The notes below the pieces were generated by a model. It saw only the letters and a program-made list of their open reading frames with translations. It had not been told where the DNA came from and ran no database searches. A stretch of 64,000 nucleotides of DNA from the NCBI RefSeq assembly GCF_002843315.1, contig NZ_MVDD01000005.1, positions 1 to 64,000 on the forward strand, written 5' to 3'. Position 1 is the first letter of the stretch. The number at the start of each line of letters is the position of its first letter. Shown here in pieces: positions 1 to 64,000 of the stretch. The position numbers and the translations under genes were made by a program. This DNA comes from Labilibaculum filiforme. Lineage in GTDB: Bacteria; Bacteroidota; Bacteroidia; Bacteroidales; Marinifilaceae.

Positions 1-41
1 AATTCCTAAAAGACAGTCGTTACTGCCTCTAAAAGCGGTTG

Positions 42-73
42 CAAAGATAAAGACTTTTTAAGCTCATCTGCAA
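42..73 (-). promoter_or_regulatory. Bacteroidota promoter, tandem copy 1 (leftward)
   Basis: On the minus strand this reads TTG, 21 nt, TATCTTTG, which fits the primary sigma-factor consensus of Bacteroidota (TTG / TAnnTTTG). The -7 box is at 42-49 and the -33 box at 71-73. It lies within an AAAGCGG-GCAAAGATAA block (31-53) that recurs three more times upstream. It is the promoter closest to the left edge, so its gene lies outside the window. Confidence 0.75.
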
Positions 74-167
74 GAAAAAAGTAAAGTTTTTTTTATCTTT
101 TTTTTCGCCGGTGTAAAACCGTTTCAACCACAATCTTGTAAAGAACTTTCGCCGTTTAAAGCGGGTG

Positions 168-200
168 CAAAGATAAAGAATTTAATTCCTAACCTGCAAA
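168..200 (-). promoter_or_regulatory. Bacteroidota promoter, tandem copy 2 (leftward)
   Basis: The -7 box TATCTTTG is at 168-175 and the -33 box TTTG at 197-200, again with exactly 21 nt between -7 and TTG. The surrounding block AAAGCGGGTGCAAAGATAA matches copy 3 exactly. The 126-bp distance from copy 1 shows a tandem promoter array and not a chance match. Confidence 0.8.
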
Positions 201-291
201 TGTTTTTTCAACTTTTTTTTAAAGCTAATTGCACTCCTAAGCCCCATGTTTCCTAGTGACTCGTCGAGTTCGTTAACCCTTAAAGCGGGTG

Positions 292-323
292 CAAAGATAA
301 GAAATAAAAATCTACATATCCAA
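292..323 (-). promoter_or_regulatory. Bacteroidota promoter, tandem copy 3 (leftward)
   Basis: The -7 box TATCTTTG is at 292-299 and the -33 TTG at 321-323, with the same 21-nt spacer as copies 1 and 2. It lies 124 bp upstream of copy 2. Identical spacing in three copies argues that both boxes are under selection. Confidence 0.8.
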
Positions 324-420
324 ACCCAAAGTGAAAAAAATTCAAAGAAAAATAAACTCCGGTTTTTGTGAAACAAAAATCACTCCCTAAATCATTCTAA
401 CCGTTGAACACTTTCCGTTG

Positions 421-438
421 AAAGCGGTGCAAAGATAA
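421..438 (-). promoter_or_regulatory. Degenerate tandem promoter copy 4
   Basis: The -7 box TATCTTTG (430-437) and the flanking AAAGCGGTGC sequence are kept. No TTG is found at the expected 21-nt distance (459-461 reads CTA). It is the outermost member of the tandem set and may be weak or dead. Confidence 0.5.
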
Positions 439-740
439 CCTATTATTTTTCCCACTTCCTAATTCTTTTGAAAAGTTTTTTTTAACAACTTCTTAACGTA
501 CTGGTAACCTGACTGAAAAAATGAATTATTTTTTAAAGGAGCGAAGATTGAATGAAATTATCGCGGAGAATTACATTCGCTACTTAATCTGTTTTTTTCC
601 ATTAGGGATAGAAGCGATATCCTTTTATTGAGGAACGAAGTAAAAGATTTAGCGAATAGCCCGACCAATTGCCTTTGTTTTGGAAAAGGAAATTGGGAAT
701 GGCCAAATTAAAATCGGTAAAACTTCTAGAATACATACTT
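439..740. other. Intergenic region with hairpin-like element
   Basis: No gene is seen here. At 604-667 two half-elements face each other: AGGGATAGAAGCGATATCC with CTTTTA, then TAAAAG with an arm ending in ATAGCCCGACC. They enclose a CTTTTA/TAAAAG stem. From memory, similar GGGAT...AGCCCGACC intergenic elements recur in Bacteroidota genomes, but I cannot confirm that here. The element lies downstream of the leftward MscS-like gene and could be a structured RNA or its 3' end. Confidence 0.35.
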
Positions 741-1445
741 CTAATAGTAGTTTTTAATGTTTTCGTCCACTCTATTCTTTATATCTTCGGCAAAATGTGG
801 TTGCAGCGTATAGATTACTACTTCAATAAAATATTCATCGTTAACGTGTTCAATATTTTCGATAAGAACAGGTTGCGATAAAGCTACCCAAGGCGTGTTA
901 ATAATTTCGACCTTTAGCTTAGGAATGATATAATTTGTTTGTACCGCCCTTGGGAAAAAAAACTTGAGATTCACCTTATTCAGGTTAGCATTATTACTTT
1001 GCTTACTAATGATAGTGGCACTGATTTTATGATAGGGAATGCTTTTTATATCGCCATGCTTATCGATAAGGTTCAAACTAAAATTCCCGAGCTTCTCAAT
1101 TTTTCCTTTCAGGTCGTTTATTTCCACAATACTTCCCTCCCTTACTTTGTCTTGAATTTTTAAATAAACTCCAGAAAAAAAGTCTCTGAGCAGGTAAAAT
1201 GAAGGTATAATAGCTATTACAATAACAATTCCCAATGAAACTAGGCCAAATATATTTTGTGAAAAATAGTACTGTTTCACTAAACCTATTACTATTCCGA
1301 GCCACAATAAAAGCTCTAGTATGGTTAATAGGTAGGTGCTATGATGTTTAAAAGTAGGTGAATACTTTAAGGATCGATTAATAAACCCTAACAATCGGAA
1401 CATTACAACAATGCCCAATAGAATAAAAAAAAGTTTTACAGACAT
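741..1445 (-). CDS. MscS-family mechanosensitive ion channel
   Basis: A 234-aa inner-membrane protein with hydrophobic segments at about residues 2-22, 38-60 and 64-87. A short beta-domain follows, with the MscS-type pattern of a DKVREGSIVEI stretch and then KGKIEKLGNFS (about 97-120). The last part looks like a small cytosolic alpha/beta domain. It is short for the family (E. coli MscS has 286 aa), so it belongs to the small MscS-like proteins. The stop of the large transporter gene at 1457 is only 11 nt upstream, so the two are probably cotranscribed. Channel and ion transporter together suggest an osmotic or ionic role; that link is inference. Confidence 0.75.
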   Translation of the reverse strand: MSVKLFFILLGIVVMFRLLGFINRSLKYSPTFKHHSTYLLTILELLLWLGIVIGLVKQYYFSQNIFGLVSLGIVIVIAIIPSFYLLRDFFSGVYLKIQDKVREGSIVEINDLKGKIEKLGNFSLNLIDKHGDIKSIPYHKISATIISKQSNNANLNKVNLKFFFPRAVQTNYIIPKLKVEIINTPWVALSQPVLIENIEHVNDEYFIEVVIYTLQPHFAEDIKNRVDENIKNYY

Positions 1446-1456
1446 ATGCTTTGTGT

Positions 1457-4400
1457 TTAGATGATTCCTTTATTGATACATGTTTCGACCATAAACGGCT
1501 CGATATTGCGACCCAAACGGTATGTATTAAGTCCTTTTGTTACAATAAGACCGAAATTAAGGAGCTTTACTAGCAATAAATCAACTGCTTTAGTATCGTA
1601 ACCTGTAATCCGCATCAACTTTTCAGCATCCATGTATTTGTGCTGTATAAATAAGGCTACCACCACCAAAAGCTCGGCATCTAATCTTTTTAGGACCTCC
1701 ATGTTTGGTTTCGACGGCTTTTTAATACTTATGGTACCAGCCTCCGAATCTACAATGTTAGCTTTCCATGTACTTAGTGCCACTCCAGGAATTCCCTGGG
1801 TAAAGTTAAAATAGGCACTAAATAGTAAGGACAAACTAAGTGGAGATATATCCTCTTCTTCCTTGCCATTGTATTTTAGTTTTAAACCACTTGATTTATG
1901 CCTGTAAATGATCAATTTTTGCAATTGCTCGGTATTAAAGTTACCACATTCAACAACTGAAAGTAAATGCACTTGAAGCGGCAATGTTTCTTTTATTACG
2001 TTGTATGCGTATTTATTACAATTCAACATGAAGAATACCTTATGACTGTAGTTTGCTATCAGCTCAATAATTTTGTTGATTACTTCGCCACCTTTATGAT
2101 TTCTCTCCCACCACAATTCAATATCATTCATTACCACAATGCTATTGTGAGGAATGCTATTAAAAATATCGTCGAAATTGGACATGTGAACCATTTGTTC
2201 CTGCATGCGGGTTAATAACACATGAGTATCGACAGAACCATTTATAGGTGGATCGATCCAAAAAACATTACTTTTCTTGACTAAATTGTTTGCGGCATAA
2301 CGAGTCAAAGCCGTTTTACCGGACCCATGCACTCCATGAATTAATACGGCACCACTAATGCCATACCTATGACGTTGCATGGCCTGCTTAATTTTTAAAT
2401 ACTCTTCCTCTCGGCCCACCCAAAACTCATCGGATATTTTAGAGCTTCCGCTTAATAAGCTACGATAAAAAACCGGCACGCGCTGGTACACCTTTTTATT
2501 GGGTATGAGTTGGTCAATAATATCTAAAATTTCGTTGGCATTAGGCTTGCCTGGTTTCGTGTTTGATAAATATTTTTTAGAAAGAATAATCCCACTACTT
2601 GTATTATTTAATAGTTGAATAAACACATTACTAAGTTTGCCTTTTAAAAATTGATATTTATCGCTAATGCTTTTGCTTAGTTTTTTATTCTTACTCTCTC
2701 GTTTTAATGTACTTATCTTCTTTTCTGATTCTAAAATAGCATGATAGAAAAAGTTGGAGAAGGTCTCTAACATTAAATCGGTAGCTTTTTTATCTAATAC
2801 CAACAGAGCATTCTCAATTTTTGCTTTTTCACTAATTACCTTCGCACTTAACTTTTGGTAAAACTCTTGATGTTGATTTTGCTCTCCTTTTAATACATTG
2901 TTATTTTGATCCCTATTGCTGAGTCGAAATTGAAGCAAACTACTAAACTCTCTGCACTCAACAATGGCTTGATTAACAATTCCTCCCAGACTTAATACTT
3001 CTCGATAAAAAGGTTCATAAAACAAAGTATCAAACGAATGAGATCCAATTCTTCGAAGATTAATATCGATGCTTGTTAGCTCGCTAAAAGGAACCGCCTT
3101 CGAATTTTTGTATATGGTTGCTGGTAGCTGAATATTCTCTGGTAACTCATCAATAATTTTAGACAATTTAGTGTGCGATTCGCTAAAGAAATTTTGAATT
3201 TGTAGATTATCTGGAAAAATTTGAGATTTCACATTTGCAGTATCCGTCTTCGCAACAATATCAATATTTTCGGCCAATTTAGTGATTGGACTAATTACAA
3301 ATTCGTTGATATAGGCATACATGCGTTCATTACCAGCAAGAAGTACATTAACTCCCAATTTTTGCTGAGAAATAATCAACACATCAAGATGTAGGGATGT
3401 ATTGATTAAATTAACCGCAGTTTCCCAATTTTCAGCATACGAAACCAGATACTCGTCGTGTATGTTACTTCGTGTTTTAAATTTTGCATTTGCAGTTTTA
3501 ATCGATTTTGGATTGTCCATATCCTCGACCAAAGCGATCAGAACCTGACGAACAGACAGTGCAATTGTATTACTAGATTGCTCCTTAAATACAATTAATT
3601 CATCCTCAAGCTTTTTAAACTCCGATAAGCTTTCGGATAAACTAAAAAGAAGAATTTCTTGTGAGCTCTCGTTTTGCAACAGCAATTTTTCGTATTGATC
3701 GTTAATCCCGAAAATAATTTTTCGAAGCGTTGTAAATAACTGTATGGATAGCTCATCCAATCCTGTTAACTGCTCAGAAATTTTTGGGAAAAGTTCGCTA
3801 CTTAAATAGTAATCAATAGCCTTTTTGTAAGTTAATTTAGACCTACTTTCTTTCTGCTTATTTGGAATAGTAAAGGCAAGCGCCAGATGATCGGGTGTTT
3901 CGTATAATAAATTGCCTTTTTTTGCCAGTAATTCATTAATACCTGCACTTATTCCTTTTTGCGCGCTCAATAAGGTCTGAGGGTTTTTTAACTCCACTAT
4001 TTTATTGATGCTTCGAAGAAAAGATTGATGATTCCGATTTATCGTTTTTTCATATTCATGCTTCCCTAATTCTGCTAATTCACTTTCTAGCTTAGCATGA
4101 TTCGCCACAGCAAACTCCCGAATACTTTTCAATATATACAGCTCGCTATCAATGGCTTGCAGTAAAGCATCCTCTACAACTGGTGTGCTTATGGAAGTAA
4201 GTTTTGTTTCGAGACTGCTAATATTTGCAGAAACAAGCGAGTTGCTTATTTCGGGTAGCGATGGTAAGTTGATATTTTTTACAATGGCTGGCGCTTTTGT
4301 TTTTGCATCGGTTAAGGGACTTATTAAATCGATAACCTCGAATTCATTAGAAGGACTTAAAAACAGTAAGCTTGCAGGTAATTCAGTAAGCTGATTAACT

Positions 4401-6472
4401 GTGTTAATATATTCAGAGCTATATGCTTCATTTTTTTGCGACAGTCCTAACAATACTAAATCTGCATCGCGCGATTCGGTACAAATAATTGATTCTTTTG
4501 TGCGGGTGCCAAAATCATTACCAATGATCTTAATATCCGCAACAATACGCCTATCTACCAACAATTCTTTAATGTTTCGTTGTAAGGTATCGCCAATAAA
4601 TGTATTGTTATTAATTATTAAAATGCGAATTTTTGCATCTCGCCATTTGGGGTCGATCAACAAAAATTTAATGATGTGAAGGCCTAGATTCAGAATTCTT
4701 CCTTTTCCATTCCACCAGATATCAATATTTTGTTTCTTCCCAAATCCAAGCTCCTTATGGTAGCTTAAAAAGATGGCATTTAAACTTTTAGCTTTAAAAT
4801 CTTGAAGTACATGAGTTAAAAATTCGGCATTCTTTAAATCCTTACTCCATCCCATTAAAATGGTATTTGGTTCAAAACCTGTAAATCCGTAGGCATTGGT
4901 CACCGTTTTCATGCCCTCCTCTAAGGTTTTACTGGAGTACTGACGAGTAAAATAATTGGGTGCCAATTTGTTTTTAGCAACCGAAAGTTCTTTTACAGGA
5001 TTACGATCCTGCCCCACTACTAATTTAAAATCGGTTAAAGCTCCTAACTTTCCGGTTAGCGAAAGTCCCATTTCAATAAGGTGCGGACGTGCGTTTTCGC
5101 CTCCGCTGAATAAGATGATATTCGGTTGCCAATTGCGGGAATTCACCTTTTGAATGCTCAGTTTTAAGAGTGCTTTTTTTGCCAGGTTCGTCCAAAAACT
5201 ACTCCAGGCATCCCCGGTTTCTAAAATTAATTCTTTCCGTTGCAAGTACAAATAGAGCAAGCTCAATACAATTGTTGCTCCTGCAAGTGCCAGAAAATCG
5301 AGCAGGATCATTACTATAAAAGCCGACAAAGCTCCCAATATGCTTACAAATTTTGGAATTTTAAAAGCAGGGCGAAAATCGGAACTAGACCAACTCTCTA
5401 TGGCAGAAGCCAAATTTAAAAAAGCATAAGTGGTAATGAAGAACATCGATACAATACGTGCAATTACATCTAACTCACCAATTAATATTCCTGCCTCTGC
5501 AATAACAAATGCAACTAATAATGCATTTCGAGGTTCATTAGTAGCACCAGTACCTTTCGCAAAGGCTCTGTGTGCAATTTTATCCATTGCAATGGCTTGA
5601 AGAATACGAGGTGCACCTAAAATACTTCCCAAAGCAGATGATAATGTAGCTCCCCAAATACCGGCAATAACCAATTGAGGAACCAGGGAAATTTTAAAGA
5701 GAATATCAGGATCGTTGGCTAATGCATCGGAACTAACGGTAAACGCGTAAAAAAAAGCCAATGCAATGTAAACAACAAAACCAATCCCTACCGCCATAAT
5801 TGCACCCATAGGTAGCGACTTACGTGGATTTTTTAAATCTCCAGACATGGAAACTCCTGCTTCGAAACCTGTTACTGCAGGAAAAAAGATACCAAACAGC
5901 AACATAAAAGGAGCCGAAGTAGCTAATGGTTTTAAATTTACCGTGGTGGGAGCAAAATCGTGATTACCCAAGAAAATAGAAAACAGTGATAATACAATGG
6001 CACCCATTATAAAATACTGTGACTTAATGGCTAAGGAGGTACTTATGAACGTAATTGTGGTAACAGCAATCAGCACAATGGTACCTGCTATTCGGATATT
6101 AGCTATTGTATTTTCGATGCCCCAGTATTGCAAAAAACTTTCAGAAAAACCAATCAAATATAAGCTGACACTAAAGGATAAACCAACGAATAAGGCTAAA
6201 CCTAAAGTACCACCAATAGGTAAACCCAAACTTCGCGAAATCATAAAATAAGTACCGCCGTTTTGTACTGGCTTATCCGTTGATAAAGAGGCCACACTAA
6301 GACTTGTTGTAATGGAAATAATATGCGCAATAAGAATGATTCCAATGGTATTTATCAAACCTGCCTGTCCAATAATTGCAGGAAAACGTAAATACATGAT
6401 CACACCAAGAATAGTCAATATCGAAGGAGTAAACACTCCTCCAAAGGTTCCGAATTTTTTTGCTTTAGCCAT
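1457..6472 (-). CDS. SLC12-like cation-chloride cotransporter fused to a C-terminal P-loop ATPase
   Basis: A 1671-aa protein. Residues 1-430 form an APC-superfamily membrane core of about 12 segments with the SLC12 hallmark KFGTFGGVFTPSILT at the N-terminus. Residues about 430-720 resemble the cytosolic C-terminal region of SLC12 transporters (start at AWSSFW, later USP-like blocks). Residues about 750-1310 are mainly charged helical sequence. A FWVGREEEYLKI motif then leads into a STAND/AAA-type ATPase with Walker A GVHGSGKT (1380-1387) and a Walker B-like IVVMNDIELWW near 1445, ending in a winged-helix-like tail. Bacterial SLC12 homologues are usually far shorter. Transport of Na/K/Cl is inferred from the family; the role of the ATPase is unknown. 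The MscS-like gene follows 11 nt downstream. Confidence 0.8.
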   Translation of the reverse strand: MAKAKKFGTFGGVFTPSILTILGVIMYLRFPAIIGQAGLINTIGIILIAHIISITTSLSVASLSTDKPVQNGGTYFMISRSLGLPIGGTLGLALFVGLSFSVSLYLIGFSESFLQYWGIENTIANIRIAGTIVLIAVTTITFISTSLAIKSQYFIMGAIVLSLFSIFLGNHDFAPTTVNLKPLATSAPFMLLFGIFFPAVTGFEAGVSMSGDLKNPRKSLPMGAIMAVGIGFVVYIALAFFYAFTVSSDALANDPDILFKISLVPQLVIAGIWGATLSSALGSILGAPRILQAIAMDKIAHRAFAKGTGATNEPRNALLVAFVIAEAGILIGELDVIARIVSMFFITTYAFLNLASAIESWSSSDFRPAFKIPKFVSILGALSAFIVMILLDFLALAGATIVLSLLYLYLQRKELILETGDAWSSFWTNLAKKALLKLSIQKVNSRNWQPNIILFSGGENARPHLIEMGLSLTGKLGALTDFKLVVGQDRNPVKELSVAKNKLAPNYFTRQYSSKTLEEGMKTVTNAYGFTGFEPNTILMGWSKDLKNAEFLTHVLQDFKAKSLNAIFLSYHKELGFGKKQNIDIWWNGKGRILNLGLHIIKFLLIDPKWRDAKIRILIINNNTFIGDTLQRNIKELLVDRRIVADIKIIGNDFGTRTKESIICTESRDADLVLLGLSQKNEAYSSEYINTVNQLTELPASLLFLSPSNEFEVIDLISPLTDAKTKAPAIVKNINLPSLPEISNSLVSANISSLETKLTSISTPVVEDALLQAIDSELYILKSIREFAVANHAKLESELAELGKHEYEKTINRNHQSFLRSINKIVELKNPQTLLSAQKGISAGINELLAKKGNLLYETPDHLALAFTIPNKQKESRSKLTYKKAIDYYLSSELFPKISEQLTGLDELSIQLFTTLRKIIFGINDQYEKLLLQNESSQEILLFSLSESLSEFKKLEDELIVFKEQSSNTIALSVRQVLIALVEDMDNPKSIKTANAKFKTRSNIHDEYLVSYAENWETAVNLINTSLHLDVLIISQQKLGVNVLLAGNERMYAYINEFVISPITKLAENIDIVAKTDTANVKSQIFPDNLQIQNFFSESHTKLSKIIDELPENIQLPATIYKNSKAVPFSELTSIDINLRRIGSHSFDTLFYEPFYREVLSLGGIVNQAIVECREFSSLLQFRLSNRDQNNNVLKGEQNQHQEFYQKLSAKVISEKAKIENALLVLDKKATDLMLETFSNFFYHAILESEKKISTLKRESKNKKLSKSISDKYQFLKGKLSNVFIQLLNNTSSGIILSKKYLSNTKPGKPNANEILDIIDQLIPNKKVYQRVPVFYRSLLSGSSKISDEFWVGREEEYLKIKQAMQRHRYGISGAVLIHGVHGSGKTALTRYAANNLVKKSNVFWIDPPINGSVDTHVLLTRMQEQMVHMSNFDDIFNSIPHNSIVVMNDIELWWERNHKGGEVINKIIELIANYSHKVFFMLNCNKYAYNVIKETLPLQVHLLSVVECGNFNTEQLQKLIIYRHKSSGLKLKYNGKEEEDISPLSLSLLFSAYFNFTQGIPGVALSTWKANIVDSEAGTISIKKPSKPNMEVLKRLDAELLVVVALFIQHKYMDAEKLMRITGYDTKAVDLLLVKLLNFGLIVTKGLNTYRLGRNIEPFMVETCINKGII

Positions 6473-7134
6473 CTTGCTACTTATTATCTAAATTAAATCT
6501 TGCTTTATTCGTTTCTCCTTACTGTTAAAAATTGTCTGATTTCGGCAACCGCTTGCTGTTTCTTTATCAGTAATAATACTTCGTATATCCATGATTATAA
6601 CATCTCTAGTGCTGGAAGCGAAACTCGATTTCCTCACTTTTTTAGGCAATTCAGTTCTTTAAATCTTTTAAATTTTCAGACTCTTTCCAATCGCTTTCAA
6701 AATCTATTCAAGCTTATCTCTTTTCCACTACTTTCAAGTTCTCCAAACCAAACATTAAGTGTACTTTTAAAAATAGACTAAACCTCTTATTATCAGATTA
6801 TACCTGTAGTATTTTAAATTCGATATAGAAGCTAACTTAAGCATTAAAAGTAAGGATATAAAATAAAGTAATAGTAATAATAAAATCGATACACCACATG
6901 CCTACATTCGTCTTTTTTATCTGCTTTTGTGAAATTTTAATTTAGTTCGGGACAATGCTTTTGTTTCTTTTATATCAGCAAATTACTAGAAGTTTGCCTC
7001 CTTTTTAAAAGACCCAAAACAATACCTTTACAGTATCTATACAACCAATAATTCCGAATAGTTCCACAATTACTTATTCCTCTCCTAAAATGTAAAAGCT
7101 CAACGAATATCTTCGATCGTTTTTTTGATCTATT
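6473..7134. other. Intergenic region, no gene recognised
   Basis: A 662-bp AT-rich gap between the transporter start and the pyruvate kinase stop, both leftward. I see no convincing coding frame, RNA gene or terminator hairpin. It contains one copy of a 27-nt repeat (6930-6956) whose other copy lies on the far side of pyk. Confidence 0.6.
6930..6956. repeat. 27-nt direct repeat, copy A (downstream of pyk)
   Basis: A TGAAATTTTAATTTAG stretch followed by TTCGGGACAAT. It matches 8803-8829 with one difference inside the shared core (GGGAC versus GGGAT). The two copies flank the pyruvate kinase gene in the same orientation. Confidence 0.7.
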
Positions 7135-8631
7135 CTACACATCTTGTTTTTCCGAGATGCGTAAAAACTCCATTCGAGGATTGGCGTTTGGGTTAAAAGA
7201 CGATGGACCCGCCACCAAAATGGCAATTGAACCCTTAATATCTCTTTCGTGTAGCCATATTCGAGCAAATTCACTCCAATTTTCAGGTTCTTGACTCAGC
7301 AGAACGGAATGTACTCCGTACGAGAAGGTGAGTCCTTGACAAACATTGGCATGTTGACTTACTGCCACAATCCAAACCTCAGGGGCAAAGCGCGAAATCA
7401 TTCTAGCCGTTTTGCCAGTTCGGGTAGGTGTAAATACACTTGCACAAGGCACGGTTTGCAATGCATTTTGTACCATCGTTGAAAGAGCCGCTGCTCCGGT
7501 AGCCGGTTTTTGCGGATCGAAAACTACATTCAAATCCACTTGTTTGTGTGCGGGACGGTTTTTCTCCGTGTAACTAGCAATATCCGCGAGCATTTTAACA
7601 GATTCTTCGGGATATTTCCCCATTGCTGATTCTCCTGAAAGCATTATGCAATCGGTACCATCCAAAATAGCATTTGCGACATCGGTTGATTCGGCACGAG
7701 TTGGTAAGCGACTAATCGTCATCGATTCCAACATCTGAGTAGCGGTAATAACAGGCTTACCGGCCATTCTGCTTTTATTAATCAGTTGTTTTTGTATGAT
7801 GGCCATTTTCTGAATCGGTATCTCCACACCCAAATCACCCCGAGCTACCATGATGCCATCCGAAGCCTTAAGTATTTCATCAAAGTTATCCAAAGCATCA
7901 GCACGCTCTATTTTTGCAATAACAAAAGGATCTTTTCCAAGATCACGAGCAGCTTTTCGCACACTTTCGATGTCGGCAGCGGTTTCTACAAACGATTGAC
8001 TGATAGCATCTACCCCATTTTCTAAAGCGAATTTAAGACATGCGCGGTCGTGATCAGTAAAGGCACTTAATCCGAGATTTATACCCGGTAAATTGAGTCC
8101 TTTTCGGGAGCGTAACTCACCACCCACCGACACTTTGCAGTGTACATCGATATCAGAAATAGATTCGACAATGAGTTGAACTAATCCATCGTTTAAAAAG
8201 AGCCTGTCGCCGATTTTAACAACCTTAGGCAAACGCTCAAAACTCACCGAAACTCGTTGTTGATTGCCCGTAATATCTTCGCTAGTTAGTGTAAAACTAT
8301 CGCCTGATGCTAATTGAATAGGTTCTTTTTCTATCGTTCCCAAACGCATCTTTGGTCCCGGCAAATCGGCCATAATCGCAACCCTACGTCCGGTTACTTT
8401 TTGAGCTGTACGGATACGCACTATTCGTTCGGCATGATCGGAAAAATCGCCATGAGAAAAATTTAATCGCGCAATATTCATACCGGCTCGCATTAAACGT
8501 TCGAGCATTTCGGGCGAGTCGGAAGCCGGGCCGATGGTTGCAACTATTTTTGTTTTATGATTGGACAAGAATGTATTAGGCATTTCTTTAATTTTTATAT
8601 TTTTTAGATCCTTAAAAACTGCTCCCTTCAT
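7135..8631 (-). CDS. pyk: Pyruvate kinase
   Basis: Catalyses the last ATP-forming step of glycolysis, phosphoenolpyruvate plus ADP to pyruvate plus ATP, in the cytoplasm. The protein shows the family signatures in order: KTKIVATIGPAS, MNIARLNFSHG, GPKMRLG, the active-site stretch VIAKIERADALDNFDEIL, GIMVARGDLGVEIP, KPVITATQMLESM and PTRAESTDVANAILDGTDCIMLSGE. Length is 498 aa from the first ATG. An internal ATG at 8583 (protein MPNTFLSNHKTK) would give 482 aa, closer to the usual N-terminus, and may be the true start. It stands alone, with more than 400 bp free on each side. Confidence 0.97.
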   Translation of the reverse strand: MKGAVFKDLKNIKIKEMPNTFLSNHKTKIVATIGPASDSPEMLERLMRAGMNIARLNFSHGDFSDHAERIVRIRTAQKVTGRRVAIMADLPGPKMRLGTIEKEPIQLASGDSFTLTSEDITGNQQRVSVSFERLPKVVKIGDRLFLNDGLVQLIVESISDIDVHCKVSVGGELRSRKGLNLPGINLGLSAFTDHDRACLKFALENGVDAISQSFVETAADIESVRKAARDLGKDPFVIAKIERADALDNFDEILKASDGIMVARGDLGVEIPIQKMAIIQKQLINKSRMAGKPVITATQMLESMTISRLPTRAESTDVANAILDGTDCIMLSGESAMGKYPEESVKMLADIASYTEKNRPAHKQVDLNVVFDPQKPATGAAALSTMVQNALQTVPCASVFTPTRTGKTARMISRFAPEVWIVAVSQHANVCQGLTFSYGVHSVLLSQEPENWSEFARIWLHERDIKGSIAILVAGPSSFNPNANPRMEFLRISEKQDV

Positions 8632-9096
8632 TTAGCTAAGTCTGATTTTTAAAACCACCCAACCAGCTTACAAATTATTACTTAGGGTGAATTGCTAACC
8701 ATTTACAATAAAGCCAGAGGAATTAAAGATAATGATATATAATTAGCTAATGCTACAAATGATCCTCTCTTGTGAAGGATTATGGGTTTTTGTAAGCATA
8801 TTCTGAAATTTTAATTTAGTTCGGGATAATTCTTTTTGACATACAAGCTTAAAATTGGACGATATCCACATGAAAATTACGTTTGGGTTCATGAGTTAAT
8901 TCTATAATCAGATTTCTGAAAATAATGAAGAACTAGCATTACTTTTTCAGTCCCTCCTACTTCTCATAAACTTGACACATTTGACACATTGAAATTTTAC
9001 TAATTTTACTTAACTTGCTTTTCAATTCGAATATTGCAAGTACAATCAACTACAAAACAGCTACTTGACACAAGATTGAAACGACAGAATAAAATT
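8632..9096. other. Intergenic region upstream of the cas operon
   Basis: About 465 bp between divergent pyk and cas6, so it should hold both promoters. I see no exact TAnnTTTG box on either strand. A tandem TTGACACAT-TTGACACAT motif at about 8970-8987 lies 110 bp before cas6 and could be a promoter or operator. The second copy of the 27-nt repeat is at 8803-8829. Confidence 0.5.
8803..8829. repeat. 27-nt direct repeat, copy B (upstream of pyk)
   Basis: Same orientation as 6930-6956 and identical apart from the position after TTCGGGA and the first base. It lies 1.87 kb from copy A, between pyk and the cas operon. Confidence 0.7.
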
Positions 9097-9813
9097 ATGA
9101 GATTTGAATTAACATTGAACCGCACCACAAAGCAGCGAATGCTGCCCATGGATTACCAGTATTACATTAGTGCCTGGATTTACAAAGTATTAAAACACGC
9201 CGATGCCAACTTTGCCGATTTTCTGCACAACAAAGGTTATGGAAGAGATAAAAACACCAGCAAACTTTACAAACTGTTCTGTTTTTCGAAGTTGAACTTT
9301 GGAAAGCCAAAACTCTGGAAAGAAAAGAAACTTTTTGAGATTTCAGCTCATGAAATTAAACTGCAAATTTCGTTCGATGTGAACGAAGTGGCTTCCAATT
9401 TCATAAAAGGTTTGTTTATGCAACAAGAATTTTATTTGGGCGATAAATTTAACGGTATCGATTTTAAAGTTGCTAATGTGGCTGCACTGGCTGAACCTGA
9501 TTTTACAGAAACAATGTGCTACCATTTACAAACTCCTTGGGTGATTAGTTATCAAAAAGAAAATGACAAACCTCCGAGATATCTTTCGCCTACGGATGAA
9601 CTGTTCGATAGCCTGACAGTAAAGCATCTGACTGAGAAATACGAAAACACCCGCCAAGCAAAATTAATTGAGCCAGACCAGATCAATGTTAAAAGACTAA
9701 ACGATTTTAAACGTGCTGGTTTTGTGATAAAACCTGGAACCAGAGAGCAAAGTCGCATTGTTGGAAATTTATTTCTTGACTATTTAAAAGTTGAAATGGT
9801 GATGAATTATTAA
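9097..9813 (+). CDS. cas6: Cas6-family protein, apparently lacking the C-terminal Gly-rich loop
   Basis: First gene of the cas operon. Cas6 cuts the pre-crRNA within each repeat. The start at 9097 gives a 238-aa protein beginning MRFELTLN, with the Cas6-typical early block LPMDYQYYISAWIYKVL and then FADFLHNKGY, FKLFCFSK-like and FEISAHEIKL. An earlier in-frame ATG at 9034 would add 21 unlikely residues. The protein ends shortly after the segment that normally precedes the glycine-rich RNA-binding loop (G-x-G-x-x-x-x-G-F-G), and no such loop is present. A REP palindrome begins 24 nt after the stop. I infer a truncated and perhaps inactive copy, complemented by the next gene. Confidence 0.75.
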   Translation: MRFELTLNRTTKQRMLPMDYQYYISAWIYKVLKHADANFADFLHNKGYGRDKNTSKLYKLFCFSKLNFGKPKLWKEKKLFEISAHEIKLQISFDVNEVASNFIKGLFMQQEFYLGDKFNGIDFKVANVAALAEPDFTETMCYHLQTPWVISYQKENDKPPRYLSPTDELFDSLTVKHLTEKYENTRQAKLIEPDQINVKRLNDFKRAGFVIKPGTREQSRIVGNLFLDYLKVEMVMNY

Positions 9814-9836
9814 AACTAATGGTAGGTAAATAAATT

Positions 9837-9867
9837 AACCTTCAAGGTTTTTAAAACCTTGAAGGTT
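9837..9867. repeat. REP palindrome (AACCTTCAAGG family), copy 1
   Basis: A perfect inverted repeat AACCTTCAAGG / CCTTGAAGGTT with a TTTTTAAAA centre. It sits between the two cas6 genes, 24 nt after the first one's stop. The same palindrome occurs at 16807-16837 just before a RAYT transposase gene, its likely partner. Confidence 0.85.
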
Positions 9868-9960
9868 AGAATAAAAAGAAACACTCTGAATATAGCAATT
9901 AATAAATATGAAGTTTTTAATAAAAGATTATGTACTCTAAAATAAAAATGAACTAAACAT

Positions 9961-10635
9961 ATGAGAATACACATAAAAACCACACCTTCAAAGCAAACTA
10001 TTGATTTCAACCATTTGCATTTGCTCACTGGAACCATCCATAAATGGTTTGGAAAAAATGAGTTTCATGATTCCATTTCGCTTTACTCATTCTCCAACTT
10101 AACAGGAGGTAAAGCATCAAAAAATGGACTAGACTTTCCGAACGGCGCCAGTTTCTTTATCAGTTGTTGGGATAATCAACAAGCCAAACTGCTAGTAACA
10201 GGAATCCAAAACCATCCAGAAATGTTTTTTGGCTTGAAAGTCGCTGAAATTATCTTACAGGAAGATCCCGAATTATCAACAAAATCGAGCTTCCAGGTTG
10301 GAAGTCCGATTTATATTCAGCGTAATCTAGAAAATGGCAGAAAAAAATTCTACTATTTCGATGATAAAGAATCTCCAGAACTTCTTGCAGAAACTCTTAC
10401 CTCAAAAATGATAAATGCTGGTTTAGCTGAAGATGAAACATTAAAAATAACTTTCGATAAAAACTATCGCAAAAAAGGCACTAAAAAAATCGATTATATC
10501 CGAGGCAATAAAGTCACACAAATTCGGGCAAGTTGGTGTCCTGTAATTATTGAAGGCAAACCAGAAACTAAAGCTTTCGCATGGAATGTAGGAATTGGGA
10601 ATAGTACTGGAATTGGCTTTGGAGCTATAAAATGA
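9961..10635 (+). CDS. cas6: Cas6-family CRISPR endoribonuclease (second copy)
   Basis: A 224-aa Cas6-type protein with the complete C-terminal glycine-rich loop GIGNSTGIGFGAIK. The N-terminal half has the block HLHLLTGTIHKWFG; its His is a candidate catalytic residue, as Cas6 enzymes often use a His here. Blocks ISLYSFSNLTGG and MFFGLKVAEI follow. It is separated from the truncated cas6 by a REP palindrome and lies 6 nt before cas5. It is very different in sequence from the first cas6, so it is not a recent duplicate. It is probably the enzyme that matures the 77-repeat array; this is inference. Confidence 0.8.
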   Translation: MRIHIKTTPSKQTIDFNHLHLLTGTIHKWFGKNEFHDSISLYSFSNLTGGKASKNGLDFPNGASFFISCWDNQQAKLLVTGIQNHPEMFFGLKVAEIILQEDPELSTKSSFQVGSPIYIQRNLENGRKKFYYFDDKESPELLAETLTSKMINAGLAEDETLKITFDKNYRKKGTKKIDYIRGNKVTQIRASWCPVIIEGKPETKAFAWNVGIGNSTGIGFGAIK

Positions 10636-10641
10636 GATAAT

Positions 10642-11244
10642 ATGGAAAAGATATTCGTAGTAAAATATACAGGTCCTTTTGGTTTTATAAAGCCATGGAC
10701 TGCTGTTCGCGATAGCGAAACCTACAGCCAACAATTTTTAACCCCTTCTATTGTCGCTGGAATAGAACGAAAACTATTTCCTGAATTATTGAAAGATGAT
10801 GATGGAGAAATTAAAAAGATTGTTGGACATCGGTTAAGCTATAAACAAATATCGCAACAACAAGAACAAATTCAACCACGAGGCTGGAACAAAAAAAGTA
10901 GTGGTGAAGAAAAAGGATTTCACCGACCTTATGCAATATTAGTTAGGGGTGTCCTCATTGAACCTGTTCTTTGGTTGGCATTTAAAACCATGAAAGATGC
11001 TTCAAGTGCATCAGAAGAACACATTTGTCTGTGTAGAAATGAAGATATTCTTTATCCTAACAGTGAAATAATTGAAGTTGCCAAAGATGAATTTAATACA
11101 GATCAAGATCAATTTGCAGGATTTGAACTGATATTTGAAAGAAACGATGAATCATTTCTTGTTGGATACAATCGAATAAAAAAGAATGAACCAATGTACG
11201 GTTACTTAAAAGTGTTAGGCACACCAGTAAAAACCAATTACTAA
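10642..11244 (+). CDS. cas5: Cas5-family Cascade subunit
   Basis: A 200-aa protein starting 6 nt after the second cas6. The N-terminus VVKYTGPFGFIKPWTAVRD followed by FLTPSIVAGIE has the layout of Cas5 proteins (GPFaxFrkp, then tppSxxxGlle), and its size is usual. Cas5 caps the 5' handle of the crRNA in the Cascade complex. In most I-B operons cas5 directly follows cas7; here it is upstream of cas3 and separated from cas8 and cas7. Assigned from motif layout and position. Confidence 0.7.
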   Translation: MEKIFVVKYTGPFGFIKPWTAVRDSETYSQQFLTPSIVAGIERKLFPELLKDDDGEIKKIVGHRLSYKQISQQQEQIQPRGWNKKSSGEEKGFHRPYAILVRGVLIEPVLWLAFKTMKDASSASEEHICLCRNEDILYPNSEIIEVAKDEFNTDQDQFAGFELIFERNDESFLVGYNRIKKNEPMYGYLKVLGTPVKTNY

Positions 11245-11255
11245 ATAAACCTGAA

Positions 11256-11711
11256 ATGGCACAATCATTATCAAAATTATATGTCCATTTGATTTACCAC
11301 ATAAAAAATACCTCGGTAGTAATCCGTGATGAAGAAAAACAGAAACTTTACGCCTATATGGGTTCTGTTTTAAAATCGAACGATTCAATTCCAATAATAA
11401 TTAATGGAACAGAAGACCACGTACATATTTTATGTGTGATGTCGAAAAATATTGCTCTTGCAAAACTGATAGAAGAAATAAAACGCCACAGCAGTAGGTG
11501 GATTAAAACACTTGATAAATATTATAATGATTTCGCATGGCAAGGAGGTTATGGAGGTTTCTCCGTTAGTCCATCCATTCATGACAAAACAAAACGGTAT
11601 ATCGAGAATCAAGAAGAACATCACAAGAAAAAAGACTTTAAAGAAGAATATTTAATGTTTTTGAAAGAATATGGAATTAAATACGATGAAAAATATTTAT
11701 GGTACGATTGA
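11256..11711 (+). CDS. IS200-like / REP-associated Y1 transposase
   Basis: A 151-aa HUH single-strand transposase. The metal-binding motif is DHVHIL (about residues 52-57) and the catalytic Tyr lies in KRYIENQEEHHKK (about residue 112). The blocks SLSKLYVHLIYHIKN, WQGGYGGFSVS and the C-terminal YLWYD are typical of the stand-alone IS200/IS605-type proteins of Bacteroidota. No TnpB is beside it. It starts 11 nt after cas5 in the same direction, and is followed by a dense group of palindromes (11715-11939) that look like its REP substrates. It is an insertion inside the cas operon. Confidence 0.85.
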   Translation: MAQSLSKLYVHLIYHIKNTSVVIRDEEKQKLYAYMGSVLKSNDSIPIIINGTEDHVHILCVMSKNIALAKLIEEIKRHSSRWIKTLDKYYNDFAWQGGYGGFSVSPSIHDKTKRYIENQEEHHKKKDFKEEYLMFLKEYGIKYDEKYLWYD

Positions 11712-11714
11712 TTT

Positions 11715-11939
11715 GCCCTTTCAGGGCGATTATTTGATGCGATGCATCAAACCCAGGGTTTCGCCCTGGGCTGAATTAAATTGGGCTTTCAGCCCGAAAA
11801 AATTTAATTCTTTGAATGTAATTTTCATCTAAATAATTAGTCCGTAACTATAATTGCCTGAAAGGCACATTGATTTTAGCCCAATGGCAACGCCTTGGGA
11901 GATTATAGCAACATTATATAATCTGCGGGCTGAAAGCCC
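11715..11939. repeat. REP/BIME-like palindrome cluster downstream of the IS200-like gene
   Basis: At least six short palindromes in 225 bp: GCCCT-TTC-AGGGC (11715-11727), TTTGATGC/GCATCAAA (about 11732-11750), CCCAGGG-TTTCG-CCCTGGG (11752-11770), GGGCT-TTC-AGCCC (11783-11795), TGCCT-GAA-AGGCA (11855-11867) and GGGCT-GAA-AGCCC (11927-11939). The GGGCT pair occurs in both orientations, as in BIMEs. The block fills the space between the transposase and cas3 and could form hairpins in the cas mRNA. Confidence 0.8.
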
Positions 11940-11967
11940 AATTAAACAGAAAATCAAAAAATAATAT

Positions 11968-14136
11968 ATGAACCAAGTTTGCCCACATATTAAAGCCAAA
12001 GGAAAGCCCGAAGAAACCACATTACATCAACATTTGATGGAGGTTAGCTTAGCCGTAGAAAAAATTGCTGGTGCTCTAAATTTTGATGCAGAGATAGCAC
12101 GATGCGGTGCTATTTTACATGATATTGGAAAAACCAGCTCTGTTTTTCAATCGCGATTAAATTCGAAAACAATACCTAAAACACCATTCAGGCATGAAAT
12201 AGCTTCCTGCTTTTTTCTTTCTGCTTTCCCAGAAAATATACATCCTCAACTAATCGAGATGGTAATTGCCCATCATAAATCAATTTTACATGATGCTAGA
12301 GATAAAGGAATACTCGATTTAGAAGAAGTACGCGGAGATACTTTTAGCCTTCACATAAAAGATTGGAATAACTGGAAGGTTGATGCTATAGAAATTTTAA
12401 ATGCATTAGGCATTAAAGCGGATAATATTTCGGAACAACAAGCACAAGAAAACTTTGATAAAGTTTATGACTATTGCGATGATATTGTACAAGAAAGAGG
12501 TTTTTCAGAGTGGAGAGGTCTGTTAATGGCAGCTGATCATTTTGCTTCTGCTCTATCGGAAAATACAGAAGAATATCTGAAACGCACTTTTCAAACTCCA
12601 AACCTTAACTTCTATAATCGTCAACATAAACTCTATCCTTTATCCGAAAAAAATAGCGTGTCAGATAAAAGACACACTATGGTTGTTGCTTGCACCGGAG
12701 CAGGAAAAACCGACTACTTATTTCGCAGATGCAAGGGTCGCATTTTTTACACACTTCCTTTTCAGGCTTCTATCAATGCCATGTATAAACGGGTAAAAAA
12801 TGATTTGAAAAATGACAATCCAAACTTGGACATTCGCTTACTGCATGCGTCTTCTTCTATTTCAGCAAAAGGAGCTACCAAAGAAGAAAAAATAATACAA
12901 GGACACGTTGGTGCAGCTGTTAAGGTGCTAACACCACACCAAATAGCTGCTATTGCCTTCGGAACAAATGGTTACGAAGCTATGCTTTTAGATATTAAAG
13001 GTTGCGATGTTATATTAGATGAAATTCACACCTATACCAATATTACAAGGGCTATTGTTCTTAAGATCATTCAAGTTCTTAACTATTTAAATTGCAAGAT
13101 TCATATTGGAACTGCAACTATGCCAAGCATTCTATACAATCGAATTATCAATATTTTAGGAAAAGAGAATGTATTGGAAGTAAAATTGGAAGATAAAGAA
13201 TTAACAGCTTTCAATAGGCATATTATCCATAAGTTGGATGATTGGGATCAGACCCATGAAATAATATCAACAGCAGTTCTCGAGGATAAAAAACTATTAG
13301 TAGTTTGCAACCGTGTTCAACATGCACAAGAACAATACAAAAAATTGTCGGACTTAAACCCTGAAATACCAATTCTTTTAATTCACAGTCGATTTAAAAA
13401 AGGGGATCGCGATGAAAAAGAACGATTACTTTTAGGACTGACAGAAGATGGAACACCCAACGGAAATTTCAACACTTCAAACAAAGCCTGCATTGTTGTA
13501 TCTACCCAAGTTGTTGAAGTTAGTCTGGACATTAGTTTCGATCTCATGATTACTGAAGCTGCTCCTCTTGATTCTCTTATTCAACGATTTGGACGTGTAA
13601 ACCGAAAACGGAACAATGACACCATTGGAAAATTCAAGCCTATTTATGTTTTAGCTCCACCTGAAGATGAAAAAGAAGCCTTGCCTTACGATCTTGAAAT
13701 TATAAACCGAAGTTATGCAACACTACCCAACTATGAAGTGCTTCAGGAAAATCAATTACAAGCTAAAATAGATCAAGTTTTTACTGAAATTGATTTTCTA
13801 AAAATTGAAGAACATTCGGTTTTTAAAGAAGATGGACGATGGACAATTGATAAACTCACTCATAATTCAAAAGCTATTTTACTTGACCTACTGGATATTG
13901 ACAGTGTGAATTGTATTTGTGAGGCGGATGAAGATGCATACCGTGAAGGAAATACCGAAACAAGAAGCAAACTCACCGTGAGTACGCGCTATTACATTGC
14001 CCAGAATCTAAATCAGCTTACTAAATGTGGAATCGAGCCTTTTATTTTACCCGATGCCGCTTATAGTAGCGAATTTGGTTTAGATGTATCAAAAGCAAAA
14101 CCAGAATTTTACGATACTAAATATTCATTCCTATAA
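11968..14136 (+). CDS. cas3: Cas3 helicase-nuclease (HD domain N-terminal)
   Basis: A 722-aa Cas3 that degrades target DNA after recruitment by Cascade. The N-terminal HD nuclease has ILHDIGK with His51-Asp52 and a downstream HH pair in IAHHKS. The helicase part shows Walker A CTGAGKT (about 241-247), the DExH-like box LDEIHTY (about 350), VVSTQVVEVSLDISFD, and motif VI QRFGRVNRKR (about 539-548). Domain order HD-helicase matches type I systems. It follows the REP cluster and precedes the cas8-like gene by 12 nt. Confidence 0.93.
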   Translation: MNQVCPHIKAKGKPEETTLHQHLMEVSLAVEKIAGALNFDAEIARCGAILHDIGKTSSVFQSRLNSKTIPKTPFRHEIASCFFLSAFPENIHPQLIEMVIAHHKSILHDARDKGILDLEEVRGDTFSLHIKDWNNWKVDAIEILNALGIKADNISEQQAQENFDKVYDYCDDIVQERGFSEWRGLLMAADHFASALSENTEEYLKRTFQTPNLNFYNRQHKLYPLSEKNSVSDKRHTMVVACTGAGKTDYLFRRCKGRIFYTLPFQASINAMYKRVKNDLKNDNPNLDIRLLHASSSISAKGATKEEKIIQGHVGAAVKVLTPHQIAAIAFGTNGYEAMLLDIKGCDVILDEIHTYTNITRAIVLKIIQVLNYLNCKIHIGTATMPSILYNRIINILGKENVLEVKLEDKELTAFNRHIIHKLDDWDQTHEIISTAVLEDKKLLVVCNRVQHAQEQYKKLSDLNPEIPILLIHSRFKKGDRDEKERLLLGLTEDGTPNGNFNTSNKACIVVSTQVVEVSLDISFDLMITEAAPLDSLIQRFGRVNRKRNNDTIGKFKPIYVLAPPEDEKEALPYDLEIINRSYATLPNYEVLQENQLQAKIDQVFTEIDFLKIEEHSVFKEDGRWTIDKLTHNSKAILLDLLDIDSVNCICEADEDAYREGNTETRSKLTVSTRYYIAQNLNQLTKCGIEPFILPDAAYSSEFGLDVSKAKPEFYDTKYSFL

Positions 14137-14148
14137 AATGAAAATACA

Positions 14149-15711
14149 ATGATAGCATCAACAATAGGACGCACTTTTTTGAAAGTGTTCAATGAAAAAA
14201 CAGAAAATAATTATACTGCCAAGGAGTTCTTTGAAAAGGAATATTTTGAAACTTTTTACAATCATTCAAAGTACTTTTCTTGGCCACAAAATTCTCCCTT
14301 TGTGCAAGGAATAACGACACTTGAAAATGGTATACTCGGATTAATGAGTGTTGTAAAAAATGAAAATGGCGATACCAAACAATTTAGTACTGATGAAGAA
14401 CTTGAGGACTGGTGCAACAAATTAAAAAAGGATCCAAATTTTGGAGGTTTTAAGGTTAAAACAAAGAAGCAAGTAAAGATTATCCAAAAATTAAGCCTTG
14501 CAAAAAGAAAAGAACTCCTAGAAGAATTTACAAATAAAGTAATTGAAGCGAAGAATAATAAAAACATAGAAGCAAGTATTGCCATTGGTTTTCCTGCTTC
14601 TGAATTAAAAGAATATGCTACAACATCAGGAGCTGTAACCGATATTACTATTGAAAACGATATTGAAGACATATATCTTTCATGGATTGGTGGTGGCTTA
14701 TGTGTAGGAATCGCAGGTGGATATTCTATATTCTTTAATGAACCCAATATTCTTTTTAAACTTTATGAAGGATGGAAAATTTATCGAAACTATTTAAATG
14801 ATCAAAGCTTGCTTAAACTCAGAGGAAATCAAATAAATACATGGAACGGACAATGGTTAAATTTTGCATTTAATAAACGTTTCCGCGAAGATTTTGACTT
14901 TGCTCAACTTCACACTCAGGATGTATTTTCAGTCACTGAACAAGTAATTGAAGTCAATACTATTAACTGGAGTGAACTATTTTTTAATATCTCCAATAAA
15001 TATCCACAACAAACCTTAACTGGCTATGTATTTAGTTTAGGTCAAACCAATAAAACCCTAGGTTTTTACCCTTTTCATTTCGATAAGGCAAAAACACTTA
15101 TTCACTATTACAAACTACTATTCGGAGAACAAGCCGCTTTAACTGAAGCCAAAGATTATGAAGCCTTATTTGGTATTCATATAAAACGTGCATGCGAATT
15201 AGGTTCTATTGGACTCCAAGCATTGGAACCCAAAAACTTGCGAAAATATTTTGGTAATGACTCTACATTAACATTAGCCAAACCAAAATTGAATCAAAAA
15301 GGAAACGAAACCGATGAAGATTATGGAATACGCAAATGCAAAGTTCTTCAAAAAGATTACGATAATATAATTACTTACAGAACATATAAAACTTGGTTAT
15401 TAGCTATGATTACAAAAAACAAAGAAGAATCGTTAGAATATACCAACGAAGTAGCTAGGGCACTTCTTGCGTATAGAGCAAAAGCAACCAAACTTGACAG
15501 AAAGAACTTAATTCAATCTGACATTTTGGGCGCTAAATCAAAAAAAGCATTTATCGATGCTTTAGTTACAATCATTTCAGAAATAGATGAGAATGGATTG
15601 TTAGTAATGAAACAACTGCGTGATAGAGTACATATGATGTCGGCTGAGGATTTTGGCTATTTCGTTGTACTACTAAAATTTGATTACGCTTACGAAGAAA
15701 GAAATTCATAA
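14149..15711 (+). CDS. Putative Cas8 large subunit of Cascade
   Basis: A 520-aa protein between cas3 and cas7, at the place where the large Cascade subunit is expected. I do not recognise a clear Cas8b or Cst1 signature. Visible features are a charged N-terminal half with a helical KKKQVKIIQKLSLAKRKELLEEF stretch (split by normal residues), a glycine-rich SWIGGGLCVGIAGG segment at about 178-191, and a helical C-terminal third. Length and position are right for Cas8, which binds the PAM and the target DNA. A diverged or new Cas8 subtype is likely; identity is from context. Confidence 0.6.
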   Translation: MIASTIGRTFLKVFNEKTENNYTAKEFFEKEYFETFYNHSKYFSWPQNSPFVQGITTLENGILGLMSVVKNENGDTKQFSTDEELEDWCNKLKKDPNFGGFKVKTKKQVKIIQKLSLAKRKELLEEFTNKVIEAKNNKNIEASIAIGFPASELKEYATTSGAVTDITIENDIEDIYLSWIGGGLCVGIAGGYSIFFNEPNILFKLYEGWKIYRNYLNDQSLLKLRGNQINTWNGQWLNFAFNKRFREDFDFAQLHTQDVFSVTEQVIEVNTINWSELFFNISNKYPQQTLTGYVFSLGQTNKTLGFYPFHFDKAKTLIHYYKLLFGEQAALTEAKDYEALFGIHIKRACELGSIGLQALEPKNLRKYFGNDSTLTLAKPKLNQKGNETDEDYGIRKCKVLQKDYDNIITYRTYKTWLLAMITKNKEESLEYTNEVARALLAYRAKATKLDRKNLIQSDILGAKSKKAFIDALVTIISEIDENGLLVMKQLRDRVHMMSAEDFGYFVVLLKFDYAYEERNS

Positions 15712-15731
15712 ATCTTAAAAAATATAAAATA

Positions 15732-16787
15732 ATGAATACTATTTATATCAGAACATTAAAGAGAGCAGAACACACCGTATTTTGTGTGGCCGATGGTCAG
15801 AAAACATACTACGATCCTCAATTCAACAAGAGTGTTCCCTATTCCAGTGGACAACAAGTAAAGCGATCGATGATCGATGCACTTTCAAACGCCTTAAACG
15901 AGGTTCCATCTCCAACTACATTTTTATTTGATGTTAATAAAAAAGGAGAAATGAAAGAAGGTGAAGTTTTTGCAACTTGCGATCCATCTTATGCAGACCA
16001 ACTATTTGGCGGATGGATGAAAGCTTCCAAAGGTGGAAAAGATAGAACCATAAAACGTAGAAGTCCATTATCAATATCATCAATGCGAGGTTTACATCCA
16101 TTATTAGCAGGCATTGACAAGGAAAACGTTTCATTTGATAGAAGCGACAGGCCTAACAACAAGGTTATTGTGCGAGATGAAAAAAATAATATTCTGGATG
16201 AAGAACAAATTACTGCTTTGCTTGAAGGAAAAGACCGAAGTTTAAGCCGTAAATGGATACCTGACAACAAAAGAGCCGTTGGTCTTTTTGTGCAAGACAT
16301 GGCCATCGACCTTCGTCGTTTATTCTGTGTACTACTGAATAAATTGGAACCTGAAATTACTGCAGAAACAGAAGCCAAACTTCGCGAGGTTGGTTGGGAA
16401 GAAATCCAAACCGTTTTTGGAACTTGTTTAGTGACTCCTAAAGCTGTTCGTGAAAAATTAATTCCCGCTTTAGCCCACGCAATTATAAACTGGACAATCA
16501 CTTCCAATCAATCGCGAACTTTTAGTCTAATGGAAACTTTAGCTGTTTCTGTATCAGATAATGCCAATAAAATTGCAGGAAGTATTCGGGCTAAGCTAAA
16601 AGAGGAAGAAGATAACAAAGCAGAACCTATTATCGAAGAAGAAATGACTGGTGTTGAAAGTTTCGTTACTCTTTCGGCTGGTGGTTATATCAGAACTAAA
16701 AAAGAAAGTGCAGATGCCCTTGATAAAGCAGAACAATCGTTAATCGACAAGATGCTTGCTTTCGACTACGAAAATCAATTAAATTAA
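15732..16787 (+). CDS. cas7: Cas7-family Cascade backbone subunit
   Basis: A 351-aa protein 20 nt after the cas8-like gene. The segment VPYSSGQQVKRSMIDAL near residues 36-52 fits the Cas7 pattern SxxxSGQxIKRxL. The acidic C-terminal part ends in a helix. Several copies of Cas7 coat the crRNA spacer in Cascade. The second RAYT insertion follows directly and separates it from cas4. Confidence 0.75.
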   Translation: MNTIYIRTLKRAEHTVFCVADGQKTYYDPQFNKSVPYSSGQQVKRSMIDALSNALNEVPSPTTFLFDVNKKGEMKEGEVFATCDPSYADQLFGGWMKASKGGKDRTIKRRSPLSISSMRGLHPLLAGIDKENVSFDRSDRPNNKVIVRDEKNNILDEEQITALLEGKDRSLSRKWIPDNKRAVGLFVQDMAIDLRRLFCVLLNKLEPEITAETEAKLREVGWEEIQTVFGTCLVTPKAVREKLIPALAHAIINWTITSNQSRTFSLMETLAVSVSDNANKIAGSIRAKLKEEEDNKAEPIIEEEMTGVESFVTLSAGGYIRTKKESADALDKAEQSLIDKMLAFDYENQLN

Positions 16788-16806
16788 AACAGATCATTTC
16801 ATACCA

Positions 16807-16837
16807 GACCTTCAAGGTTTTAAAAACCTTGAAGGTC
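16807..16837. repeat. REP palindrome (ACCTTCAAGG family), copy 2
   Basis: A perfect inverted repeat GACCTTCAAGG / CCTTGAAGGTC with a TTTTAAAAA centre, 17 nt before the RAYT start at 16855. It is the same family as 9837-9867. Confidence 0.9.
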
Positions 16838-16854
16838 TAAAAAATGAAAAAACA

Positions 16855-17451
16855 ATGGCAAATCCACAAATCCCTTTAGAGCCTGATCAGTTTTACCACA
16901 TCTACAATCGTGGAATAAACAGTTGTTCTCTGTTTAAGGAGGCAGGCAATTACGAACATTTTCTGAGATTGTATGACAAGTACATTTCGCCGGTTGCCAA
17001 AACTTTTGCTTGGGTACTAATGGGAAATCATTTTCATTTGCTGGTATACATTACAAAACCAGAAGGTCTCGAAGATCTTCGTCCTTTAGAGCTTAATAAA
17101 CGTATTAATCAACAATTCTCGAATCTGTTTAATGCTTACACAAAGGCCTTCAATAAAAGATACAATCGTACGGGAAGTCTTTTTGAACACAGTTTTCGGC
17201 GAAAAATAATTGATTCTAAAGATTATTTAAGACAAGTAGTACTTTACATACACAACAACCCCGTACATCACAATTTTTGCGATCATCCAATAGAGTATCC
17301 ATGGTCATCGTACTTAACTTGCATATCGGTACAAACAACAAAACTAAATCGAGATGCAGTAATGGGCTGGTTCGATCATCAGGCAAATTTCAAATTAAGG
17401 CATAATCAAAAACTCGATATCGAAAAAATAGAACAATGGCTGGATTTGTAA
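16855..17451 (+). CDS. REP-associated tyrosine transposase (RAYT)
   Basis: A 198-aa HUH protein of the TnpA-REP group. The N-terminal block QFYHIYNRGIN, the metal-binding motif MGNHFHLLV (His-x-His near residues 58-60), and the catalytic Tyr region LRQVVLYIHNNPVHH are all present, as is YPWSSY in the C-terminal part. RAYTs are domesticated single-copy transposases that act on REP palindromes. The cognate palindrome is 17 nt upstream, with another copy 7 kb away between the cas6 genes. It interrupts the cas operon between cas7 and cas4, in the same direction. Confidence 0.92.
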   Translation: MANPQIPLEPDQFYHIYNRGINSCSLFKEAGNYEHFLRLYDKYISPVAKTFAWVLMGNHFHLLVYITKPEGLEDLRPLELNKRINQQFSNLFNAYTKAFNKRYNRTGSLFEHSFRRKIIDSKDYLRQVVLYIHNNPVHHNFCDHPIEYPWSSYLTCISVQTTKLNRDAVMGWFDHQANFKLRHNQKLDIEKIEQWLDL

Positions 17452-17483
17452 TGTTTCAACAAAAAAATCAATTCTTATAGCTT

Positions 17484-17996
17484 ATGCATATCACTGGCAC
17501 ACACTTCAATTATTACATGGTTTGTCATCGCAAGCTGTGGTTATTTGCGAATAATATCCAAATGGAACAGTCTTCGGATTTGGTTTACGAGGGAAAAATG
17601 ATTCACGAAAGCAGTTATCAGCAACGAAGTTCGAAATACGAAGAAATTGCAATAGATGGTATTAAAGTGGACTACTACGATACTAAGAATAAGGTGGTTC
17701 ACGAAATTAAAAAATCGAGTAAGTTATTCGAATCTCATGTTTGGCAGGTAAAGTACTATATCTATGTATTGGAATTAAATGGTATCGAAGGCGTAAGTGG
17801 CATTCTGGAATATCCGAAAGAACGCAAAACAGAAGAGGTGTTTTTGAGTATCCCCGATAAGGAGAGAATTGCGGAACTACTTGAAGAAATTGATACAATT
17901 ATTCACTCCGATAAATGCCCTGAAGTCATAAATAAGCCTAAATGTAAAAAATGCTCTTACTTCGACTTTTGTTACAGCTCAGAAAACGAAAAGTAA
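17484..17996 (+). CDS. cas4: Cas4 nuclease / adaptation factor
   Basis: A 170-aa Cas4 of the PD-(D/E)XK nuclease family, which trims prespacers and helps select PAM-proximal ends. The four Fe-S cysteines are Cys14 and the C-terminal CxxC-x5-C set Cys154, Cys157 and Cys163. The nuclease core shows GIKVDYYDTKNKVVHEIKKS, containing the D...ExK catalytic arrangement. It lies 30 nt before cas1, as usual in I-B adaptation modules. Confidence 0.92.
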   Translation: MHITGTHFNYYMVCHRKLWLFANNIQMEQSSDLVYEGKMIHESSYQQRSSKYEEIAIDGIKVDYYDTKNKVVHEIKKSSKLFESHVWQVKYYIYVLELNGIEGVSGILEYPKERKTEEVFLSIPDKERIAELLEEIDTIIHSDKCPEVINKPKCKKCSYFDFCYSSENEK

Positions 17997-18025
17997 TATT
18001 TTATATCAATAAATCTTAATCTGAA

Positions 18026-19030
18026 ATGAAGAAAACCTATTACTTATTCAATCCTGGACGTTTATCGAGAAAAGACAATACGCTAAAATTTACACCTGTT
18101 GATGAAGAGGGAAATGATTTGAAACCACGATACCTGCCTGTTGAACAAGTTGACCAATTGTATGTTTTGGGAGCCTTGGATGCCAATTCGGCGTTGTATA
18201 ACTTTTTAGGAAAAAATGATATTGCCGTTCATTTTTACGATTACTATGAAAATTATACCGGATCGTTTGCTCCGAAATGCAAATTGCTTTCGGGAAAAAT
18301 GCTAATAGCTCAAACTCAGGCCTACTTAAAAAAATCGAAACGTATTATTGTTGCCCAGTCTTTTATTGAAGGCGCATCGTTTAATATGCTAAAGAATTTA
18401 AGATACTACGATAATCGAGGTAAGGATTTAATGCCTGTAATTGAAAGTATTGAGCTTCTTCGGAAAAAAATTGGTGAGACAAAAGAAATTGATGAATTGA
18501 TGGGTATTGAAGGAAATATCCGCAAAAATTATTACGATGCGTTCAATTTAATCATCAACGATCATGAAATGGGAATTCGGACTAAACGTCCTCCTTTAAA
18601 TATTGTAAACAGTCTGATATCCTTTGGAAATATGATGTGCTACTCGGAGTGCTTGCGCGCCATTCAAAAAACACAATTGGAGCCCACCATTAGTTTCCTG
18701 CACGAACCAGGAGAACGAAGATTTAGTCTGGCTTTAGATTTGGCAGAAGTATTTAAACCTTTTTTAGTAGATCGTGTCATCTTTAAGGTGTTAAATAAAA
18801 AGGAAATTCAGGAAAATGATTTCGAAGAAAAATTGAACCGAATTGTTTTGAAAGAGAAAGGAAAGAAAAAATTTATACAAGCTTTTGAGAAACGATTGGA
18901 GGAAACCATTAAACATCGGAGTTTAAACAGGAATGTTAGCTACAAACATTTAATAAAATTGGAATGCTATAAATTACAAAAACATCTGTTAGGTATAGAA
19001 GAATATAAACCCTTTAAAATTTACTGGTAA
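18026..19030 (+). CDS. cas1: Cas1 spacer integrase
   Basis: A 334-aa Cas1, the metal-dependent integrase that inserts new spacers at the leader end. The N-terminal beta domain begins KKTYYLFNPGRLSRKDNTL, followed by the helical catalytic domain with MGIEGNIRKNYYDAF (catalytic Glu), MMCYSECLRA, FLHEPGERRFSLALDLAEVFKP (catalytic His and acidic residues). Length fits the I-B branch. Its stop codon overlaps the cas2 start by one base (TAATG at 19028-19032), so the two are translationally coupled. Confidence 0.96.
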   Translation: MKKTYYLFNPGRLSRKDNTLKFTPVDEEGNDLKPRYLPVEQVDQLYVLGALDANSALYNFLGKNDIAVHFYDYYENYTGSFAPKCKLLSGKMLIAQTQAYLKKSKRIIVAQSFIEGASFNMLKNLRYYDNRGKDLMPVIESIELLRKKIGETKEIDELMGIEGNIRKNYYDAFNLIINDHEMGIRTKRPPLNIVNSLISFGNMMCYSECLRAIQKTQLEPTISFLHEPGERRFSLALDLAEVFKPFLVDRVIFKVLNKKEIQENDFEEKLNRIVLKEKGKKKFIQAFEKRLEETIKHRSLNRNVSYKHLIKLECYKLQKHLLGIEEYKPFKIYW

Positions 19031-19296
19031 TGTATGTAATTTTGGTTTACGACATGGGCGAAAAACGAGTTGGGAAAATGTTGAAATTGTGCCGACAATA
19101 TTTAAACTGGATTCAGAATTCGGTTTTTGAGGGAGAAATAACAGAGGTGAAATTAAAAGAATTAATTTTAAAAGCTGAATTTATTATGAATGAAGAAGAA
19201 CATGATAGTTTAATTCTGTTTAAAAGCCGAGAACAAAAATGGCTGGAAAAAGAGGTGATTGGACATGAAAAAAATGATTTGGATCAATTCCTTTAG
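19030..19296 (+). CDS. cas2: Cas2 adaptation protein
   Basis: An 88-aa ferredoxin-fold protein that dimerises and bridges two Cas1 dimers. It begins MYVILVYDMGEKRVGKML with the conserved acidic residue in VYDM, followed by LNWIQNSVFEGEIT. It overlaps the last base of cas1. It ends 222 bp before the first CRISPR repeat, so the cas operon reads directly into the leader. Confidence 0.95.
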   Translation: MYVILVYDMGEKRVGKMLKLCRQYLNWIQNSVFEGEITEVKLKELILKAEFIMNEEEHDSLILFKSREQKWLEKEVIGHEKNDLDQFL

Positions 19297-19518
19297 TTGT
19301 CGATAAGGCATTACCAGTTCTTTCACTCCCTTTTTTTTAATGTTATTTCGTATTTTACGTTCTTTGACATACTGAAAACACAACTATTTCGACATTGTTG
19401 TCGAAACCCCGTATATTTTGTACTTTTACCCATCGACAACTTAGACCTATGGTTTAAGTTGAATCTGAAAATCTTAATTTGCTGATTTTCAGGTGTTTTT
19501 TTTCGAGTCGTCGATCGA
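19297..19518 (+). promoter_or_regulatory. CRISPR leader with repeated TTGTCGA boxes
   Basis: A 222-bp AT-rich stretch between cas2 and the first repeat, the place and size of a leader. AGTTGTCGAT (19295-19304) and its exact reverse complement ATCGACAACT (19432-19441) flank a central palindrome TTTCGACA-TTGT-TGTCGAAA (19387-19406). The TTGTCGA core is thus present four times. A TTGACA box lies at 19364-19369. A final inverted repeat GAGTCG / CGACTC (19505-19521) overlaps the first three bases of repeat 1. These are candidates for Cas1-Cas2 or host-factor docking and for array transcription. Confidence 0.7.
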
Positions 19519-22500
19519 CTCTCAATCGCACCATACTGGAATTGAAATTGATTATGATTTATCAGATATGTCACAAGATAAACACTCTCAATCGCACCAT
19601 ACTGGAATTGAAATTTATTTAACCGAGAAACTAATCCGGCTAAGCCTGGCTCTCAATCGCACCATACTGGAATTGAAATTGCAGCATTTTTAAGCATTCG
19701 ATCTTCAATCTTTTTCTCTCAATCGCACCATACTGGAATTGAAATATTACTTGATAAGGCTGATCAAAAATATCTTTTCGTACTCTCAATCGCACCATAC
19801 TGGAATTGAAATGAAAACAAGCCGTTTGGGCTTTGAGATGAATCTACAACCTCTCAATCGCACCATACTGGAATTGAAATTGGAAATTTTTAATTGAACA
19901 GCATCCAACAGCCCTCTCTCAATCGCACCATACTGGAATTGAAATAATAAACAAAGTAAGCCAATGGTCTTTCGATGTAGCTCTCAATCGCACCATACTG
20001 GAATTGAAATGTATAAATTAACGCAGGAGTTTCGCCAACACAAGACTCTCAATCGCACCATACTGGAATTGAAATAAATAATCAAGGTAAGTACTTGGCT
20101 AGATGAATACGTCTCTCAATCGCACCATACTGGAATTGAAATAAATTATAACAGGGGATTATAAATCGCATCGCATTCTCTCAATCGCACCATACTGGAA
20201 TTGAAATGGGGATAAGGAACTGCTTGAAAGAATGGAAATTGAAACTCTCAATCGCACCATACTGGAATTGAAATACGCTCGCATACAGTTTGTAACACCG
20301 CATAAAAATACTCTCAATCGCACCATACTGGAATTGAAATAAATAATCAAGGTAAGTACTTGGCTAGATGAATACGCTCTCAATCGCACCATACTGGAAT
20401 TGAAATTTGCTCATCGAGTTTTGCAAGAAACTTTTATGCGGTGCTCTCAATCGCACCATACTGGAATTGAAATGAACCAAGGGCATCACTCCATGCTAGA
20501 CTTAATTTTCTCTCAATCGCACCATACTGGAATTGAAATTTAGGAATGAACGCTTATACAAGACTATTACTAACACTCTCAATCGCACCATACTGGAATT
20601 GAAATTAAATACGTAGCTCCAAAATTCGATAAGGCAACAGCTCTCTCAATCGCACCATACTGGAATTGAAATATAGAAGAAGAAGTAGACCCTAAAGGGG
20701 GTAAAAACTCTCAATCGCACCATACTGGAATTGAAATAGTAAAGAGCATAGCGATAAAGGGGTTGATGATTTGCTCTCAATCGCACCATACTGGAATTGA
20801 AATAAAGACTTGGTGTGGATGCTAACTCTTTTTTTACACTCTCTCAATCGCACCATACTGGAATTGAAATCTCATATTGTCGAATACGTTCTTCATAGCC
20901 TTTCTACTCTCAATCGCACCATACTGGAATTGAAATAACAACATTGAAGATCATAATAATACCGAGAATTTAACTCTCAATCGCACCATACTGGAATTGA
21001 AATTCGCTTGACAGGTCGTAATCGATAGAACAAAGGTAACTCTCAATCGCACCATACTGGAATTGAAATCAGGTAAAAACAAAGCTGATTTATTAGATCT
21101 TTATTCTCTCAATCGCACCATACTGGAATTGAAATTCTTTAACGACCCATCACGCCCAACCATCTCAATCCTCTCAATCGCACCATACTGGAATTGAAAT
21201 CTAACAGGCTTGTACTTCGCAAACCTGTTAATAAGCTCTCAATCGCACCATACTGGAATTGAAATCTAAACGTACCACTACCTGCATTAACTATATTCCT
21301 ACTCTCAATCGCACCATACTGGAATTGAAATTTACAACGAAATTTGCACCAACTTTTTTACGCTTCTCTCAATCGCACCATACTGGAATTGAAATATGTA
21401 ACAAATATGCACGGCAAATTACCTATGTATACTCTCAATCGCACCATACTGGAATTGAAATAAAATCACCAAGCATTTGAACATCTTTTTTATTATAAGC
21501 TCTCAATCGCACCATACTGGAATTGAAATTCAGAAAGTGAGAATTTGCCTTTTAGTTTTTTTAATCCTCTCAATCGCACCATACTGGAATTGAAATAAAA
21601 AAAGGAGCGTTTAAGCTCCTTTTTCTATTTAACTCTCAATCGCACCATACTGGAATTGAAATTAAGGCAGGCATGACAGGCGATCAAAAAGAGGCATTCT
21701 CTCAATCGCACCATACTGGAATTGAAATATGGAAATTTAAGGTTGATTAATGTTAAAGCAGGTACCTCTCAATCGCACCATACTGGAATTGAAATTGATG
21801 CCAAGGGCAATCGCCAAAATAACGAGTAGTCTCTCAATCGCACCATACTGGAATTGAAATCAGTTTAAACAAACCTGAAAAAATGGTCTATACTCTCTCT
21901 CAATCGCACCATACTGGAATTGAAATCATTGTAAATAAGCTTACCGCTATTGGTTACATGCTCTCTCAATCGCACCATACTGGAATTGAAATAACACAAC
22001 AGTAGTGGTGAAGCTCGTGGTGTTTACCGCTCTCAATCGCACCATACTGGAATTGAAATTGGACTCAGCGCGGTGGTCAAGTCGAGCTACCGTTCTCTCA
22101 ATCGCACCATACTGGAATTGAAATAATGGAATAAATAGTGTAGCTTTCAGGCTTCCTTTCTCTCAATCGCACCATACTGGAATTGAAATAACCGAAATGT
22201 ACACTCGTAAAGATGATACTAAGGCTCTCAATCGCACCATACTGGAATTGAAATTGGAGTTATCTTGAATTGTCCACATCTAAGTCTTAATCTCTCAATC
22301 GCACCATACTGGAATTGAAATTTTATTGGGAACACCTGCTATACTGGTAAACTCCTGCTCTCAATCGCACCATACTGGAATTGAAATTCAATGTTCATTC
22401 TCATCAACATATTTTTAACAGCAACTCTCAATCGCACCATACTGGAATTGAAATTTGCTATTTGCTGCAGTTGCTAAACCTTTATTCATTCTCTCAATCG

Positions 22501-24565
22501 CACCATACTGGAATTGAAATAAAATATCAGCAATTGCAGTTCCAACCTTAGCCGATCCTCTCAATCGCACCATACTGGAATTGAAATGAAAAAGCAAACG
22601 AACTAGTATTTGAAGAGCTAGATCTCTCAATCGCACCATACTGGAATTGAAATGCTGAATATCAAGCTCATGGCGAAGGATATTACCAACTCTCAATCGC
22701 ACCATACTGGAATTGAAATAAAAAAGAAGTACACACAAAAAGAAGCAATTTATCACTCTCAATCGCACCATACTGGAATTGAAATAAGCAAACACCCGAA
22801 GCGTTGTCGAACTTATTGCAAACTCTCAATCGCACCATACTGGAATTGAAATTACATTATTAATTCCTAAATGACATGAACATCGCTCTCTCAATCGCAC
22901 CATACTGGAATTGAAATACGAAATTCCTGCGCCCAATAATGACCATTCGTTTTCTCTCAATCGCACCATACTGGAATTGAAATAACTTAAACTCTCAATT
23001 TGTAACCTCAGATGCTACGGCTCTCAATCGCACCATACTGGAATTGAAATGTAAAATGGGTCGTCTTGTACCAATAATGTGCGAAGCTCTCAATCGCACC
23101 ATACTGGAATTGAAATACGTCACTTTCTAAAAGACGACAAATTCCAATACTTCTCTCAATCGCACCATACTGGAATTGAAATTAAGAAAGCAACCAAATT
23201 TACCGTTAAATCGGTCGGCTCTCAATCGCACCATACTGGAATTGAAATACATCAAAAGAGGGGCTGCTTTATGGTGATGATTGGACTCTCAATCGCACCA
23301 TACTGGAATTGAAATCTAGTAGCGTGCCTTTATCATCCTCTTTGACCTCTCTCTCAATCGCACCATACTGGAATTGAAATCGCATTTTCCACAAGGTATT
23401 GTGATTCGCACACGCTCTCTCAATCGCACCATACTGGAATTGAAATAGCTTCGTAGTCTTGCTTGTCTTTTTTGTCTAACTCTCTCAATCGCACCATACT
23501 GGAATTGAAATCACTTAACATGGTAGCTTCCTATTCCAGAGGCTCTTCTCTCAATCGCACCATACTGGAATTGAAATTTCATGCTGATTTTGTACTGTAC
23601 GAAGCAAGAAAAGACTCTCAATCGCACCATACTGGAATTGAAATAAGTTGTGTCCAATGGATTACCTAAACTACGACTTGCCTCTCAATCGCACCATACT
23701 GGAATTGAAATCACGAAAATATAGACTTATCAATTGATATAGGTGAACTCTCAATCGCACCATACTGGAATTGAAATTTACTTTCAACACTAATTTTAAT
23801 ACACATATCTCCCTCTCAATCGCACCATACTGGAATTGAAATTTGCTGTAAAGACGTTATGGACTCCGAATATATCACCTCTCAATCGCACCATACTGGA
23901 ATTGAAATAGCGAAAGCGCAAAACTAAGAAGAGAAAATTTAATTACTCTCAATCGCACCATACTGGAATTGAAATCTTTTAGCCCGTTATCAAAAGTCCA
24001 TATTTTAAACCCTCTCAATCGCACCATACTGGAATTGAAATAAGCAATCGACAAGTTAAAAGAAAAATTAAAAGGCTCTCAATCGCACCATACTGGAATT
24101 GAAATATGAGAATCACACCGTCAATTACATCGATTTTGTTTGCTCTCAATCGCACCATACTGGAATTGAAATTACCTCGAACCATTCTCTTACGATCATG
24201 TTATCCACTCTCAATCGCACCATACTGGAATTGAAATTAACGAATTAAAAAAACGAAAGGCTATGAAATTTGCTCTCAATCGCACCATACTGGAATTGAA
24301 ATTCATCATAGAGCCGTTTTTAATGGATAATAAGAGGCTCTCTCAATCGCACCATACTGGAATTGAAATTGTGTAGGCACGCTTCCCGAACTGGTTATAA
24401 ACTACTCTCAATCGCACCATACTGGAATTGAAATAAAGCAGGGTTAACCGCAACACCCTCAAACATTTCCTCTCAATCGCACCATACTGGAATTGAAATC
24501 ATCGACAGTGAGGTTTGGCTTAAAAAACCTGACGGCTCTCAATCGCACCATACTGGAATTGAAAT
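19519..24565 (+). CRISPR. CRISPR array, 77 repeats and 76 spacers
   Basis: The 30-nt repeat starts CTCTCAATCGCACC and ends TGGAATTGAAAT. I counted 77 copies by eye and saw no variant, including the last one at 24536-24565. Spacers are 34 to 38 nt, mostly 36, for a unit of about 66 nt. The ATTGAAAT end is typical of I-B repeats and places the 8-nt crRNA handle on the plus strand, so transcription runs away from cas2. Spacers 9 (20076-20112) and 13 (20341-20376) are the same sequence. Spacer 32 (21597-21632) is a terminator-like hairpin. The perfect repeats with a full cas set suggest an active locus. Confidence 0.98.
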
Positions 24566-24650
24566 ACATATGCCGTACTATTTCCAATAAATTCATTCCC
24601 ACCTGATATTCGAATTGATCCCAATTTTTGAAACTGATCCTGAATTTACC
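24566..24650. other. CRISPR trailer region
   Basis: 85 bp from the last repeat to the tRNA-Leu terminator. No partial repeat is seen. The array transcript runs into the terminator hairpin of the opposing tRNA gene, which has an A-run before and a T-poor tail on this strand, so it is a weak terminator in this direction. Confidence 0.5.
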
Positions 24651-24688
24651 ACAAAAAAAAAATCCTTCCGAAAATATCGAAAGGATCT
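24651..24688 (-). terminator. Rho-independent terminator of tRNA-Leu
   Basis: On the minus strand ATCCTTTCG / CGGAAGGAT (24662-24670 with 24679-24687, one G-T pair) is followed by a run of nine Ts. It starts seven bases past the tRNA 3' end. Confidence 0.85.
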
Positions 24689-24693
24689 TTTTG

Positions 24694-24775
24694 TACCCAG
24701 GGCCGGGATCGAACCGGCACGGGTTGCCCCACTGGTGTTTGAGACCAGCGCGTCTACCAATTCCGCCACCTGGGC
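24694..24775 (-). tRNA. tRNA-Leu (anticodon CAA)
   Basis: An 82-nt class II tRNA. The acceptor arms are GCCCAGG and CCTGGGT with a G1-U72 pair. The anticodon arm CTGGT-CTCAAAC-ACCAG has anticodon CAA, which reads UUG codons. It has the long variable arm expected for Leu (GGGG-CAA-CCC type) and a normal T arm with GGTTCGATCC. The CCA end is not encoded. A consensus promoter lies 20 bp upstream and a terminator just downstream. Confidence 0.95.
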
Positions 24776-24794
24776 ATTGCTTTTGAATGCGATG

Positions 24795-24826
24795 CAAATA
24801 TAGACCTTTGTTTCAATCTCACAAAA
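24795..24826 (-). promoter_or_regulatory. Promoter of tRNA-Leu
   Basis: On the minus strand TTTTG, 19 nt, TATATTTG: the -7 box is at 24795-24802 and the -33 TTG at 24822-24824. The -7 box ends 19 bp before the tRNA 5' end, which is the right distance. Confidence 0.85.
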
Positions 24827-25149
24827 CAAAAACACTATTTTTTTTCGAAAAAAACTTCTCCCCTAAAATCTCTGTAAAGCAAGCCTACCGCAGATGTACT
24901 GAGCTTCATTTAATTATCCATTATGAAATTCATTATTTTAATTGCGTTATTAATGGCATTGAAGAACTAAAACTTGCACTACAAACGAAAAAATAGGTAA
25001 CATTCCCGCTTCGCAGGCAAAATCAACTTAGCAATTCACATCAGGAATTTCTATATTAGCATAAAGATTATTGATTTGAAATATTCTACTTGCAAAACTA
25101 CATTTGATAAAAATCATTTCACACAAAACATAAACTAAACTTTTCTAAC
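24827..25149. other. Intergenic region, nothing recognised
   Basis: About 320 bp between the tRNA-Leu promoter and the DHOD-like gene. It is AT-rich. I see no gene or hairpin. Near 25085 TTCTACTTGC is a partial -7-like motif that could belong to the downstream gene. Confidence 0.4.
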
Positions 25150-26142
25150 ATGCCAAACTTAGCTACCAATTACCTTGGATTAGATTTAACCAGTCCTATC
25201 ATAGTCGCCAGTTCGGGACTATCCGATTCTATCGAAAAATTAATTGAATTAGAAGTACATGGCGCAGGGGCAATCGTGCTAAAATCTCTTTTCGAGGAAG
25301 AAATAATTATGGAAATGGATGAGCAAATGCACTCCATGACTAGTCGCCCTTTTGTATATCCCGAAACTTTCGATTATATGGATCAAGATCCACACGAAGA
25401 TACTCTTCGAAAATATCTTCGATTGATTAAGGAAGCAAAATCGGCAGTTTCTATTCCAATTATTGCAAGTATTAACTGTGTAAGTGCCCAAAAATGGACT
25501 TATTTTGCTCAAGAAATAGAAAAAGCAGGAGCCGATGCGCTGGAAATAAACCTATTTGTTCTTCCTACCGATATGAATAGAACTGGAGATGAAAACGAAC
25601 AAATTTACTATGATGTTTTAAAAACAGTAAAAGAACAAGTTGCTTTACCAATTGCCTTAAAAATAAGCCCTTACCATTCCAACTTATCGAATTTAATTAA
25701 GCGTTTGGATGATATGCATGTAGATGGAATTGTAATGTTCAATCGCTTTTACAGTCCCGATTTCGATATTAAAAATTTAAGCATTACCAGCGGACAAATT
25801 TTATCGAGCTCCGACGATTACAAGAATTCTTTACGATGGACTGGAATTATGTCGGAACGAGTAAAATGTTCTATTGCCGGCACAACAGGTATTCATACCT
25901 CCGAAAGTATTATAAAACATTTACTTGCTGGTGCCGATGCAGTTCAATTGGCTTCGGTATTGTATAAAAACGGTCCTGAATACATCGATGTTTTATCGAA
26001 AGAACTTTATGCCTGGATGGAAGAACACAATTTTAAGAAAATTAGCGATTTTAAAGGAAAAATGAGTCAATCGAAATCGAACGACCCAGCAGCTTTCGAA
26101 CGAGTTCAGTTCATGAAACAATTCAGACACTTTGTAATGTAA
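25150..26142 (+). CDS. Dihydroorotate dehydrogenase-like FMN protein
   Basis: A 330-aa TIM-barrel protein of the DHOD-like group common in Bacteroidota. It begins with the class I-like TNYLGLDLTSPIIVASSGLS and has ALKISPY, VDGIVMFNRFYSPDFDI, and the phosphate-binding end IAGTTGIHTSESIIKHLLAGADAVQ (in parts). The catalytic segment NxSCPN of true PyrD is missing; at that place it reads EINLFVLPTD. It therefore probably uses FMN but may not act on dihydroorotate. It stands alone, with a terminator at 26206. Confidence 0.8.
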   Translation: MPNLATNYLGLDLTSPIIVASSGLSDSIEKLIELEVHGAGAIVLKSLFEEEIIMEMDEQMHSMTSRPFVYPETFDYMDQDPHEDTLRKYLRLIKEAKSAVSIPIIASINCVSAQKWTYFAQEIEKAGADALEINLFVLPTDMNRTGDENEQIYYDVLKTVKEQVALPIALKISPYHSNLSNLIKRLDDMHVDGIVMFNRFYSPDFDIKNLSITSGQILSSSDDYKNSLRWTGIMSERVKCSIAGTTGIHTSESIIKHLLAGADAVQLASVLYKNGPEYIDVLSKELYAWMEEHNFKKISDFKGKMSQSKSNDPAAFERVQFMKQFRHFVM

Positions 26143-26205
26143 AACTATTTTCTATCTGCGAAAGCAAGTTAGGAATTATAATAAAAATAGAAATTAGAAT
26201 TGTCC

Positions 26206-26243
26206 AAACCCGAATCTATAACGATTCGGGTTTAATTTTGCGT
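26206..26243 (+). terminator. Rho-independent terminator after the DHOD-like gene
   Basis: An 11-bp perfect stem AAACCCGAATC / GATTCGGGTTT with a TATAAC loop, then AATTTTG. Confidence 0.8.
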
Positions 26244-26387
26244 TCAAACCGCAATTCATATGATATAAATCATAGGGAAACTGCCTTACAATCACTATCT
26301 TGTAATTTACGTATTTAAAAAGAAGAGTGCTAACCCCTTATGGTCCGAAAATTTATTTTTCTGCCGAAGGACAAATCATACTAAAAC

Positions 26388-27920
26388 ATGAAAGAATTTG
26401 GAGTTCAGGAAACACTTAAACGCCTTGGCATTAATTCAATTAATCAAGGAGTTTCGACCGGTACAAATTGGTTCGATTGCAATGGTGCAGTCACCGAATC
26501 GATTTCGCCAATTGATGGATCTCTTATTGCAAAAGTTAAAAATGCCGACAATGCCGATTACGAAAAAGTACTAACAACGGCTCAGGAAGCATTTAAAGTG
26601 TGGCGAAAAATGCCTGCTCCGAAACGAGGCGAAATTGTTCGCCAGATTGGAAACGCTCTTCGCGACGCAAAGAATGATTTAGGAAAATTGGTTAGTCTCG
26701 AAATGGGCAAAATATATCAGGAAGGATTAGGCGAAGTTCAGGAAATGATTGATATCTGCGATTTTGCAGTTGGCCAATCGAGAATGCTTTACGGATTTAC
26801 CATGCATTCGGAACGTCCGGATCATAAAATGATGGATCAATACCATCCACTGGGAATTGTAGGAGTAATTTCTGCTTTCAACTTTCCCGTTGCAGTTTGG
26901 GCGTGGAATGCAATGCTGGCAGCCGTTTGTGGCGATGTAATTATTTGGAAACCCAGCTCGAAAGTACCCTTGTGTGCTTTGGCTTGCCACAATATCATAC
27001 AAAAAGTATTAAAAGAGAACGATGTGCCCGAAGGTGTTTTCAACCTAGTAGTTGCAAAATCGTCGGTAATGGGCGATAATTTTATAGAAGACAAACGTGT
27101 TCCGTTAATTTCGGTAACCGGATCGACAGCCATTGGAAAACGAGTTGCCGAAAAAGTTGGTGCTCGCTTGGGCAGAACCATTGCCGAATTGGGCGGAAAT
27201 AATGCCATAGTTATGGCTCCAACTGCCGATTTAGACATGGCAATTCCGGGTATTGTTTTTGGATCGGTTGGAACCGCCGGACAAAGATGTACCTCTACCC
27301 GACGTTTAATTATCCACGAAAGTATTTACGAAGATGTTAAAAACCGTTTGCTAAATGCCTACAAACAAGTGGAAAAGAAAATTGGTAATCCGCTAAACGA
27401 AAAAACATTGGTTGGCCCTGTTATTGATAGTGGCGCGGTAGAGGTTTACAAACATGCTATTGCCGAAGTAAAAAAAGCAGGCGGCAAAATTGTTTATGGC
27501 GATAAAGTGCTGGATGGAAATTTTGTGGTTCCTACCTTCTGCGAAGTAGAGAATCATTGGCAAATTGTTCAGGATGAATCATTTGTGCCAGTTCTTTATA
27601 TCATGAAATACAAGACCTTAGATGAAGCTATTCAGTTGCACAATGATGTACCTCAGGGTTTATCCTCATCGATTTTTACCATGAACATGCGCGAAGCTCA
27701 AACTTTTATTTCTGCTGTTGGCAGCGATTGTGGTATTGCCAATATAAACATCGGAACATCGGGTGCCGAAATTGGTGGTGCTTTTGGTGGCGAAAAAGAA
27801 ACTGGTGGCGGGCGAGAATCCGGTTCCGATTCCTGGAAAACCTACATGAGAAGGCAAACCAACACCATTAATTATGGTGAACATTTACCTCTGGCTCAGG
27901 GAATTAAATTCGATTTATAA
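26388..27920 (+). CDS. ALDH7-family aldehyde dehydrogenase (alpha-aminoadipic semialdehyde dehydrogenase type)
   Basis: A 510-aa NAD(P)-dependent aldehyde dehydrogenase. The catalytic Cys is Cys301 in GTAGQRCTSTRR and the general-base Glu lies in RTIAELGGNNA. The cofactor site is ISAFNFPVAVWAWN and SVTGSTAIGKRV. The C-terminal GGAFGGEKETGGGRESGSDSW is the ALDH7 (antiquitin) form. Members oxidise alpha-aminoadipic semialdehyde in lysine breakdown, though other semialdehydes are possible. It is monocistronic, with a terminator at 27962. Confidence 0.9.
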   Translation: MKEFGVQETLKRLGINSINQGVSTGTNWFDCNGAVTESISPIDGSLIAKVKNADNADYEKVLTTAQEAFKVWRKMPAPKRGEIVRQIGNALRDAKNDLGKLVSLEMGKIYQEGLGEVQEMIDICDFAVGQSRMLYGFTMHSERPDHKMMDQYHPLGIVGVISAFNFPVAVWAWNAMLAAVCGDVIIWKPSSKVPLCALACHNIIQKVLKENDVPEGVFNLVVAKSSVMGDNFIEDKRVPLISVTGSTAIGKRVAEKVGARLGRTIAELGGNNAIVMAPTADLDMAIPGIVFGSVGTAGQRCTSTRRLIIHESIYEDVKNRLLNAYKQVEKKIGNPLNEKTLVGPVIDSGAVEVYKHAIAEVKKAGGKIVYGDKVLDGNFVVPTFCEVENHWQIVQDESFVPVLYIMKYKTLDEAIQLHNDVPQGLSSSIFTMNMREAQTFISAVGSDCGIANINIGTSGAEIGGAFGGEKETGGGRESGSDSWKTYMRRQTNTINYGEHLPLAQGIKFDL

Positions 27921-27961
27921 ACACAACACACCAAGCACTTACATTTTAAAAGTAGGAGAAT

Positions 27962-27990
27962 ATACCTCGGCATTTGTCGAGGTATTTTTT
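27962..27990 (+). terminator. Rho-independent terminator after the ALDH gene
   Basis: An 8-bp stem ATACCTCG / CGAGGTAT with a GCATTTGT loop followed by a T-run. Confidence 0.85.
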
Positions 27991-28362
27991 ATTCTTATTC
28001 ATAAGAAAACCAATCGCTATCGGCAACCACTTAATTTTGATTTTTCAATATCTATCGGCATATCGCCAAGCGGTTTTCAGTTAAAAATGCAGGAACAAAT
28101 TAACATCGGCTGCTTATCAAAATTTAAAACGACAGAACAACAATACTTTACCCATTTTTTTTATTCGAAGTAAGCTGAATAATATCCAACACATAATTTT
28201 TAAAACCCTCGATTAATTGCTATTTTTGATCGATTATACTGCGTAGTAACTAAAACCAAGTAGTATCGGCGCAAGCTCGATATCGACTGTCAACGATTTA
28301 TTGACAGACTACCGGCATATTTTTATAAAAACAGTATCACTATTCCACCCAAGCCTGTAAGC
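27991..28362. other. Intergenic region upstream of the 920-aa protein gene
   Basis: About 370 bp with no convincing gene. A -7-like TATTTTTG sits at 28221-28228, but no TTG lies at the right distance. Confidence 0.4.
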
Positions 28363-31125
28363 ATGCTGAAAAAAATTTTAACCTCTTTGCTGATTCTTTT
28401 GCTTCTCACGATTATCGTTTTAGGCTATTTATTCCTTCAAAAACAGCGTGAATACAAAGGAATTGATCCTTTCTCGGCCATTCCTGTTAACTCGGAAATG
28501 ATAGTTTCCTTTGAGAGTTTAGAACAACTAATCACTAAACTGGAAAACAACACTGGTGCGTGGAAAGAATTAAGCAAATTCGATAAAATTGCAGACATCA
28601 ATAAAAACCTTCAGTTTGTAGACAGTCTGATAAGTCATTTTGATTCGCAAGGAACTTTATCTTTGGATCGATCTTTTACCATGGCGAGCCATTTGCAGGG
28701 AAAAAATGAAATTGAATATTTATACCTTCTTCCTATTACTGATTACCTGGAAGAAAAGAAAATTAAAAATGCCATTATTAATTGGGTAAGTTTGGACCGA
28801 TCGGTTTCGGAACGAAAATACCACGACATTACTTTGTATAGTATTCCACCGGCAAACCCAAAGGAGAAAGGACTTCATTTCACTTTTTCGAAAGGATTAT
28901 TTATTGCCAGCAGATCGATGCTACTAGTCGAAAATTCGGTATTGCAACTTAGTACCGAAAATTCTATTTGTAATTCGAAGGGTTTTGAGCAAATTCGTCG
29001 TACCATTGGAAAAAATGTTGATGCCAATATCTTCCTGAATCTTAAAACATTTCCTAAACAGGTTTCCTTATCGCTTGACAAAGATTACAGTAAGTTTATT
29101 CGAAACTATACCAATTTTGCAAACTGGACCGAGCTTGATCTTAGTTTCAGAAATAAAATTATTCTGCTTAATGGATTTACCTACAGCGATCCGCAGCAAG
29201 CAAATCTTATGAATCTGTTTTTGCAACAAGAACCTGTTAAAATGGAAATGGAAGCTATCATTCCTTCAAGTACCAGCATTTTAGCAATACTTGGCATCGA
29301 CGATGCTTCTTTGCATCAAGGCAAATATCGTAGGTATCTCGATCAACTAGGACAACTATCAGAATATCAGAAAAACATTAACGAAGTAAAAAATAAAACG
29401 GGTGTAGATTACGAAGAGGCGATCTACTCTATTATCTATAAAGAAGTTGGCTTAGCCTTTACCGAAGGACTAACGAACAAGCGCTTTACTATTATTCGAA
29501 CAAAAAGTGCCAGTATTGCAAAGGAAAAAATGCTGGAAATGATTCAAGGAAATGCGAAAAAAGAACAACGCTCCCTCTCCTATTACATGCGCACTTATCG
29601 TCTCGACAAAGAAACTAGTTTCGATATTTACAAATTGCCCGAGGAGCAACTTCCCGAAAAGCTTTTTGGAACTTTCTTTGCCGGAGCCTCATCGGCTTAC
29701 TTCACTTTTATCGATAACTACCTGATTATGGGACCAGACATTAGCTCTCTTTCCGAATTTATTCAAGAATCGGTTTTAGGAAAAACCCTAAATACCAACC
29801 AGACTTATATGGAAAACAAAGAGTTTCTGTCCAATAAGGCGAACTTTTATTTATATGCATCTACTCCAAGGGCTAATGGCTTTATATCCACATTCTTAGA
29901 TGCCGAGCTGCAGAAAGAAATTCAAGATCATAAACAAAGCGTTAATAAATTTCAGGCAATTGGTTTGCAGTTAAGTTCGAACCGAAACCTGATTTACAAC
30001 AACTTATTTATCGAATACGATCCAATTTTGGAGTTGGCACCACAAACCGAATGGGAATCGAGATTGGATACCTGCTTTGGGCACAAACCATATTTGGTTG
30101 AGAATCATTACACCAAAGAGAATGAAATTTTAGTTCAGGATATTAATAATCAGCTTCATCTTTTAAATCCATCGGGACGAATTTTATGGAAAAAAACCTT
30201 AGAATCTCAAATTATTGGGAAAGTTCATCAAATTGATCTTTTTAAAAATGGAAAGCTCCAATACCTTTTTACCACAAAAAATATGCTTCATTTAATTGAC
30301 CGAAATGGAGAAAATGTTGGAAATTATCCCATAAAATTAAAGTCAGAGGCGGTTCAAGGCGTTTCTATCTTCGATTACGACAACAATAAAAACTATCGAT
30401 TTTTTATTCCCTGTCAGGATAAAATTATTTACGCTTACACCAAAGATGGCAGAACTCTAACTGGTTGGAATCCTAATAAAGCAGAAAATGAAATTACTTG
30501 CGAGCTGCAACACTTTAGGGTAAAAAACAAAGACTATATTGTTTATGCCGATAGGTATCGCGCCTACATTCTAAATCGCCGTGGCGAGGAAAGAATTAAA
30601 CTGAAAGACCAGTTTTCTAAATCGGTAAAAAATCCTTTTTATTTAGAAAATGCAACGGGAAATACTGCCGACAGACTAGTAAGTACAGATGTGAACGGAA
30701 CCATTTACTACTGCTATTTTGATGGAAGTGTTGAGAAAAAAACATTTACTCAGCTATCTGATTCTCACTTTTTTGTGGCTGCAGATGTTGATTCCGATGA
30801 CAAAAATGAATACTTATTTGCAGATTATAACTTCCTAAAAATATTCGATGCCTCGGGAACACTAATTCTCGATAAAAAATTCGATTCGGGAATTAGCTTC
30901 CGTCCAAATGTTTACAGCTTTTCGCGAAGAAATATCGAAATTGGAATTTGTTTGGAAGATGAAAACAAAATCTTGCTAATTGATAAAGAAGGAACTATTC
31001 ATGAAGGTTTCCCGCTAAAAGGAAATACCGAATTCTCTATCGGGTTTTCAAAGAATGGCGACAAATCCTTTCATCTTTATGTGGGCGATAACCGCAACTT
31101 CCTTCTTAATTATTCCGTACAATAA
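28363..31125 (+). CDS. Membrane-anchored protein with DUF3352-like and beta-propeller-like regions
   Basis: A 920-aa protein with one N-terminal membrane segment (about residues 5-25), so most of it faces the periplasm. Residues about 35-560 resemble DUF3352-type proteins (IDPFSAIPVNSEMIVSF near the start). Residues about 590-920 contain repeated short beta blocks such as IFDYDNNKNY and VAADVDSDDKNEYLFADYN, which look like FG-GAP or propeller blades. I do not know its function. It may be the first of three envelope genes, with 169 bp before the next. Confidence 0.65.
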   Translation: MLKKILTSLLILLLLTIIVLGYLFLQKQREYKGIDPFSAIPVNSEMIVSFESLEQLITKLENNTGAWKELSKFDKIADINKNLQFVDSLISHFDSQGTLSLDRSFTMASHLQGKNEIEYLYLLPITDYLEEKKIKNAIINWVSLDRSVSERKYHDITLYSIPPANPKEKGLHFTFSKGLFIASRSMLLVENSVLQLSTENSICNSKGFEQIRRTIGKNVDANIFLNLKTFPKQVSLSLDKDYSKFIRNYTNFANWTELDLSFRNKIILLNGFTYSDPQQANLMNLFLQQEPVKMEMEAIIPSSTSILAILGIDDASLHQGKYRRYLDQLGQLSEYQKNINEVKNKTGVDYEEAIYSIIYKEVGLAFTEGLTNKRFTIIRTKSASIAKEKMLEMIQGNAKKEQRSLSYYMRTYRLDKETSFDIYKLPEEQLPEKLFGTFFAGASSAYFTFIDNYLIMGPDISSLSEFIQESVLGKTLNTNQTYMENKEFLSNKANFYLYASTPRANGFISTFLDAELQKEIQDHKQSVNKFQAIGLQLSSNRNLIYNNLFIEYDPILELAPQTEWESRLDTCFGHKPYLVENHYTKENEILVQDINNQLHLLNPSGRILWKKTLESQIIGKVHQIDLFKNGKLQYLFTTKNMLHLIDRNGENVGNYPIKLKSEAVQGVSIFDYDNNKNYRFFIPCQDKIIYAYTKDGRTLTGWNPNKAENEITCELQHFRVKNKDYIVYADRYRAYILNRRGEERIKLKDQFSKSVKNPFYLENATGNTADRLVSTDVNGTIYYCYFDGSVEKKTFTQLSDSHFFVAADVDSDDKNEYLFADYNFLKIFDASGTLILDKKFDSGISFRPNVYSFSRRNIEIGICLEDENKILLIDKEGTIHEGFPLKGNTEFSIGFSKNGDKSFHLYVGDNRNFLLNYSVQ

Positions 31126-31294
31126 TTTTTGCCAACAAAAAGGAACTATTCATGCAAGCAAAAAAATAGTCTGAACCGACTATTGCTATTCTCTATTTAC
31201 AGATAAAACACAAATACTTATTAGTATTCAATTAGGGTGTACCCCTACTTTTTCGGTACTATTTGTAAATACATCTATTAAACTAATAACTACT

Positions 31295-32962
31295 ATGATA
31301 CTAAAATTAAGATCTCTTATTCCATTTATACTTTCCGGTATTTTAGCCTTAACAACACAATCGTGTTTTGATGGCGATGATTACGACTTCGATAAGCTTT
31401 CGGAAAAGGTAAACTGGACCCCAAACATGATTGTTCCAGCTGGTTACGGAACCTACTCGCTATGGTATTTACTAAATCAGCACGAAGAAAACCCTGCCGA
31501 TCAAGTAATTATTATGGACGAAGAAGGCATGTTGCACATTAAATATACCGAAGCAGATATTTTTTCTTATAGTGTAGATGAAGTACTTAATTTCCCCAAT
31601 CAGAGTTCAATTGATTTATCGTACGACTTACCCGATTACACGATTGGTATTCCCTACACAGCACTGCCTGCATTTGGTTCGCAAACCGATCAAATTCAGA
31701 TCGTAACAGGAAACACAGATGTAATGCTTTACGAATTAGATTTAGGTGCAAACATTCAATTCCAATTATCCAATCCATTAAATACCGAAGTAGATATCCA
31801 TATCTCGATTCCTAATGGAACACAAGCTGGAAGTTCAATTAATCAGACTTATACTTTAGCACCAAATGTGAACAATCAGGTTGAAAACTTAGATTTAACG
31901 AACCTAAATTTACTTTTTAATACACCACATACTACCAACAACGATATTGATATCACTTTTGATGTTGATATTAAAGACAATGCATCACACATCATTAGCG
32001 GTAGTGGCGATCTGGAGATTAACCTAACCGTTCAAAACATCGTTTTTCAACTGGCAAAAGGCGATTTTGGAAAGCAAGTAATAACACTTGATGCCGGAAG
32101 TTTTGATATGAATGTTGACTTTTGGGATGATATTGAGGGAGATTATCAATTTGTTGACCCTCGCATAAATCTTAGCATGGAAAACTCGGTTGGTGTTCCC
32201 TTTCAAATTAATGCCAACATTACTGGTTATGCATCCGATGGAAATATGGCATCTTTAAATCCAGATGCACTACAACCAAATTATCCTAAAGAGGTTTCGC
32301 TTGCAAATCCTTTTACAATAGATCCTATAACAGAAGTTATCACCTACGATACAAATAATTCTCAAATTGCAGCAGTAATGGCCTTGCCTCCATCAGACAG
32401 GTTAGAATATTTCGGAAATATTGCTTTAAATCCCGACGGAGCAACGCCTGCCACACCAACAAACCCAAATATTATTAGTAGCAATTCGGCTATTAATGTA
32501 GATATTGAAATTGATGTTCCGTTAGATTTTACTGCCTCCAACCTTGTGCTTAGAGATACAATAAACGACATTGATATTAGCGATACCGATAAAATTATGA
32601 ATGCCGCAGTAGTTATTGTTACTGAAAACGGATATCCGCTTGAGGTAAACATCGATAAAATTTTCTTTACCGATGAAGCCTACAATGTAATTGATGAGAT
32701 TTCGGACAATGATGTGATTGATGCAGCCTCTGTATTTACATCGGGAACTAATATTGGCGAAGTAGATCCTGCCTCGATAAAAGAGGTTGAACATCAAATT
32801 CAATTAAGCCAAAGTCAAATTAAAAACTTAAATTTAACTAGAAACCTTATCATTAACGCTAGCGTGAGCACTCAAAACAACGATGTTCCTGTTAAACTAA
32901 AAGGAGCTTACGAACTTAAATTTACTATTTCTGTTCAAGCTCAAATCGATCTAAATAATTAA
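31295..32962 (+). CDS. Predicted surface lipoprotein, unknown function
   Basis: A 555-aa protein with a type II signal peptide; the lipid Cys is Cys24 in LTTQSC. It is followed by an acidic FDGDDYDFD stretch, which resembles the lipoprotein export signal that sends Bacteroidota lipoproteins to the cell surface. The rest is rich in Asn, Asp and beta-type sequence. I recognise no family. The next gene, a probable outer-membrane beta-barrel, starts 96 bp downstream; the two may work together. Confidence 0.7.
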   Translation: MILKLRSLIPFILSGILALTTQSCFDGDDYDFDKLSEKVNWTPNMIVPAGYGTYSLWYLLNQHEENPADQVIIMDEEGMLHIKYTEADIFSYSVDEVLNFPNQSSIDLSYDLPDYTIGIPYTALPAFGSQTDQIQIVTGNTDVMLYELDLGANIQFQLSNPLNTEVDIHISIPNGTQAGSSINQTYTLAPNVNNQVENLDLTNLNLLFNTPHTTNNDIDITFDVDIKDNASHIISGSGDLEINLTVQNIVFQLAKGDFGKQVITLDAGSFDMNVDFWDDIEGDYQFVDPRINLSMENSVGVPFQINANITGYASDGNMASLNPDALQPNYPKEVSLANPFTIDPITEVITYDTNNSQIAAVMALPPSDRLEYFGNIALNPDGATPATPTNPNIISSNSAINVDIEIDVPLDFTASNLVLRDTINDIDISDTDKIMNAAVVIVTENGYPLEVNIDKIFFTDEAYNVIDEISDNDVIDAASVFTSGTNIGEVDPASIKEVEHQIQLSQSQIKNLNLTRNLIINASVSTQNNDVPVKLKGAYELKFTISVQAQIDLNN

Positions 32963-33058
32963 AATACTTAGAGTACGAAAAGTTGCAGGTACCTAAAACT
33001 ATAAATAGTAAACTTTAGGTATTTAAACACTTTTAATACACGTTAGAACTATCTAAAT

Positions 33059-34531
33059 ATGACAAAATTAGTTACCAATATATCTCTGACCGGAATACTT
33101 ATTCTATTCCTATCTCTTTCTGTTGCGGCACAAAAAATGAACAATACTTTGTATTTAATGCAAAATGTGCCTCAATCGAACCAACTTAATCCTGCCATTC
33201 AGCCCGAATGCAAAGTTTTTGTTGGCTTTCCGGCACTTAGCTCAATCTATTTAAATTACAGCAACAGTAGCTTTGGTTATAACGATATTATTAAAGATGG
33301 CACAGGAATCCAAAAAGATTCTTTAGTAGTAGATGTAAATAGCTTTCACGATGCCTTGCAAACTACCAATTTTGTATCGCAACAGTTTGAACTCACTCTT
33401 TTTGCCTTAGGAATACGTGCAAAAGAATACTTTTTTACTTTGGATGTAATTGAAAAGCAAGATACCCGTTTTAGTTTCGATCAGGAGATGCTTACTTTCC
33501 TTAAAAATGGAAATTACGATTACCGAGGGAGAACATCGAATTGGGGTGGCTTAGGAATGGATGCTAGTTACTACCATGAAATTGCATTGGGTGTATCCAA
33601 AAAAATAAACGACAAATGGACAGTTGGTGTGAAAGGTAAAATGCTATTTGGTATTGCCAACCTACACATGCAAGATTCTAAAATGTCTGTTTTTACTTCG
33701 GCAACTGGGGATGAAATAAGATTAAATTCCGAACATCGTCTTCGCGTTTCCATGCCTATTAACCAAATTGGTATCGATTCGGATGGTTATGTTGACGATA
33801 TTGATATTGATGGCGATGATTACGATGCTGATTTCTTCGCAAATACCGATAATAAAGGTTTTGCTATCGATTTGGGTATGACTTACCAAATGGATGAAAA
33901 AACTCGACTATACGCCAGTATATTGGATATTGGAACCATTAAATGGAAAACAGACGGACATGAATTTTCTCAGAATGGAAGTTTTACCTGGACAGGAGCA
34001 GACTGGTCGCAATCGGGAAACTCAAAAGATCCCAACTATCGCGAAATTGAAGATGTATTTGAAGATTTAACCGATTCTATAGCTGATGAATTTCGCGTAA
34101 GCAATAACATTAATTCCTACTCTGTTGCCTTGCCAACCAAAATCTATATTGGAGGAACACATGATCTTAATAAAAGAGTAAATGTTGGTGCATTAAGCCG
34201 AACCGAAATTTTTAATGGTAAAATTCAATCCTCATTAACTTTTTCGGCCAACGCACGTTTTTTCCGAAACCTTAGCACTAGCTTAAGTTACTCGCTAGTA
34301 AATAATTCGTACAACAATATCGGTTTTGGATTGGCAACCAAATTAGGTCCAACCCAATTTTATGTGGTTAGCGATAATGTAATGGCTGCTATAAAACCAA
34401 ATACTGCTCATCTGGCAAATATTCGTTTCGGAATCAACTTGCTGTTTGGATGTAAAGATAAAACCAAGCGAAAAGACTCCTGCTCTTTCGAGGATGAAAT
34501 AAAGAATAAGAAAAAGCCATTATACAAGTAA
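33059..34531 (+). CDS. DUF5723-type outer-membrane beta-barrel protein
   Basis: A 490-aa protein with a type I signal peptide (cleavage likely after VAA). The mature start NNTLYLMQNVPQSNQLNPA and later alternating strands fit the DUF5723 / PorV-like barrel group of Bacteroidota. It has an acidic insert DDIDIDGDDYDADFF near residues 242-256. The last residues are lysine-rich, which is unusual for a barrel ending in an aromatic residue. A terminator follows at 34582. Confidence 0.75.
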   Translation: MTKLVTNISLTGILILFLSLSVAAQKMNNTLYLMQNVPQSNQLNPAIQPECKVFVGFPALSSIYLNYSNSSFGYNDIIKDGTGIQKDSLVVDVNSFHDALQTTNFVSQQFELTLFALGIRAKEYFFTLDVIEKQDTRFSFDQEMLTFLKNGNYDYRGRTSNWGGLGMDASYYHEIALGVSKKINDKWTVGVKGKMLFGIANLHMQDSKMSVFTSATGDEIRLNSEHRLRVSMPINQIGIDSDGYVDDIDIDGDDYDADFFANTDNKGFAIDLGMTYQMDEKTRLYASILDIGTIKWKTDGHEFSQNGSFTWTGADWSQSGNSKDPNYREIEDVFEDLTDSIADEFRVSNNINSYSVALPTKIYIGGTHDLNKRVNVGALSRTEIFNGKIQSSLTFSANARFFRNLSTSLSYSLVNNSYNNIGFGLATKLGPTQFYVVSDNVMAAIKPNTAHLANIRFGINLLFGCKDKTKRKDSCSFEDEIKNKKKPLYK

Positions 34532-34581
34532 AACGATATTTAGCAATCCTTATTAAGGAGTGTTTGCATCAATTTAAATTT

Positions 34582-34610
34582 AAGACTGCCTTACAGGGCG
34601 GTCTTTTTTT
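34582..34610 (+). terminator. Rho-independent terminator after the DUF5723 gene
   Basis: A 9-bp stem AAGACTGCC / GGCGGTCTT (one T-G pair) with a TTACAG loop and a seven-base T-run. Confidence 0.9.
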
Positions 34611-34640
34611 CTAAAATAATAGAAGAATGCTATAGAAACC

Positions 34641-34775
34641 CGCGCGCAGGATAGGTGATTATAGCGCAGGAAGCTTCAAAATACCGCAGGATTACCTATT
34701 TTACCGCAGAACGTGCTGATTATTGCACAAAAGAACATTTATTGCCACAGAATTAACCACTTTTACCGCAGAACA
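34641..34775. repeat. 20-bp periodic repeat, about seven degenerate units
   Basis: A core TA-C-CGCAG-GA recurs every 20 bp. The CGCAGG/CGCAGA core starts at 34645, 34665, 34685 and 34705; degraded forms GCACAA and CCACAG are at 34725 and 34745; and CGCAGA returns at 34767. The ten bases between cores vary. It lies just outside the decayed cassette locus, with no gene of its own. Confidence 0.75.
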
Positions 34776-34807
34776 AACTTTTTAAAAACAGAAACCATTT
34801 TTTGATA

Positions 34808-35060
34808 AAAGATGGCAAATAGCTAATTTTCTAGTAGCCTTACCCAATGCTTTCAAATCTTCTGGACTGGCAAAATAATTGGAAAATTTATATTCCATTC
34901 TGCCATTCGAATCTACAGTAGCACGTAATTCCAAAACCATTTCAGGAGCTTCAATAATCATTGGTTTTACCGGCGGATAATGATGGATGGCTACTCAAAT
35001 ACTAACTAGTGCACTATTGTATGCTTCTGCCGAGTTCTTGTATGGTATTATAAAGTTTAT
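34808..35060 (-). pseudogene. Remnant of the effector N-terminal domain
   Basis: About 250 bp matching the 5' half of the intact gene at 36769-37755, with at least two internal deletions. The minus strand still encodes a block close to DSNGRMEYQFSNYFANP of the intact protein, with DLKAL after it. Near 35013-35056 it repeats the start-proximal DNA of the intact gene (TATGCTTCTGCCGAG and GTATGGTATTATAAAG on the plus strand). The first few codons are missing; the junction at about 35059 provides the stop codon of the adjacent membrane-protein gene. Confidence 0.85.
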
Positions 35061-35422
35061 AACATGACTAAGAAAAATGGCAAGCCAACACCCAGCAACC
35101 AAAATAACATTGAAAATATAACATCTTGGATAGATTTTTTTTCAAATACCCAAGCTGTATTTTCTGGGTTTCTTTTATAAATTTTCTTAAAAAGCACATT
35201 TAAAACTTTAAAAATAATAAAAGAAATAATAGGCATTCGTAAAAATACAAGCATTTTAGGATTCCCGCAATTTACTTCTATCATTAAAAAGGAAAGACCA
35301 AACAACAAAATAGTGTAAATAAGTACAACCCAAAACGAAACCCCAAAGCCAAATAACCATTTAATTTTATACATAAATAGCCAAGCAATACTTAATCCCA
35401 CTAAAATAAAAACAAAATCCAT
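35057..35422 (-). CDS. Immunity-like small membrane protein B
   Basis: A 121-aa protein with about four hydrophobic segments and no enzymatic motif. It starts 2 nt after the stop of a toxin-tail remnant (35425), the same spacing as between the intact effector and its neighbour. Its stop codon TAA (35057-35059) lies at the junction with the effector N-terminal remnant, so the C-terminus may have been altered by that rearrangement. I infer an orphan immunity protein; no family is recognised. Confidence 0.55.
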   Translation of the reverse strand: MDFVFILVGLSIAWLFMYKIKWLFGFGVSFWVVLIYTILLFGLSFLMIEVNCGNPKMLVFLRMPIISFIIFKVLNVLFKKIYKRNPENTAWVFEKKSIQDVIFSMLFWLLGVGLPFFLVML

Positions 35423-35424
35423 TA

Positions 35425-35515
35425 TTATTCAAAATAATTGTAAACATCATCAAAAACTCCATAACTATCTGCAATACCTATTAAAATTAATAAACCTACA
35501 AGAGGAATAATTCAA
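35425..35515 (-). pseudogene. Orphan effector C-terminal tail
   Basis: The minus strand encodes IPLVGLLILIGIADSY followed by GVFDDVYNYFE and a stop. This aligns with the tail of the intact effector, IPVVGWGLSIGIGVAD then AVWGDQFYNWVE. An in-frame TGA lies just before the preserved block, so it cannot be translated as part of a larger protein. It directly precedes membrane-protein gene B. Confidence 0.75.
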
Positions 35516-35774
35516 AACACCAAAAGGCAATGCAAAAACGAGTGAAAAGGATACAAATTTATCCAGCATATCACCTGGAAATAGCTCTACTCTTATCAGG
35601 GAAACATTTAGTAAGTCAAAGTATTTTAACCATATAAACAGAATCCATAGATTTAATGCGTTTATCCATGTATTTTAAAAAAAAGATAGCCATTTTTCAG
35701 TCTTCCCTTTTAGGATGATGCTTCTTAAAGCTAAGAATTGAATCTGACCAGATTAAATAATATAAGTGTTTCAT
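35507..35774 (-). pseudogene. Broken immunity-like membrane protein gene C
   Basis: From the ATG at 35772-35774 the frame reads MKHLYYLIWSDS...FKKHHPKRED and then meets TGA where a Trp codon is expected. Coding sense continues (KMAIFF) until a run of four A bases, after which the frame shifts by one and reads TWINALNLWILFIWLKYFD and on to LPFGVLNY. One nonsense change and one single-base insertion explain the break. It then runs into the orphan tail. Membrane-rich content suggests another former immunity protein; the function is inferred. Confidence 0.75.
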
Positions 35775-35783
35775 TTTTTTATT

Positions 35784-36115
35784 TTACTGAACCACTTTGT
35801 AATCTTTCCAACCAAATGCAATATAATTTGTAATATAGGTATCTATAAATATTCATCTTCAAAATATTATTTTATAGGTTTAATAGCAGGAGCCATATAA
35901 GTATTATCCCTTGCACAAACATTTATACTCTTTCCTTCAAGCAAAAGTTTGTATTGCTAGATTTATTGAAGGTTGATATAATAGAAAAAGATGCCACTCG
36001 TATTTAGGATACCTAAATCAATTAAAGTTTGGTATTAAATTTTATAAAATTGTAGCTTAACTTTTTGTCTAGTTTTTTGTAGGAAATCTATACTGCTTAT
36101 ATTAAGCACCAGTCT
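35784..36115 (-). pseudogene. Decayed gene of unknown product
   Basis: One minus-strand frame keeps protein-like sense (for example KLLLEGKSINVCARD and NTYMAPAIKPIK) but has at least five in-frame stops, and a frame change near 35840 before a final FGWKDYKVVQ and stop at 35784. It ends 9 nt before broken gene C. I do not recognise the family; its place suggests the former partner of gene C. Confidence 0.5.
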
Positions 36116-36364
36116 TTAATCGCTATCCATGTCGGTGATAAAATATTTGAGACTATAGACCGCACTGAGTAAAACCCTTTGGCATTTCGGGAATGTGAAT
36201 AAATTCCAACTAAAACAAAGATTTACCGCAAAGCGGTGTGTATGAGTTGGCTTATCATATACAAAATCAAAATCTCTGGAATTGTTGTTCAGGGTATTAT
36301 TCACGGTAGTAGAAGAGCTTCAAAGGTTAGAAAAGTTTGGACTTGCCTGGCTTTTCGTCTTATT
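36116..36364. other. Spacer between immunity gene A and the decayed genes
   Basis: About 250 bp. A 62-codon minus-strand frame is open (36116-36304), but its residue content does not look like a real protein and I cannot place it. It may be one more remnant. Confidence 0.35.
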
Positions 36365-36766
36365 TTATCTTGCAAAAATCCAGTCTTTATTTTTATATAA
36401 ACCTGCCAGTAATAACAAGCCAAAACTTATTCCATAATAGATTATTATAACAAATATAGGATGTAACTGAGGTTTCCCACTTTTACTCTGCTCATATTTC
36501 TCTATTATTCTTTTATATCTGCCTTTAAATAAATAATAGCCTAACATTATACCAACTAATGCAAGGGCAAAAGGAAATTTGTATCTTTCTTTAAATTCTA
36601 CATCCATTACTCCAAGCCCTTCAAATATTTGAGTAATCGTAAAAATATTAAACATTACACAGGCAACTACAAAGATAATCCCACCTAATACAGGCATATC
36701 ATCAAAGTTTCTTGAACGCTTTGCTAGAATGTAACTTTTATAAAATAAATAATTATATACTATCAT
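36365..36766 (-). CDS. Immunity-like small membrane protein A
   Basis: A 133-aa protein with about four membrane segments (roughly residues 1-10, 25-45, 60-78, 105-125) and short charged loops. It starts 2 nt after the effector stop, so it is translated right after it. Immunity proteins to pore-forming toxins are commonly small polytopic membrane proteins. No family is recognised; the role is inferred from position and topology. Confidence 0.6.
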   Translation of the reverse strand: MIVYNYLFYKSYILAKRSRNFDDMPVLGGIIFVVACVMFNIFTITQIFEGLGVMDVEFKERYKFPFALALVGIMLGYYLFKGRYKRIIEKYEQSKSGKPQLHPIFVIIIYYGISFGLLLLAGLYKNKDWIFAR

Positions 36767-36768
36767 TT

Positions 36769-37755
36769 TTAATCTCCCATTTTTGTTTCAACCCAATTAT
36801 AGAACTGATCTCCCCATACGGCATCAGCAACCCCAATTCCGATTGAGAGACCCCAACCCACTACAGGAATAAAGGCAACCCCAGCAGCAACACCATATAC
36901 CGCTGTCCTTGTACCAGCACTATAATAATCACCATTATCAATATCATTGTAGACCGAAATACCTGTAGTAACAACCCCTGCAACAACACAAACCTTACCA
37001 GCTACACGAGTTGTGTTTAGCACTTTAGATGTTGTATTAATATTTACAACAGGGGTTCGAACTGTAACAGGTTTGTTAACTTTATAAATTTGCCCTCGCG
37101 GCATGTATGCTCCCCTATTATCCAAGATAGCTTTAGACCCACTCCCTGCAGCACCCATAACACTAAAAGTATTGCTCGCTGCATCATCCCAACCATAACC
37201 ATCCCCGTTTGAAGAGGCATCACCACCCGTCATGGAATAATTTGGTTCAGAAAATGAAGGTCCAACACCTGGTTCTTCAAGTTCCTCAACACTTAATGAC
37301 CCATCTTCTAACAAAATTAGACAGCTCCCTTCCGGCAAATGTGGAGCTAATGCTTTTAGGTCTGTTGGGTTGGCAAAATAATTGGAAAATTGGTATTCCA
37401 TTCTTCCATTCGAATCTACAGTAGCACGTAATTCCAGAATCATTTCAGGAGCTTCTATTATCATCGGTTTTACTGGAGGATAATGATGGATGGCCACCCG
37501 AATACTTACCCCGCGATCGGAAACCCGCACATCGCTACTGTAATTGATGGGCTGAATGGGAAAACCCAATACCCGATCGATATTTAGGTAGGTATGCATA
37601 TTGTGCACATACTGCTGCATTTTATAATTGAGTTCCGATTCAAATACACTTCTTGGATCTACATGTGGACTAGTGCACTGTCGTTTTGCATTTTCCTGAG
37701 CAGATTGTATGCTTCTGCCGAGTTCTTGTATGGTATTATAAAGTTTTTTATCCAT
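36769..37755 (-). CDS. Candidate pore-forming effector / polymorphic toxin
   Basis: A 328-aa protein without signal peptide. Residues 1-155 form a mixed alpha/beta domain whose coding DNA recurs as a broken copy at 34808-35060. A Gly/Ser/Asp-rich linker follows (about 165-205). The tail has two hydrophobic stretches, about 251-270 and 285-314, the second glycine-rich with IPVVGWGLSIGIG, ending in a short amphipathic segment. A conserved front with a separate hydrophobic tail, followed at 2 nt by a polytopic membrane protein, is the layout of a pore-forming effector and its immunity protein. A second, diverged tail lies beside gene B. How it would be exported is not visible. Other membrane roles remain possible. 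Confidence 0.55.
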   Translation of the reverse strand: MDKKLYNTIQELGRSIQSAQENAKRQCTSPHVDPRSVFESELNYKMQQYVHNMHTYLNIDRVLGFPIQPINYSSDVRVSDRGVSIRVAIHHYPPVKPMIIEAPEMILELRATVDSNGRMEYQFSNYFANPTDLKALAPHLPEGSCLILLEDGSLSVEELEEPGVGPSFSEPNYSMTGGDASSNGDGYGWDDAASNTFSVMGAAGSGSKAILDNRGAYMPRGQIYKVNKPVTVRTPVVNINTTSKVLNTTRVAGKVCVVAGVVTTGISVYNDIDNGDYYSAGTRTAVYGVAAGVAFIPVVGWGLSIGIGVADAVWGDQFYNWVETKMGD

Positions 37756-37825
37756 TAGTTGAAAAATATTACATAAAAGCCTTTCCTCCTACTACTCACT
37801 CTCACAAATAATTATTTAATAGTTT

Positions 37826-37857
37826 CAAATTTATGAAAAACAATATTAGCAAGCAAA
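37826..37857 (-). promoter_or_regulatory. Promoter of the candidate effector operon
   Basis: On the minus strand TTTG (37854-37857), 20 nt, TAAATTTG (37826-37833): an exact Bacteroidota-type promoter whose -7 box lies 70 bp before the start codon. Confidence 0.75.
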
Positions 37858-38088
37858 CTATTTATTAATAAGCTAATGCAACTACGAACCAATTACATTG
37901 CATTTAACTAAAATAATGCACTTGCGTTAGGAATCCGATGGTTATCGTAAGCTGAGGAACCCCACAGCGCATAATGAGCACGGAGTTGTAACGAAAAGCC
38001 CGTCTGCAGGAAAGGCGCAAAAGCAATTAGCGAAGAACAGCAGAAAAAAAAATGAAATGCTTATATTTGCCTTTCAAAACAAAAGAAT
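37858..38088. other. Intergenic region
   Basis: About 230 bp between the effector promoter and the DUF4834 gene. A TATATTTG -7-like box at 38062-38069 lies 19 bp before the DUF4834 start but lacks a matching TTG. No RNA gene is seen. Confidence 0.45.
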
Positions 38089-38334
38089 ATGGCATTAATA
38101 AGATTTATAATCATAGCAGTTGGTGTTTACTACATCCTAAAGTGGATATTGAAGGCAATATTCCCATTTTTGGTGCAAAAAACTTTCAGTAAAATGCAGG
38201 AACAGGCGAAACAACAGCAAAACCAACAAACTAAAAAAGAAGGTGAAATTACTATTGATAAAACATCGGGCAAAAAGGGCGATCCAAACAAAAAGGATGT
38301 GGGCGACTATGTTGACTATGAAGAATTGGATTAG
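38089..38334 (+). CDS. DUF4834 family membrane protein
   Basis: An 81-aa protein with one N-terminal hydrophobic segment (about residues 4-30) and a charged Lys/Gln-rich tail ending in VGDYVDYEELD. Length, topology and this acidic end match the DUF4834 family of Bacteroidota. The function is unknown. It precedes glyS by 183 bp. Confidence 0.8.
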   Translation: MALIRFIIIAVGVYYILKWILKAIFPFLVQKTFSKMQEQAKQQQNQQTKKEGEITIDKTSGKKGDPNKKDVGDYVDYEELD

Positions 38335-38517
38335 TATGCCCTTACTACTTGCGATGAAAAATATCAAAATCGCTATTAAATAGCAGAATATAAAACCAGC
38401 GAATGGCTTTTTTTGTACTTTTGCAACTTGCTTATTGTTTGGAATTCTTGATTTTAACAGGAATTGCTTAGAATATCGAAAACCAAAATTTTTAACAAAC
38501 CTCAAAATATAAGATTT

Positions 38518-40071
38518 ATGGCTCAGGAAGATGTTTTCAAAAAACTGGTAGCTCATTGTAAAGAATACGGATTCGTGTTTCAATCATCGGAAATTTATGA
38601 TGGCTTGAGTGCCGTATATGACTATGCGCAACTGGGTGTTGAATTGAAAAACAACATTAAAAAATACTGGTGGGATTCGATGGTGAAACTACACGAAAAT
38701 GTAGTAGGTATTGATTCGGCTATTTTTATGCACCCTACTATTTGGAAAGCTTCGGGCCACGTGGATGCTTTTAACGATCCGTTGATTGACAATAAAGATT
38801 CGAAGAAACGTTACCGCGCGGATGTTTTAATTGAGGATTTGCTGGCCAAGTACGAAGGCAAAATGGACAAGGAAGTAGAGAAAGCAAAAAAGAAATTTGG
38901 CGAAAGTTTCGACGAAGCTCAGTTTCGTGCTACCAATCCTCGTGTGCTTGCAAATAAAGAAAAAATGGACGCTGTTCACGCTCGTTTCGTGGAGGCTTTG
39001 GATAAAAATGACTTGGACGAGTTAAAACAAATCATTGTTGACAATGAGATTGTTTGTCCGATTTCAGGTTCTAAAAACTGGACAGATGTTCGTCAGTTTA
39101 ACTTGATGTTTTCTACAGATATGGGCTCTACTTCTGATGGAAGTAGTAAAATTTACCTTCGTCCCGAAACGGCTCAGGGTATTTTCGTAAACTACCTAAA
39201 TGTTCAGAAAACAGGTCGTATGAAGATTCCTTTTGGAATTGCTCAAATTGGTAAAGCTTTCCGTAACGAGATTGTAGCCCGTCAGTTTATTTTCCGCATG
39301 CGTGAATTTGAACAAATGGAGCTTCAGTTCTTTGTTCGTCCGGGCGATGAAATGAAATGGTTTGATGCTTGGAAAGCAACGCGTATGAGCTGGCACAAGG
39401 CCCTTGGTTTTGGCGAAGAGAAATACCGTTTTCACGATCACGACAAATTAGCACACTACGCCAATGCTGCTACCGATGTGGAATTTAAATTCCCATTCGG
39501 ATTTAAAGAGGTGGAGGGAATTCACTCTCGTACCGATTTCGATTTAAGTCAACACCAGGAATTTTCGGGTAAAAAAATTCAGTATTTCGATCCAGAATTA
39601 AACAAAAGCTATGTTCCTTATGTAGTTGAGACTTCGATTGGAGTAGATCGTATGTTCCTGCAAATTATGTCGGAAGCATATCAGGAAGAAAAAATTGAAA
39701 AAGAAGATGGTAAAGTTGATGAACGTATTGTTCTTCGTTTACCTCTTGCACTAGCTCCGGTTAAACTTTGCGTGATGCCATTGGTGAAAAAAGATGGTCT
39801 ACCAGAGAAAGCCCGTGCAATTCTCGACGACCTTAAATTCGATTTCAACTGCCAGTACGACGAAAAAGACTCGATTGGTAAGCGTTACCGTCGTCAGGAC
39901 GCTATTGGTACTCCTTTCTGTGTAACGGTCGATCATCAATCGTTAGAAGACAACATGGTAACCATTCGTCATCGCGACAGCATGGAGCAAGAGCGTGTTG
40001 AAATTTCTAAACTGTTTGCTATTGTTGAAGATCATGTAAGCATGAAAAAGTTGTTCAAACAATTAAAATAG
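38518..40071 (+). CDS. glyS: Glycine--tRNA ligase, single-chain class II
   Basis: Charges tRNA-Gly with glycine. A 517-aa homodimeric-type enzyme starting MAQEDVFKKLVAHCKEYGFVFQSSEIYDG. Class II motifs are present: motif 1 region with YWWDSMV, motif 2 FRNEIVARQFIFRMREFEQME, and motif 3 SIGVDRMFL near residue 385. The C-terminal anticodon-binding domain starts at LPLALAPVKLCVMPL. The ATG at 38518 is preferred to 38464, which would add 18 residues absent from the family. A TACTTTTG box lies at 38416. Confidence 0.97.
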   Translation: MAQEDVFKKLVAHCKEYGFVFQSSEIYDGLSAVYDYAQLGVELKNNIKKYWWDSMVKLHENVVGIDSAIFMHPTIWKASGHVDAFNDPLIDNKDSKKRYRADVLIEDLLAKYEGKMDKEVEKAKKKFGESFDEAQFRATNPRVLANKEKMDAVHARFVEALDKNDLDELKQIIVDNEIVCPISGSKNWTDVRQFNLMFSTDMGSTSDGSSKIYLRPETAQGIFVNYLNVQKTGRMKIPFGIAQIGKAFRNEIVARQFIFRMREFEQMELQFFVRPGDEMKWFDAWKATRMSWHKALGFGEEKYRFHDHDKLAHYANAATDVEFKFPFGFKEVEGIHSRTDFDLSQHQEFSGKKIQYFDPELNKSYVPYVVETSIGVDRMFLQIMSEAYQEEKIEKEDGKVDERIVLRLPLALAPVKLCVMPLVKKDGLPEKARAILDDLKFDFNCQYDEKDSIGKRYRRQDAIGTPFCVTVDHQSLEDNMVTIRHRDSMEQERVEISKLFAIVEDHVSMKKLFKQLK

Positions 40072-40170
40072 ATCAATTAGAAAAATGAGATTTTATCGAG
40101 GAGATAGTAGATTTATTTACAGGCTGTAAAAAATTACTCTGAACTTAATTAATCATTTAACAGATATATG

Positions 40171-40205
40171 AATGGCCATTCTCTTGAGGATGGCCATTTC
40201 TTTTA
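40171..40205 (+). terminator. Rho-independent terminator after glyS
   Basis: A 9-bp stem AATGGCCAT / ATGGCCATT with a TCTCTTGAGG loop followed by TCTTTTA. Confidence 0.8.
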
Positions 40206-40296
40206 CATAAACAATCACTACGAACCGGATAAATTTGCCTTTATATTATTTTCTTTCGTGCTTACAGCACTTCTTATTTTGATATTAATTGACTAC

Positions 40297-40390
40297 TACC
40301 ATATTAACATCCCTACGGGATTTTGAACAGCTCCAGAGGAGCGAGAATATGGTAGCTTACAAACAATCAACAAAAAAAAGCCCCGTAGGT
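40297..40390. repeat. Palindromic (REP-like) intergenic element
   Basis: Three nested or overlapping inverted repeats: ACCATATT with AATATGGT (about 40299-40306 and 40346-40353), GCTCC-AGA-GGAGC (40330-40342), and CCTACGGG with CCCGTAGG (40312-40319 and 40382-40389). Such CCTACGGG/CCCGTAGG elements look like mobile intergenic palindromes. No transposase is beside it. Confidence 0.6.
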
Positions 40391-41179
40391 GGCGATACAA
40401 TATAAAAACAAGTGAAAAGAGTTCTTTGCGATTATTACAAGTCCAACTTACACAACATATTAGCATATTAATAGTTGCTATTTATTCATAATTATCTTTA
40501 CATTTGTTCTACCCGAATTAACAATCATAAGTGCAATTATAGAAAAACGATCCGATTTGAAATCAAACATTATAAAATTACTCACCATTTGCCTAGTTGC
40601 AACAGCTTGCTACTTATTTCATAAGGAGGTAGTTGAAGGCTATCTTAAATTCAATCTCTTCATTTATGATGTACTCCTAAACTTCATATTTTTTATTGTT
40701 TTTGTAATTATTATCAACTCCTTTTTTTCGTTATTAACCCGAAAAAACAATGAAAAGAGAACAAACAACAAGCGTCGCTTCTAATTTAACAGGAAGAAAT
40801 TTTTTAAGTTATTGAAATAGAGAAATGAGATTTAGGATGATTTACAGTCTGTAAATTACAAACTCAAAATTAACGGAGCGAATCCACTAAATAGATGTAA
40901 AATGTACACATACATCTCCCCCCTATCCGTTTACTACTTCCTTCTCAAGTTGAAATAATGCAAATTAACATCAAAACTCACCTTATAAAATAGTTCTTTT
41001 ATATTTATAACTAACTCATAGACTGATACGTAAGGCTTATTTACAGTCAAAACTTGACTAGCTTAAAATTATTATTCATTGCTTCTTTCTTTGAGGTAAT
41101 TTCAGTGATAAAGCTAGTTCATTCCTCATAATTATTAATTATTTTAGAGCCTCCTAATTACTAAATCACACACTAACCA
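40391..41179. other. Gene-poor region
   Basis: About 790 bp. The only candidate gene is a short TTG-start frame at 40557-40784 (listed separately). A GAGATTT...GATTTACAGTCTGTAAA block near 40826 resembles one at 40085, suggesting an old duplication around this interval. Nothing else is seen. Confidence 0.4.
40557..40784 (+). CDS. Possible small two-segment membrane protein
   Basis: A 75-aa frame with two hydrophobic segments (about 5-20 and 35-60) and a Lys/Arg/Asn-rich tail. It needs a TTG start at 40557; there is no ATG near it. The positive-inside pattern is reasonable, but AT-rich DNA can give such frames by chance. No family is recognised. Confidence 0.3.
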   Translation: MKSNIIKLLTICLVATACYLFHKEVVEGYLKFNLFIYDVLLNFIFFIVFVIIINSFFSLLTRKNNEKRTNNKRRF

Positions 41180-42391
41180 ATGAAAAATTTACTCAGCTTA
41201 CTACTCATTATAATCGTATTCGGCTATCAAAGCATTGCTTGCACAACAGCAGTTATTTCGGGCAAATACACCAAAGATGGTCGTCCAATGATTTGGAAAC
41301 TTCGCGATACAGAAAATTTCGAGAACAAACTGAACTATTTCACCGATGGAAAATACCCATATATCGGCATGATCAATTCCAATGATGAAAAGGGCGAGCA
41401 GGTTTGGGGCGGTTCCAATTCCGAAGGTTTTGCTATTATGAACAGCGCATCATTCAACGTAAACCTGACAGATACCACTTCTTTTAAGGATCAGGAAGGG
41501 CATTTTATGAAACTTGCACTTCAACAATGTGCTAATTTAGAGGAGTTTGAACAATTACTGAAAGACAGACCAAAACCAATGGGTTTAGCCGCTCATTTTG
41601 GTGTTTTAGATGCCGAAGGAAATGTCGCTTTTTATGAGGTTAACAATCAGACATTCACAAAATTTGATGCAAATGATCCAAGTCAGGCTCCCAACGGATA
41701 TATATTGAGAACCAATTTCTCCTTTACCGGAAAAAAAGACATTGGATATGGTTTTATCCGCTTTCAAACTGCTCAGGATATCTTCTATCAGGCCGATGCT
41801 TGTGGAAATTTAAATGCTCAAAATATTATTCAGAATTTTTCGAGATGCCTAAAGCATGCTGTACTTCAAAAAGACTTCCGACAAGAATTTAAAAGCATTC
41901 CTTACGGAGATAACTTTATAAATTCCGATGATATGATTACCCGTCATGGTTCTTCCTCCATGATATTAATTGAAGGTATAAAAAAAGGCGAAGCTACTGA
42001 TATGAATACCATTTGGACACAAATCGGCTTCCCGAATACCTCAATTGCTCTGCCAGTTTGGGTAAAAGGCGGACCTAATTTACCTGAAGTTTTAACAGCA
42101 GAAGGATCCGAAAATTGCACCCTGAATAAATTGGCCTTACATCTGAAACACAAGTGCTATCCAATTAGCCGATCGGCAGGCTACAAATATTTGAATGTTT
42201 CTGAATTAATCAACTCCAACAACACGGGAATTATTCAGCAATTGGAACTTTCTGAAAGGAAAATTTTTCAGAATACATTAGAGAAGGTAGATAAATGGCA
42301 CAACAATGAACCAACTATAAAGGAAATTGAAGAGTATTATACTTGGCTAAGCGATTACACGAAACACAATTACGAATTATTAGAGCATTAA
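41180..42391 (+). CDS. Secreted C45-type Ntn hydrolase
   Basis: A 403-aa protein with an N-terminal signal segment running to Ala20. Cys21 follows in IACTTAVISGKYTKDGRPMIWKLRD, the pattern of acyl-CoA:isopenicillin N acyltransferase / peptidase C45 proteins, in which the Cys becomes the N-terminal nucleophile. Here signal cleavage itself would expose the nucleophile, with no internal autocleavage needed. A later NSEGFAIMNSAS block also fits. The substrate, probably an amide such as an acylated amino acid, cannot be told. Confidence 0.75.
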   Translation: MKNLLSLLLIIIVFGYQSIACTTAVISGKYTKDGRPMIWKLRDTENFENKLNYFTDGKYPYIGMINSNDEKGEQVWGGSNSEGFAIMNSASFNVNLTDTTSFKDQEGHFMKLALQQCANLEEFEQLLKDRPKPMGLAAHFGVLDAEGNVAFYEVNNQTFTKFDANDPSQAPNGYILRTNFSFTGKKDIGYGFIRFQTAQDIFYQADACGNLNAQNIIQNFSRCLKHAVLQKDFRQEFKSIPYGDNFINSDDMITRHGSSSMILIEGIKKGEATDMNTIWTQIGFPNTSIALPVWVKGGPNLPEVLTAEGSENCTLNKLALHLKHKCYPISRSAGYKYLNVSELINSNNTGIIQQLELSERKIFQNTLEKVDKWHNNEPTIKEIEEYYTWLSDYTKHNYELLEH

Positions 42392-42575
42392 ATCAACACA
42401 AAGTGCAAGAACATTGATTCTTGTAAAATATTAAGTGAAGCGCAGGGCAAAATGTTCTGTGCTTTTTGTATTTTAGGGGCTGAATTGAAAATTAATATTA
42501 TTCATGATGAATTATGATTTGATTCACTCATAATTTATCCCCGATAACTATCAGGGTCCTAATTCATAACTTACT

Positions 42576-45194
42576 ATGAGTTTTAAGTCGATATTTAAGT
42601 CTGCATTACCTCATCTGGTTTCTATTCTTATTTTTTTAAGCATTGCTTTTATTTACTTTCAACCAGCTTTAGAAGGTAAAGTATTAAAAAAAGGCGATTC
42701 AATTAATGCTTGGGGAGCCAAAAAAGAAATCATCGATTACCGAAATAAAACAGGAGAAAATGCCCTGTGGACTAACTCCATGTTTGGCGGAATGCCTTCC
42801 TATCATATTAATGTCGATTATCAGGCAAAAGACATGTCTGTTTTTAAGCAATTGATGGAATTCAACACACCTGATCCGGTGAAGTATCTGGTTTTGTACA
42901 TGATTGGTTTTTACATTCTATTAATCAGCTTACGAGTGAATCCGTGGCTTTCTATTGCTGGTGCAATTGCCTATGCCTTCTCTACCTACTTTGTTATTAT
43001 TATTGGCGCTGGTCACTTGTGGAAGGTAAATGCATTGGCTTTTATCCCTCCTGCCCTTGCCGGGATACTGCTGGTTTTTCGAGGAAAATATCTTTGGGGA
43101 GGATTACTGGCTACCTTCTTCCTAATCATGGAGTTGTACTCCAACCACATTCAGATGACCTACTACTTTGTTATCATGGTTATTTGTATCCTGATTTTTG
43201 AATTTTATTATCAGTTAAAACAAAAAAACTTAGCTCATTTTTTTAAAGCAGTTGGTGTACTTGCCATTGCCTCGATCATTGCGCTCGGCGTAAATTTTAC
43301 CAACTTATATAATTCGTACGATTACACAAAATCAACCATACGTGCCAAATCGGAACTTACATTAGGCGATAAGGACAACAAAACTTCTGGAGTTGATAAA
43401 GACTATGGAACCCAATGGAGTTATGGCATTCAGGAAACCTTAAGTTTACTGATACCCAATGCAAAAGGTGGAGGTGGTTCTCCGCAGGAAGGCATGCAGG
43501 TATTGAATTATATTAACAGTGGCCAAATAAAAAGTGTTGGTGATTATTACGGCATGGAACAAGTAGATAATCATCATTATTGGGGAAATCAACCTTTTAC
43601 AGTTGGTCCGGTTTACTTAGGTGCCATTATCCTATTTCTATTTGTTTTAGGTCTTTTTATTGTTGGCGGACGTTTAAAATGGGGATTACTTACAGCCACC
43701 ATTTTGGCAATAATGCTCTCTTGGGGTCATAATTTTCAATTTTTAACGGGTCTTTTCTTCGATTATGCTCCGCTGTATAATAAATTTAGAGCTGTTTCCT
43801 CTATTTTGGTTATTGTAGAGCTCTGTGTTCCCCTACTAGCCATACTCGCACTCAAGAAAATTATTGAAGATCCGGAGGTTTTAAAACGTAAAATAGCTTT
43901 CTCCTCTATCCAATTAAATGTTCTAGTAATTCCATTTGTTTTAACAGGTGGACTTGCAATTTTGCTGTATCTACTTCCTACTTTTGGTCTGGATTTTATG
44001 AGCAAAATGGAACAAGGCTATTTCCAACAAATTGGTCAAGCCAATCCAACTGCTTTAGGTTTTATTAGTCAAATTCAAAACGATTTAATTGATGCTCGAA
44101 TAGCAATTTTTAGAGCTGATGCGCTAAGAACAATTATTTTCATTGGTCTTGCAATAGTTGCCTTGTTTGTTTTCTACAAGAAATACATAAAATCAGAAAT
44201 ATTTATTGCGATTATTATCCTACTAATTGCTGTCGATTTGTATCCTGTAAACAAACGATTCACCACAAACGATAATTTTGTTGATAAGAAAGAATTGAAT
44301 TTGGCCTATATGCCTACAATGGCTGATTATCAAATTCTTCAATCGGAAATTAACAACAATCCAAAATTACAGGATGTTGCAAAACAAGCTGTAACAGCAT
44401 ATACCAAAGAGCATCGGAAAGCCAGCGATTACGAAAAAGTAGCCGCTCAAATTTGGGCAGTAAGCTACAACAGTAATTATCGTGTTTTTGAAAAAGCAGG
44501 TTCTCCCTTCCAAAATGCACGAACTTCCTATTTCCACAAATCAATTGGTGGATATCATGGAGCCAAACTTCGACGAATTCAGGAATTGTACGATTATCAT
44601 ATCGAAAAAGGCAATACCAAAGTGCTAAATATGCTGAATGCTCGTTACTTTATCACTCAAGGGGAAGAAGGTTTAACAGCAGTTTACAATCCAGATGCAC
44701 TAGGGAATGCATGGTTGGTTTCTTCGTACAAAATTGTAGCCAATTCGAACGAAGAAATTATGGCTTTGCATGCCTTTAATCCTTCGGAAGAAGTATTGGT
44801 TGATAAACGATTCGAGGATCAATTACAAAACCTAAATATTGTAGCCGATTCCTCCGCAGGAATAGTAATGACGAATTACTCTCCAAATGCAATCATCTAC
44901 AATTACCAAGCAAATTCGGAGCAGGTGGCAGTCTTCTCGGAAATGTATTACCAACCAGGTTGGAATTCGTATATCGATGGAAAAGAAGCCAAACACTTTA
45001 GAGCCAACTATGTATTGAGAGCAATGCGATTACCTGCTGGAAAACACCAAATTGAATTCAAATTTGAGCCTAAAGGGTATTTTATTGGTGAGAAAATTTC
45101 AGTAAGTAGTATGATAGTTTTCTTCCTGCTTTTTGCTGGAGGAATAGTAGTTAGCATTAAAAATTTCAGAAAAGAAACCATTAAAAATGAGTAG
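42576..45194 (+). CDS. YfhO family membrane glycosyltransferase
   Basis: An 872-aa protein with about 13 membrane segments and large extracytoplasmic parts, typical of YfhO in length and layout. It opens with an N-terminal segment and the block MFGGMPSYHINVDYQ (about 68-82), followed by VGDYYGMEQVDNHHYWG and a C-terminal beta domain with YYQPGWNSYIDG. YfhO proteins use lipid-linked sugars to modify lipoteichoic acid or other surface polymers. Its last 8 nt overlap the next gene, a CDP-glycerol glycerophosphotransferase-like enzyme, which fits a surface-polymer role. Confidence 0.9.
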   Translation: MSFKSIFKSALPHLVSILIFLSIAFIYFQPALEGKVLKKGDSINAWGAKKEIIDYRNKTGENALWTNSMFGGMPSYHINVDYQAKDMSVFKQLMEFNTPDPVKYLVLYMIGFYILLISLRVNPWLSIAGAIAYAFSTYFVIIIGAGHLWKVNALAFIPPALAGILLVFRGKYLWGGLLATFFLIMELYSNHIQMTYYFVIMVICILIFEFYYQLKQKNLAHFFKAVGVLAIASIIALGVNFTNLYNSYDYTKSTIRAKSELTLGDKDNKTSGVDKDYGTQWSYGIQETLSLLIPNAKGGGGSPQEGMQVLNYINSGQIKSVGDYYGMEQVDNHHYWGNQPFTVGPVYLGAIILFLFVLGLFIVGGRLKWGLLTATILAIMLSWGHNFQFLTGLFFDYAPLYNKFRAVSSILVIVELCVPLLAILALKKIIEDPEVLKRKIAFSSIQLNVLVIPFVLTGGLAILLYLLPTFGLDFMSKMEQGYFQQIGQANPTALGFISQIQNDLIDARIAIFRADALRTIIFIGLAIVALFVFYKKYIKSEIFIAIIILLIAVDLYPVNKRFTTNDNFVDKKELNLAYMPTMADYQILQSEINNNPKLQDVAKQAVTAYTKEHRKASDYEKVAAQIWAVSYNSNYRVFEKAGSPFQNARTSYFHKSIGGYHGAKLRRIQELYDYHIEKGNTKVLNMLNARYFITQGEEGLTAVYNPDALGNAWLVSSYKIVANSNEEIMALHAFNPSEEVLVDKRFEDQLQNLNIVADSSAGIVMTNYSPNAIIYNYQANSEQVAVFSEMYYQPGWNSYIDGKEAKHFRANYVLRAMRLPAGKHQIEFKFEPKGYFIGEKISVSSMIVFFLLFAGGIVVSIKNFRKETIKNE

Positions 45195-46410
45195 TAAGTA
45201 CACACGAACACAGCAGTTTTTCAATTTTATGCAGAAAATTGTCTTTTTGCATATTGTACTGTTTATTATGCGTTCGATCTATTTTATTTTGGAAAAATTG
45301 GTTCCAAAAGACAAGCGAATTGCTCTTTTCTTCCTGACCGAGAAGGTCTATTTCGACAATTCGAAATACTTGTTTGAATACATGCGCGAAAAAAATGATT
45401 TCAACAGCATTCTATTCACGCCATACAAATCTTTGTACCGTGAATTAAACATTAAATTTCCCGGAGAGGTAGTTTATTCCTGGTCCTTAAAAGGATTTTT
45501 TCTCTTTTTAAGAACCAAACATGTTATTCTTTCCTATGGAATTAGTGCAGCCGCTTTTAAACCGTACTATCTGCACGAAAACTGCAAAAACATCATCTAT
45601 TTAGGACATGGAACACCTATGAAAAAGATGGCTTTGCAAACGCCTCCTTGGCGAAAATATGCCAAACACAAGCAATTGCAAAAATACAGTTACATGGCAG
45701 GCTGTTCTCCCTTGGAACAAATTATTCATGGCGCCGGATTTAATATAGATATGAACGATGTTTGGGTAAGTGGCTTGCCTCGTAATGATTATTTGCTTCA
45801 AGATATTAATTTGAGCCCTTCTTTACTGCTTGCAAATCCATTTCTCGATCGTAAAATAATTTTATACGCACCAACTTGGCGCGAAGAAGGCCATAAAACT
45901 CACTTTTTCCCTTTCGAGGATTTCGATGCAAAACAACTTTCTAATTTTCTAGAAAAAGAAGATGCCTATATTCTAGTTCGCGGACATAAGGAGGATATTA
46001 AACGAAAATCGCTTGAAAAAACCCATGATTTCTTTTCAATCGAAAGAGTAATAAAAGCAGATCAGGATCGATTCCCCGATGTGTATGATTTATTACCCTT
46101 CGTTGATATTTTGGTAACCGATTACTCCTCACTTTGGATTGACTATTTGCTATTGGATCGACCTATTATTTATTTACCTTACGATTTAGAAGAATACAAG
46201 CAATATAAAGGCTTTTTTATCGATTTCGATGAGAATACTCCGGGAGCAAAATCAAGTACACAAAAAGAATTTATAACGCATCTACAACGATATTTCGAGC
46301 AGACGCAAACCCATGCCAAATGGCGTAAAAAAATCCGAGATATGTATCACACTTATCAGGATGCCAATAGCTGTGAACGTGTGTTTCAGGAAATTAAGAA
46401 ATTGAATTAA
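45187..46410 (+). CDS. CDP-glycerol glycerophosphotransferase family protein (TagB/TagF-like) 1
   Basis: A 407-aa GT-B-like enzyme. Family signs are YLGHGTPMKKM (about 138-148), ILYAPTWREEG, the acceptor loop LVRGHKED, and the end motif VTDYSSLWIDYLLLDRPIIY. Such enzymes move glycerol phosphate or ribitol phosphate from a CDP donor to a growing polymer on the cytoplasmic face. It overlaps the YfhO gene by 8 nt and forms an operon with the next two genes. Confidence 0.88.
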   Translation: MSSKYTRTQQFFNFMQKIVFLHIVLFIMRSIYFILEKLVPKDKRIALFFLTEKVYFDNSKYLFEYMREKNDFNSILFTPYKSLYRELNIKFPGEVVYSWSLKGFFLFLRTKHVILSYGISAAAFKPYYLHENCKNIIYLGHGTPMKKMALQTPPWRKYAKHKQLQKYSYMAGCSPLEQIIHGAGFNIDMNDVWVSGLPRNDYLLQDINLSPSLLLANPFLDRKIILYAPTWREEGHKTHFFPFEDFDAKQLSNFLEKEDAYILVRGHKEDIKRKSLEKTHDFFSIERVIKADQDRFPDVYDLLPFVDILVTDYSSLWIDYLLLDRPIIYLPYDLEEYKQYKGFFIDFDENTPGAKSSTQKEFITHLQRYFEQTQTHAKWRKKIRDMYHTYQDANSCERVFQEIKKLN

Positions 46411-46475
46411 TAATTAGTCCCGAAAGCTTTTGCAAAACTATTTACGTATTTAAACCATGATTTAAGGCTACAAAA

Positions 46476-47711
46476 ATGAACTTAAATAAGCATTCTAAAC
46501 CTATTATATTTCTTACCACCCTTTTGGGATGGATTTTTATTGTTCCAATCACCTACCTTATTCCAAAAAAAAAGAATCTAATGGTGCTTATGGGCGCAAA
46601 AGATGGTTTTTTTATTGATAATGTGAAATTTTTTTTCCTCTACTTATCCGAGAACGAAAAAGAGCAGGAATGCTATCTCCTAACTGCCAATAAAGAGACT
46701 TATGAAACACTTAAACCGGAATACTCCAATATTTTATATTACCCATCCGTAAAGGCATATTGGATCATACTTAGAACCAAGGTTTTTGTTGTAGATAATT
46801 TTTCATGGATGGATAACTGCCGATTTCAATTGTTCTGGCGAGCGAAAATTGTTCAAATCTGGCACGGAATCGGATTTAAAAAAATTCAACGCAGTAACAA
46901 ATTCTTTATTCAGGAAACCAGCTCACTTTATCGTCGATTTATACTAAATTTTGTGGGTAAATTACCTATTTACAATGCGCTTATCTCAACCGGAGAATTC
47001 TTTACTGAGCAATTCTTTAAGCCGGCATTTATTTCCGATCACTTCATTAATACGGGATATCCTCGCAACGACATTATCGTAAACCCAAGCAAGTATAAGA
47101 ATGCTTTAATTAACTCGGACGAGAAAACCATTAAAAAAGTAACTGAATTGCGTAAAAAAGGAATACAATCTATTTTGTATGCACCAACTTTTCGCGATAC
47201 CGGTGGGGATGGTATTTCCGATGGAATTCTTGATCTGCAAAAGCTGAATGAATTCGCTATTGCTAATAATTTTGTTTTTATTTTCAAACTGCATCCGTTA
47301 CCACAATACAAATCGATCAGCAACGAGTTTGATCGAATTATTTGGTACGATAACGTGAAAGATGTTTACCCTCTTTTACCAGTAATAGATGGAATGGTGA
47401 GCGATTACTCTTCCATTTACATGGATTATATTTTACTGAACAAACCCGTATTCTTCTTACTATATGATCGTGAAAAATACGAAACAAAAGATCGTGAACT
47501 GCATACTTTCTTTAACGATTTTATTGTTGGGCCAATTTCTACCACACAAGAAAAATTGGAGCACGATTTACTAAATACATTTACTAAAAATGATGATTTT
47601 GTGCGTGCAAGAACCGAAATCATCCAAAAATCATATCTCAATACAGACGATAACAGTTCGCAAAGAATTTTTAATTTCATTCAGGAACATTATCTTCGCA
47701 AGAATAAATAA
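46476..47711 (+). CDS. CDP-glycerol glycerophosphotransferase family protein (TagB/TagF-like) 2
   Basis: A 411-aa paralogue of the preceding gene. Motifs are QIWHGIGFKKIQ, SILYAPTFRDTG, FKLHPLPQ, and VSDYSSIYMDYILLNKPVFF. One hydrophobic N-terminal segment (about 9-28) may anchor it to the membrane. Two different copies suggest a priming enzyme and a polymerase, or two linkages. The TagD-like gene follows after 9 nt. Confidence 0.88.
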   Translation: MNLNKHSKPIIFLTTLLGWIFIVPITYLIPKKKNLMVLMGAKDGFFIDNVKFFFLYLSENEKEQECYLLTANKETYETLKPEYSNILYYPSVKAYWIILRTKVFVVDNFSWMDNCRFQLFWRAKIVQIWHGIGFKKIQRSNKFFIQETSSLYRRFILNFVGKLPIYNALISTGEFFTEQFFKPAFISDHFINTGYPRNDIIVNPSKYKNALINSDEKTIKKVTELRKKGIQSILYAPTFRDTGGDGISDGILDLQKLNEFAIANNFVFIFKLHPLPQYKSISNEFDRIIWYDNVKDVYPLLPVIDGMVSDYSSIYMDYILLNKPVFFLLYDREKYETKDRELHTFFNDFIVGPISTTQEKLEHDLLNTFTKNDDFVRARTEIIQKSYLNTDDNSSQRIFNFIQEHYLRKNK

Positions 47712-47720
47712 ATCAAAACT

Positions 47721-48110
47721 ATGAAGCGAGTTATCACCTTTGGAACATTTGACCTTTTTCACATTGGACACTTACGTATTTTAGAACGCGCTAAAGCGGA
47801 AGGCGATTACTTAATTGTTGGTATCTCGACAGATGCTTTAAACTATTCTAAAAAACAGAAAAACCCTATTTATTCGGAAAAAGATCGTAAACGAATTATT
47901 GAAGCTTTAAAAGTAGTTGATGAAGTATTCTACGAAGAATCATTAGAATTAAAAGGAAATTACATCCAACAATTCAATGCTGACGTTTTGGTAATGGGAA
48001 ACGACTGGGAAGGCCGATTTGATGAATTTAAATCGCTATGTGAGGTTAAATATTTAGAAAGAACTCCTTCTATTTCAACTACCGAAATAATCGAGATTAT
48101 TAAAGAGTAA
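47721..48110 (+). CDS. tagD: Glycerol-3-phosphate cytidylyltransferase-like protein
   Basis: A 129-aa nucleotidyltransferase with the HxGH motif in TFDLFHIGHLRILERAK and the C-terminal STTEIIEII, both standard for TagD. It makes CDP-glycerol from glycerol 3-phosphate and CTP, the donor for the two transferases upstream. The four genes thus form a complete small pathway from donor to polymer. Confidence 0.9.
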   Translation: MKRVITFGTFDLFHIGHLRILERAKAEGDYLIVGISTDALNYSKKQKNPIYSEKDRKRIIEALKVVDEVFYEESLELKGNYIQQFNADVLVMGNDWEGRFDEFKSLCEVKYLERTPSISTTEIIEIIKE

Positions 48111-48120
48111 TTTATAATTA

Positions 48121-48159
48121 AATTAATAAGCGATCGAATAATTCAATCGCTTATTAATT
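48121..48159. terminator. Hairpin between convergent genes
   Basis: A 14-bp perfect stem AATTAATAAGCGAT / ATCGCTTATTAATT with an 11-nt loop lies between tagD (+) and the lipoprotein gene (-). T-runs are weak on both strands, so it may work as a bidirectional terminator or only as an mRNA end. Confidence 0.65.
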
Positions 48160-48172
48160 CTGTGTAAAAATC

Positions 48173-49762
48173 TTATTTTATAGAACGCACTACACGAATA
48201 CCGTCGTCATTATTACTATCTTCAGGAAAATGAAATGAACGAAAAGCGGATCGGCAATAGATAAAATCACTGTTCCATCCACCTCCTCTTCTTACACGCT
48301 TTACACCATCTACGGAACCTGTAGGGTTTATTTGACTATCACTGCTGTAATCACCTAATCTATCAAAACACCACTCATATACATTACCACTCATATCGTG
48401 TATACCAAGTTCGTTAGCTTGTTTTTGTCCTACTGGATGAGTTTGATTTTCATCATTAAGAATATTCCATGCTACATCATCGTAAACATTACTACCACTG
48501 TAGGTAAAGGCATTACTACTATTCCCACCTTTTGCAGCAAATTCCCACTCCGCCTCGTAAGGTAATCTACCACCGGCCCATTTACAATAGGCGTTTGCAC
48601 CATACCAAGTAATTTCATTAGCTGGACATTCATCTGAAGGGATCATACTGCTACCTTTAAAATAAAACCGACCAATAGAATATCCAACAGGACAGTCACT
48701 ATCAGCCATGTCTATATATTGAATATTACCGAATTCATTATCATTATAAGTACCATCAGCATTGCAGCTTATGTCGTTAAGAAATTCGATAAATTGAATC
48801 TGTGTTACCTCGTACTTACTAATTTCAAAAGATCCAACTGTCACAGAATGTATAGGTTGCTCATTAGATTCTCCATCCATACTACCCATCTGAAATGTAC
48901 CTCCCTCAACAGTAATAAATTCAACAGGCTTAACTTCAATATCTTCTACCAAAATAATTTTTAATGGTCCATTACTCCCATTACTATTATAATAGTTCAA
49001 AGAGTCATGCGAAAAAGAATAAGTATAAGTTTTATAACCGGTTTTAGAAATGGTCATATCATATGTAGAAACATCATCTCTTACACTAATGGTGTTAGTA
49101 ATAGCTTCTATATCGCCCTCATATAATATCTTATCTTCATTTTTCAAAACTAAAGTTGCAGAGCTTAAATCCCAATTTTTAATCGTAGAATTATAAACAA
49201 ATGCACTTAATGAAAAATCAAAAGTAGAAACCACATCAAAACTTATGGTTGAATATCCAAAATCACTTGGAGAACTAGTCCCAACACTTAAAACTTCTGG
49301 AACCAACTTTAATACCTCATCTTTCTTTACCTCAAAATTAATAGAAAGCGGACTTTCCACTAAATAAGCTTTTTTTGAACTGGCAAGAGGCGAGGCATAA
49401 ACAACATTATTATCCTCATCCATTACAAGAAACTCAGTCAATAAATAATCTCCAACAAGCAAACTAATCGGACTGGCTATATAATAACCATTCATATTAA
49501 GTAATTGAATTTTTTCTTTGTTATAAATAACTTCTCCAGTCTTGTTAGTAATACTTACAATAACAGATGAAATTTTGTTTTCGGAGACTTTTAACGTAGA
49601 AAGCAATTCAGATTTCAACTCGCCATTTAGGATATTCATGGAGAATTCAACCTCACCTTTATCGGTACTTGTTTCTTTCTCAACATCTTCTTTACTGCAG
49701 GATACCGAAAGAAACAGCATCATAAAGATTACAACTAATTTAATTGAATGTACTCTGTTCAT
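48173..49762 (-). CDS. Lipoprotein with formylglycine-generating-enzyme-like (SUMF1) domain
   Basis: A 529-aa lipoprotein with lipid Cys22 in FLSVSC and a following SKEDVEKE, like a surface-export signal. Residues about 30-280 contain beta-type repeats. The C-terminal part (about 288-529) is an FGE-sulfatase fold: VEGGTFQMGS, SKYEVTQIQF, CPANEITWYGANAYCKWAGGR (in parts), LPYEAEWEFAAKGG, HDMSGNVYEWC and RVRRGGGW. Many such lipoproteins lack the two catalytic cysteines and only keep the fold, as in gliding proteins. I see no typical catalytic Cys pair, so a structural or ligand-binding role is likelier. Confidence 0.85.
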   Translation of the reverse strand: MNRVHSIKLVVIFMMLFLSVSCSKEDVEKETSTDKGEVEFSMNILNGELKSELLSTLKVSENKISSVIVSITNKTGEVIYNKEKIQLLNMNGYYIASPISLLVGDYLLTEFLVMDEDNNVVYASPLASSKKAYLVESPLSINFEVKKDEVLKLVPEVLSVGTSSPSDFGYSTISFDVVSTFDFSLSAFVYNSTIKNWDLSSATLVLKNEDKILYEGDIEAITNTISVRDDVSTYDMTISKTGYKTYTYSFSHDSLNYYNSNGSNGPLKIILVEDIEVKPVEFITVEGGTFQMGSMDGESNEQPIHSVTVGSFEISKYEVTQIQFIEFLNDISCNADGTYNDNEFGNIQYIDMADSDCPVGYSIGRFYFKGSSMIPSDECPANEITWYGANAYCKWAGGRLPYEAEWEFAAKGGNSSNAFTYSGSNVYDDVAWNILNDENQTHPVGQKQANELGIHDMSGNVYEWCFDRLGDYSSDSQINPTGSVDGVKRVRRGGGWNSDFIYCRSAFRSFHFPEDSNNDDGIRVVRSIK

Positions 49763-49949
49763 TTATTTACATTTAAAGTGTTTATATTTAGTAAATATAG
49801 AAACAATACTACATAATATACTTCAATGAAAACTAATTAGATTTAGAATAGATAATCATAAGGAGATAAGAAACAGAGGATGTGCCCTAATACCCAGCGA
49901 ATGTATGTAATCGAATCTTTTTTTAGCTGAAAAATCAGAAGTTAAAATT

Positions 49950-51422
49950 TTATTTAACCCCTAATTTTTCCTTGACAAAACCATTAAAATCGTCCGATAT
50001 TTTTAGGAAAAAAGTAAGTAGCACATAAATTCCTCCTACCAAAGTACTTCTTACAATGATATCAACTACATACCAATTCATTTTTGGCAACAGATAGCCA
50101 GAAAAATAAGCTAACAAAGCGATCAAAATCACCAGTAGGTATTTAAAATTAAAAGGTTGAAACTTGTACTTTTTCAATAGAAACAAATACTTCGACAAAT
50201 TAAAAACAAAGGTTGAAAATAAGGAAGCAACAGCTGCTCCATTTATTCCCCAAAGTGGTATCATGATTAAATTGGTGGTAATTACCAAAAGACCATAAGC
50301 ACCCATAAAGAGGGTTTGCATTTTGTAGTAAGGCGAGGTTTGAATTACAACTCCACTCACTCCTGAAAGCATCTGAATTACATTACCCAAACCAATAAAA
50401 AAGATAACATATTTCCCCTCAATAAATTTTTCTGTTACTATTTCTAGTACATTATCCACATTTACCCATATACCTATAAATAAAAGACTTCCAAGCATAA
50501 ATTGATGCAATCCGCTCTGAGAGTAAATTTTTGCAATGCTTTTTAAATCGTTCTTTTTCCAGGTTTCAGCGAGTACTGTACTTGATATTTTTCGTAAGGA
50601 TCGGGCAGGCATAGATACAAATACTCCAAAATAGGCCATAATACCATAAATTCCATTGGCTCCTAAACCAATATAACTCACAATCATAATTCGATCGATC
50701 TGATTTGCTAACTTGTCGCTCAGTCCATTTAATATCCCGAATAAAGACACACTAGTTATGGATTTTCGAAGTTCCGGAGTCACAAACTTCAGATTCGAAG
50801 CAAAAGAAATTTGTCCGCGCCACCAAAGTAAAATAAACAGGAAAACTGCTGGGGAACAATAAGCCAACACGTAGAAAAAAACGAATTGTGAGAAGTCAAT
50901 CACCTTTAACCAAAACAGAAAAATAATGCTCATGTTCAGTACCTTAAACACAATATCCTGAAAAATAGTTCCCGAAACAGCGTCGTACATTACTCGGTTG
51001 TAACCATCGAACAAACTGAAAAAAAGAGTAAAAAATACTAAGGGAATTAAATAAACTAGATAATTGAGATATAAAGGAGAAGCTTCAGCATAAAGACTAA
51101 CCGCTAATGGATGCAGCAAAAAGTAGAAAGTCAAAGAAATAAGAAACCCAACTATTCCCACCCAAAATAGAATAAAAAGATATCCATTGTGATTCCTATT
51201 TTCGTTTCGGAAATAAGGAAACAAACGACCAGTTACACTATTAAATCCTAAAGAAGAAAATTGTGCCGCAACGGTAGTAATCGCTCCCAACCATAAAATT
51301 AAACCAATCTGGTCCGGATCTAAAAAACGAGGAAATAAAATACCCGTATTTATTAGTCCTAAAATGGCGCCAAAATAGGAAACTACAGTTCCTTTTATGG
51401 TTTGTTGTCGAATGATTCCCAC
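49950..51422 (-). CDS. Polysaccharide flippase (Wzx / MATE-like)
   Basis: A 490-aa membrane protein with about 12-14 segments and the start MGIIRQQTIKGTVVSYFGAILGLINTGILFPRFL, characteristic of the polysaccharide biosynthesis group of the MATE/MOP superfamily. It would flip a lipid-linked sugar across the inner membrane. A -7-like box TAAATTTG lies just upstream on the minus strand (51456-51463), without a matching TTG. It may serve the surface polymer made by the YfhO/TagB-like cluster; that is inference. Confidence 0.88.
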   Translation of the reverse strand: MGIIRQQTIKGTVVSYFGAILGLINTGILFPRFLDPDQIGLILWLGAITTVAAQFSSLGFNSVTGRLFPYFRNENRNHNGYLFILFWVGIVGFLISLTFYFLLHPLAVSLYAEASPLYLNYLVYLIPLVFFTLFFSLFDGYNRVMYDAVSGTIFQDIVFKVLNMSIIFLFWLKVIDFSQFVFFYVLAYCSPAVFLFILLWWRGQISFASNLKFVTPELRKSITSVSLFGILNGLSDKLANQIDRIMIVSYIGLGANGIYGIMAYFGVFVSMPARSLRKISSTVLAETWKKNDLKSIAKIYSQSGLHQFMLGSLLFIGIWVNVDNVLEIVTEKFIEGKYVIFFIGLGNVIQMLSGVSGVVIQTSPYYKMQTLFMGAYGLLVITTNLIMIPLWGINGAAVASLFSTFVFNLSKYLFLLKKYKFQPFNFKYLLVILIALLAYFSGYLLPKMNWYVVDIIVRSTLVGGIYVLLTFFLKISDDFNGFVKEKLGVK

Positions 51423-51611
51423 CGTGCTGTTGTGTATTAGATTTCGATTTGTTCACAAATTTAACAAAATTGATTTCTTGTGAAAGCATTTCAAATTCAT
51501 ATAAGTATGATATATTTTAATTGAAAAATCGTATTTTCGCATGACATACGGACAAATCCGGATAAGCATCTGATTAAATAGATCAGACAGAATTCTTTAA
51601 TTTCATTTCAA

Positions 51612-52484
51612 ATGGCATACAAAGAGAAAGGTACAAAACGAAGACTTCGCTCCTCCTACATAACATCGATAATAAGTATTTCATTGGTTCTTTTCATGTT
51701 AGGGCTTATGGGTTTGCTTATTTTAAATGCCAATCAGATATCCAATTATGTGAAAGAAAATATTGGAGTTTCGGTAATTTTAAAAGATAATATTAAAGAA
51801 GTAGAGATTCGTCGTCTGCAAAAAATATTAGATGCCAGTAACTATGTGAAAGCTACCGAATATGTTGATAAAGAAACTGCAGCCAAAGAATTCGAAAAAG
51901 AATTGGGCGAAGATTTTATTTCCTTTTTAGGTTATAACCCGCTTCGCGCATCGATAGATGTAAAACTATATGCTGGCTATGCCAACACAGATAGTATTGC
52001 GGTAATCGAAAAACAGTTACTAAAACAATCTCAGGTTCAGGAGGTTGCCTATCAGAAATCATTGGTACACTTGGTAAACGAAAATGTAAAAAGAATCAGT
52101 TTAATTATTCTAGCTTTTAGTGCTTTACTTTTTACAATCTCTTTTACACTAATCAACAACACCATCCGTTTGTCTATTTACTCGCAACGTTTTATCATTA
52201 ACACCATGCAATTGGTTGGTGCTACCAGAGGGTTTATTCGAAGACCATTTATGGCAAAAACCTTACTACACGGAGTTATAGGTGCACTAATTGCCAACGC
52301 CATGCTATCGGGAGTAATATATCTTTCTCAAAAAGAATTGAGCCAAGTAATTAACTTTAGTAATGTTGAAATGATAGGTATTTTATTCCTTTTAATCTTG
52401 GCAATTGGACTTTTCATTACCTGGATATCTACCTTATTTGCTGTAAACAAATACTTGCGACTCGAATCCCGTTCGTTGTATTAA
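51612..52484 (+). CDS. ftsX: Cell division protein FtsX
   Basis: A 290-aa membrane protein with four segments (about 18-40, 165-187, 215-240, 255-280) and one large periplasmic domain between the first two. The conserved block LINNTIRLSIYSQRFIINTMQLVGAT marks the FtsX cytoplasmic loop region. FtsX works with the ATPase FtsE to activate septal peptidoglycan hydrolases. It is the first gene of a five-gene run typical of Bacteroidota; ftsE is not adjacent. Confidence 0.93.
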   Translation: MAYKEKGTKRRLRSSYITSIISISLVLFMLGLMGLLILNANQISNYVKENIGVSVILKDNIKEVEIRRLQKILDASNYVKATEYVDKETAAKEFEKELGEDFISFLGYNPLRASIDVKLYAGYANTDSIAVIEKQLLKQSQVQEVAYQKSLVHLVNENVKRISLIILAFSALLFTISFTLINNTIRLSIYSQRFIINTMQLVGATRGFIRRPFMAKTLLHGVIGALIANAMLSGVIYLSQKELSQVINFSNVEMIGILFLLILAIGLFITWISTLFAVNKYLRLESRSLY

Positions 52485-52640
52485 GCAGTTCTAATTTAAA
52501 ATTTTAAACAGCGATTTGTATCGATACTAAAACAGATTAGCTCTTAATATTTAGGCACTTTTAACAAGTCAAGGCGCACATAAATACTTTTTTATTGTAA
52601 ATTTGGCAACTAATTGTCAAAACAGACAAAATTTGAGAAC

Positions 52641-52883
52641 ATGAACAAAGAAGATAAAAAACTGGATTTTGCTCTTTCCAAAGAAAACTACCAACTTATT
52701 GTTATTGGTTTTGTGATTATTATAGTAGGATTTTTACTGATGATGGGCGGTGGATCGGATGATCCTAATGTATTCGATGAGAGTATTTTTAGTTTTAGAA
52801 GAATTACTTTAGCTCCGATGGTGGTATTGTTTGGTTTCGCTTTCGAAATTTATGCCATCATGAAAAAGCCTAAAGAACAATAA
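52641..52883 (+). CDS. DUF3098 membrane protein
   Basis: An 80-aa protein with two membrane segments (about residues 17-38 and 55-73) and the conserved MMGGGSDDPNVFDESIFSFRRITLAPMVV region between them, split here by normal residues. The ATG at 52641 is chosen over a TTG at 52614. TAAATTTG at 52598-52605 is a -7-like box 35 bp before the start. It lies between ftsX and uppP, as usual in the phylum. The function is unknown. Confidence 0.88.
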   Translation: MNKEDKKLDFALSKENYQLIVIGFVIIIVGFLLMMGGGSDDPNVFDESIFSFRRITLAPMVVLFGFAFEIYAIMKKPKEQ

Positions 52884-52941
52884 ATATCTCCTTATTATTT
52901 ATTTTCCGAAAACTTAAGCGGAAATATTCCTTTTACCTAGT

Positions 52942-53730
52942 ATGAACTGGATTGAAGCCTTACTTTTAGGCTTACTGCAAGGATTAACCGAATTTTTGCC
53001 AGTAAGCAGCAGTGGTCATTTAGAAATTGGCAAAGCCTTATTGGGCATACATGCCGAAAACAATTTAGCATTTACCGTAGTTGTGCACGGAGCAACTGTT
53101 TTAAGTACCATTATTGTTTTTCGAAAAGAAATTCTAGAGCTTCTGAAAGGCCTTTTCAGCTTTCAGTGGAACGAATCAACTCAATACATCGCTAAAATTG
53201 CCCTTTCGATGATTCCAATCGGAATTGTTGGTGTGTTTTTTAAAGATCAGGTCGAAGAAATTTTTAATACCGATAAAATTTTACTTTTGGTAGGATTTAT
53301 GCTACTAATAACTGCCACATTTCTAGCATTTACCTACTACGCAAAACAAAAAGAAAAAGAAATTTCATTTCGGGATGCCTTTATAATTGGAATGGCTCAA
53401 ACTGTTGCAATTCTTCCAGGAATTTCTCGATCGGGAGCAACCATAGCTACCGGATTACTTTTAAAAAATAAGAAATCGGAAGTTGCAAAATTCTCCTTCT
53501 TAATGGTTTTAGTACCTATTATCGGAGAAAATATTTTAAGCATTTGTAAAGGCACTTACAGCGCACAAGGATCGGTAGAATTAATGCCTTTAGTAGTTGG
53601 TTTTATTGGTGCTTTCCTTTCTGGTTTGTTAGCCTGCAGCTGGATGATTAAATTGGTGAAAAAAGGGAAACTCATCTATTTTGCAATTTATTGTCTGATT
53701 ATCGGACTAATTGCTATTTTTGCAGCCTAA
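52942..53730 (+). CDS. uppP: Undecaprenyl-diphosphatase
   Basis: A 262-aa membrane enzyme that recycles undecaprenyl diphosphate to the monophosphate carrier for peptidoglycan and surface polymers. Both catalytic motifs are clear: [16 protein letters not shown] near residues 15-30 and [16 protein letters not shown] near 157-172. It gives resistance to bacitracin when overproduced. It sits 37 bp before truB. Confidence 0.97.
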
Positions 53731-53767
53731 TTTTAAAACAGGGCTCTCCCGTTAAATCCGACACTAA

Positions 53768-54472
53768 ATGATTCAATTTGAAACCGATAACGATTTCCAA
53801 GAAGGCGCTTTACTTCTTTTTAATAAGCCTTACGAATGGACTTCGTTTGATTTAGTAAATAAGATAAAGTATAAAATAAAGCATCAATTTCATTACAAGA
53901 AAGTAAAAGTTGGACATGCAGGAACACTCGATCCTTTAGCAACAGGCTTGTTAATTGTTTGCGTTGGAAAATACACTAAAAAAATAGATAGTTATCAATC
54001 TCAGGTGAAGGAATACATTGCCACTCTTAAATTAGGAGCAACAACCCCTTCCTTCGATTTAGAGACTGAAATTGATCAAACACATCCATTCCAGCATATC
54101 ACTAAAGAACTGATTGATGAAACATTAAAAGGTTTTATCGGAGAAATACAGCAACGTCCTCCCGATTATTCGGCCGTAAAAATTAATGGAAAAAGAGCGT
54201 ACGAATATGCCCGTAAAGGTCAGGAAATTGAGATAAAAAAGAAAACACTTGCCATTGATGAAATAGAGGTGCTTGAATTTGAAAAAGACATTCTAAAAAT
54301 TAGAGTTGTTTGTAGTAAAGGAACCTATATAAGAGCACTTGCCCGTGATATTGGTCAAGAACTAAATAGTGGTGCACACTTAACAGCATTGGAAAGAACT
54401 AAAATCGGCGATTTTCACATTAAGGATGCACTTGAAATTGAAGATTTTATAAAATACTTAGAAAATTTATAA
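53768..54472 (+). CDS. truB: tRNA pseudouridine-55 synthase
   Basis: A 234-aa enzyme that makes pseudouridine 55 in the T loop of tRNAs. The catalytic Asp is Asp55 in VGHAGTLDPLATGLL. The FNKPYEWTSF and RPPDYSAVKINGKRAYEYARKG blocks are standard, as is VVCSKGTYIRALARDIG. It is in the same operon as uppP and queA. Confidence 0.97.
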   Translation: MIQFETDNDFQEGALLLFNKPYEWTSFDLVNKIKYKIKHQFHYKKVKVGHAGTLDPLATGLLIVCVGKYTKKIDSYQSQVKEYIATLKLGATTPSFDLETEIDQTHPFQHITKELIDETLKGFIGEIQQRPPDYSAVKINGKRAYEYARKGQEIEIKKKTLAIDEIEVLEFEKDILKIRVVCSKGTYIRALARDIGQELNSGAHLTALERTKIGDFHIKDALEIEDFIKYLENL

Positions 54473-54554
54473 CTATCTTGCGGTCTTTTCGTAAAAGGAA
54501 AAGCTTTACCATCGCCTATCAAAAAAAAATCCAATATAAAAGTCATTCAGCATT

Positions 54555-55610
54555 ATGAAGTTATCGAAGTTTAAGTACAAATTACCAAGCGAACTTATTG
54601 CTTTACATCCAGCCTACAATAGAGATGAATCTCGCTTATTGGTGCTTCACAAAGATACAGGTAAGATCGAACACAAAATCTTCAAAGATCTTATCGAATA
54701 TTTTGACAATGAAGACGTTATGGTTTTTAATAATACCAAAGTTTTCCCTGCAAGATTATCTGGAAACAAAGAAAAAACAGGAGCAGAAATTGAGGTATTC
54801 TTATTGCGCGAATTAAATCGCGAGCAAAGATTATGGGATGTATTAGTTGATCCTGCACGTAAAATTAGAATCGGTAACAAATTATATTTTGGCGATGATG
54901 ATTTACTCGTTGCCGAAGTAATCGACAATACTACTTCTAGAGGAAGAACCCTTCGCTTTTTATTTGATGGACCTTATGAAGAATTTAAAGAAGCATTATA
55001 TAGCCTAGGAAAAACACCTCTGCCAAGATCAATTATAGATCAACGTAAGGTGGAGCCTGAAGATGCTGAACGTTACCAAACAATTTTCGCAAAACACGAA
55101 GGTGCTGTTGCTGCACCTACTGCTGGAATGCACTTTAGCCGCGAATTAATGAAGCGTTTAGAAATTAAAGGAATCGATTTTGCTGAGGTTACTTTACACG
55201 TTGGTTTGGGTAATTTTAGAACTGTAGATGTTGAAGATTTAACCAAACACAAAATGGATTCGGAGCAGATCGAAATTAACGATTTGGCCGTTAAAAAAGT
55301 AAACAGAGGAAAGAAAAAGAAGAAAAATATTTGTGCCGTAGGTACTACTGTTGTTCGTACTTTAGAAACTTCTGTATCTACCCAAGGAACATTAAAACCA
55401 TTTGAAGGATGGACAAATAAATTTATTTTCCCTCCCTACGAATTTAGCGTTCCCAATAGCATGGTTACCAATTTTCATTTGCCGCTTTCCACCTTACTAA
55501 TGATGGTTTGTGCATTTGGAGGATACGATCAAGTAATGGCTGCTTATCAGGAAGCAATCAAAGAAAAATATCGTTTTGGAACTTATGGCGATGCAATGTT
55601 GATTATCTAA
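54555..55610 (+). CDS. queA: S-adenosylmethionine:tRNA ribosyltransferase-isomerase
   Basis: A 351-aa enzyme that adds the ribosyl part of S-adenosylmethionine to 7-aminomethyl-7-deazaguanine in tRNA during queuosine synthesis. It shows [15 protein letters not shown] at the start, [37 protein letters not shown] and [17 protein letters not shown]. It is the last gene of the ftsX run, with a terminator after it. Confidence 0.97.
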
Positions 55611-55627
55611 TTGATAAAATACGATAT

Positions 55628-55668
55628 AAAAAAAGCTGTTGAATATTATTTCAACAGCTTTTTTTTTA
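55628..55668 (+). terminator. Rho-independent terminator after queA
   Basis: Stem AAAAGCTGTTGA / TCAACAGCTTTT with an ATATTATT loop and a nine-base T-run. Confidence 0.92.
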
Positions 55669-55736
55669 TTAAACCAAACCGTTTCAATACAATAAATAAT
55701 TATTAAATTCGTTGAAACCAATAATAATTATTCGAT

Positions 55737-55967
55737 ATGGAAAATCAAATTACGCTTCAAAAAAGTGACAAAAATTTTATTGCTACGCTGCTTTTATGCT
55801 TCTTTCTTGGAGGACTAGGTATTCACCGTTTTTACACTGGCAAAACAGGAACAGGCATACTAATGATACTAACCCTAGGTGGCTTTGGAATTTGGATCTT
55901 AATTGATCTTATAATGATTGCATTAGGAAGTTTTAAAGACAGCAATGGACTTTATGTAAAAGCATAA
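55737..55967 (+). CDS. TM2 domain protein
   Basis: A 76-aa protein with two membrane segments and the TM2 signature [22 protein letters not shown] then [14 protein letters not shown]. The function of small bacterial TM2 proteins is not well known. It stands alone between two hairpin terminators. Confidence 0.9.
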
Positions 55968-55986
55968 ATCTGTTGAAAACACACAC

Positions 55987-56020
55987 AAAAGAGAGATCAA
56001 ATAATTTGATCTCTTTTTTT
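55987..56020. terminator. Bidirectional terminator
   Basis: Near-perfect stem AGAGATCAAAT / ATTTGATCTCT with a T-run of seven on the plus strand and AAAA on the other side. It ends the TM2 gene and overlaps the end of the convergent globin gene. Confidence 0.9.
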
Positions 56021-56450
56021 ATGCTTCTGAATTTACCATCCAACTCGAAAATACATCCAGATAGTTCCAGAAAGAAAGAATCACCTCCTCGGGCACATCC
56101 AAGTCAGGCAATAGTTGTTGGTAGCTTTGCATCCAAACCAGACGAGCCTCTGCTGTAATTTTAAAATTAGCATGCCGGTTTACCAATTTAGGTGCTCCCC
56201 TATTCTGATTAAAATATTCTGGTCCGCCCAATACCTGAATAAAGAAGTCCGATGAACGAAGCTTTGCCTCTTCAAACTCCTCTCTATCTTGCGGAAATAA
56301 AGGGCTAAACTTACTTTTTCTCAACAATTCATAATGATCATCGACTAATTTCCGAATACCACTTTCTCCCAAATACTTTAAAAGATCCTTATTAGGCCTA
56401 GTTACTTCTGGTCTCGCCCCAAAAGGATAATCATTAATTTTTAATTCCAT
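56019..56450 (-). CDS. Truncated hemoglobin (group II-like globin)
   Basis: A 143-aa heme protein. Family signs are the helix VDDHYELLRKSKFSPLFP, the block FFIQVLGGPEYF, the proximal His region VNRHANFKITAEARLVWM and the final helix VILSFWNYLDVFSSWMVN. Truncated globins bind O2 or NO. It neighbours the Crp/Fnr regulator on the same strand, 104 bp apart, so control by that regulator is possible. Confidence 0.85.
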   Translation of the reverse strand: MELKINDYPFGARPEVTRPNKDLLKYLGESGIRKLVDDHYELLRKSKFSPLFPQDREEFEEAKLRSSDFFIQVLGGPEYFNQNRGAPKLVNRHANFKITAEARLVWMQSYQQLLPDLDVPEEVILSFWNYLDVFSSWMVNSEA

Positions 56451-56554
56451 CTCGTTACTATTTACTCGTTGTTAGATAAAATTATTAGTTTTTATTAATT
56501 TACAAAACTTAAACAAGTAGATAAAAATACTTTCCTACCGAATTAATCTTACAA

Positions 56555-57250
56555 TTAACCTCTCCTATTAATTTCTTCCAGTACTTTTATATCTGTGATT
56601 GTAATTCTTTTTCCATCCAAACAAATTATTCCTTCCTTCTCAAATTCTTTAATAAATTTGACTGCACTTTCCACACTTATCGATGCAAAATCAGCAATGT
56701 TTTGGCGAGTTAAATACTCATAAACATTGTCGTCTATAAACCGCTCGGAAGATAAATACAACAAAGCAGAAGCTAATTTTCCTCTCATTTGCTTGTAGGA
56801 GATATTTTGAATAATATCGATATACCTATTTTCATTATGGCAATTCTTGGAATTTATTTCCATTGCAAATTGAGGATTTCTCAACAATAACTCTTTTAAC
56901 GCCTGCTTATCAATGATACAAATATTCGAATCTTTTAAAGCAATTGCAGAATAGAGATACGTGTCTTTCCCAAAAATGGAAGAAAAAGCAATTAAATCGC
57001 CCTTTTTAGCCAAACGAATATTTATCTGCTTGTTCTTATTCGTTTGCAAGTATACCCTCACCAAACCTTGGTTTACAAACAACACATGCGGAGCAAATGC
57101 ACCTTGCTTAAAAACAGTTTCATCCTTAAAAAACTTAACCTGTTTTTTCTTTTCATTAATGATTTTTAAATCCGTAAGTCCCAGATTTTGAAAACAATCA
57201 ACGTTTAACTCGTTATTTTCTTTACTATTATCAATCGCATTCAAAGTCAT
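56555..57250 (-). CDS. Crp/Fnr family transcriptional regulator
   Basis: A 231-aa regulator with an N-terminal cyclic-nucleotide-binding-like beta barrel (about 25-140) and a C-terminal winged helix with YLTRQNIADFASISVESAVKFIKEF as the recognition region. It lacks the N-terminal Cys cluster of FNR, so it is not an Fe-S oxygen sensor of that type. It is divergent from the nifX-like cluster, which starts 220 bp away and is its likeliest target along with the globin. Confidence 0.9.
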   Translation of the reverse strand: MTLNAIDNSKENNELNVDCFQNLGLTDLKIINEKKKQVKFFKDETVFKQGAFAPHVLFVNQGLVRVYLQTNKNKQINIRLAKKGDLIAFSSIFGKDTYLYSAIALKDSNICIIDKQALKELLLRNPQFAMEINSKNCHNENRYIDIIQNISYKQMRGKLASALLYLSSERFIDDNVYEYLTRQNIADFASISVESAVKFIKEFEKEGIICLDGKRITITDIKVLEEINRRG

Positions 57251-57390
57251 TCCGTTTTACTATTTTATTAGCTACAAATGTGCTAATCGTTAAAAAAAAG
57301 AATATCACTACTGAAAAGAGAATTATTATCTCGTTGCAAAAAAGTTATCAAATTTCAATTTTAATTACAGAATACTCCATTTCCTGTTTC

Positions 57391-57421
57391 TTGTTTTCGC
57401 ATAAGACTCCTCGTATTTTTG
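57391..57421 (+). promoter_or_regulatory. Promoter of the NifX-like cluster
   Basis: TTG (57391-57393), 20 nt, TATTTTTG (57414-57421), an exact Bacteroidota promoter that lies 49 bp before the ATG at 57471. Confidence 0.75.
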
Positions 57422-57470
57422 CTTTGGTAAATTTATCAAGAATAAATAAGGATAACAATCTCTTTGCGCT

Positions 57471-57908
57471 ATGAATAATTACAAAATAATATTTGCCTTT
57501 GCGGTTAGCCGAACCAATAAATTTGAAGCAAAACATTTTGGTGATGTAGATAAATATCTAATCTATGAATATTCTAACGAATCCTTTAATTTGGTTTCTC
57601 ATCAAGTAAATAAGTATAAAAACCTCGATGAAAAACCCGTTCATGGTTCCATAAAAAAAGGAGATTCCATTATTAAACTTTTGCAAAAGAATCATGTTCA
57701 AGTTTTGGTATCCTTACAATTTGGGCGAAACATTACACTAATTAATAAACATTTTATTCCGGTGGCCATTCATAATTGCAATTCGGAAAATGTGTTTCAG
57801 GTTCTATCCAAACATATTAAATGGATTGCCGACGAACTAGAAATTAATCCTCCAGAATACCGGCTTTTCTCTATTAATCCGGGAGCTTTAAAAACTACGA
57901 TAAAATAA
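57471..57908 (+). CDS. NifX/NifB-type dinitrogenase cofactor-domain protein
   Basis: A 145-aa protein of the Nitro_FeMo-Co fold. It begins KIIFAFAVSRTNKFEAKHFGD and has the usual GDSIIKLLQKNHVQVLVS segment. Such domains bind iron-sulfur or iron-molybdenum cofactor intermediates, and many occur outside nitrogen fixation. No nif gene is present in this window, so nitrogen fixation is not implied. First gene of a five-gene run. Confidence 0.8.
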   Translation: MNNYKIIFAFAVSRTNKFEAKHFGDVDKYLIYEYSNESFNLVSHQVNKYKNLDEKPVHGSIKKGDSIIKLLQKNHVQVLVSLQFGRNITLINKHFIPVAIHNCNSENVFQVLSKHIKWIADELEINPPEYRLFSINPGALKTTIK

Positions 57909-57933
57909 ACGCAATAATAATTAATAATTACCA

Positions 57934-58296
57934 ATGAAGAATAAAACTTTAATAATTGGAGCTAGCTTAAATCCAGAACGTTACTCATATAAAGCCGCTG
58001 CCAAATTACTTGAAAACGGACACGATATTTATATGCTTGGCAATAAAGCCGGCACACTATTCGATCGTGAAATTGTAAAGGAACAAACTTCTTGTGCTGA
58101 TGTGGATACCGTTACCATGTATGTATCTGCAAAAAACCAGGTTAGCTATTACGACTACATCATTTCTTTACAACCACGCAGAGTAATTTTTAATCCAGGC
58201 ACTGAAAATACTGCCTTTGCAGAGAACTTGAATTCTCATGGAATAAAAACAGAAGAGTCCTGTACATTAGTGCTGCTAGCAACAAATAGTTATTGA
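57934..58296 (+). CDS. CoA-binding protein (YccU-like)
   Basis: A 120-aa Rossmann-type protein of the CoA_binding_2 family: TLIIGASLNPERYSYKAAAKLL at the start, VSYYDYIISLQPRRVIFNPGTEN and an ending CTLVLLATNSY. It binds CoA; its role is unknown. It is 25 nt after the NifX-like gene and 6 nt before the SLAC1 gene. Confidence 0.9.
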   Translation: MKNKTLIIGASLNPERYSYKAAAKLLENGHDIYMLGNKAGTLFDREIVKEQTSCADVDTVTMYVSAKNQVSYYDYIISLQPRRVIFNPGTENTAFAENLNSHGIKTEESCTLVLLATNSY

Positions 58297-58302
58297 TTAC
58301 AC

Positions 58303-59253
58303 ATGAAAGGTAAATTAAGATATTTCCCCATAACCGCCTATGCTATTGTTATGGGACTTGCCGGATTAAGCATTGTATTTGCCAAATTTCACCACATGCA
58401 ATGGCTACCCAAGATATTCTACGAAATTATGCTGTTTAGTACTCTATTTGTATTTTTAGGAATATCCGTTTTGTATGCATTAAAGGCTATTCGGCATTTT
58501 GAAGAGGTGAAAATAGATTTTAATCATCGAATTCGTATTAACTTTTTCTCAGCATTCTCCATTTCAATTCTTTTGTTATCCATTGCATTCATGAGTTATT
58601 GGCCCTTTTTATCGATGAGCTTTTGGTGGATTGGAACCATTGTACATACGGCATTAATGCTTTACACTGTAGCCTATTGGATACAAAATAATTTTGAAAT
58701 TCAATTTATGAACCCGGCTTGGTTTATCCCAATAGTTGGTAACATGTTAATTCCTATTGCCGGGGTGGAATACCTACCAAAACTATTTTCATTTTTCTAC
58801 TTTGGAGTTGGATTTTTCTTTTGGATCATCCTATTTACGATTTTCTTAAACCGTGCCATTTTTCACCATCAGCTACCACAAAAATTTGTTCCTACCTTGT
58901 TCATTCTTATTGCGCCACCAGCAATTGGTTTTATTGCATACATTCGAATAGCGCAAAGTTGGGACACATTTGCCGTTTTTTTATTGCTGATTTCTTATTT
59001 CTTTGCCGTATTGCTATTGGTGTTACACAAAAGCTTTAAAAAACTTGAATTTTTTATATCGTGGTGGGCTTTCACGTTCCCACTAATGGCCATAACAATA
59101 GCTTCGGTAGTTGCTTTTCAAATTTCACATCAAGCTATTTTTAAATACTTGTCCTTCTTTTTTATGGCAATAGCTGTGCTCACAATTAGTTTTGTGGCCT
59201 ACAAAACAGTCGGAAAAATTAGACAAGGTGAAATATGCATCAACGAAGAATAA
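58303..59253 (+). CDS. SLAC1/TehA-type anion channel
   Basis: A 316-aa protein with about ten membrane segments. The opening YFPITAYAIVMGLAGLSIVFAK and the later NPAWFIPIVGNMLIP, GFFFWIILFTIFLNR and ISWWAFTFPLMA blocks are those of the SLAC1/TehA family. These are anion or C4-dicarboxylate channels, and some give tellurite resistance. It is in an operon with the flanking small proteins. Confidence 0.9.
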   Translation: MKGKLRYFPITAYAIVMGLAGLSIVFAKFHHMQWLPKIFYEIMLFSTLFVFLGISVLYALKAIRHFEEVKIDFNHRIRINFFSAFSISILLLSIAFMSYWPFLSMSFWWIGTIVHTALMLYTVAYWIQNNFEIQFMNPAWFIPIVGNMLIPIAGVEYLPKLFSFFYFGVGFFFWIILFTIFLNRAIFHHQLPQKFVPTLFILIAPPAIGFIAYIRIAQSWDTFAVFLLLISYFFAVLLLVLHKSFKKLEFFISWWAFTFPLMAITIASVVAFQISHQAIFKYLSFFFMAIAVLTISFVAYKTVGKIRQGEICINEE

Positions 59254-59276
59254 TATCTTATTTTAAAATTACACGA

Positions 59277-59780
59277 ATGAAAAATATAACTATAATCGTA
59301 TCCATTCTACTAGGTTTTACACTTGGAATCCTATTTACAGGAATTGCTCTAAGTGTATCTTCCGGGGAAATGATGATCAAAGAATTTAAAAGTCCATACG
59401 ATTTTGAAAAATCAGTGGAAGTAATCAAAACCAGAATCAACGCAAAAGAAGGCTGGCATGTAACTACTATTATCGATCAGAACCAAGAAATAATCGACAA
59501 TGGAGGAAAAGGCATTGGCAAGTATCACATTATAAAGTATTGCCATGCGGGATTTTCGGAGCGAATGCTAAATGACGACCGTCGGAAAAAAATTGGTAAT
59601 ATGATGCCAAAATCATTTGCCGTATACGAAAAAGCCGACGGCCAAGTCTTCATATCCACCATGAATGGTGCAATAATGGGGAAAATATTTGGAGGTGAGA
59701 TTGAAAATATCATTGAAGAAGTATCTTTAGATGTAGAAGACATGATGCGATTTATCCACTTAAAATACAGCTTATTTTAA
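59277..59780 (+). CDS. DUF302 domain protein, membrane-anchored
   Basis: A 167-aa protein from the ATG at 59277; an upstream start at 59235 would overlap the previous gene. One N-terminal membrane segment (about 3-25) is followed by the DUF302 domain with EFKSPYDFEKSVEVIKTRI and CHAGFSERMLNDD, and the later MPKSFAVYEK. The function is unknown; DUF302 proteins are often linked to redox or metal functions. Confidence 0.88.
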   Translation: MKNITIIVSILLGFTLGILFTGIALSVSSGEMMIKEFKSPYDFEKSVEVIKTRINAKEGWHVTTIIDQNQEIIDNGGKGIGKYHIIKYCHAGFSERMLNDDRRKKIGNMMPKSFAVYEKADGQVFISTMNGAIMGKIFGGEIENIIEEVSLDVEDMMRFIHLKYSLF

Positions 59781-59848
59781 TCGCTAAGATAAAATCAAAA
59801 TAAATCAATAGCTCTTGAGAGCAATGTGCAATTCCTTAAAAAATTAAA

Positions 59849-60316
59849 ATGGATGATAAAGATTTATATTCTGACCATGATATTTCGATCATGAAAAATG
59901 CGGCAGATTCCTTAAACCGGAATAATGATCGGATTCAGGAAATTATAGAATTTGCCAAAATATCCAATATTAAAATAATTGGAATTGCACATTGCACCAC
60001 ATTTACCAAACAAGCCAACCAGCTAAGAACCTTTCTTGAGCTAGCAGGATTTACTGTAGAACAAGTAAATTGCAAGATAGGAAAAGTACCTTTTTCGGAT
60101 TTAGTGCCCAATTACAAAGGAATAAGCTGCAATCCGGCCGGACAAGCACACTATTTGGAAGAAAAAAACACAGAGCTAAATATTATGATGGGTTTGTGCC
60201 TGGGGCACGATCTAATTTTTAATGCAAAATCGAAAGCCCCGGTTACTCCCCTAATTGTTAAGGATCGAAAATTAAACCATCACAGCATCGAGAAATTAGA
60301 TTCATCTGATTCCTAA
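59849..60316 (+). CDS. DUF1847-type metal-binding protein, short form
   Basis: A 155-aa protein with the DUF1847 core IIGIAHCTTFTKQANQL, VEQVNCKIGK, ISCNPAGQA and GLCLGHDLIFNA. The Cys-rich N-terminal part that this family usually carries is missing. The four remaining Cys plus His could bind metal. It ends the redox-type cluster. Confidence 0.85.
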   Translation: MDDKDLYSDHDISIMKNAADSLNRNNDRIQEIIEFAKISNIKIIGIAHCTTFTKQANQLRTFLELAGFTVEQVNCKIGKVPFSDLVPNYKGISCNPAGQAHYLEEKNTELNIMMGLCLGHDLIFNAKSKAPVTPLIVKDRKLNHHSIEKLDSSDS

Positions 60317-60558
60317 TTCAATTTTACCTCACCAATAAATGATATTTTTTCATTCCTTCTGGAATTACTAAATTGAATCCACTATATTCATCCTTTTTTT
60401 TACAAATGCATGAATACTTATGAATAGACACAAAACCAATGCCTGTATTTATTCAAAATATAAGCCTGTTTTTTAATTGTTTGGCAGACAGTTCCTGTTT
60501 AAGCACTTTAAACCATAACTATTCAAAGCACATTAATTAACCGTTTAAACCTTATTCT

Positions 60559-61248
60559 ATGAAAAAATTAGTTAGCCTGACATTAGTGATCTGTGCCTCC
60601 TTTATTATGGCATTCGCCCAAGACTGCACCCTTTACATTCCCGGCGAAATTGGTACCGAACTTCATTATCAGATCACCAACGCAAAAGGGAAAATTGATG
60701 CTATTTATTCTCAAAAAGTAATCTCCATTAAAAATAATGGAGGCGAAACGGTTTATGATCTACTTCAAACCCATAGAGATCCAAAAAAATCTGATAATAT
60801 CCTACTGCAGGATACCATAAGCTTTCGTTGCAAAGACAATGTTTTTTACATCGATATGGAAAGATATTTGAATCAGAAACAGATGGAAGGATTTAAAGGT
60901 ATGGAGGTAAAGATTACTACCGATGATTTAATTTACCCTCCCAATCTTTCTGCCGGAATGGCATTAAAAGATGGCTCTATAAATCTCGAAATTGGCTCGG
61001 GAATTATGAACATTACCACCAATATTGTGAATCGAAAAGTGGAAGCCCACGAAGATATTACCACTTCGGCAGGCACGTTTACTTGTTACAAAATAAGCGA
61101 AGAGGTGCAAAGTAAAATGGGCTTTATAAATGTGCAATTGAATAATGTGGTTTGGATTGTGAAAGACATTGGAACCATCCGAAATGAATCGTACAACAAA
61201 AAAGGGAAATTGCAAAGCGTTACGGAGCTGATTAAGATCGTTAGATAA
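60559..61248 (+). CDS. Secreted protein of the TapB/DUF3108-like type
   Basis: A 229-aa protein with a type I signal peptide (cleavage likely after FAQ). The core is all-beta: GTELHYQITNAKGKIDA, LPPNL-like YPPNLSAGMALKDG and the TTSAGTFTCYKISEEV block common to TapB/DUF3108 proteins. The function is unknown. It is monocistronic, 87 bp before the ABC gene. Confidence 0.75.
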   Translation: MKKLVSLTLVICASFIMAFAQDCTLYIPGEIGTELHYQITNAKGKIDAIYSQKVISIKNNGGETVYDLLQTHRDPKKSDNILLQDTISFRCKDNVFYIDMERYLNQKQMEGFKGMEVKITTDDLIYPPNLSAGMALKDGSINLEIGSGIMNITTNIVNRKVEAHEDITTSAGTFTCYKISEEVQSKMGFINVQLNNVVWIVKDIGTIRNESYNKKGKLQSVTELIKIVR

Positions 61249-61335
61249 AAGACAGACGATAGTGTTTTTAGATAAAAACATCCTTAAATACACTAAAATC
61301 GCTACTTTTACCAGATGTGCTTAAAAGAACCAAGA

Positions 61336-62844
61336 ATGATTCATGAAACTGTTATTTCCTTTGAAGATGTAAACGTACAATATCGCAATAGGATACTTCT
61401 TGAAAATATTACACTTTCGGTAAAAAGAGGGGAACAATGGGCTATAGTTGGTGCTGGTGGCTCGGGTAAAAGCGCTCTGTTAAGAGCTATTACAGGCAAA
61501 TTTCACATTTCGAAAGGCGTTTTTACCCACCCCTACTTAAACCAGAAAGCCAAAAAGGAAAACCCAAATACTGCACTTTTTAACTGGAAAAATTTAATTA
61601 GTGAACTTGCTGCCAAACATCATTTCACCAATCTATCCAATACCACCAGCTTTTACTATCAGCAACGTTTTAATTCCTCCGATTCGGAGGACACACAAAC
61701 CGTTGAGCAATATCTTTCCGAAACAAAAGCAGTTTGCCCCCCAGCAAGCTGGACATTAGAAAAAGTACTGCTTCGCTTACGTCTTCAGGACTTAAAAAAG
61801 AAACACCTGATTAAATTATCGAACGGAGAAACAAAAAGACTGCTAATTGCCAAGGCATTACTAAAAAATCCCAGCCTGCTTTTATTAGACAATCCGCTTA
61901 CCGGACTCGATATCGCAAGCCGAACCGACATCGATCAGTTAATTACAGAAATTTCTGATTCTGGCATTAGTATAATTATGGCCACGTCGCCCTTTGAAAT
62001 TCCTGATGCCATCACTCACATTGCCATTTTAGACCATGGAAAAATAGTACAAGTGCTTACGAAAGCAGCGTTTTCTCCCGAAAAAGTCCCTTCTTCGGTG
62101 CTTCCTGAAATGAATATTCCCGAACTTGAGAAACTTTTGACGCTTGAAAAACAACAAACGTTTCGAACTATTGTTGAAATGAAAGATGTGGTGATTAAAT
62201 ATGGCGAAAACACCATTATCGATCGTGTAAACTGGACAATTAAACAAGGCGAGCGTTGGGCACTACTTGGTGCTAATGGTGCGGGAAAATCGACCTTACT
62301 AAGCTTAATTAATGGAGATAACCCACAAGCCTATGCCAATCACATTTCCCTTTTTAATGTGAAAAGGGGAAGCGGCGAAAGTATTTGGGATATTAAAAAG
62401 AAAATAGGCTTTGTATCGCCGGAATTTTTTCAATATTTCCCGAACGGAAATAATTGTTTGCAGGTAATTGAATCGGGATTTTACGACACACTGGGCTTGT
62501 TCCGAAAATCGAATGCCGAAAAGGCGGAAATTTCGAAACGATGGATGCGACTGCTCGAAATTGAAGCCACAGCTCCCCTACGCTTTAAAGAGGTATCGGC
62601 AAGCACCCAGCGATTGTGTCTTTTGGCCCGTGCATTGGTTAAAAATCCTCCGTTGCTAATCTTCGACGAACCTACTCAGGGATTGGATACGCATCAGCAG
62701 GAAAACTTTAAACATATTGTGGAGAAAATTTGCGAACACAGCAATGTAAGTTTAATTTATGTGAGTCATTACCAACACGAAATACCAAAAAGTGTTACCA
62801 AAATTTTGAAATTAGAAGCAGGCAAACAAGTAGAGAATCTTTAA
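61336..62844 (+). CDS. ModF-like tandem ABC ATPase
   Basis: A 502-aa protein of two ABC ATPase domains from the ATG at 61336 (61315 is a possible earlier start). Walker A sites are GAGGSGKSALLRA and GANGAGKSTLLSLI. Signature motifs are LSNGETKRLLIAKALL and a weaker SASTQRLCLLARALV. The second half has GDNPQAYANHISLFNVKRGSGESIWDIKKKIG (in parts), a strong ModF/PhrA mark. No permease is encoded nearby, so it is a soluble ATPase; in E. coli ModF is linked to molybdate genes, but the role is uncertain. Confidence 0.85.
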   Translation: MIHETVISFEDVNVQYRNRILLENITLSVKRGEQWAIVGAGGSGKSALLRAITGKFHISKGVFTHPYLNQKAKKENPNTALFNWKNLISELAAKHHFTNLSNTTSFYYQQRFNSSDSEDTQTVEQYLSETKAVCPPASWTLEKVLLRLRLQDLKKKHLIKLSNGETKRLLIAKALLKNPSLLLLDNPLTGLDIASRTDIDQLITEISDSGISIIMATSPFEIPDAITHIAILDHGKIVQVLTKAAFSPEKVPSSVLPEMNIPELEKLLTLEKQQTFRTIVEMKDVVIKYGENTIIDRVNWTIKQGERWALLGANGAGKSTLLSLINGDNPQAYANHISLFNVKRGSGESIWDIKKKIGFVSPEFFQYFPNGNNCLQVIESGFYDTLGLFRKSNAEKAEISKRWMRLLEIEATAPLRFKEVSASTQRLCLLARALVKNPPLLIFDEPTQGLDTHQQENFKHIVEKICEHSNVSLIYVSHYQHEIPKSVTKILKLEAGKQVENL

Positions 62845-63050
62845 ACCAAGCGTTGCAAGCAACGATTTAAGCAACATTCCACTTGCCTTTATTTGCAAAT
62901 AAACAACATCCTTTTAAGACTTTAACAGAGGTAGCTTGTGCCGCAAATGGTGCTGCAAGCAGTTCCTTATCATTTTTATCGCATAATATTTTATAATCTG
63001 CAATTTTATTCTACTTTTGTGCCACGCAATTATCCAATAAGATGCTGTCT

Positions 63051-63135
63051 GGAGAAATGACAGAGTGGCCGATTGTGCATGCTTGGAAAGCATGTGTACC
63101 GCAAGGTACCGGGGGTTCGAATCCCTCTTTCTCCG
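63051..63135 (+). tRNA. tRNA-Ser (anticodon GGA)
   Basis: An 85-nt class II tRNA. Acceptor arms GGAGAAA / TTTCTCC with a G discriminator. The anticodon arm CATGC-TTGGAAA-GCATG has anticodon GGA, reading UCC and UCU. It has a long variable arm (GTACC / GGTAC) and a T arm GGGGTTCGAATCCC. The CCA end is only partly encoded (CA after the discriminator). TACTTTTG at 63012-63019 is its -7 box. An integrase gene starts 310 bp downstream. Confidence 0.95.
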
Positions 63136-63158
63136 CAACTTAGGATTTATCCTAAAGC

Positions 63159-63200
63159 AAAAGACTGTAAATCAAGGGATTTACAGTCTTTTTTGTTTTT
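63159..63200 (+). terminator. Rho-independent terminator after tRNA-Ser
   Basis: A 15-bp stem AAAAGACTGTAAATC / GATTTACAGTCTTTT with an AAGG loop and a T-run. Confidence 0.95.
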
Positions 63201-63444
63201 ACCCTATTCAATCTAGTATAAATAAAACCACTAGATACGAGAACTATCCGGTGAACAAATCGACACCCCTTCCTTGTTCACCAAAACCCTCATAACAAAC
63301 TGAATCAAAATAGATTAAATCAAATCAATTTCGAAAATAAAATTTTTATTGTGCTTGAGTTTTAGTAAATTTATTAAACATCATTCAATAATTAATCATG
63401 ATTCTGAAAAATACATATTTAGTACGAATTGATTTTATTAACGC
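63201..63444. other. Region between tRNA-Ser and the integrase
   Basis: About 245 bp with no gene. If the element is integrated at the tRNA, the core attachment site should be in the tRNA 3' half (about 63100-63135). The other copy must lie beyond the window. Confidence 0.4.
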
Positions 63445-64000
63445 ATGAACACCTTTTCAAAACTGAATATCAGCTTCTTAATCAGAAAGAATCGCTCTAA
63501 CAAACAGGGTGAGGTTCCTATTTATGTGCGTATCTCTGTAGATGTAGAACGTGTAGAGATTGCAACTGGAAGATATATTAATCTCCAAAAGTGGAACAGT
63601 AAACTGAATAAAGCTTTTCCAAAAAAGAAAGGTGGAGTTCAAATCAATCAATTTCTGGATGCTCTTAAAAATGGAATTTACGATCATCATACCGAGATGG
63701 TCAAAAATGGAGAGGATATTTCTGCTAAAAAACTCAAAGCTCGTTTTCTTGGCATTGATGAAGGTAGAAAAACACTTTTGGAACTATTTGAATACCACAA
63801 CAAGCAAATATCTGAATTGGTTGGCATATCGTACTCCCCTGCTACCTTACAAAGGTATTTTACCACACTGGATCATGTTAAGAACTTTCTAAAGCATCGA
63901 TACAACCTTAAAGATATTTCCTTACACCGAATTAAATATTCCTTTATTATTGATCTGGAACACTATCTCAAGACTGTTCGAAAATGCAATAATAACACAA
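63445..64000 (+). CDS. Tyrosine recombinase/integrase, N-terminal part (runs off the window)
   Basis: A frame open from ATG 63445 to the end of the window (185 codons). It begins NTFSKLNISFLIRKNRSNKQGEVPIYVRIS, which with VEIATGRYINLQKWNS is the usual N-terminal arm-binding domain of Bacteroidota site-specific recombinases. The SAM-like core-binding domain follows (LLELFEYHNKQI, YSPATLQRYFTTLDHVKNF in parts). The catalytic domain is not in the window. Standing beside a tRNA-Ser it is probably the integrase of a mobile or conjugative element. Confidence 0.85.
   Translation, partial: MNTFSKLNISFLIRKNRSNKQGEVPIYVRISVDVERVEIATGRYINLQKWNSKLNKAFPKKKGGVQINQFLDALKNGIYDHHTEMVKNGEDISAKKLKARFLGIDEGRKTLLELFEYHNKQISELVGISYSPATLQRYFTTLDHVKNFLKHRYNLKDISLHRIKYSFIIDLEHYLKTVRKCNNNT

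What the first reader, a model, noticed from the sequence alone, without database searches (positions are those of the whole stretch)
21597..21632. A spacer that is itself a terminator-like hairpin
Spacer 32 consists of an A-run with GGAGC, GTTTAA, then GCTCC with a T-run: a complete intrinsic terminator shape. It was probably copied from a phage terminator. Transcribed on the plus strand it may end the pre-crRNA there, silencing the 44 spacers beyond it, unless Cas proteins or antitermination prevent this.
Basis: partly seen in the sequence, partly recalled or inferred. Interest (0 to 1): 0.6.

Follow-up and report, generated by a model that had tools for sequence, protein, structure and literature searches.

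The report
Terminator-shaped spacer in a CRISPR array
One of 76 CRISPR spacers looks like a signal that stops transcription, but such spacers turn up about as often as foreign DNA would supply them, and this array's leader carries the same "keep going" signal as ribosomal RNA genes, so the older part of the immune memory is probably not simply switched off.

Summary
Confirmed: spacer 32 of 76 (21597-21632) is a terminator-shaped hairpin (A7-GGAGC-GTTTAA-GCTCC-T5), the most stable of the 76, terminator-like on both strands. The array is type I-B, in a relative of Labilibaculum. Its source is unknown: no protospacer was found, nor a second copy in the own genome.

Whether it silences spacers 33-76 cannot be decided from sequence. 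Three results argue against simple silencing. (1) The leader carries an exact rRNA-type boxA; its only other copy in the 5.2 Mb assembly lies before 23S rRNA. A matching element stands at a nearly fixed place in 61 of 65 related leaders. (2) The array's own leader has a terminator-like hairpin just before repeat 1. (3) In 3,435 related spacers, strong terminator-like ones are as common on the transcribed strand (6) as on the other (5); phage DNA predicts 3.1.

Against: a promoter-like pair lies downstream of boxA, so boxA may not be transcribed; a standard scan lists neither spacer 32 nor the leader hairpin; the counts are small. boxA in CRISPR leaders is already published; the leader's boxA-plus-hairpin anatomy is the more interesting by-product.

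The parts
21597..21632 (+). Spacer 32: terminator-like hairpin A7-GGAGC-GTTTAA-GCTCC-T5-CTATTTAA, near-palindromic
   Evidence: not listed by the scan
19519..24565 (+). CRISPR array, 77 identical 30-nt repeats, 76 spacers
   Evidence: no other copy of 26 nt of the repeat with up to 3 mismatches in the own genome
19359..19371 (+). boxA-like element GTTCTTTGACATA in the leader, 147 nt before repeat 1; identical to the copy before 23S rRNA in the same genome
19397..19440 (+). GTTGTCGA ... TCGACAAC dyad, conserved at nearly the same place in related leaders; holds a Bacteroidota-type promoter-like pair (TTG 19398-19400, TACTTTTA 19421-19428)
   Evidence: promoter consensus recalled
19463..19503 (+). 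Leader hairpin (11-bp stem, 10-nt loop) followed by G and T8: terminator-like, 15 nt before repeat 1
   Evidence: -14.9 kcal/mol for 19450-19518; 36-nt piece -11.9, z -6.3; missed, whose loop limit is 8
24662..24693 (.). Hairpin with T-run at the end of the array, before a tRNA gene on the minus strand: probable natural terminator
   Evidence: -11.0 kcal/mol for 24645-24695; listed on the minus strand only; tRNA
9034..19296 (+). Type I-B cas genes: cas6, cas6, cas5b, (IS200-like ORF), cas3, cas8b, cas7b, (REP-associated transposase-like ORF), cas4, cas1, cas2

Best explanation
Spacer 32 is a bidirectional terminator-type hairpin that entered the array by ordinary acquisition from foreign DNA of unknown identity (inferred). 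It acts at most as a partial stop. The polymerase that transcribes this array probably carries a boxA/Nus antitermination complex like the one on rRNA (inferred from the boxA in the leader), and it has already passed a hairpin plus T8 of similar form in the leader before reaching repeat 1 (shown as sequence, inferred as event). So crRNAs from spacers 33-76 are probably still made, perhaps at reduced level. The crRNA of spacer 32 itself would fold on itself and probably guides poorly (inferred). Shown: the hairpin, the boxA and its conservation, the leader hairpin, and no detected strand depletion. Not shown: transcription start, read-through, crRNA levels.
For: boxA: exact GTTCTTTGACATA occurs 2 times in the 5.2 Mb assembly, in this leader and between 16S and 23S rRNA. 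Of 65 leaders (window plus 64 of 80 relatives), 59 match at least 11 of its 13 bases and 61 at least 10; of these 61, 57 end 142-148 nt and 4 end 162-165 nt before repeat 1. In 16 of these genomes a 16-nt form occurs 25 times, in 12 of the 16: 13 CRISPR leaders, 6 rRNA spacers before 23S, 6 elsewhere; the control (pattern read backwards) has 8 matches. Leader hairpin: own leader -14.9 kcal/mol with T8; over 65 leaders mean z -1.37, with 21 of 65 at z -2 or lower, against mean z -0.14 and -0.42 (6 and 7 of 65) in two control stretches; at least 6 T of 8 in 58 of 65; with the T-run kept and the stem part shuffled, 24 of 65 against 1.2 expected at -4 kcal/mol. Terminator-like spacers at or below -8 kcal/mol: 6 of 3,435 sense, 5 antisense, 3.1 expected from phage DNA, 0.6 from shuffles. 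All 77 repeats are identical on both sides of spacer 32. Literature passages: boxA relieves polarity in synthetic arrays (PMC7862264); the rRNA complex probably also hinders intrinsic termination (PMC10250234).
Against: No RNA data. A Bacteroidota-like promoter pair (TTG at -119, TAnnTTTG near -97) lies downstream of boxA in many leaders, and no TAnnTTTG cluster was seen upstream of boxA within the 210 nt scanned; if the array starts downstream, boxA is not in that transcript. The published role of boxA in arrays is against Rho; passages say the E. coli complexes act primarily against Rho (PMC12691694) and only 'probably' against intrinsic termination. Counts of 6 and 5 exclude only strong depletion (sense fraction 0.23-0.83), and at -5 kcal/mol and weaker antisense exceeds sense (12 sense against 16, 16 against 21, 24 against 32). 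Older spacers may simply not matter to fitness, which would also explain tolerance. Strict scans miss the leader hairpin of the window itself (one search gives -0.7; one search does not list it) because its loop is 10 nt, and find one at -4 kcal/mol in only 24 of 65 leaders.
Confidence: 0.5

Rival explanations
1. One reading: spacer 32 is an efficient intrinsic terminator, most pre-crRNA ends near 21624, and spacers 33-76 are silent or weak.
For: Fold -16.7 kcal/mol with flanks, z -5.5; a 5-bp core of four G-C and one A-T pair, extended by A-T pairs, and T5; sense stem -10.6 kcal/mol; fold similar to or stronger than that of the hairpin at the array's own end, -11.0.
Against: T-tract only five, not listed by the standard scan; hairpin of similar form already in the leader; rRNA-type boxA; no strand depletion detected at -8 kcal/mol; if spacers enter at the leader end, 31 were added after it.
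Confidence: 0.25
2. The leader elements are DNA-level signals for promoter activity or spacer integration, not RNA signals; boxA is not transcribed into pre-crRNA and there is no antitermination. Tolerance of spacer 32 only means that old spacers hardly matter.
For: Nearly fixed distance of the element to repeat 1, with a step of about 20 bp in 4 leaders; promoter-like pair inside the dyad downstream of boxA; dyad half-sites at one constant distance in the 64 leaders measured, although my choice of the 3' half-site favours this.
Against: The same element stands in transcribed rRNA spacers, and in the leaders it reads in the direction of the array.
Confidence: 0.3
3. The hairpin is inert: the interrupted T-tract is too weak to stop polymerase, and the spacer is merely a poor guide because its crRNA folds on itself.
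For: T5 then C; strict scan does not call it; spacer self-fold -14.0 kcal/mol.
Against: Five T directly after a G-C-rich stem is within the usual range of working terminators (recalled).
Confidence: 0.2

Closest known systems
boxA-mediated antitermination of CRISPR arrays (Stringer et al. 2020, eLife 9:e58182; not held, known here from its citation in PMC7862264, and recall)
   Same: boxA in the leader upstream of repeat 1, on the transcribed strand, same sequence as the rRNA boxA of the genome
   Different: Here type I-B in Bacteroidota; a terminator-like hairpin stands between boxA and repeat 1, and a natural spacer has terminator shape. No expression data. I could not check whether the paper already covers such leaders.
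rRNA operon antitermination complex (PMC10250234, passages)
   Same: Element identical over 13 nt to the copy before 23S in the same genome
   Different: Protein part and transcription of the element not tested here
Cbp1-Cren7 on Sulfolobales CRISPR arrays (PMC10883916, passages)
   Same: Another case in which arrays need protection against stray transcription signals carried in by spacers
   Different: Archaeal chromatin proteins acting on cryptic promoters, not on terminators
LoaP antitermination (PMC12691694, passages)
   Same: Leader with an RNA hairpin and an intrinsic terminator that an antitermination factor overrides
   Different: Bacillus NusG paralog on antibiotic operons; acts by antagonising NusA, with no other factor required according to the abstract

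Membership tests
Intrinsic transcription terminator | G-C-rich stem-loop | tested here: met
Intrinsic transcription terminator | T-tract directly after the stem | tested here: inconclusive
   T5 after the 5-bp core, but the scan that extends the stem through the T-tract does not list it
Intrinsic transcription terminator | Stops polymerase | not testable with these tools
   needs RNA data
boxA-antiterminated CRISPR array | boxA upstream of repeat 1 on the transcribed strand | tested here: met
boxA-antiterminated CRISPR array | same sequence as the rRNA boxA of that genome | tested here: met
   for the own genome; in relatives 6 of 12 non-CRISPR matches lie before 23S
boxA-antiterminated CRISPR array | boxA is transcribed with the array | tested here: inconclusive
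   promoter-like pair downstream of boxA; no start-site data
boxA-antiterminated CRISPR array | loss of boxA lowers distal crRNAs | not testable with these tools
   needs experiment
Type I-B CRISPR-Cas | cas8b, cas7b, cas5b, cas3, cas6, cas4, cas1, cas2 | tested here: met

The most novel reading that the evidence does not exclude
Bacteroidota type I-B leaders are regulated antitermination switches. A boxA (the rRNA signal) and a terminator-like hairpin with T-run stand in fixed order before repeat 1, so that only polymerase modified at boxA enters the array, and that modification also carries it through terminator-shaped spacers such as spacer 32. The array would then be a natural test of whether the boxA complex overrides intrinsic terminators.
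Probability: 0.25. Interest if true: 0.65.

Novelty: new member of a known kind. Interest (0 to 1): 0.38.

Why it matters
CRISPR arrays copy foreign DNA and so must take in transcription signals with it. I found no paper on natural terminator-like spacers among the papers listed by four searches (one search listed 10 of 55). This array has such a spacer in mid-array, with 31 spacers before and 44 after it as built-in controls, under a leader with an rRNA-type boxA. One RNA-seq run would show whether array transcription resists intrinsic terminators in vivo.

Tried and rejected
Protospacer search: the 21-mer core gave 1 hit in IMG/VR (L002, 33 of 36 identical, G+C 0.56; most of the match is the palindrome itself). 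The 16-mer core gave 21 loci including L002, the others at most 26 of 36. The phage collection gave 377 records, 299 of them Vibrio; the best are stretches in Vibrio, Acinetobacter and other phages, and 5 of the 20 listed carry a 'terminator' annotation by their depositors. I accepted none as the source, judging the hosts unrelated.

Origin from the own genome: no second copy of the stem with up to 1 mismatch, and none of the 34-nt core with up to 3 mismatches in 95 other genomes.

Shared spacers with the relatives, to date the array: none (the only matches were the own-genome locus L105 and L002 for spacer 32).

Depletion of terminator-like spacers on the transcribed strand: not detected for strong ones. 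The first version let the reverse complement of the repeat supply T's to the antisense count (29 sense against 54 antisense in all; 6 against 8 at -8 kcal/mol), so I used the version with the T-tract inside the spacer. The phage windows come from 50-kb pieces of four genomes with G+C 0.29-0.38, lower than the spacers' 0.39, so the expectation is rough.

Dyad as an RNA stem: inner arms pair more often than chance at some positions (for example 37 of 64 against 23.9), but the window's own dyad pairs only in its outer 8 bp; left open. A nine-row alignment of this stretch added nothing.

Rows dropped: 16 of 80 relatives had no array parsed downstream of cas1 (some lie near a contig end, not checked one by one); 7 of these 16 do have a boxA with at most 1 mismatch. 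Two of 65 leaders had no anchor. Only the best 80 of 235 Cas1 relatives were fetched. A Cas1 search of 395 genomes of the class (20 with a match) was not used further.

Papers: one search listed two, one used; searches listed none; one search listed one, not used; one search listed two and eight, from which I read passages of PMC12691694 and PMC10250234; two searches gave PMC10883916 (passages, used) and PMC10721215 (passages, nothing on natural arrays).

Full report
OBSERVATION. The window holds a CRISPR array of 77 identical 30-nt repeats and 76 spacers at 19519-24565. Spacer 32 (21597-21632) reads A7-GGAGC-GTTTAA-GCTCC-T5-CTATTTAA. In context it folds at -16.7 kcal/mol, with shuffles averaging -4.8 (z -5.5, 0 of 200 as good). 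Alone it is -14.0, the lowest of the 76; the next is spacer 26 at -11.3. It is near-palindromic, so it is terminator-like on both strands (sense stem -10.6, antisense -9.7). Two cautions: the T-tract is five T and then C, and the tool's consensus scan of 9000-28000 does not list it among its 25 sites, because the extended stem takes in the T-tract.

SETTING. Upstream lie the genes of a type I-B system: two cas6, cas5b, cas3, cas8b, cas7b, cas4, cas1 and cas2 at 19030-19296. The closest Cas1 relatives are from Labilibaculum and other Marinifilaceae (94-98% identity). The leader lies between cas2 and repeat 1, so transcription is taken to be on the plus strand. If new spacers enter at the leader end (established for CRISPR in general), spacers 1-31 are younger than spacer 32 and 33-76 older. 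The repeat occurs nowhere else in the genome.

ORIGIN OF THE SPACER. No protospacer was accepted. The own genome has no other copy of the stem with up to 1 mismatch. In 96 genomes (own and 95 others) the 34-nt core with up to 3 mismatches occurs only here. IMG/VR gave one contig with the 21-mer core (33 of 36 bases, G+C 0.56) and 21 loci with the 16-mer core, the other 20 at most 26 of 36. The best hits in the phage collection are terminator-like stretches in phages of Vibrio, Acinetobacter and others. A foreign terminator as the source is plausible; nothing proves it.

IS IT MORE THAN CHANCE? In 3,435 distinct spacers from 65 loci (window included), a stem at or below -10 kcal/mol with T-tract inside the spacer occurs 5 times on the sense strand and 3 times on the antisense strand; shuffled spacers give 0.2, and 36-nt windows from 50-kb pieces of four Bacteroidota phages (133,240 windows, both strands) would give 2.1. 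So these are real hairpins, present at about the rate foreign DNA would supply. A 76-spacer array holds one with probability 0.05 to 0.10.

ARE SUCH SPACERS PURGED? At -8 kcal/mol: 6 sense, 5 antisense, 3.1 expected from phage DNA. The sense fraction is 0.23-0.83 (95% interval), so strong depletion is not seen and mild depletion is not excluded. All six have further spacers beyond them, at positions 13 of 15 (two arrays that run to within 60 nt of the end of the stretch held), 22 of 48, 32 of 76, 16 of 90 and 39 of 66. Repeats beyond them carry 0, 1, 0, 0, 0 and 2 mismatches in all. At -5 kcal/mol and weaker, antisense exceeds sense (16 against 12, 21 against 16, 32 against 24), which leans the other way.

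THE LEADER. The 13-mer GTTCTTTGACATA at 19359-19371 is exact. It occurs twice in the assembly: here and in the spacer between 16S and 23S rRNA, where a boxA is expected (passages of PMC10250234 place a second set of boxB, boxA and boxC upstream of the 23S gene). Of 65 leaders, 20 match 13 of 13 bases, 27 match 12, 12 match 11, 2 match 10, 1 matches 9 and 3 match 8; of the 61 with 10 or more, 57 end 142-148 nt and 4 end 162-165 nt before repeat 1. In 18 of 64 related loci the array begins more than 520 nt beyond the end of cas1, up to 2,662; in 17 of these 18 boxA stays at its place before the array. In 16 relatives' genomes the pattern GNTCWTTGACNTANTG has 25 matches in 12 genomes: 13 in CRISPR leaders, 6 before 23S rRNA, 6 elsewhere; the backward control has 8, so the 6 elsewhere are what chance gives. 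This is the rRNA-type boxA. A boxA used in Legionella arrays, GTTCTTTAAAA, is similar (PMC7862264 passages).

Between boxA and repeat 1 lie two further elements. One is a GTTGTCGA...TCGACAAC dyad at nearly the same place (fold mean z -4.28 over 65 leaders). The other is a weaker hairpin followed by a T-run shortly before repeat 1 (mean z -1.37 against controls -0.14 and -0.42; z of -2 or lower in 21 of 65 against 6 and 7; 58 of 65 have at least 6 T of 8). In the window this hairpin is 11 bp with T8, -14.9 kcal/mol for 19450-19518, or -11.9 and z -6.3 for the 36-nt piece. It has the same form as spacer 32 (-14.0 alone) and is of the same order. Strict scans with a loop limit of 8 miss it. If transcription starts upstream of it, every polymerase that reaches spacer 1 has passed a terminator-like site.

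WHAT SPEAKS AGAINST. TAnnTTTG, the -7 element of Bacteroidota promoters (recalled), clusters near -97, -57 and -23 (30, 26 and 35 matches per 3-nt bin; shuffles reach at most 9). With TTG at -119 the first makes a good promoter, downstream of boxA. Then boxA would be transcribed only from further upstream, for example by read-through from the cas genes (one search lists no plus-strand terminator between cas2 and boxA). The transcription start is unknown, and this is the weakest step.

MECHANISM. Best reading (0.5): spacer 32 is a partial stop at most, and array transcription tolerates it, probably through boxA-dependent antitermination. Antitermination of arrays is published as acting against Rho (Stringer et al. 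2020, not held; described in passages of PMC7862264, PMC12691694 and PMC10883916). For intrinsic terminators PMC10250234 says the bound factors 'probably' prevent them. It becomes likely if boxA is not in the transcript.

NOVELTY. A terminator-shaped spacer is a rare but ordinary product of acquisition. boxA in CRISPR leaders is known; the original paper was not available, so I cannot say whether it lists Bacteroidota type I-B. I did not see the order boxA - dyad - terminator-like hairpin - repeat described in what the searches listed or in the passages I read. It is the part worth a specialist's look.

Noticed in passing
19397-19440 and related leaders: GTTGTCGA/TCGACAAC dyad at nearly constant spacing, inner arms complementary in many leaders though not in the window, with a promoter-like pair inside: operator, RNA stem or integration signal unknown.
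   Followed up: partly
19463-19503: Terminator-like hairpin with T8 in the leader just before repeat 1, similar in part of the relatives: possible attenuator or terminator of the cas operon.
   Followed up: partly
20076-20112 and 20341-20376: Spacers 9 and 13 are identical over 36 nt (spacer 9 has one extra T): independent re-acquisition or array rearrangement.
   Followed up: no
11256-11711 and 16855-17451: Two Y1-type transposase-like ORFs (IS200-like and REP-associated type, both below the NCBIfam cut-off) lie inside the cas operon; short palindromes near 11713-11867 look REP-like.
   Followed up: partly
9034-9813 and 9961-10635: Two different cas6 genes stand side by side at the start of the cas operon.
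   Followed up: no
21201-21235: Spacer 26 is the second most stable hairpin (-11.3 kcal/mol); the scan lists it as terminator-like on the minus strand.
   Followed up: no
593-670: Flavo-1 RNA match (Rfam RF01705, 52.3 bits).
   Followed up: no
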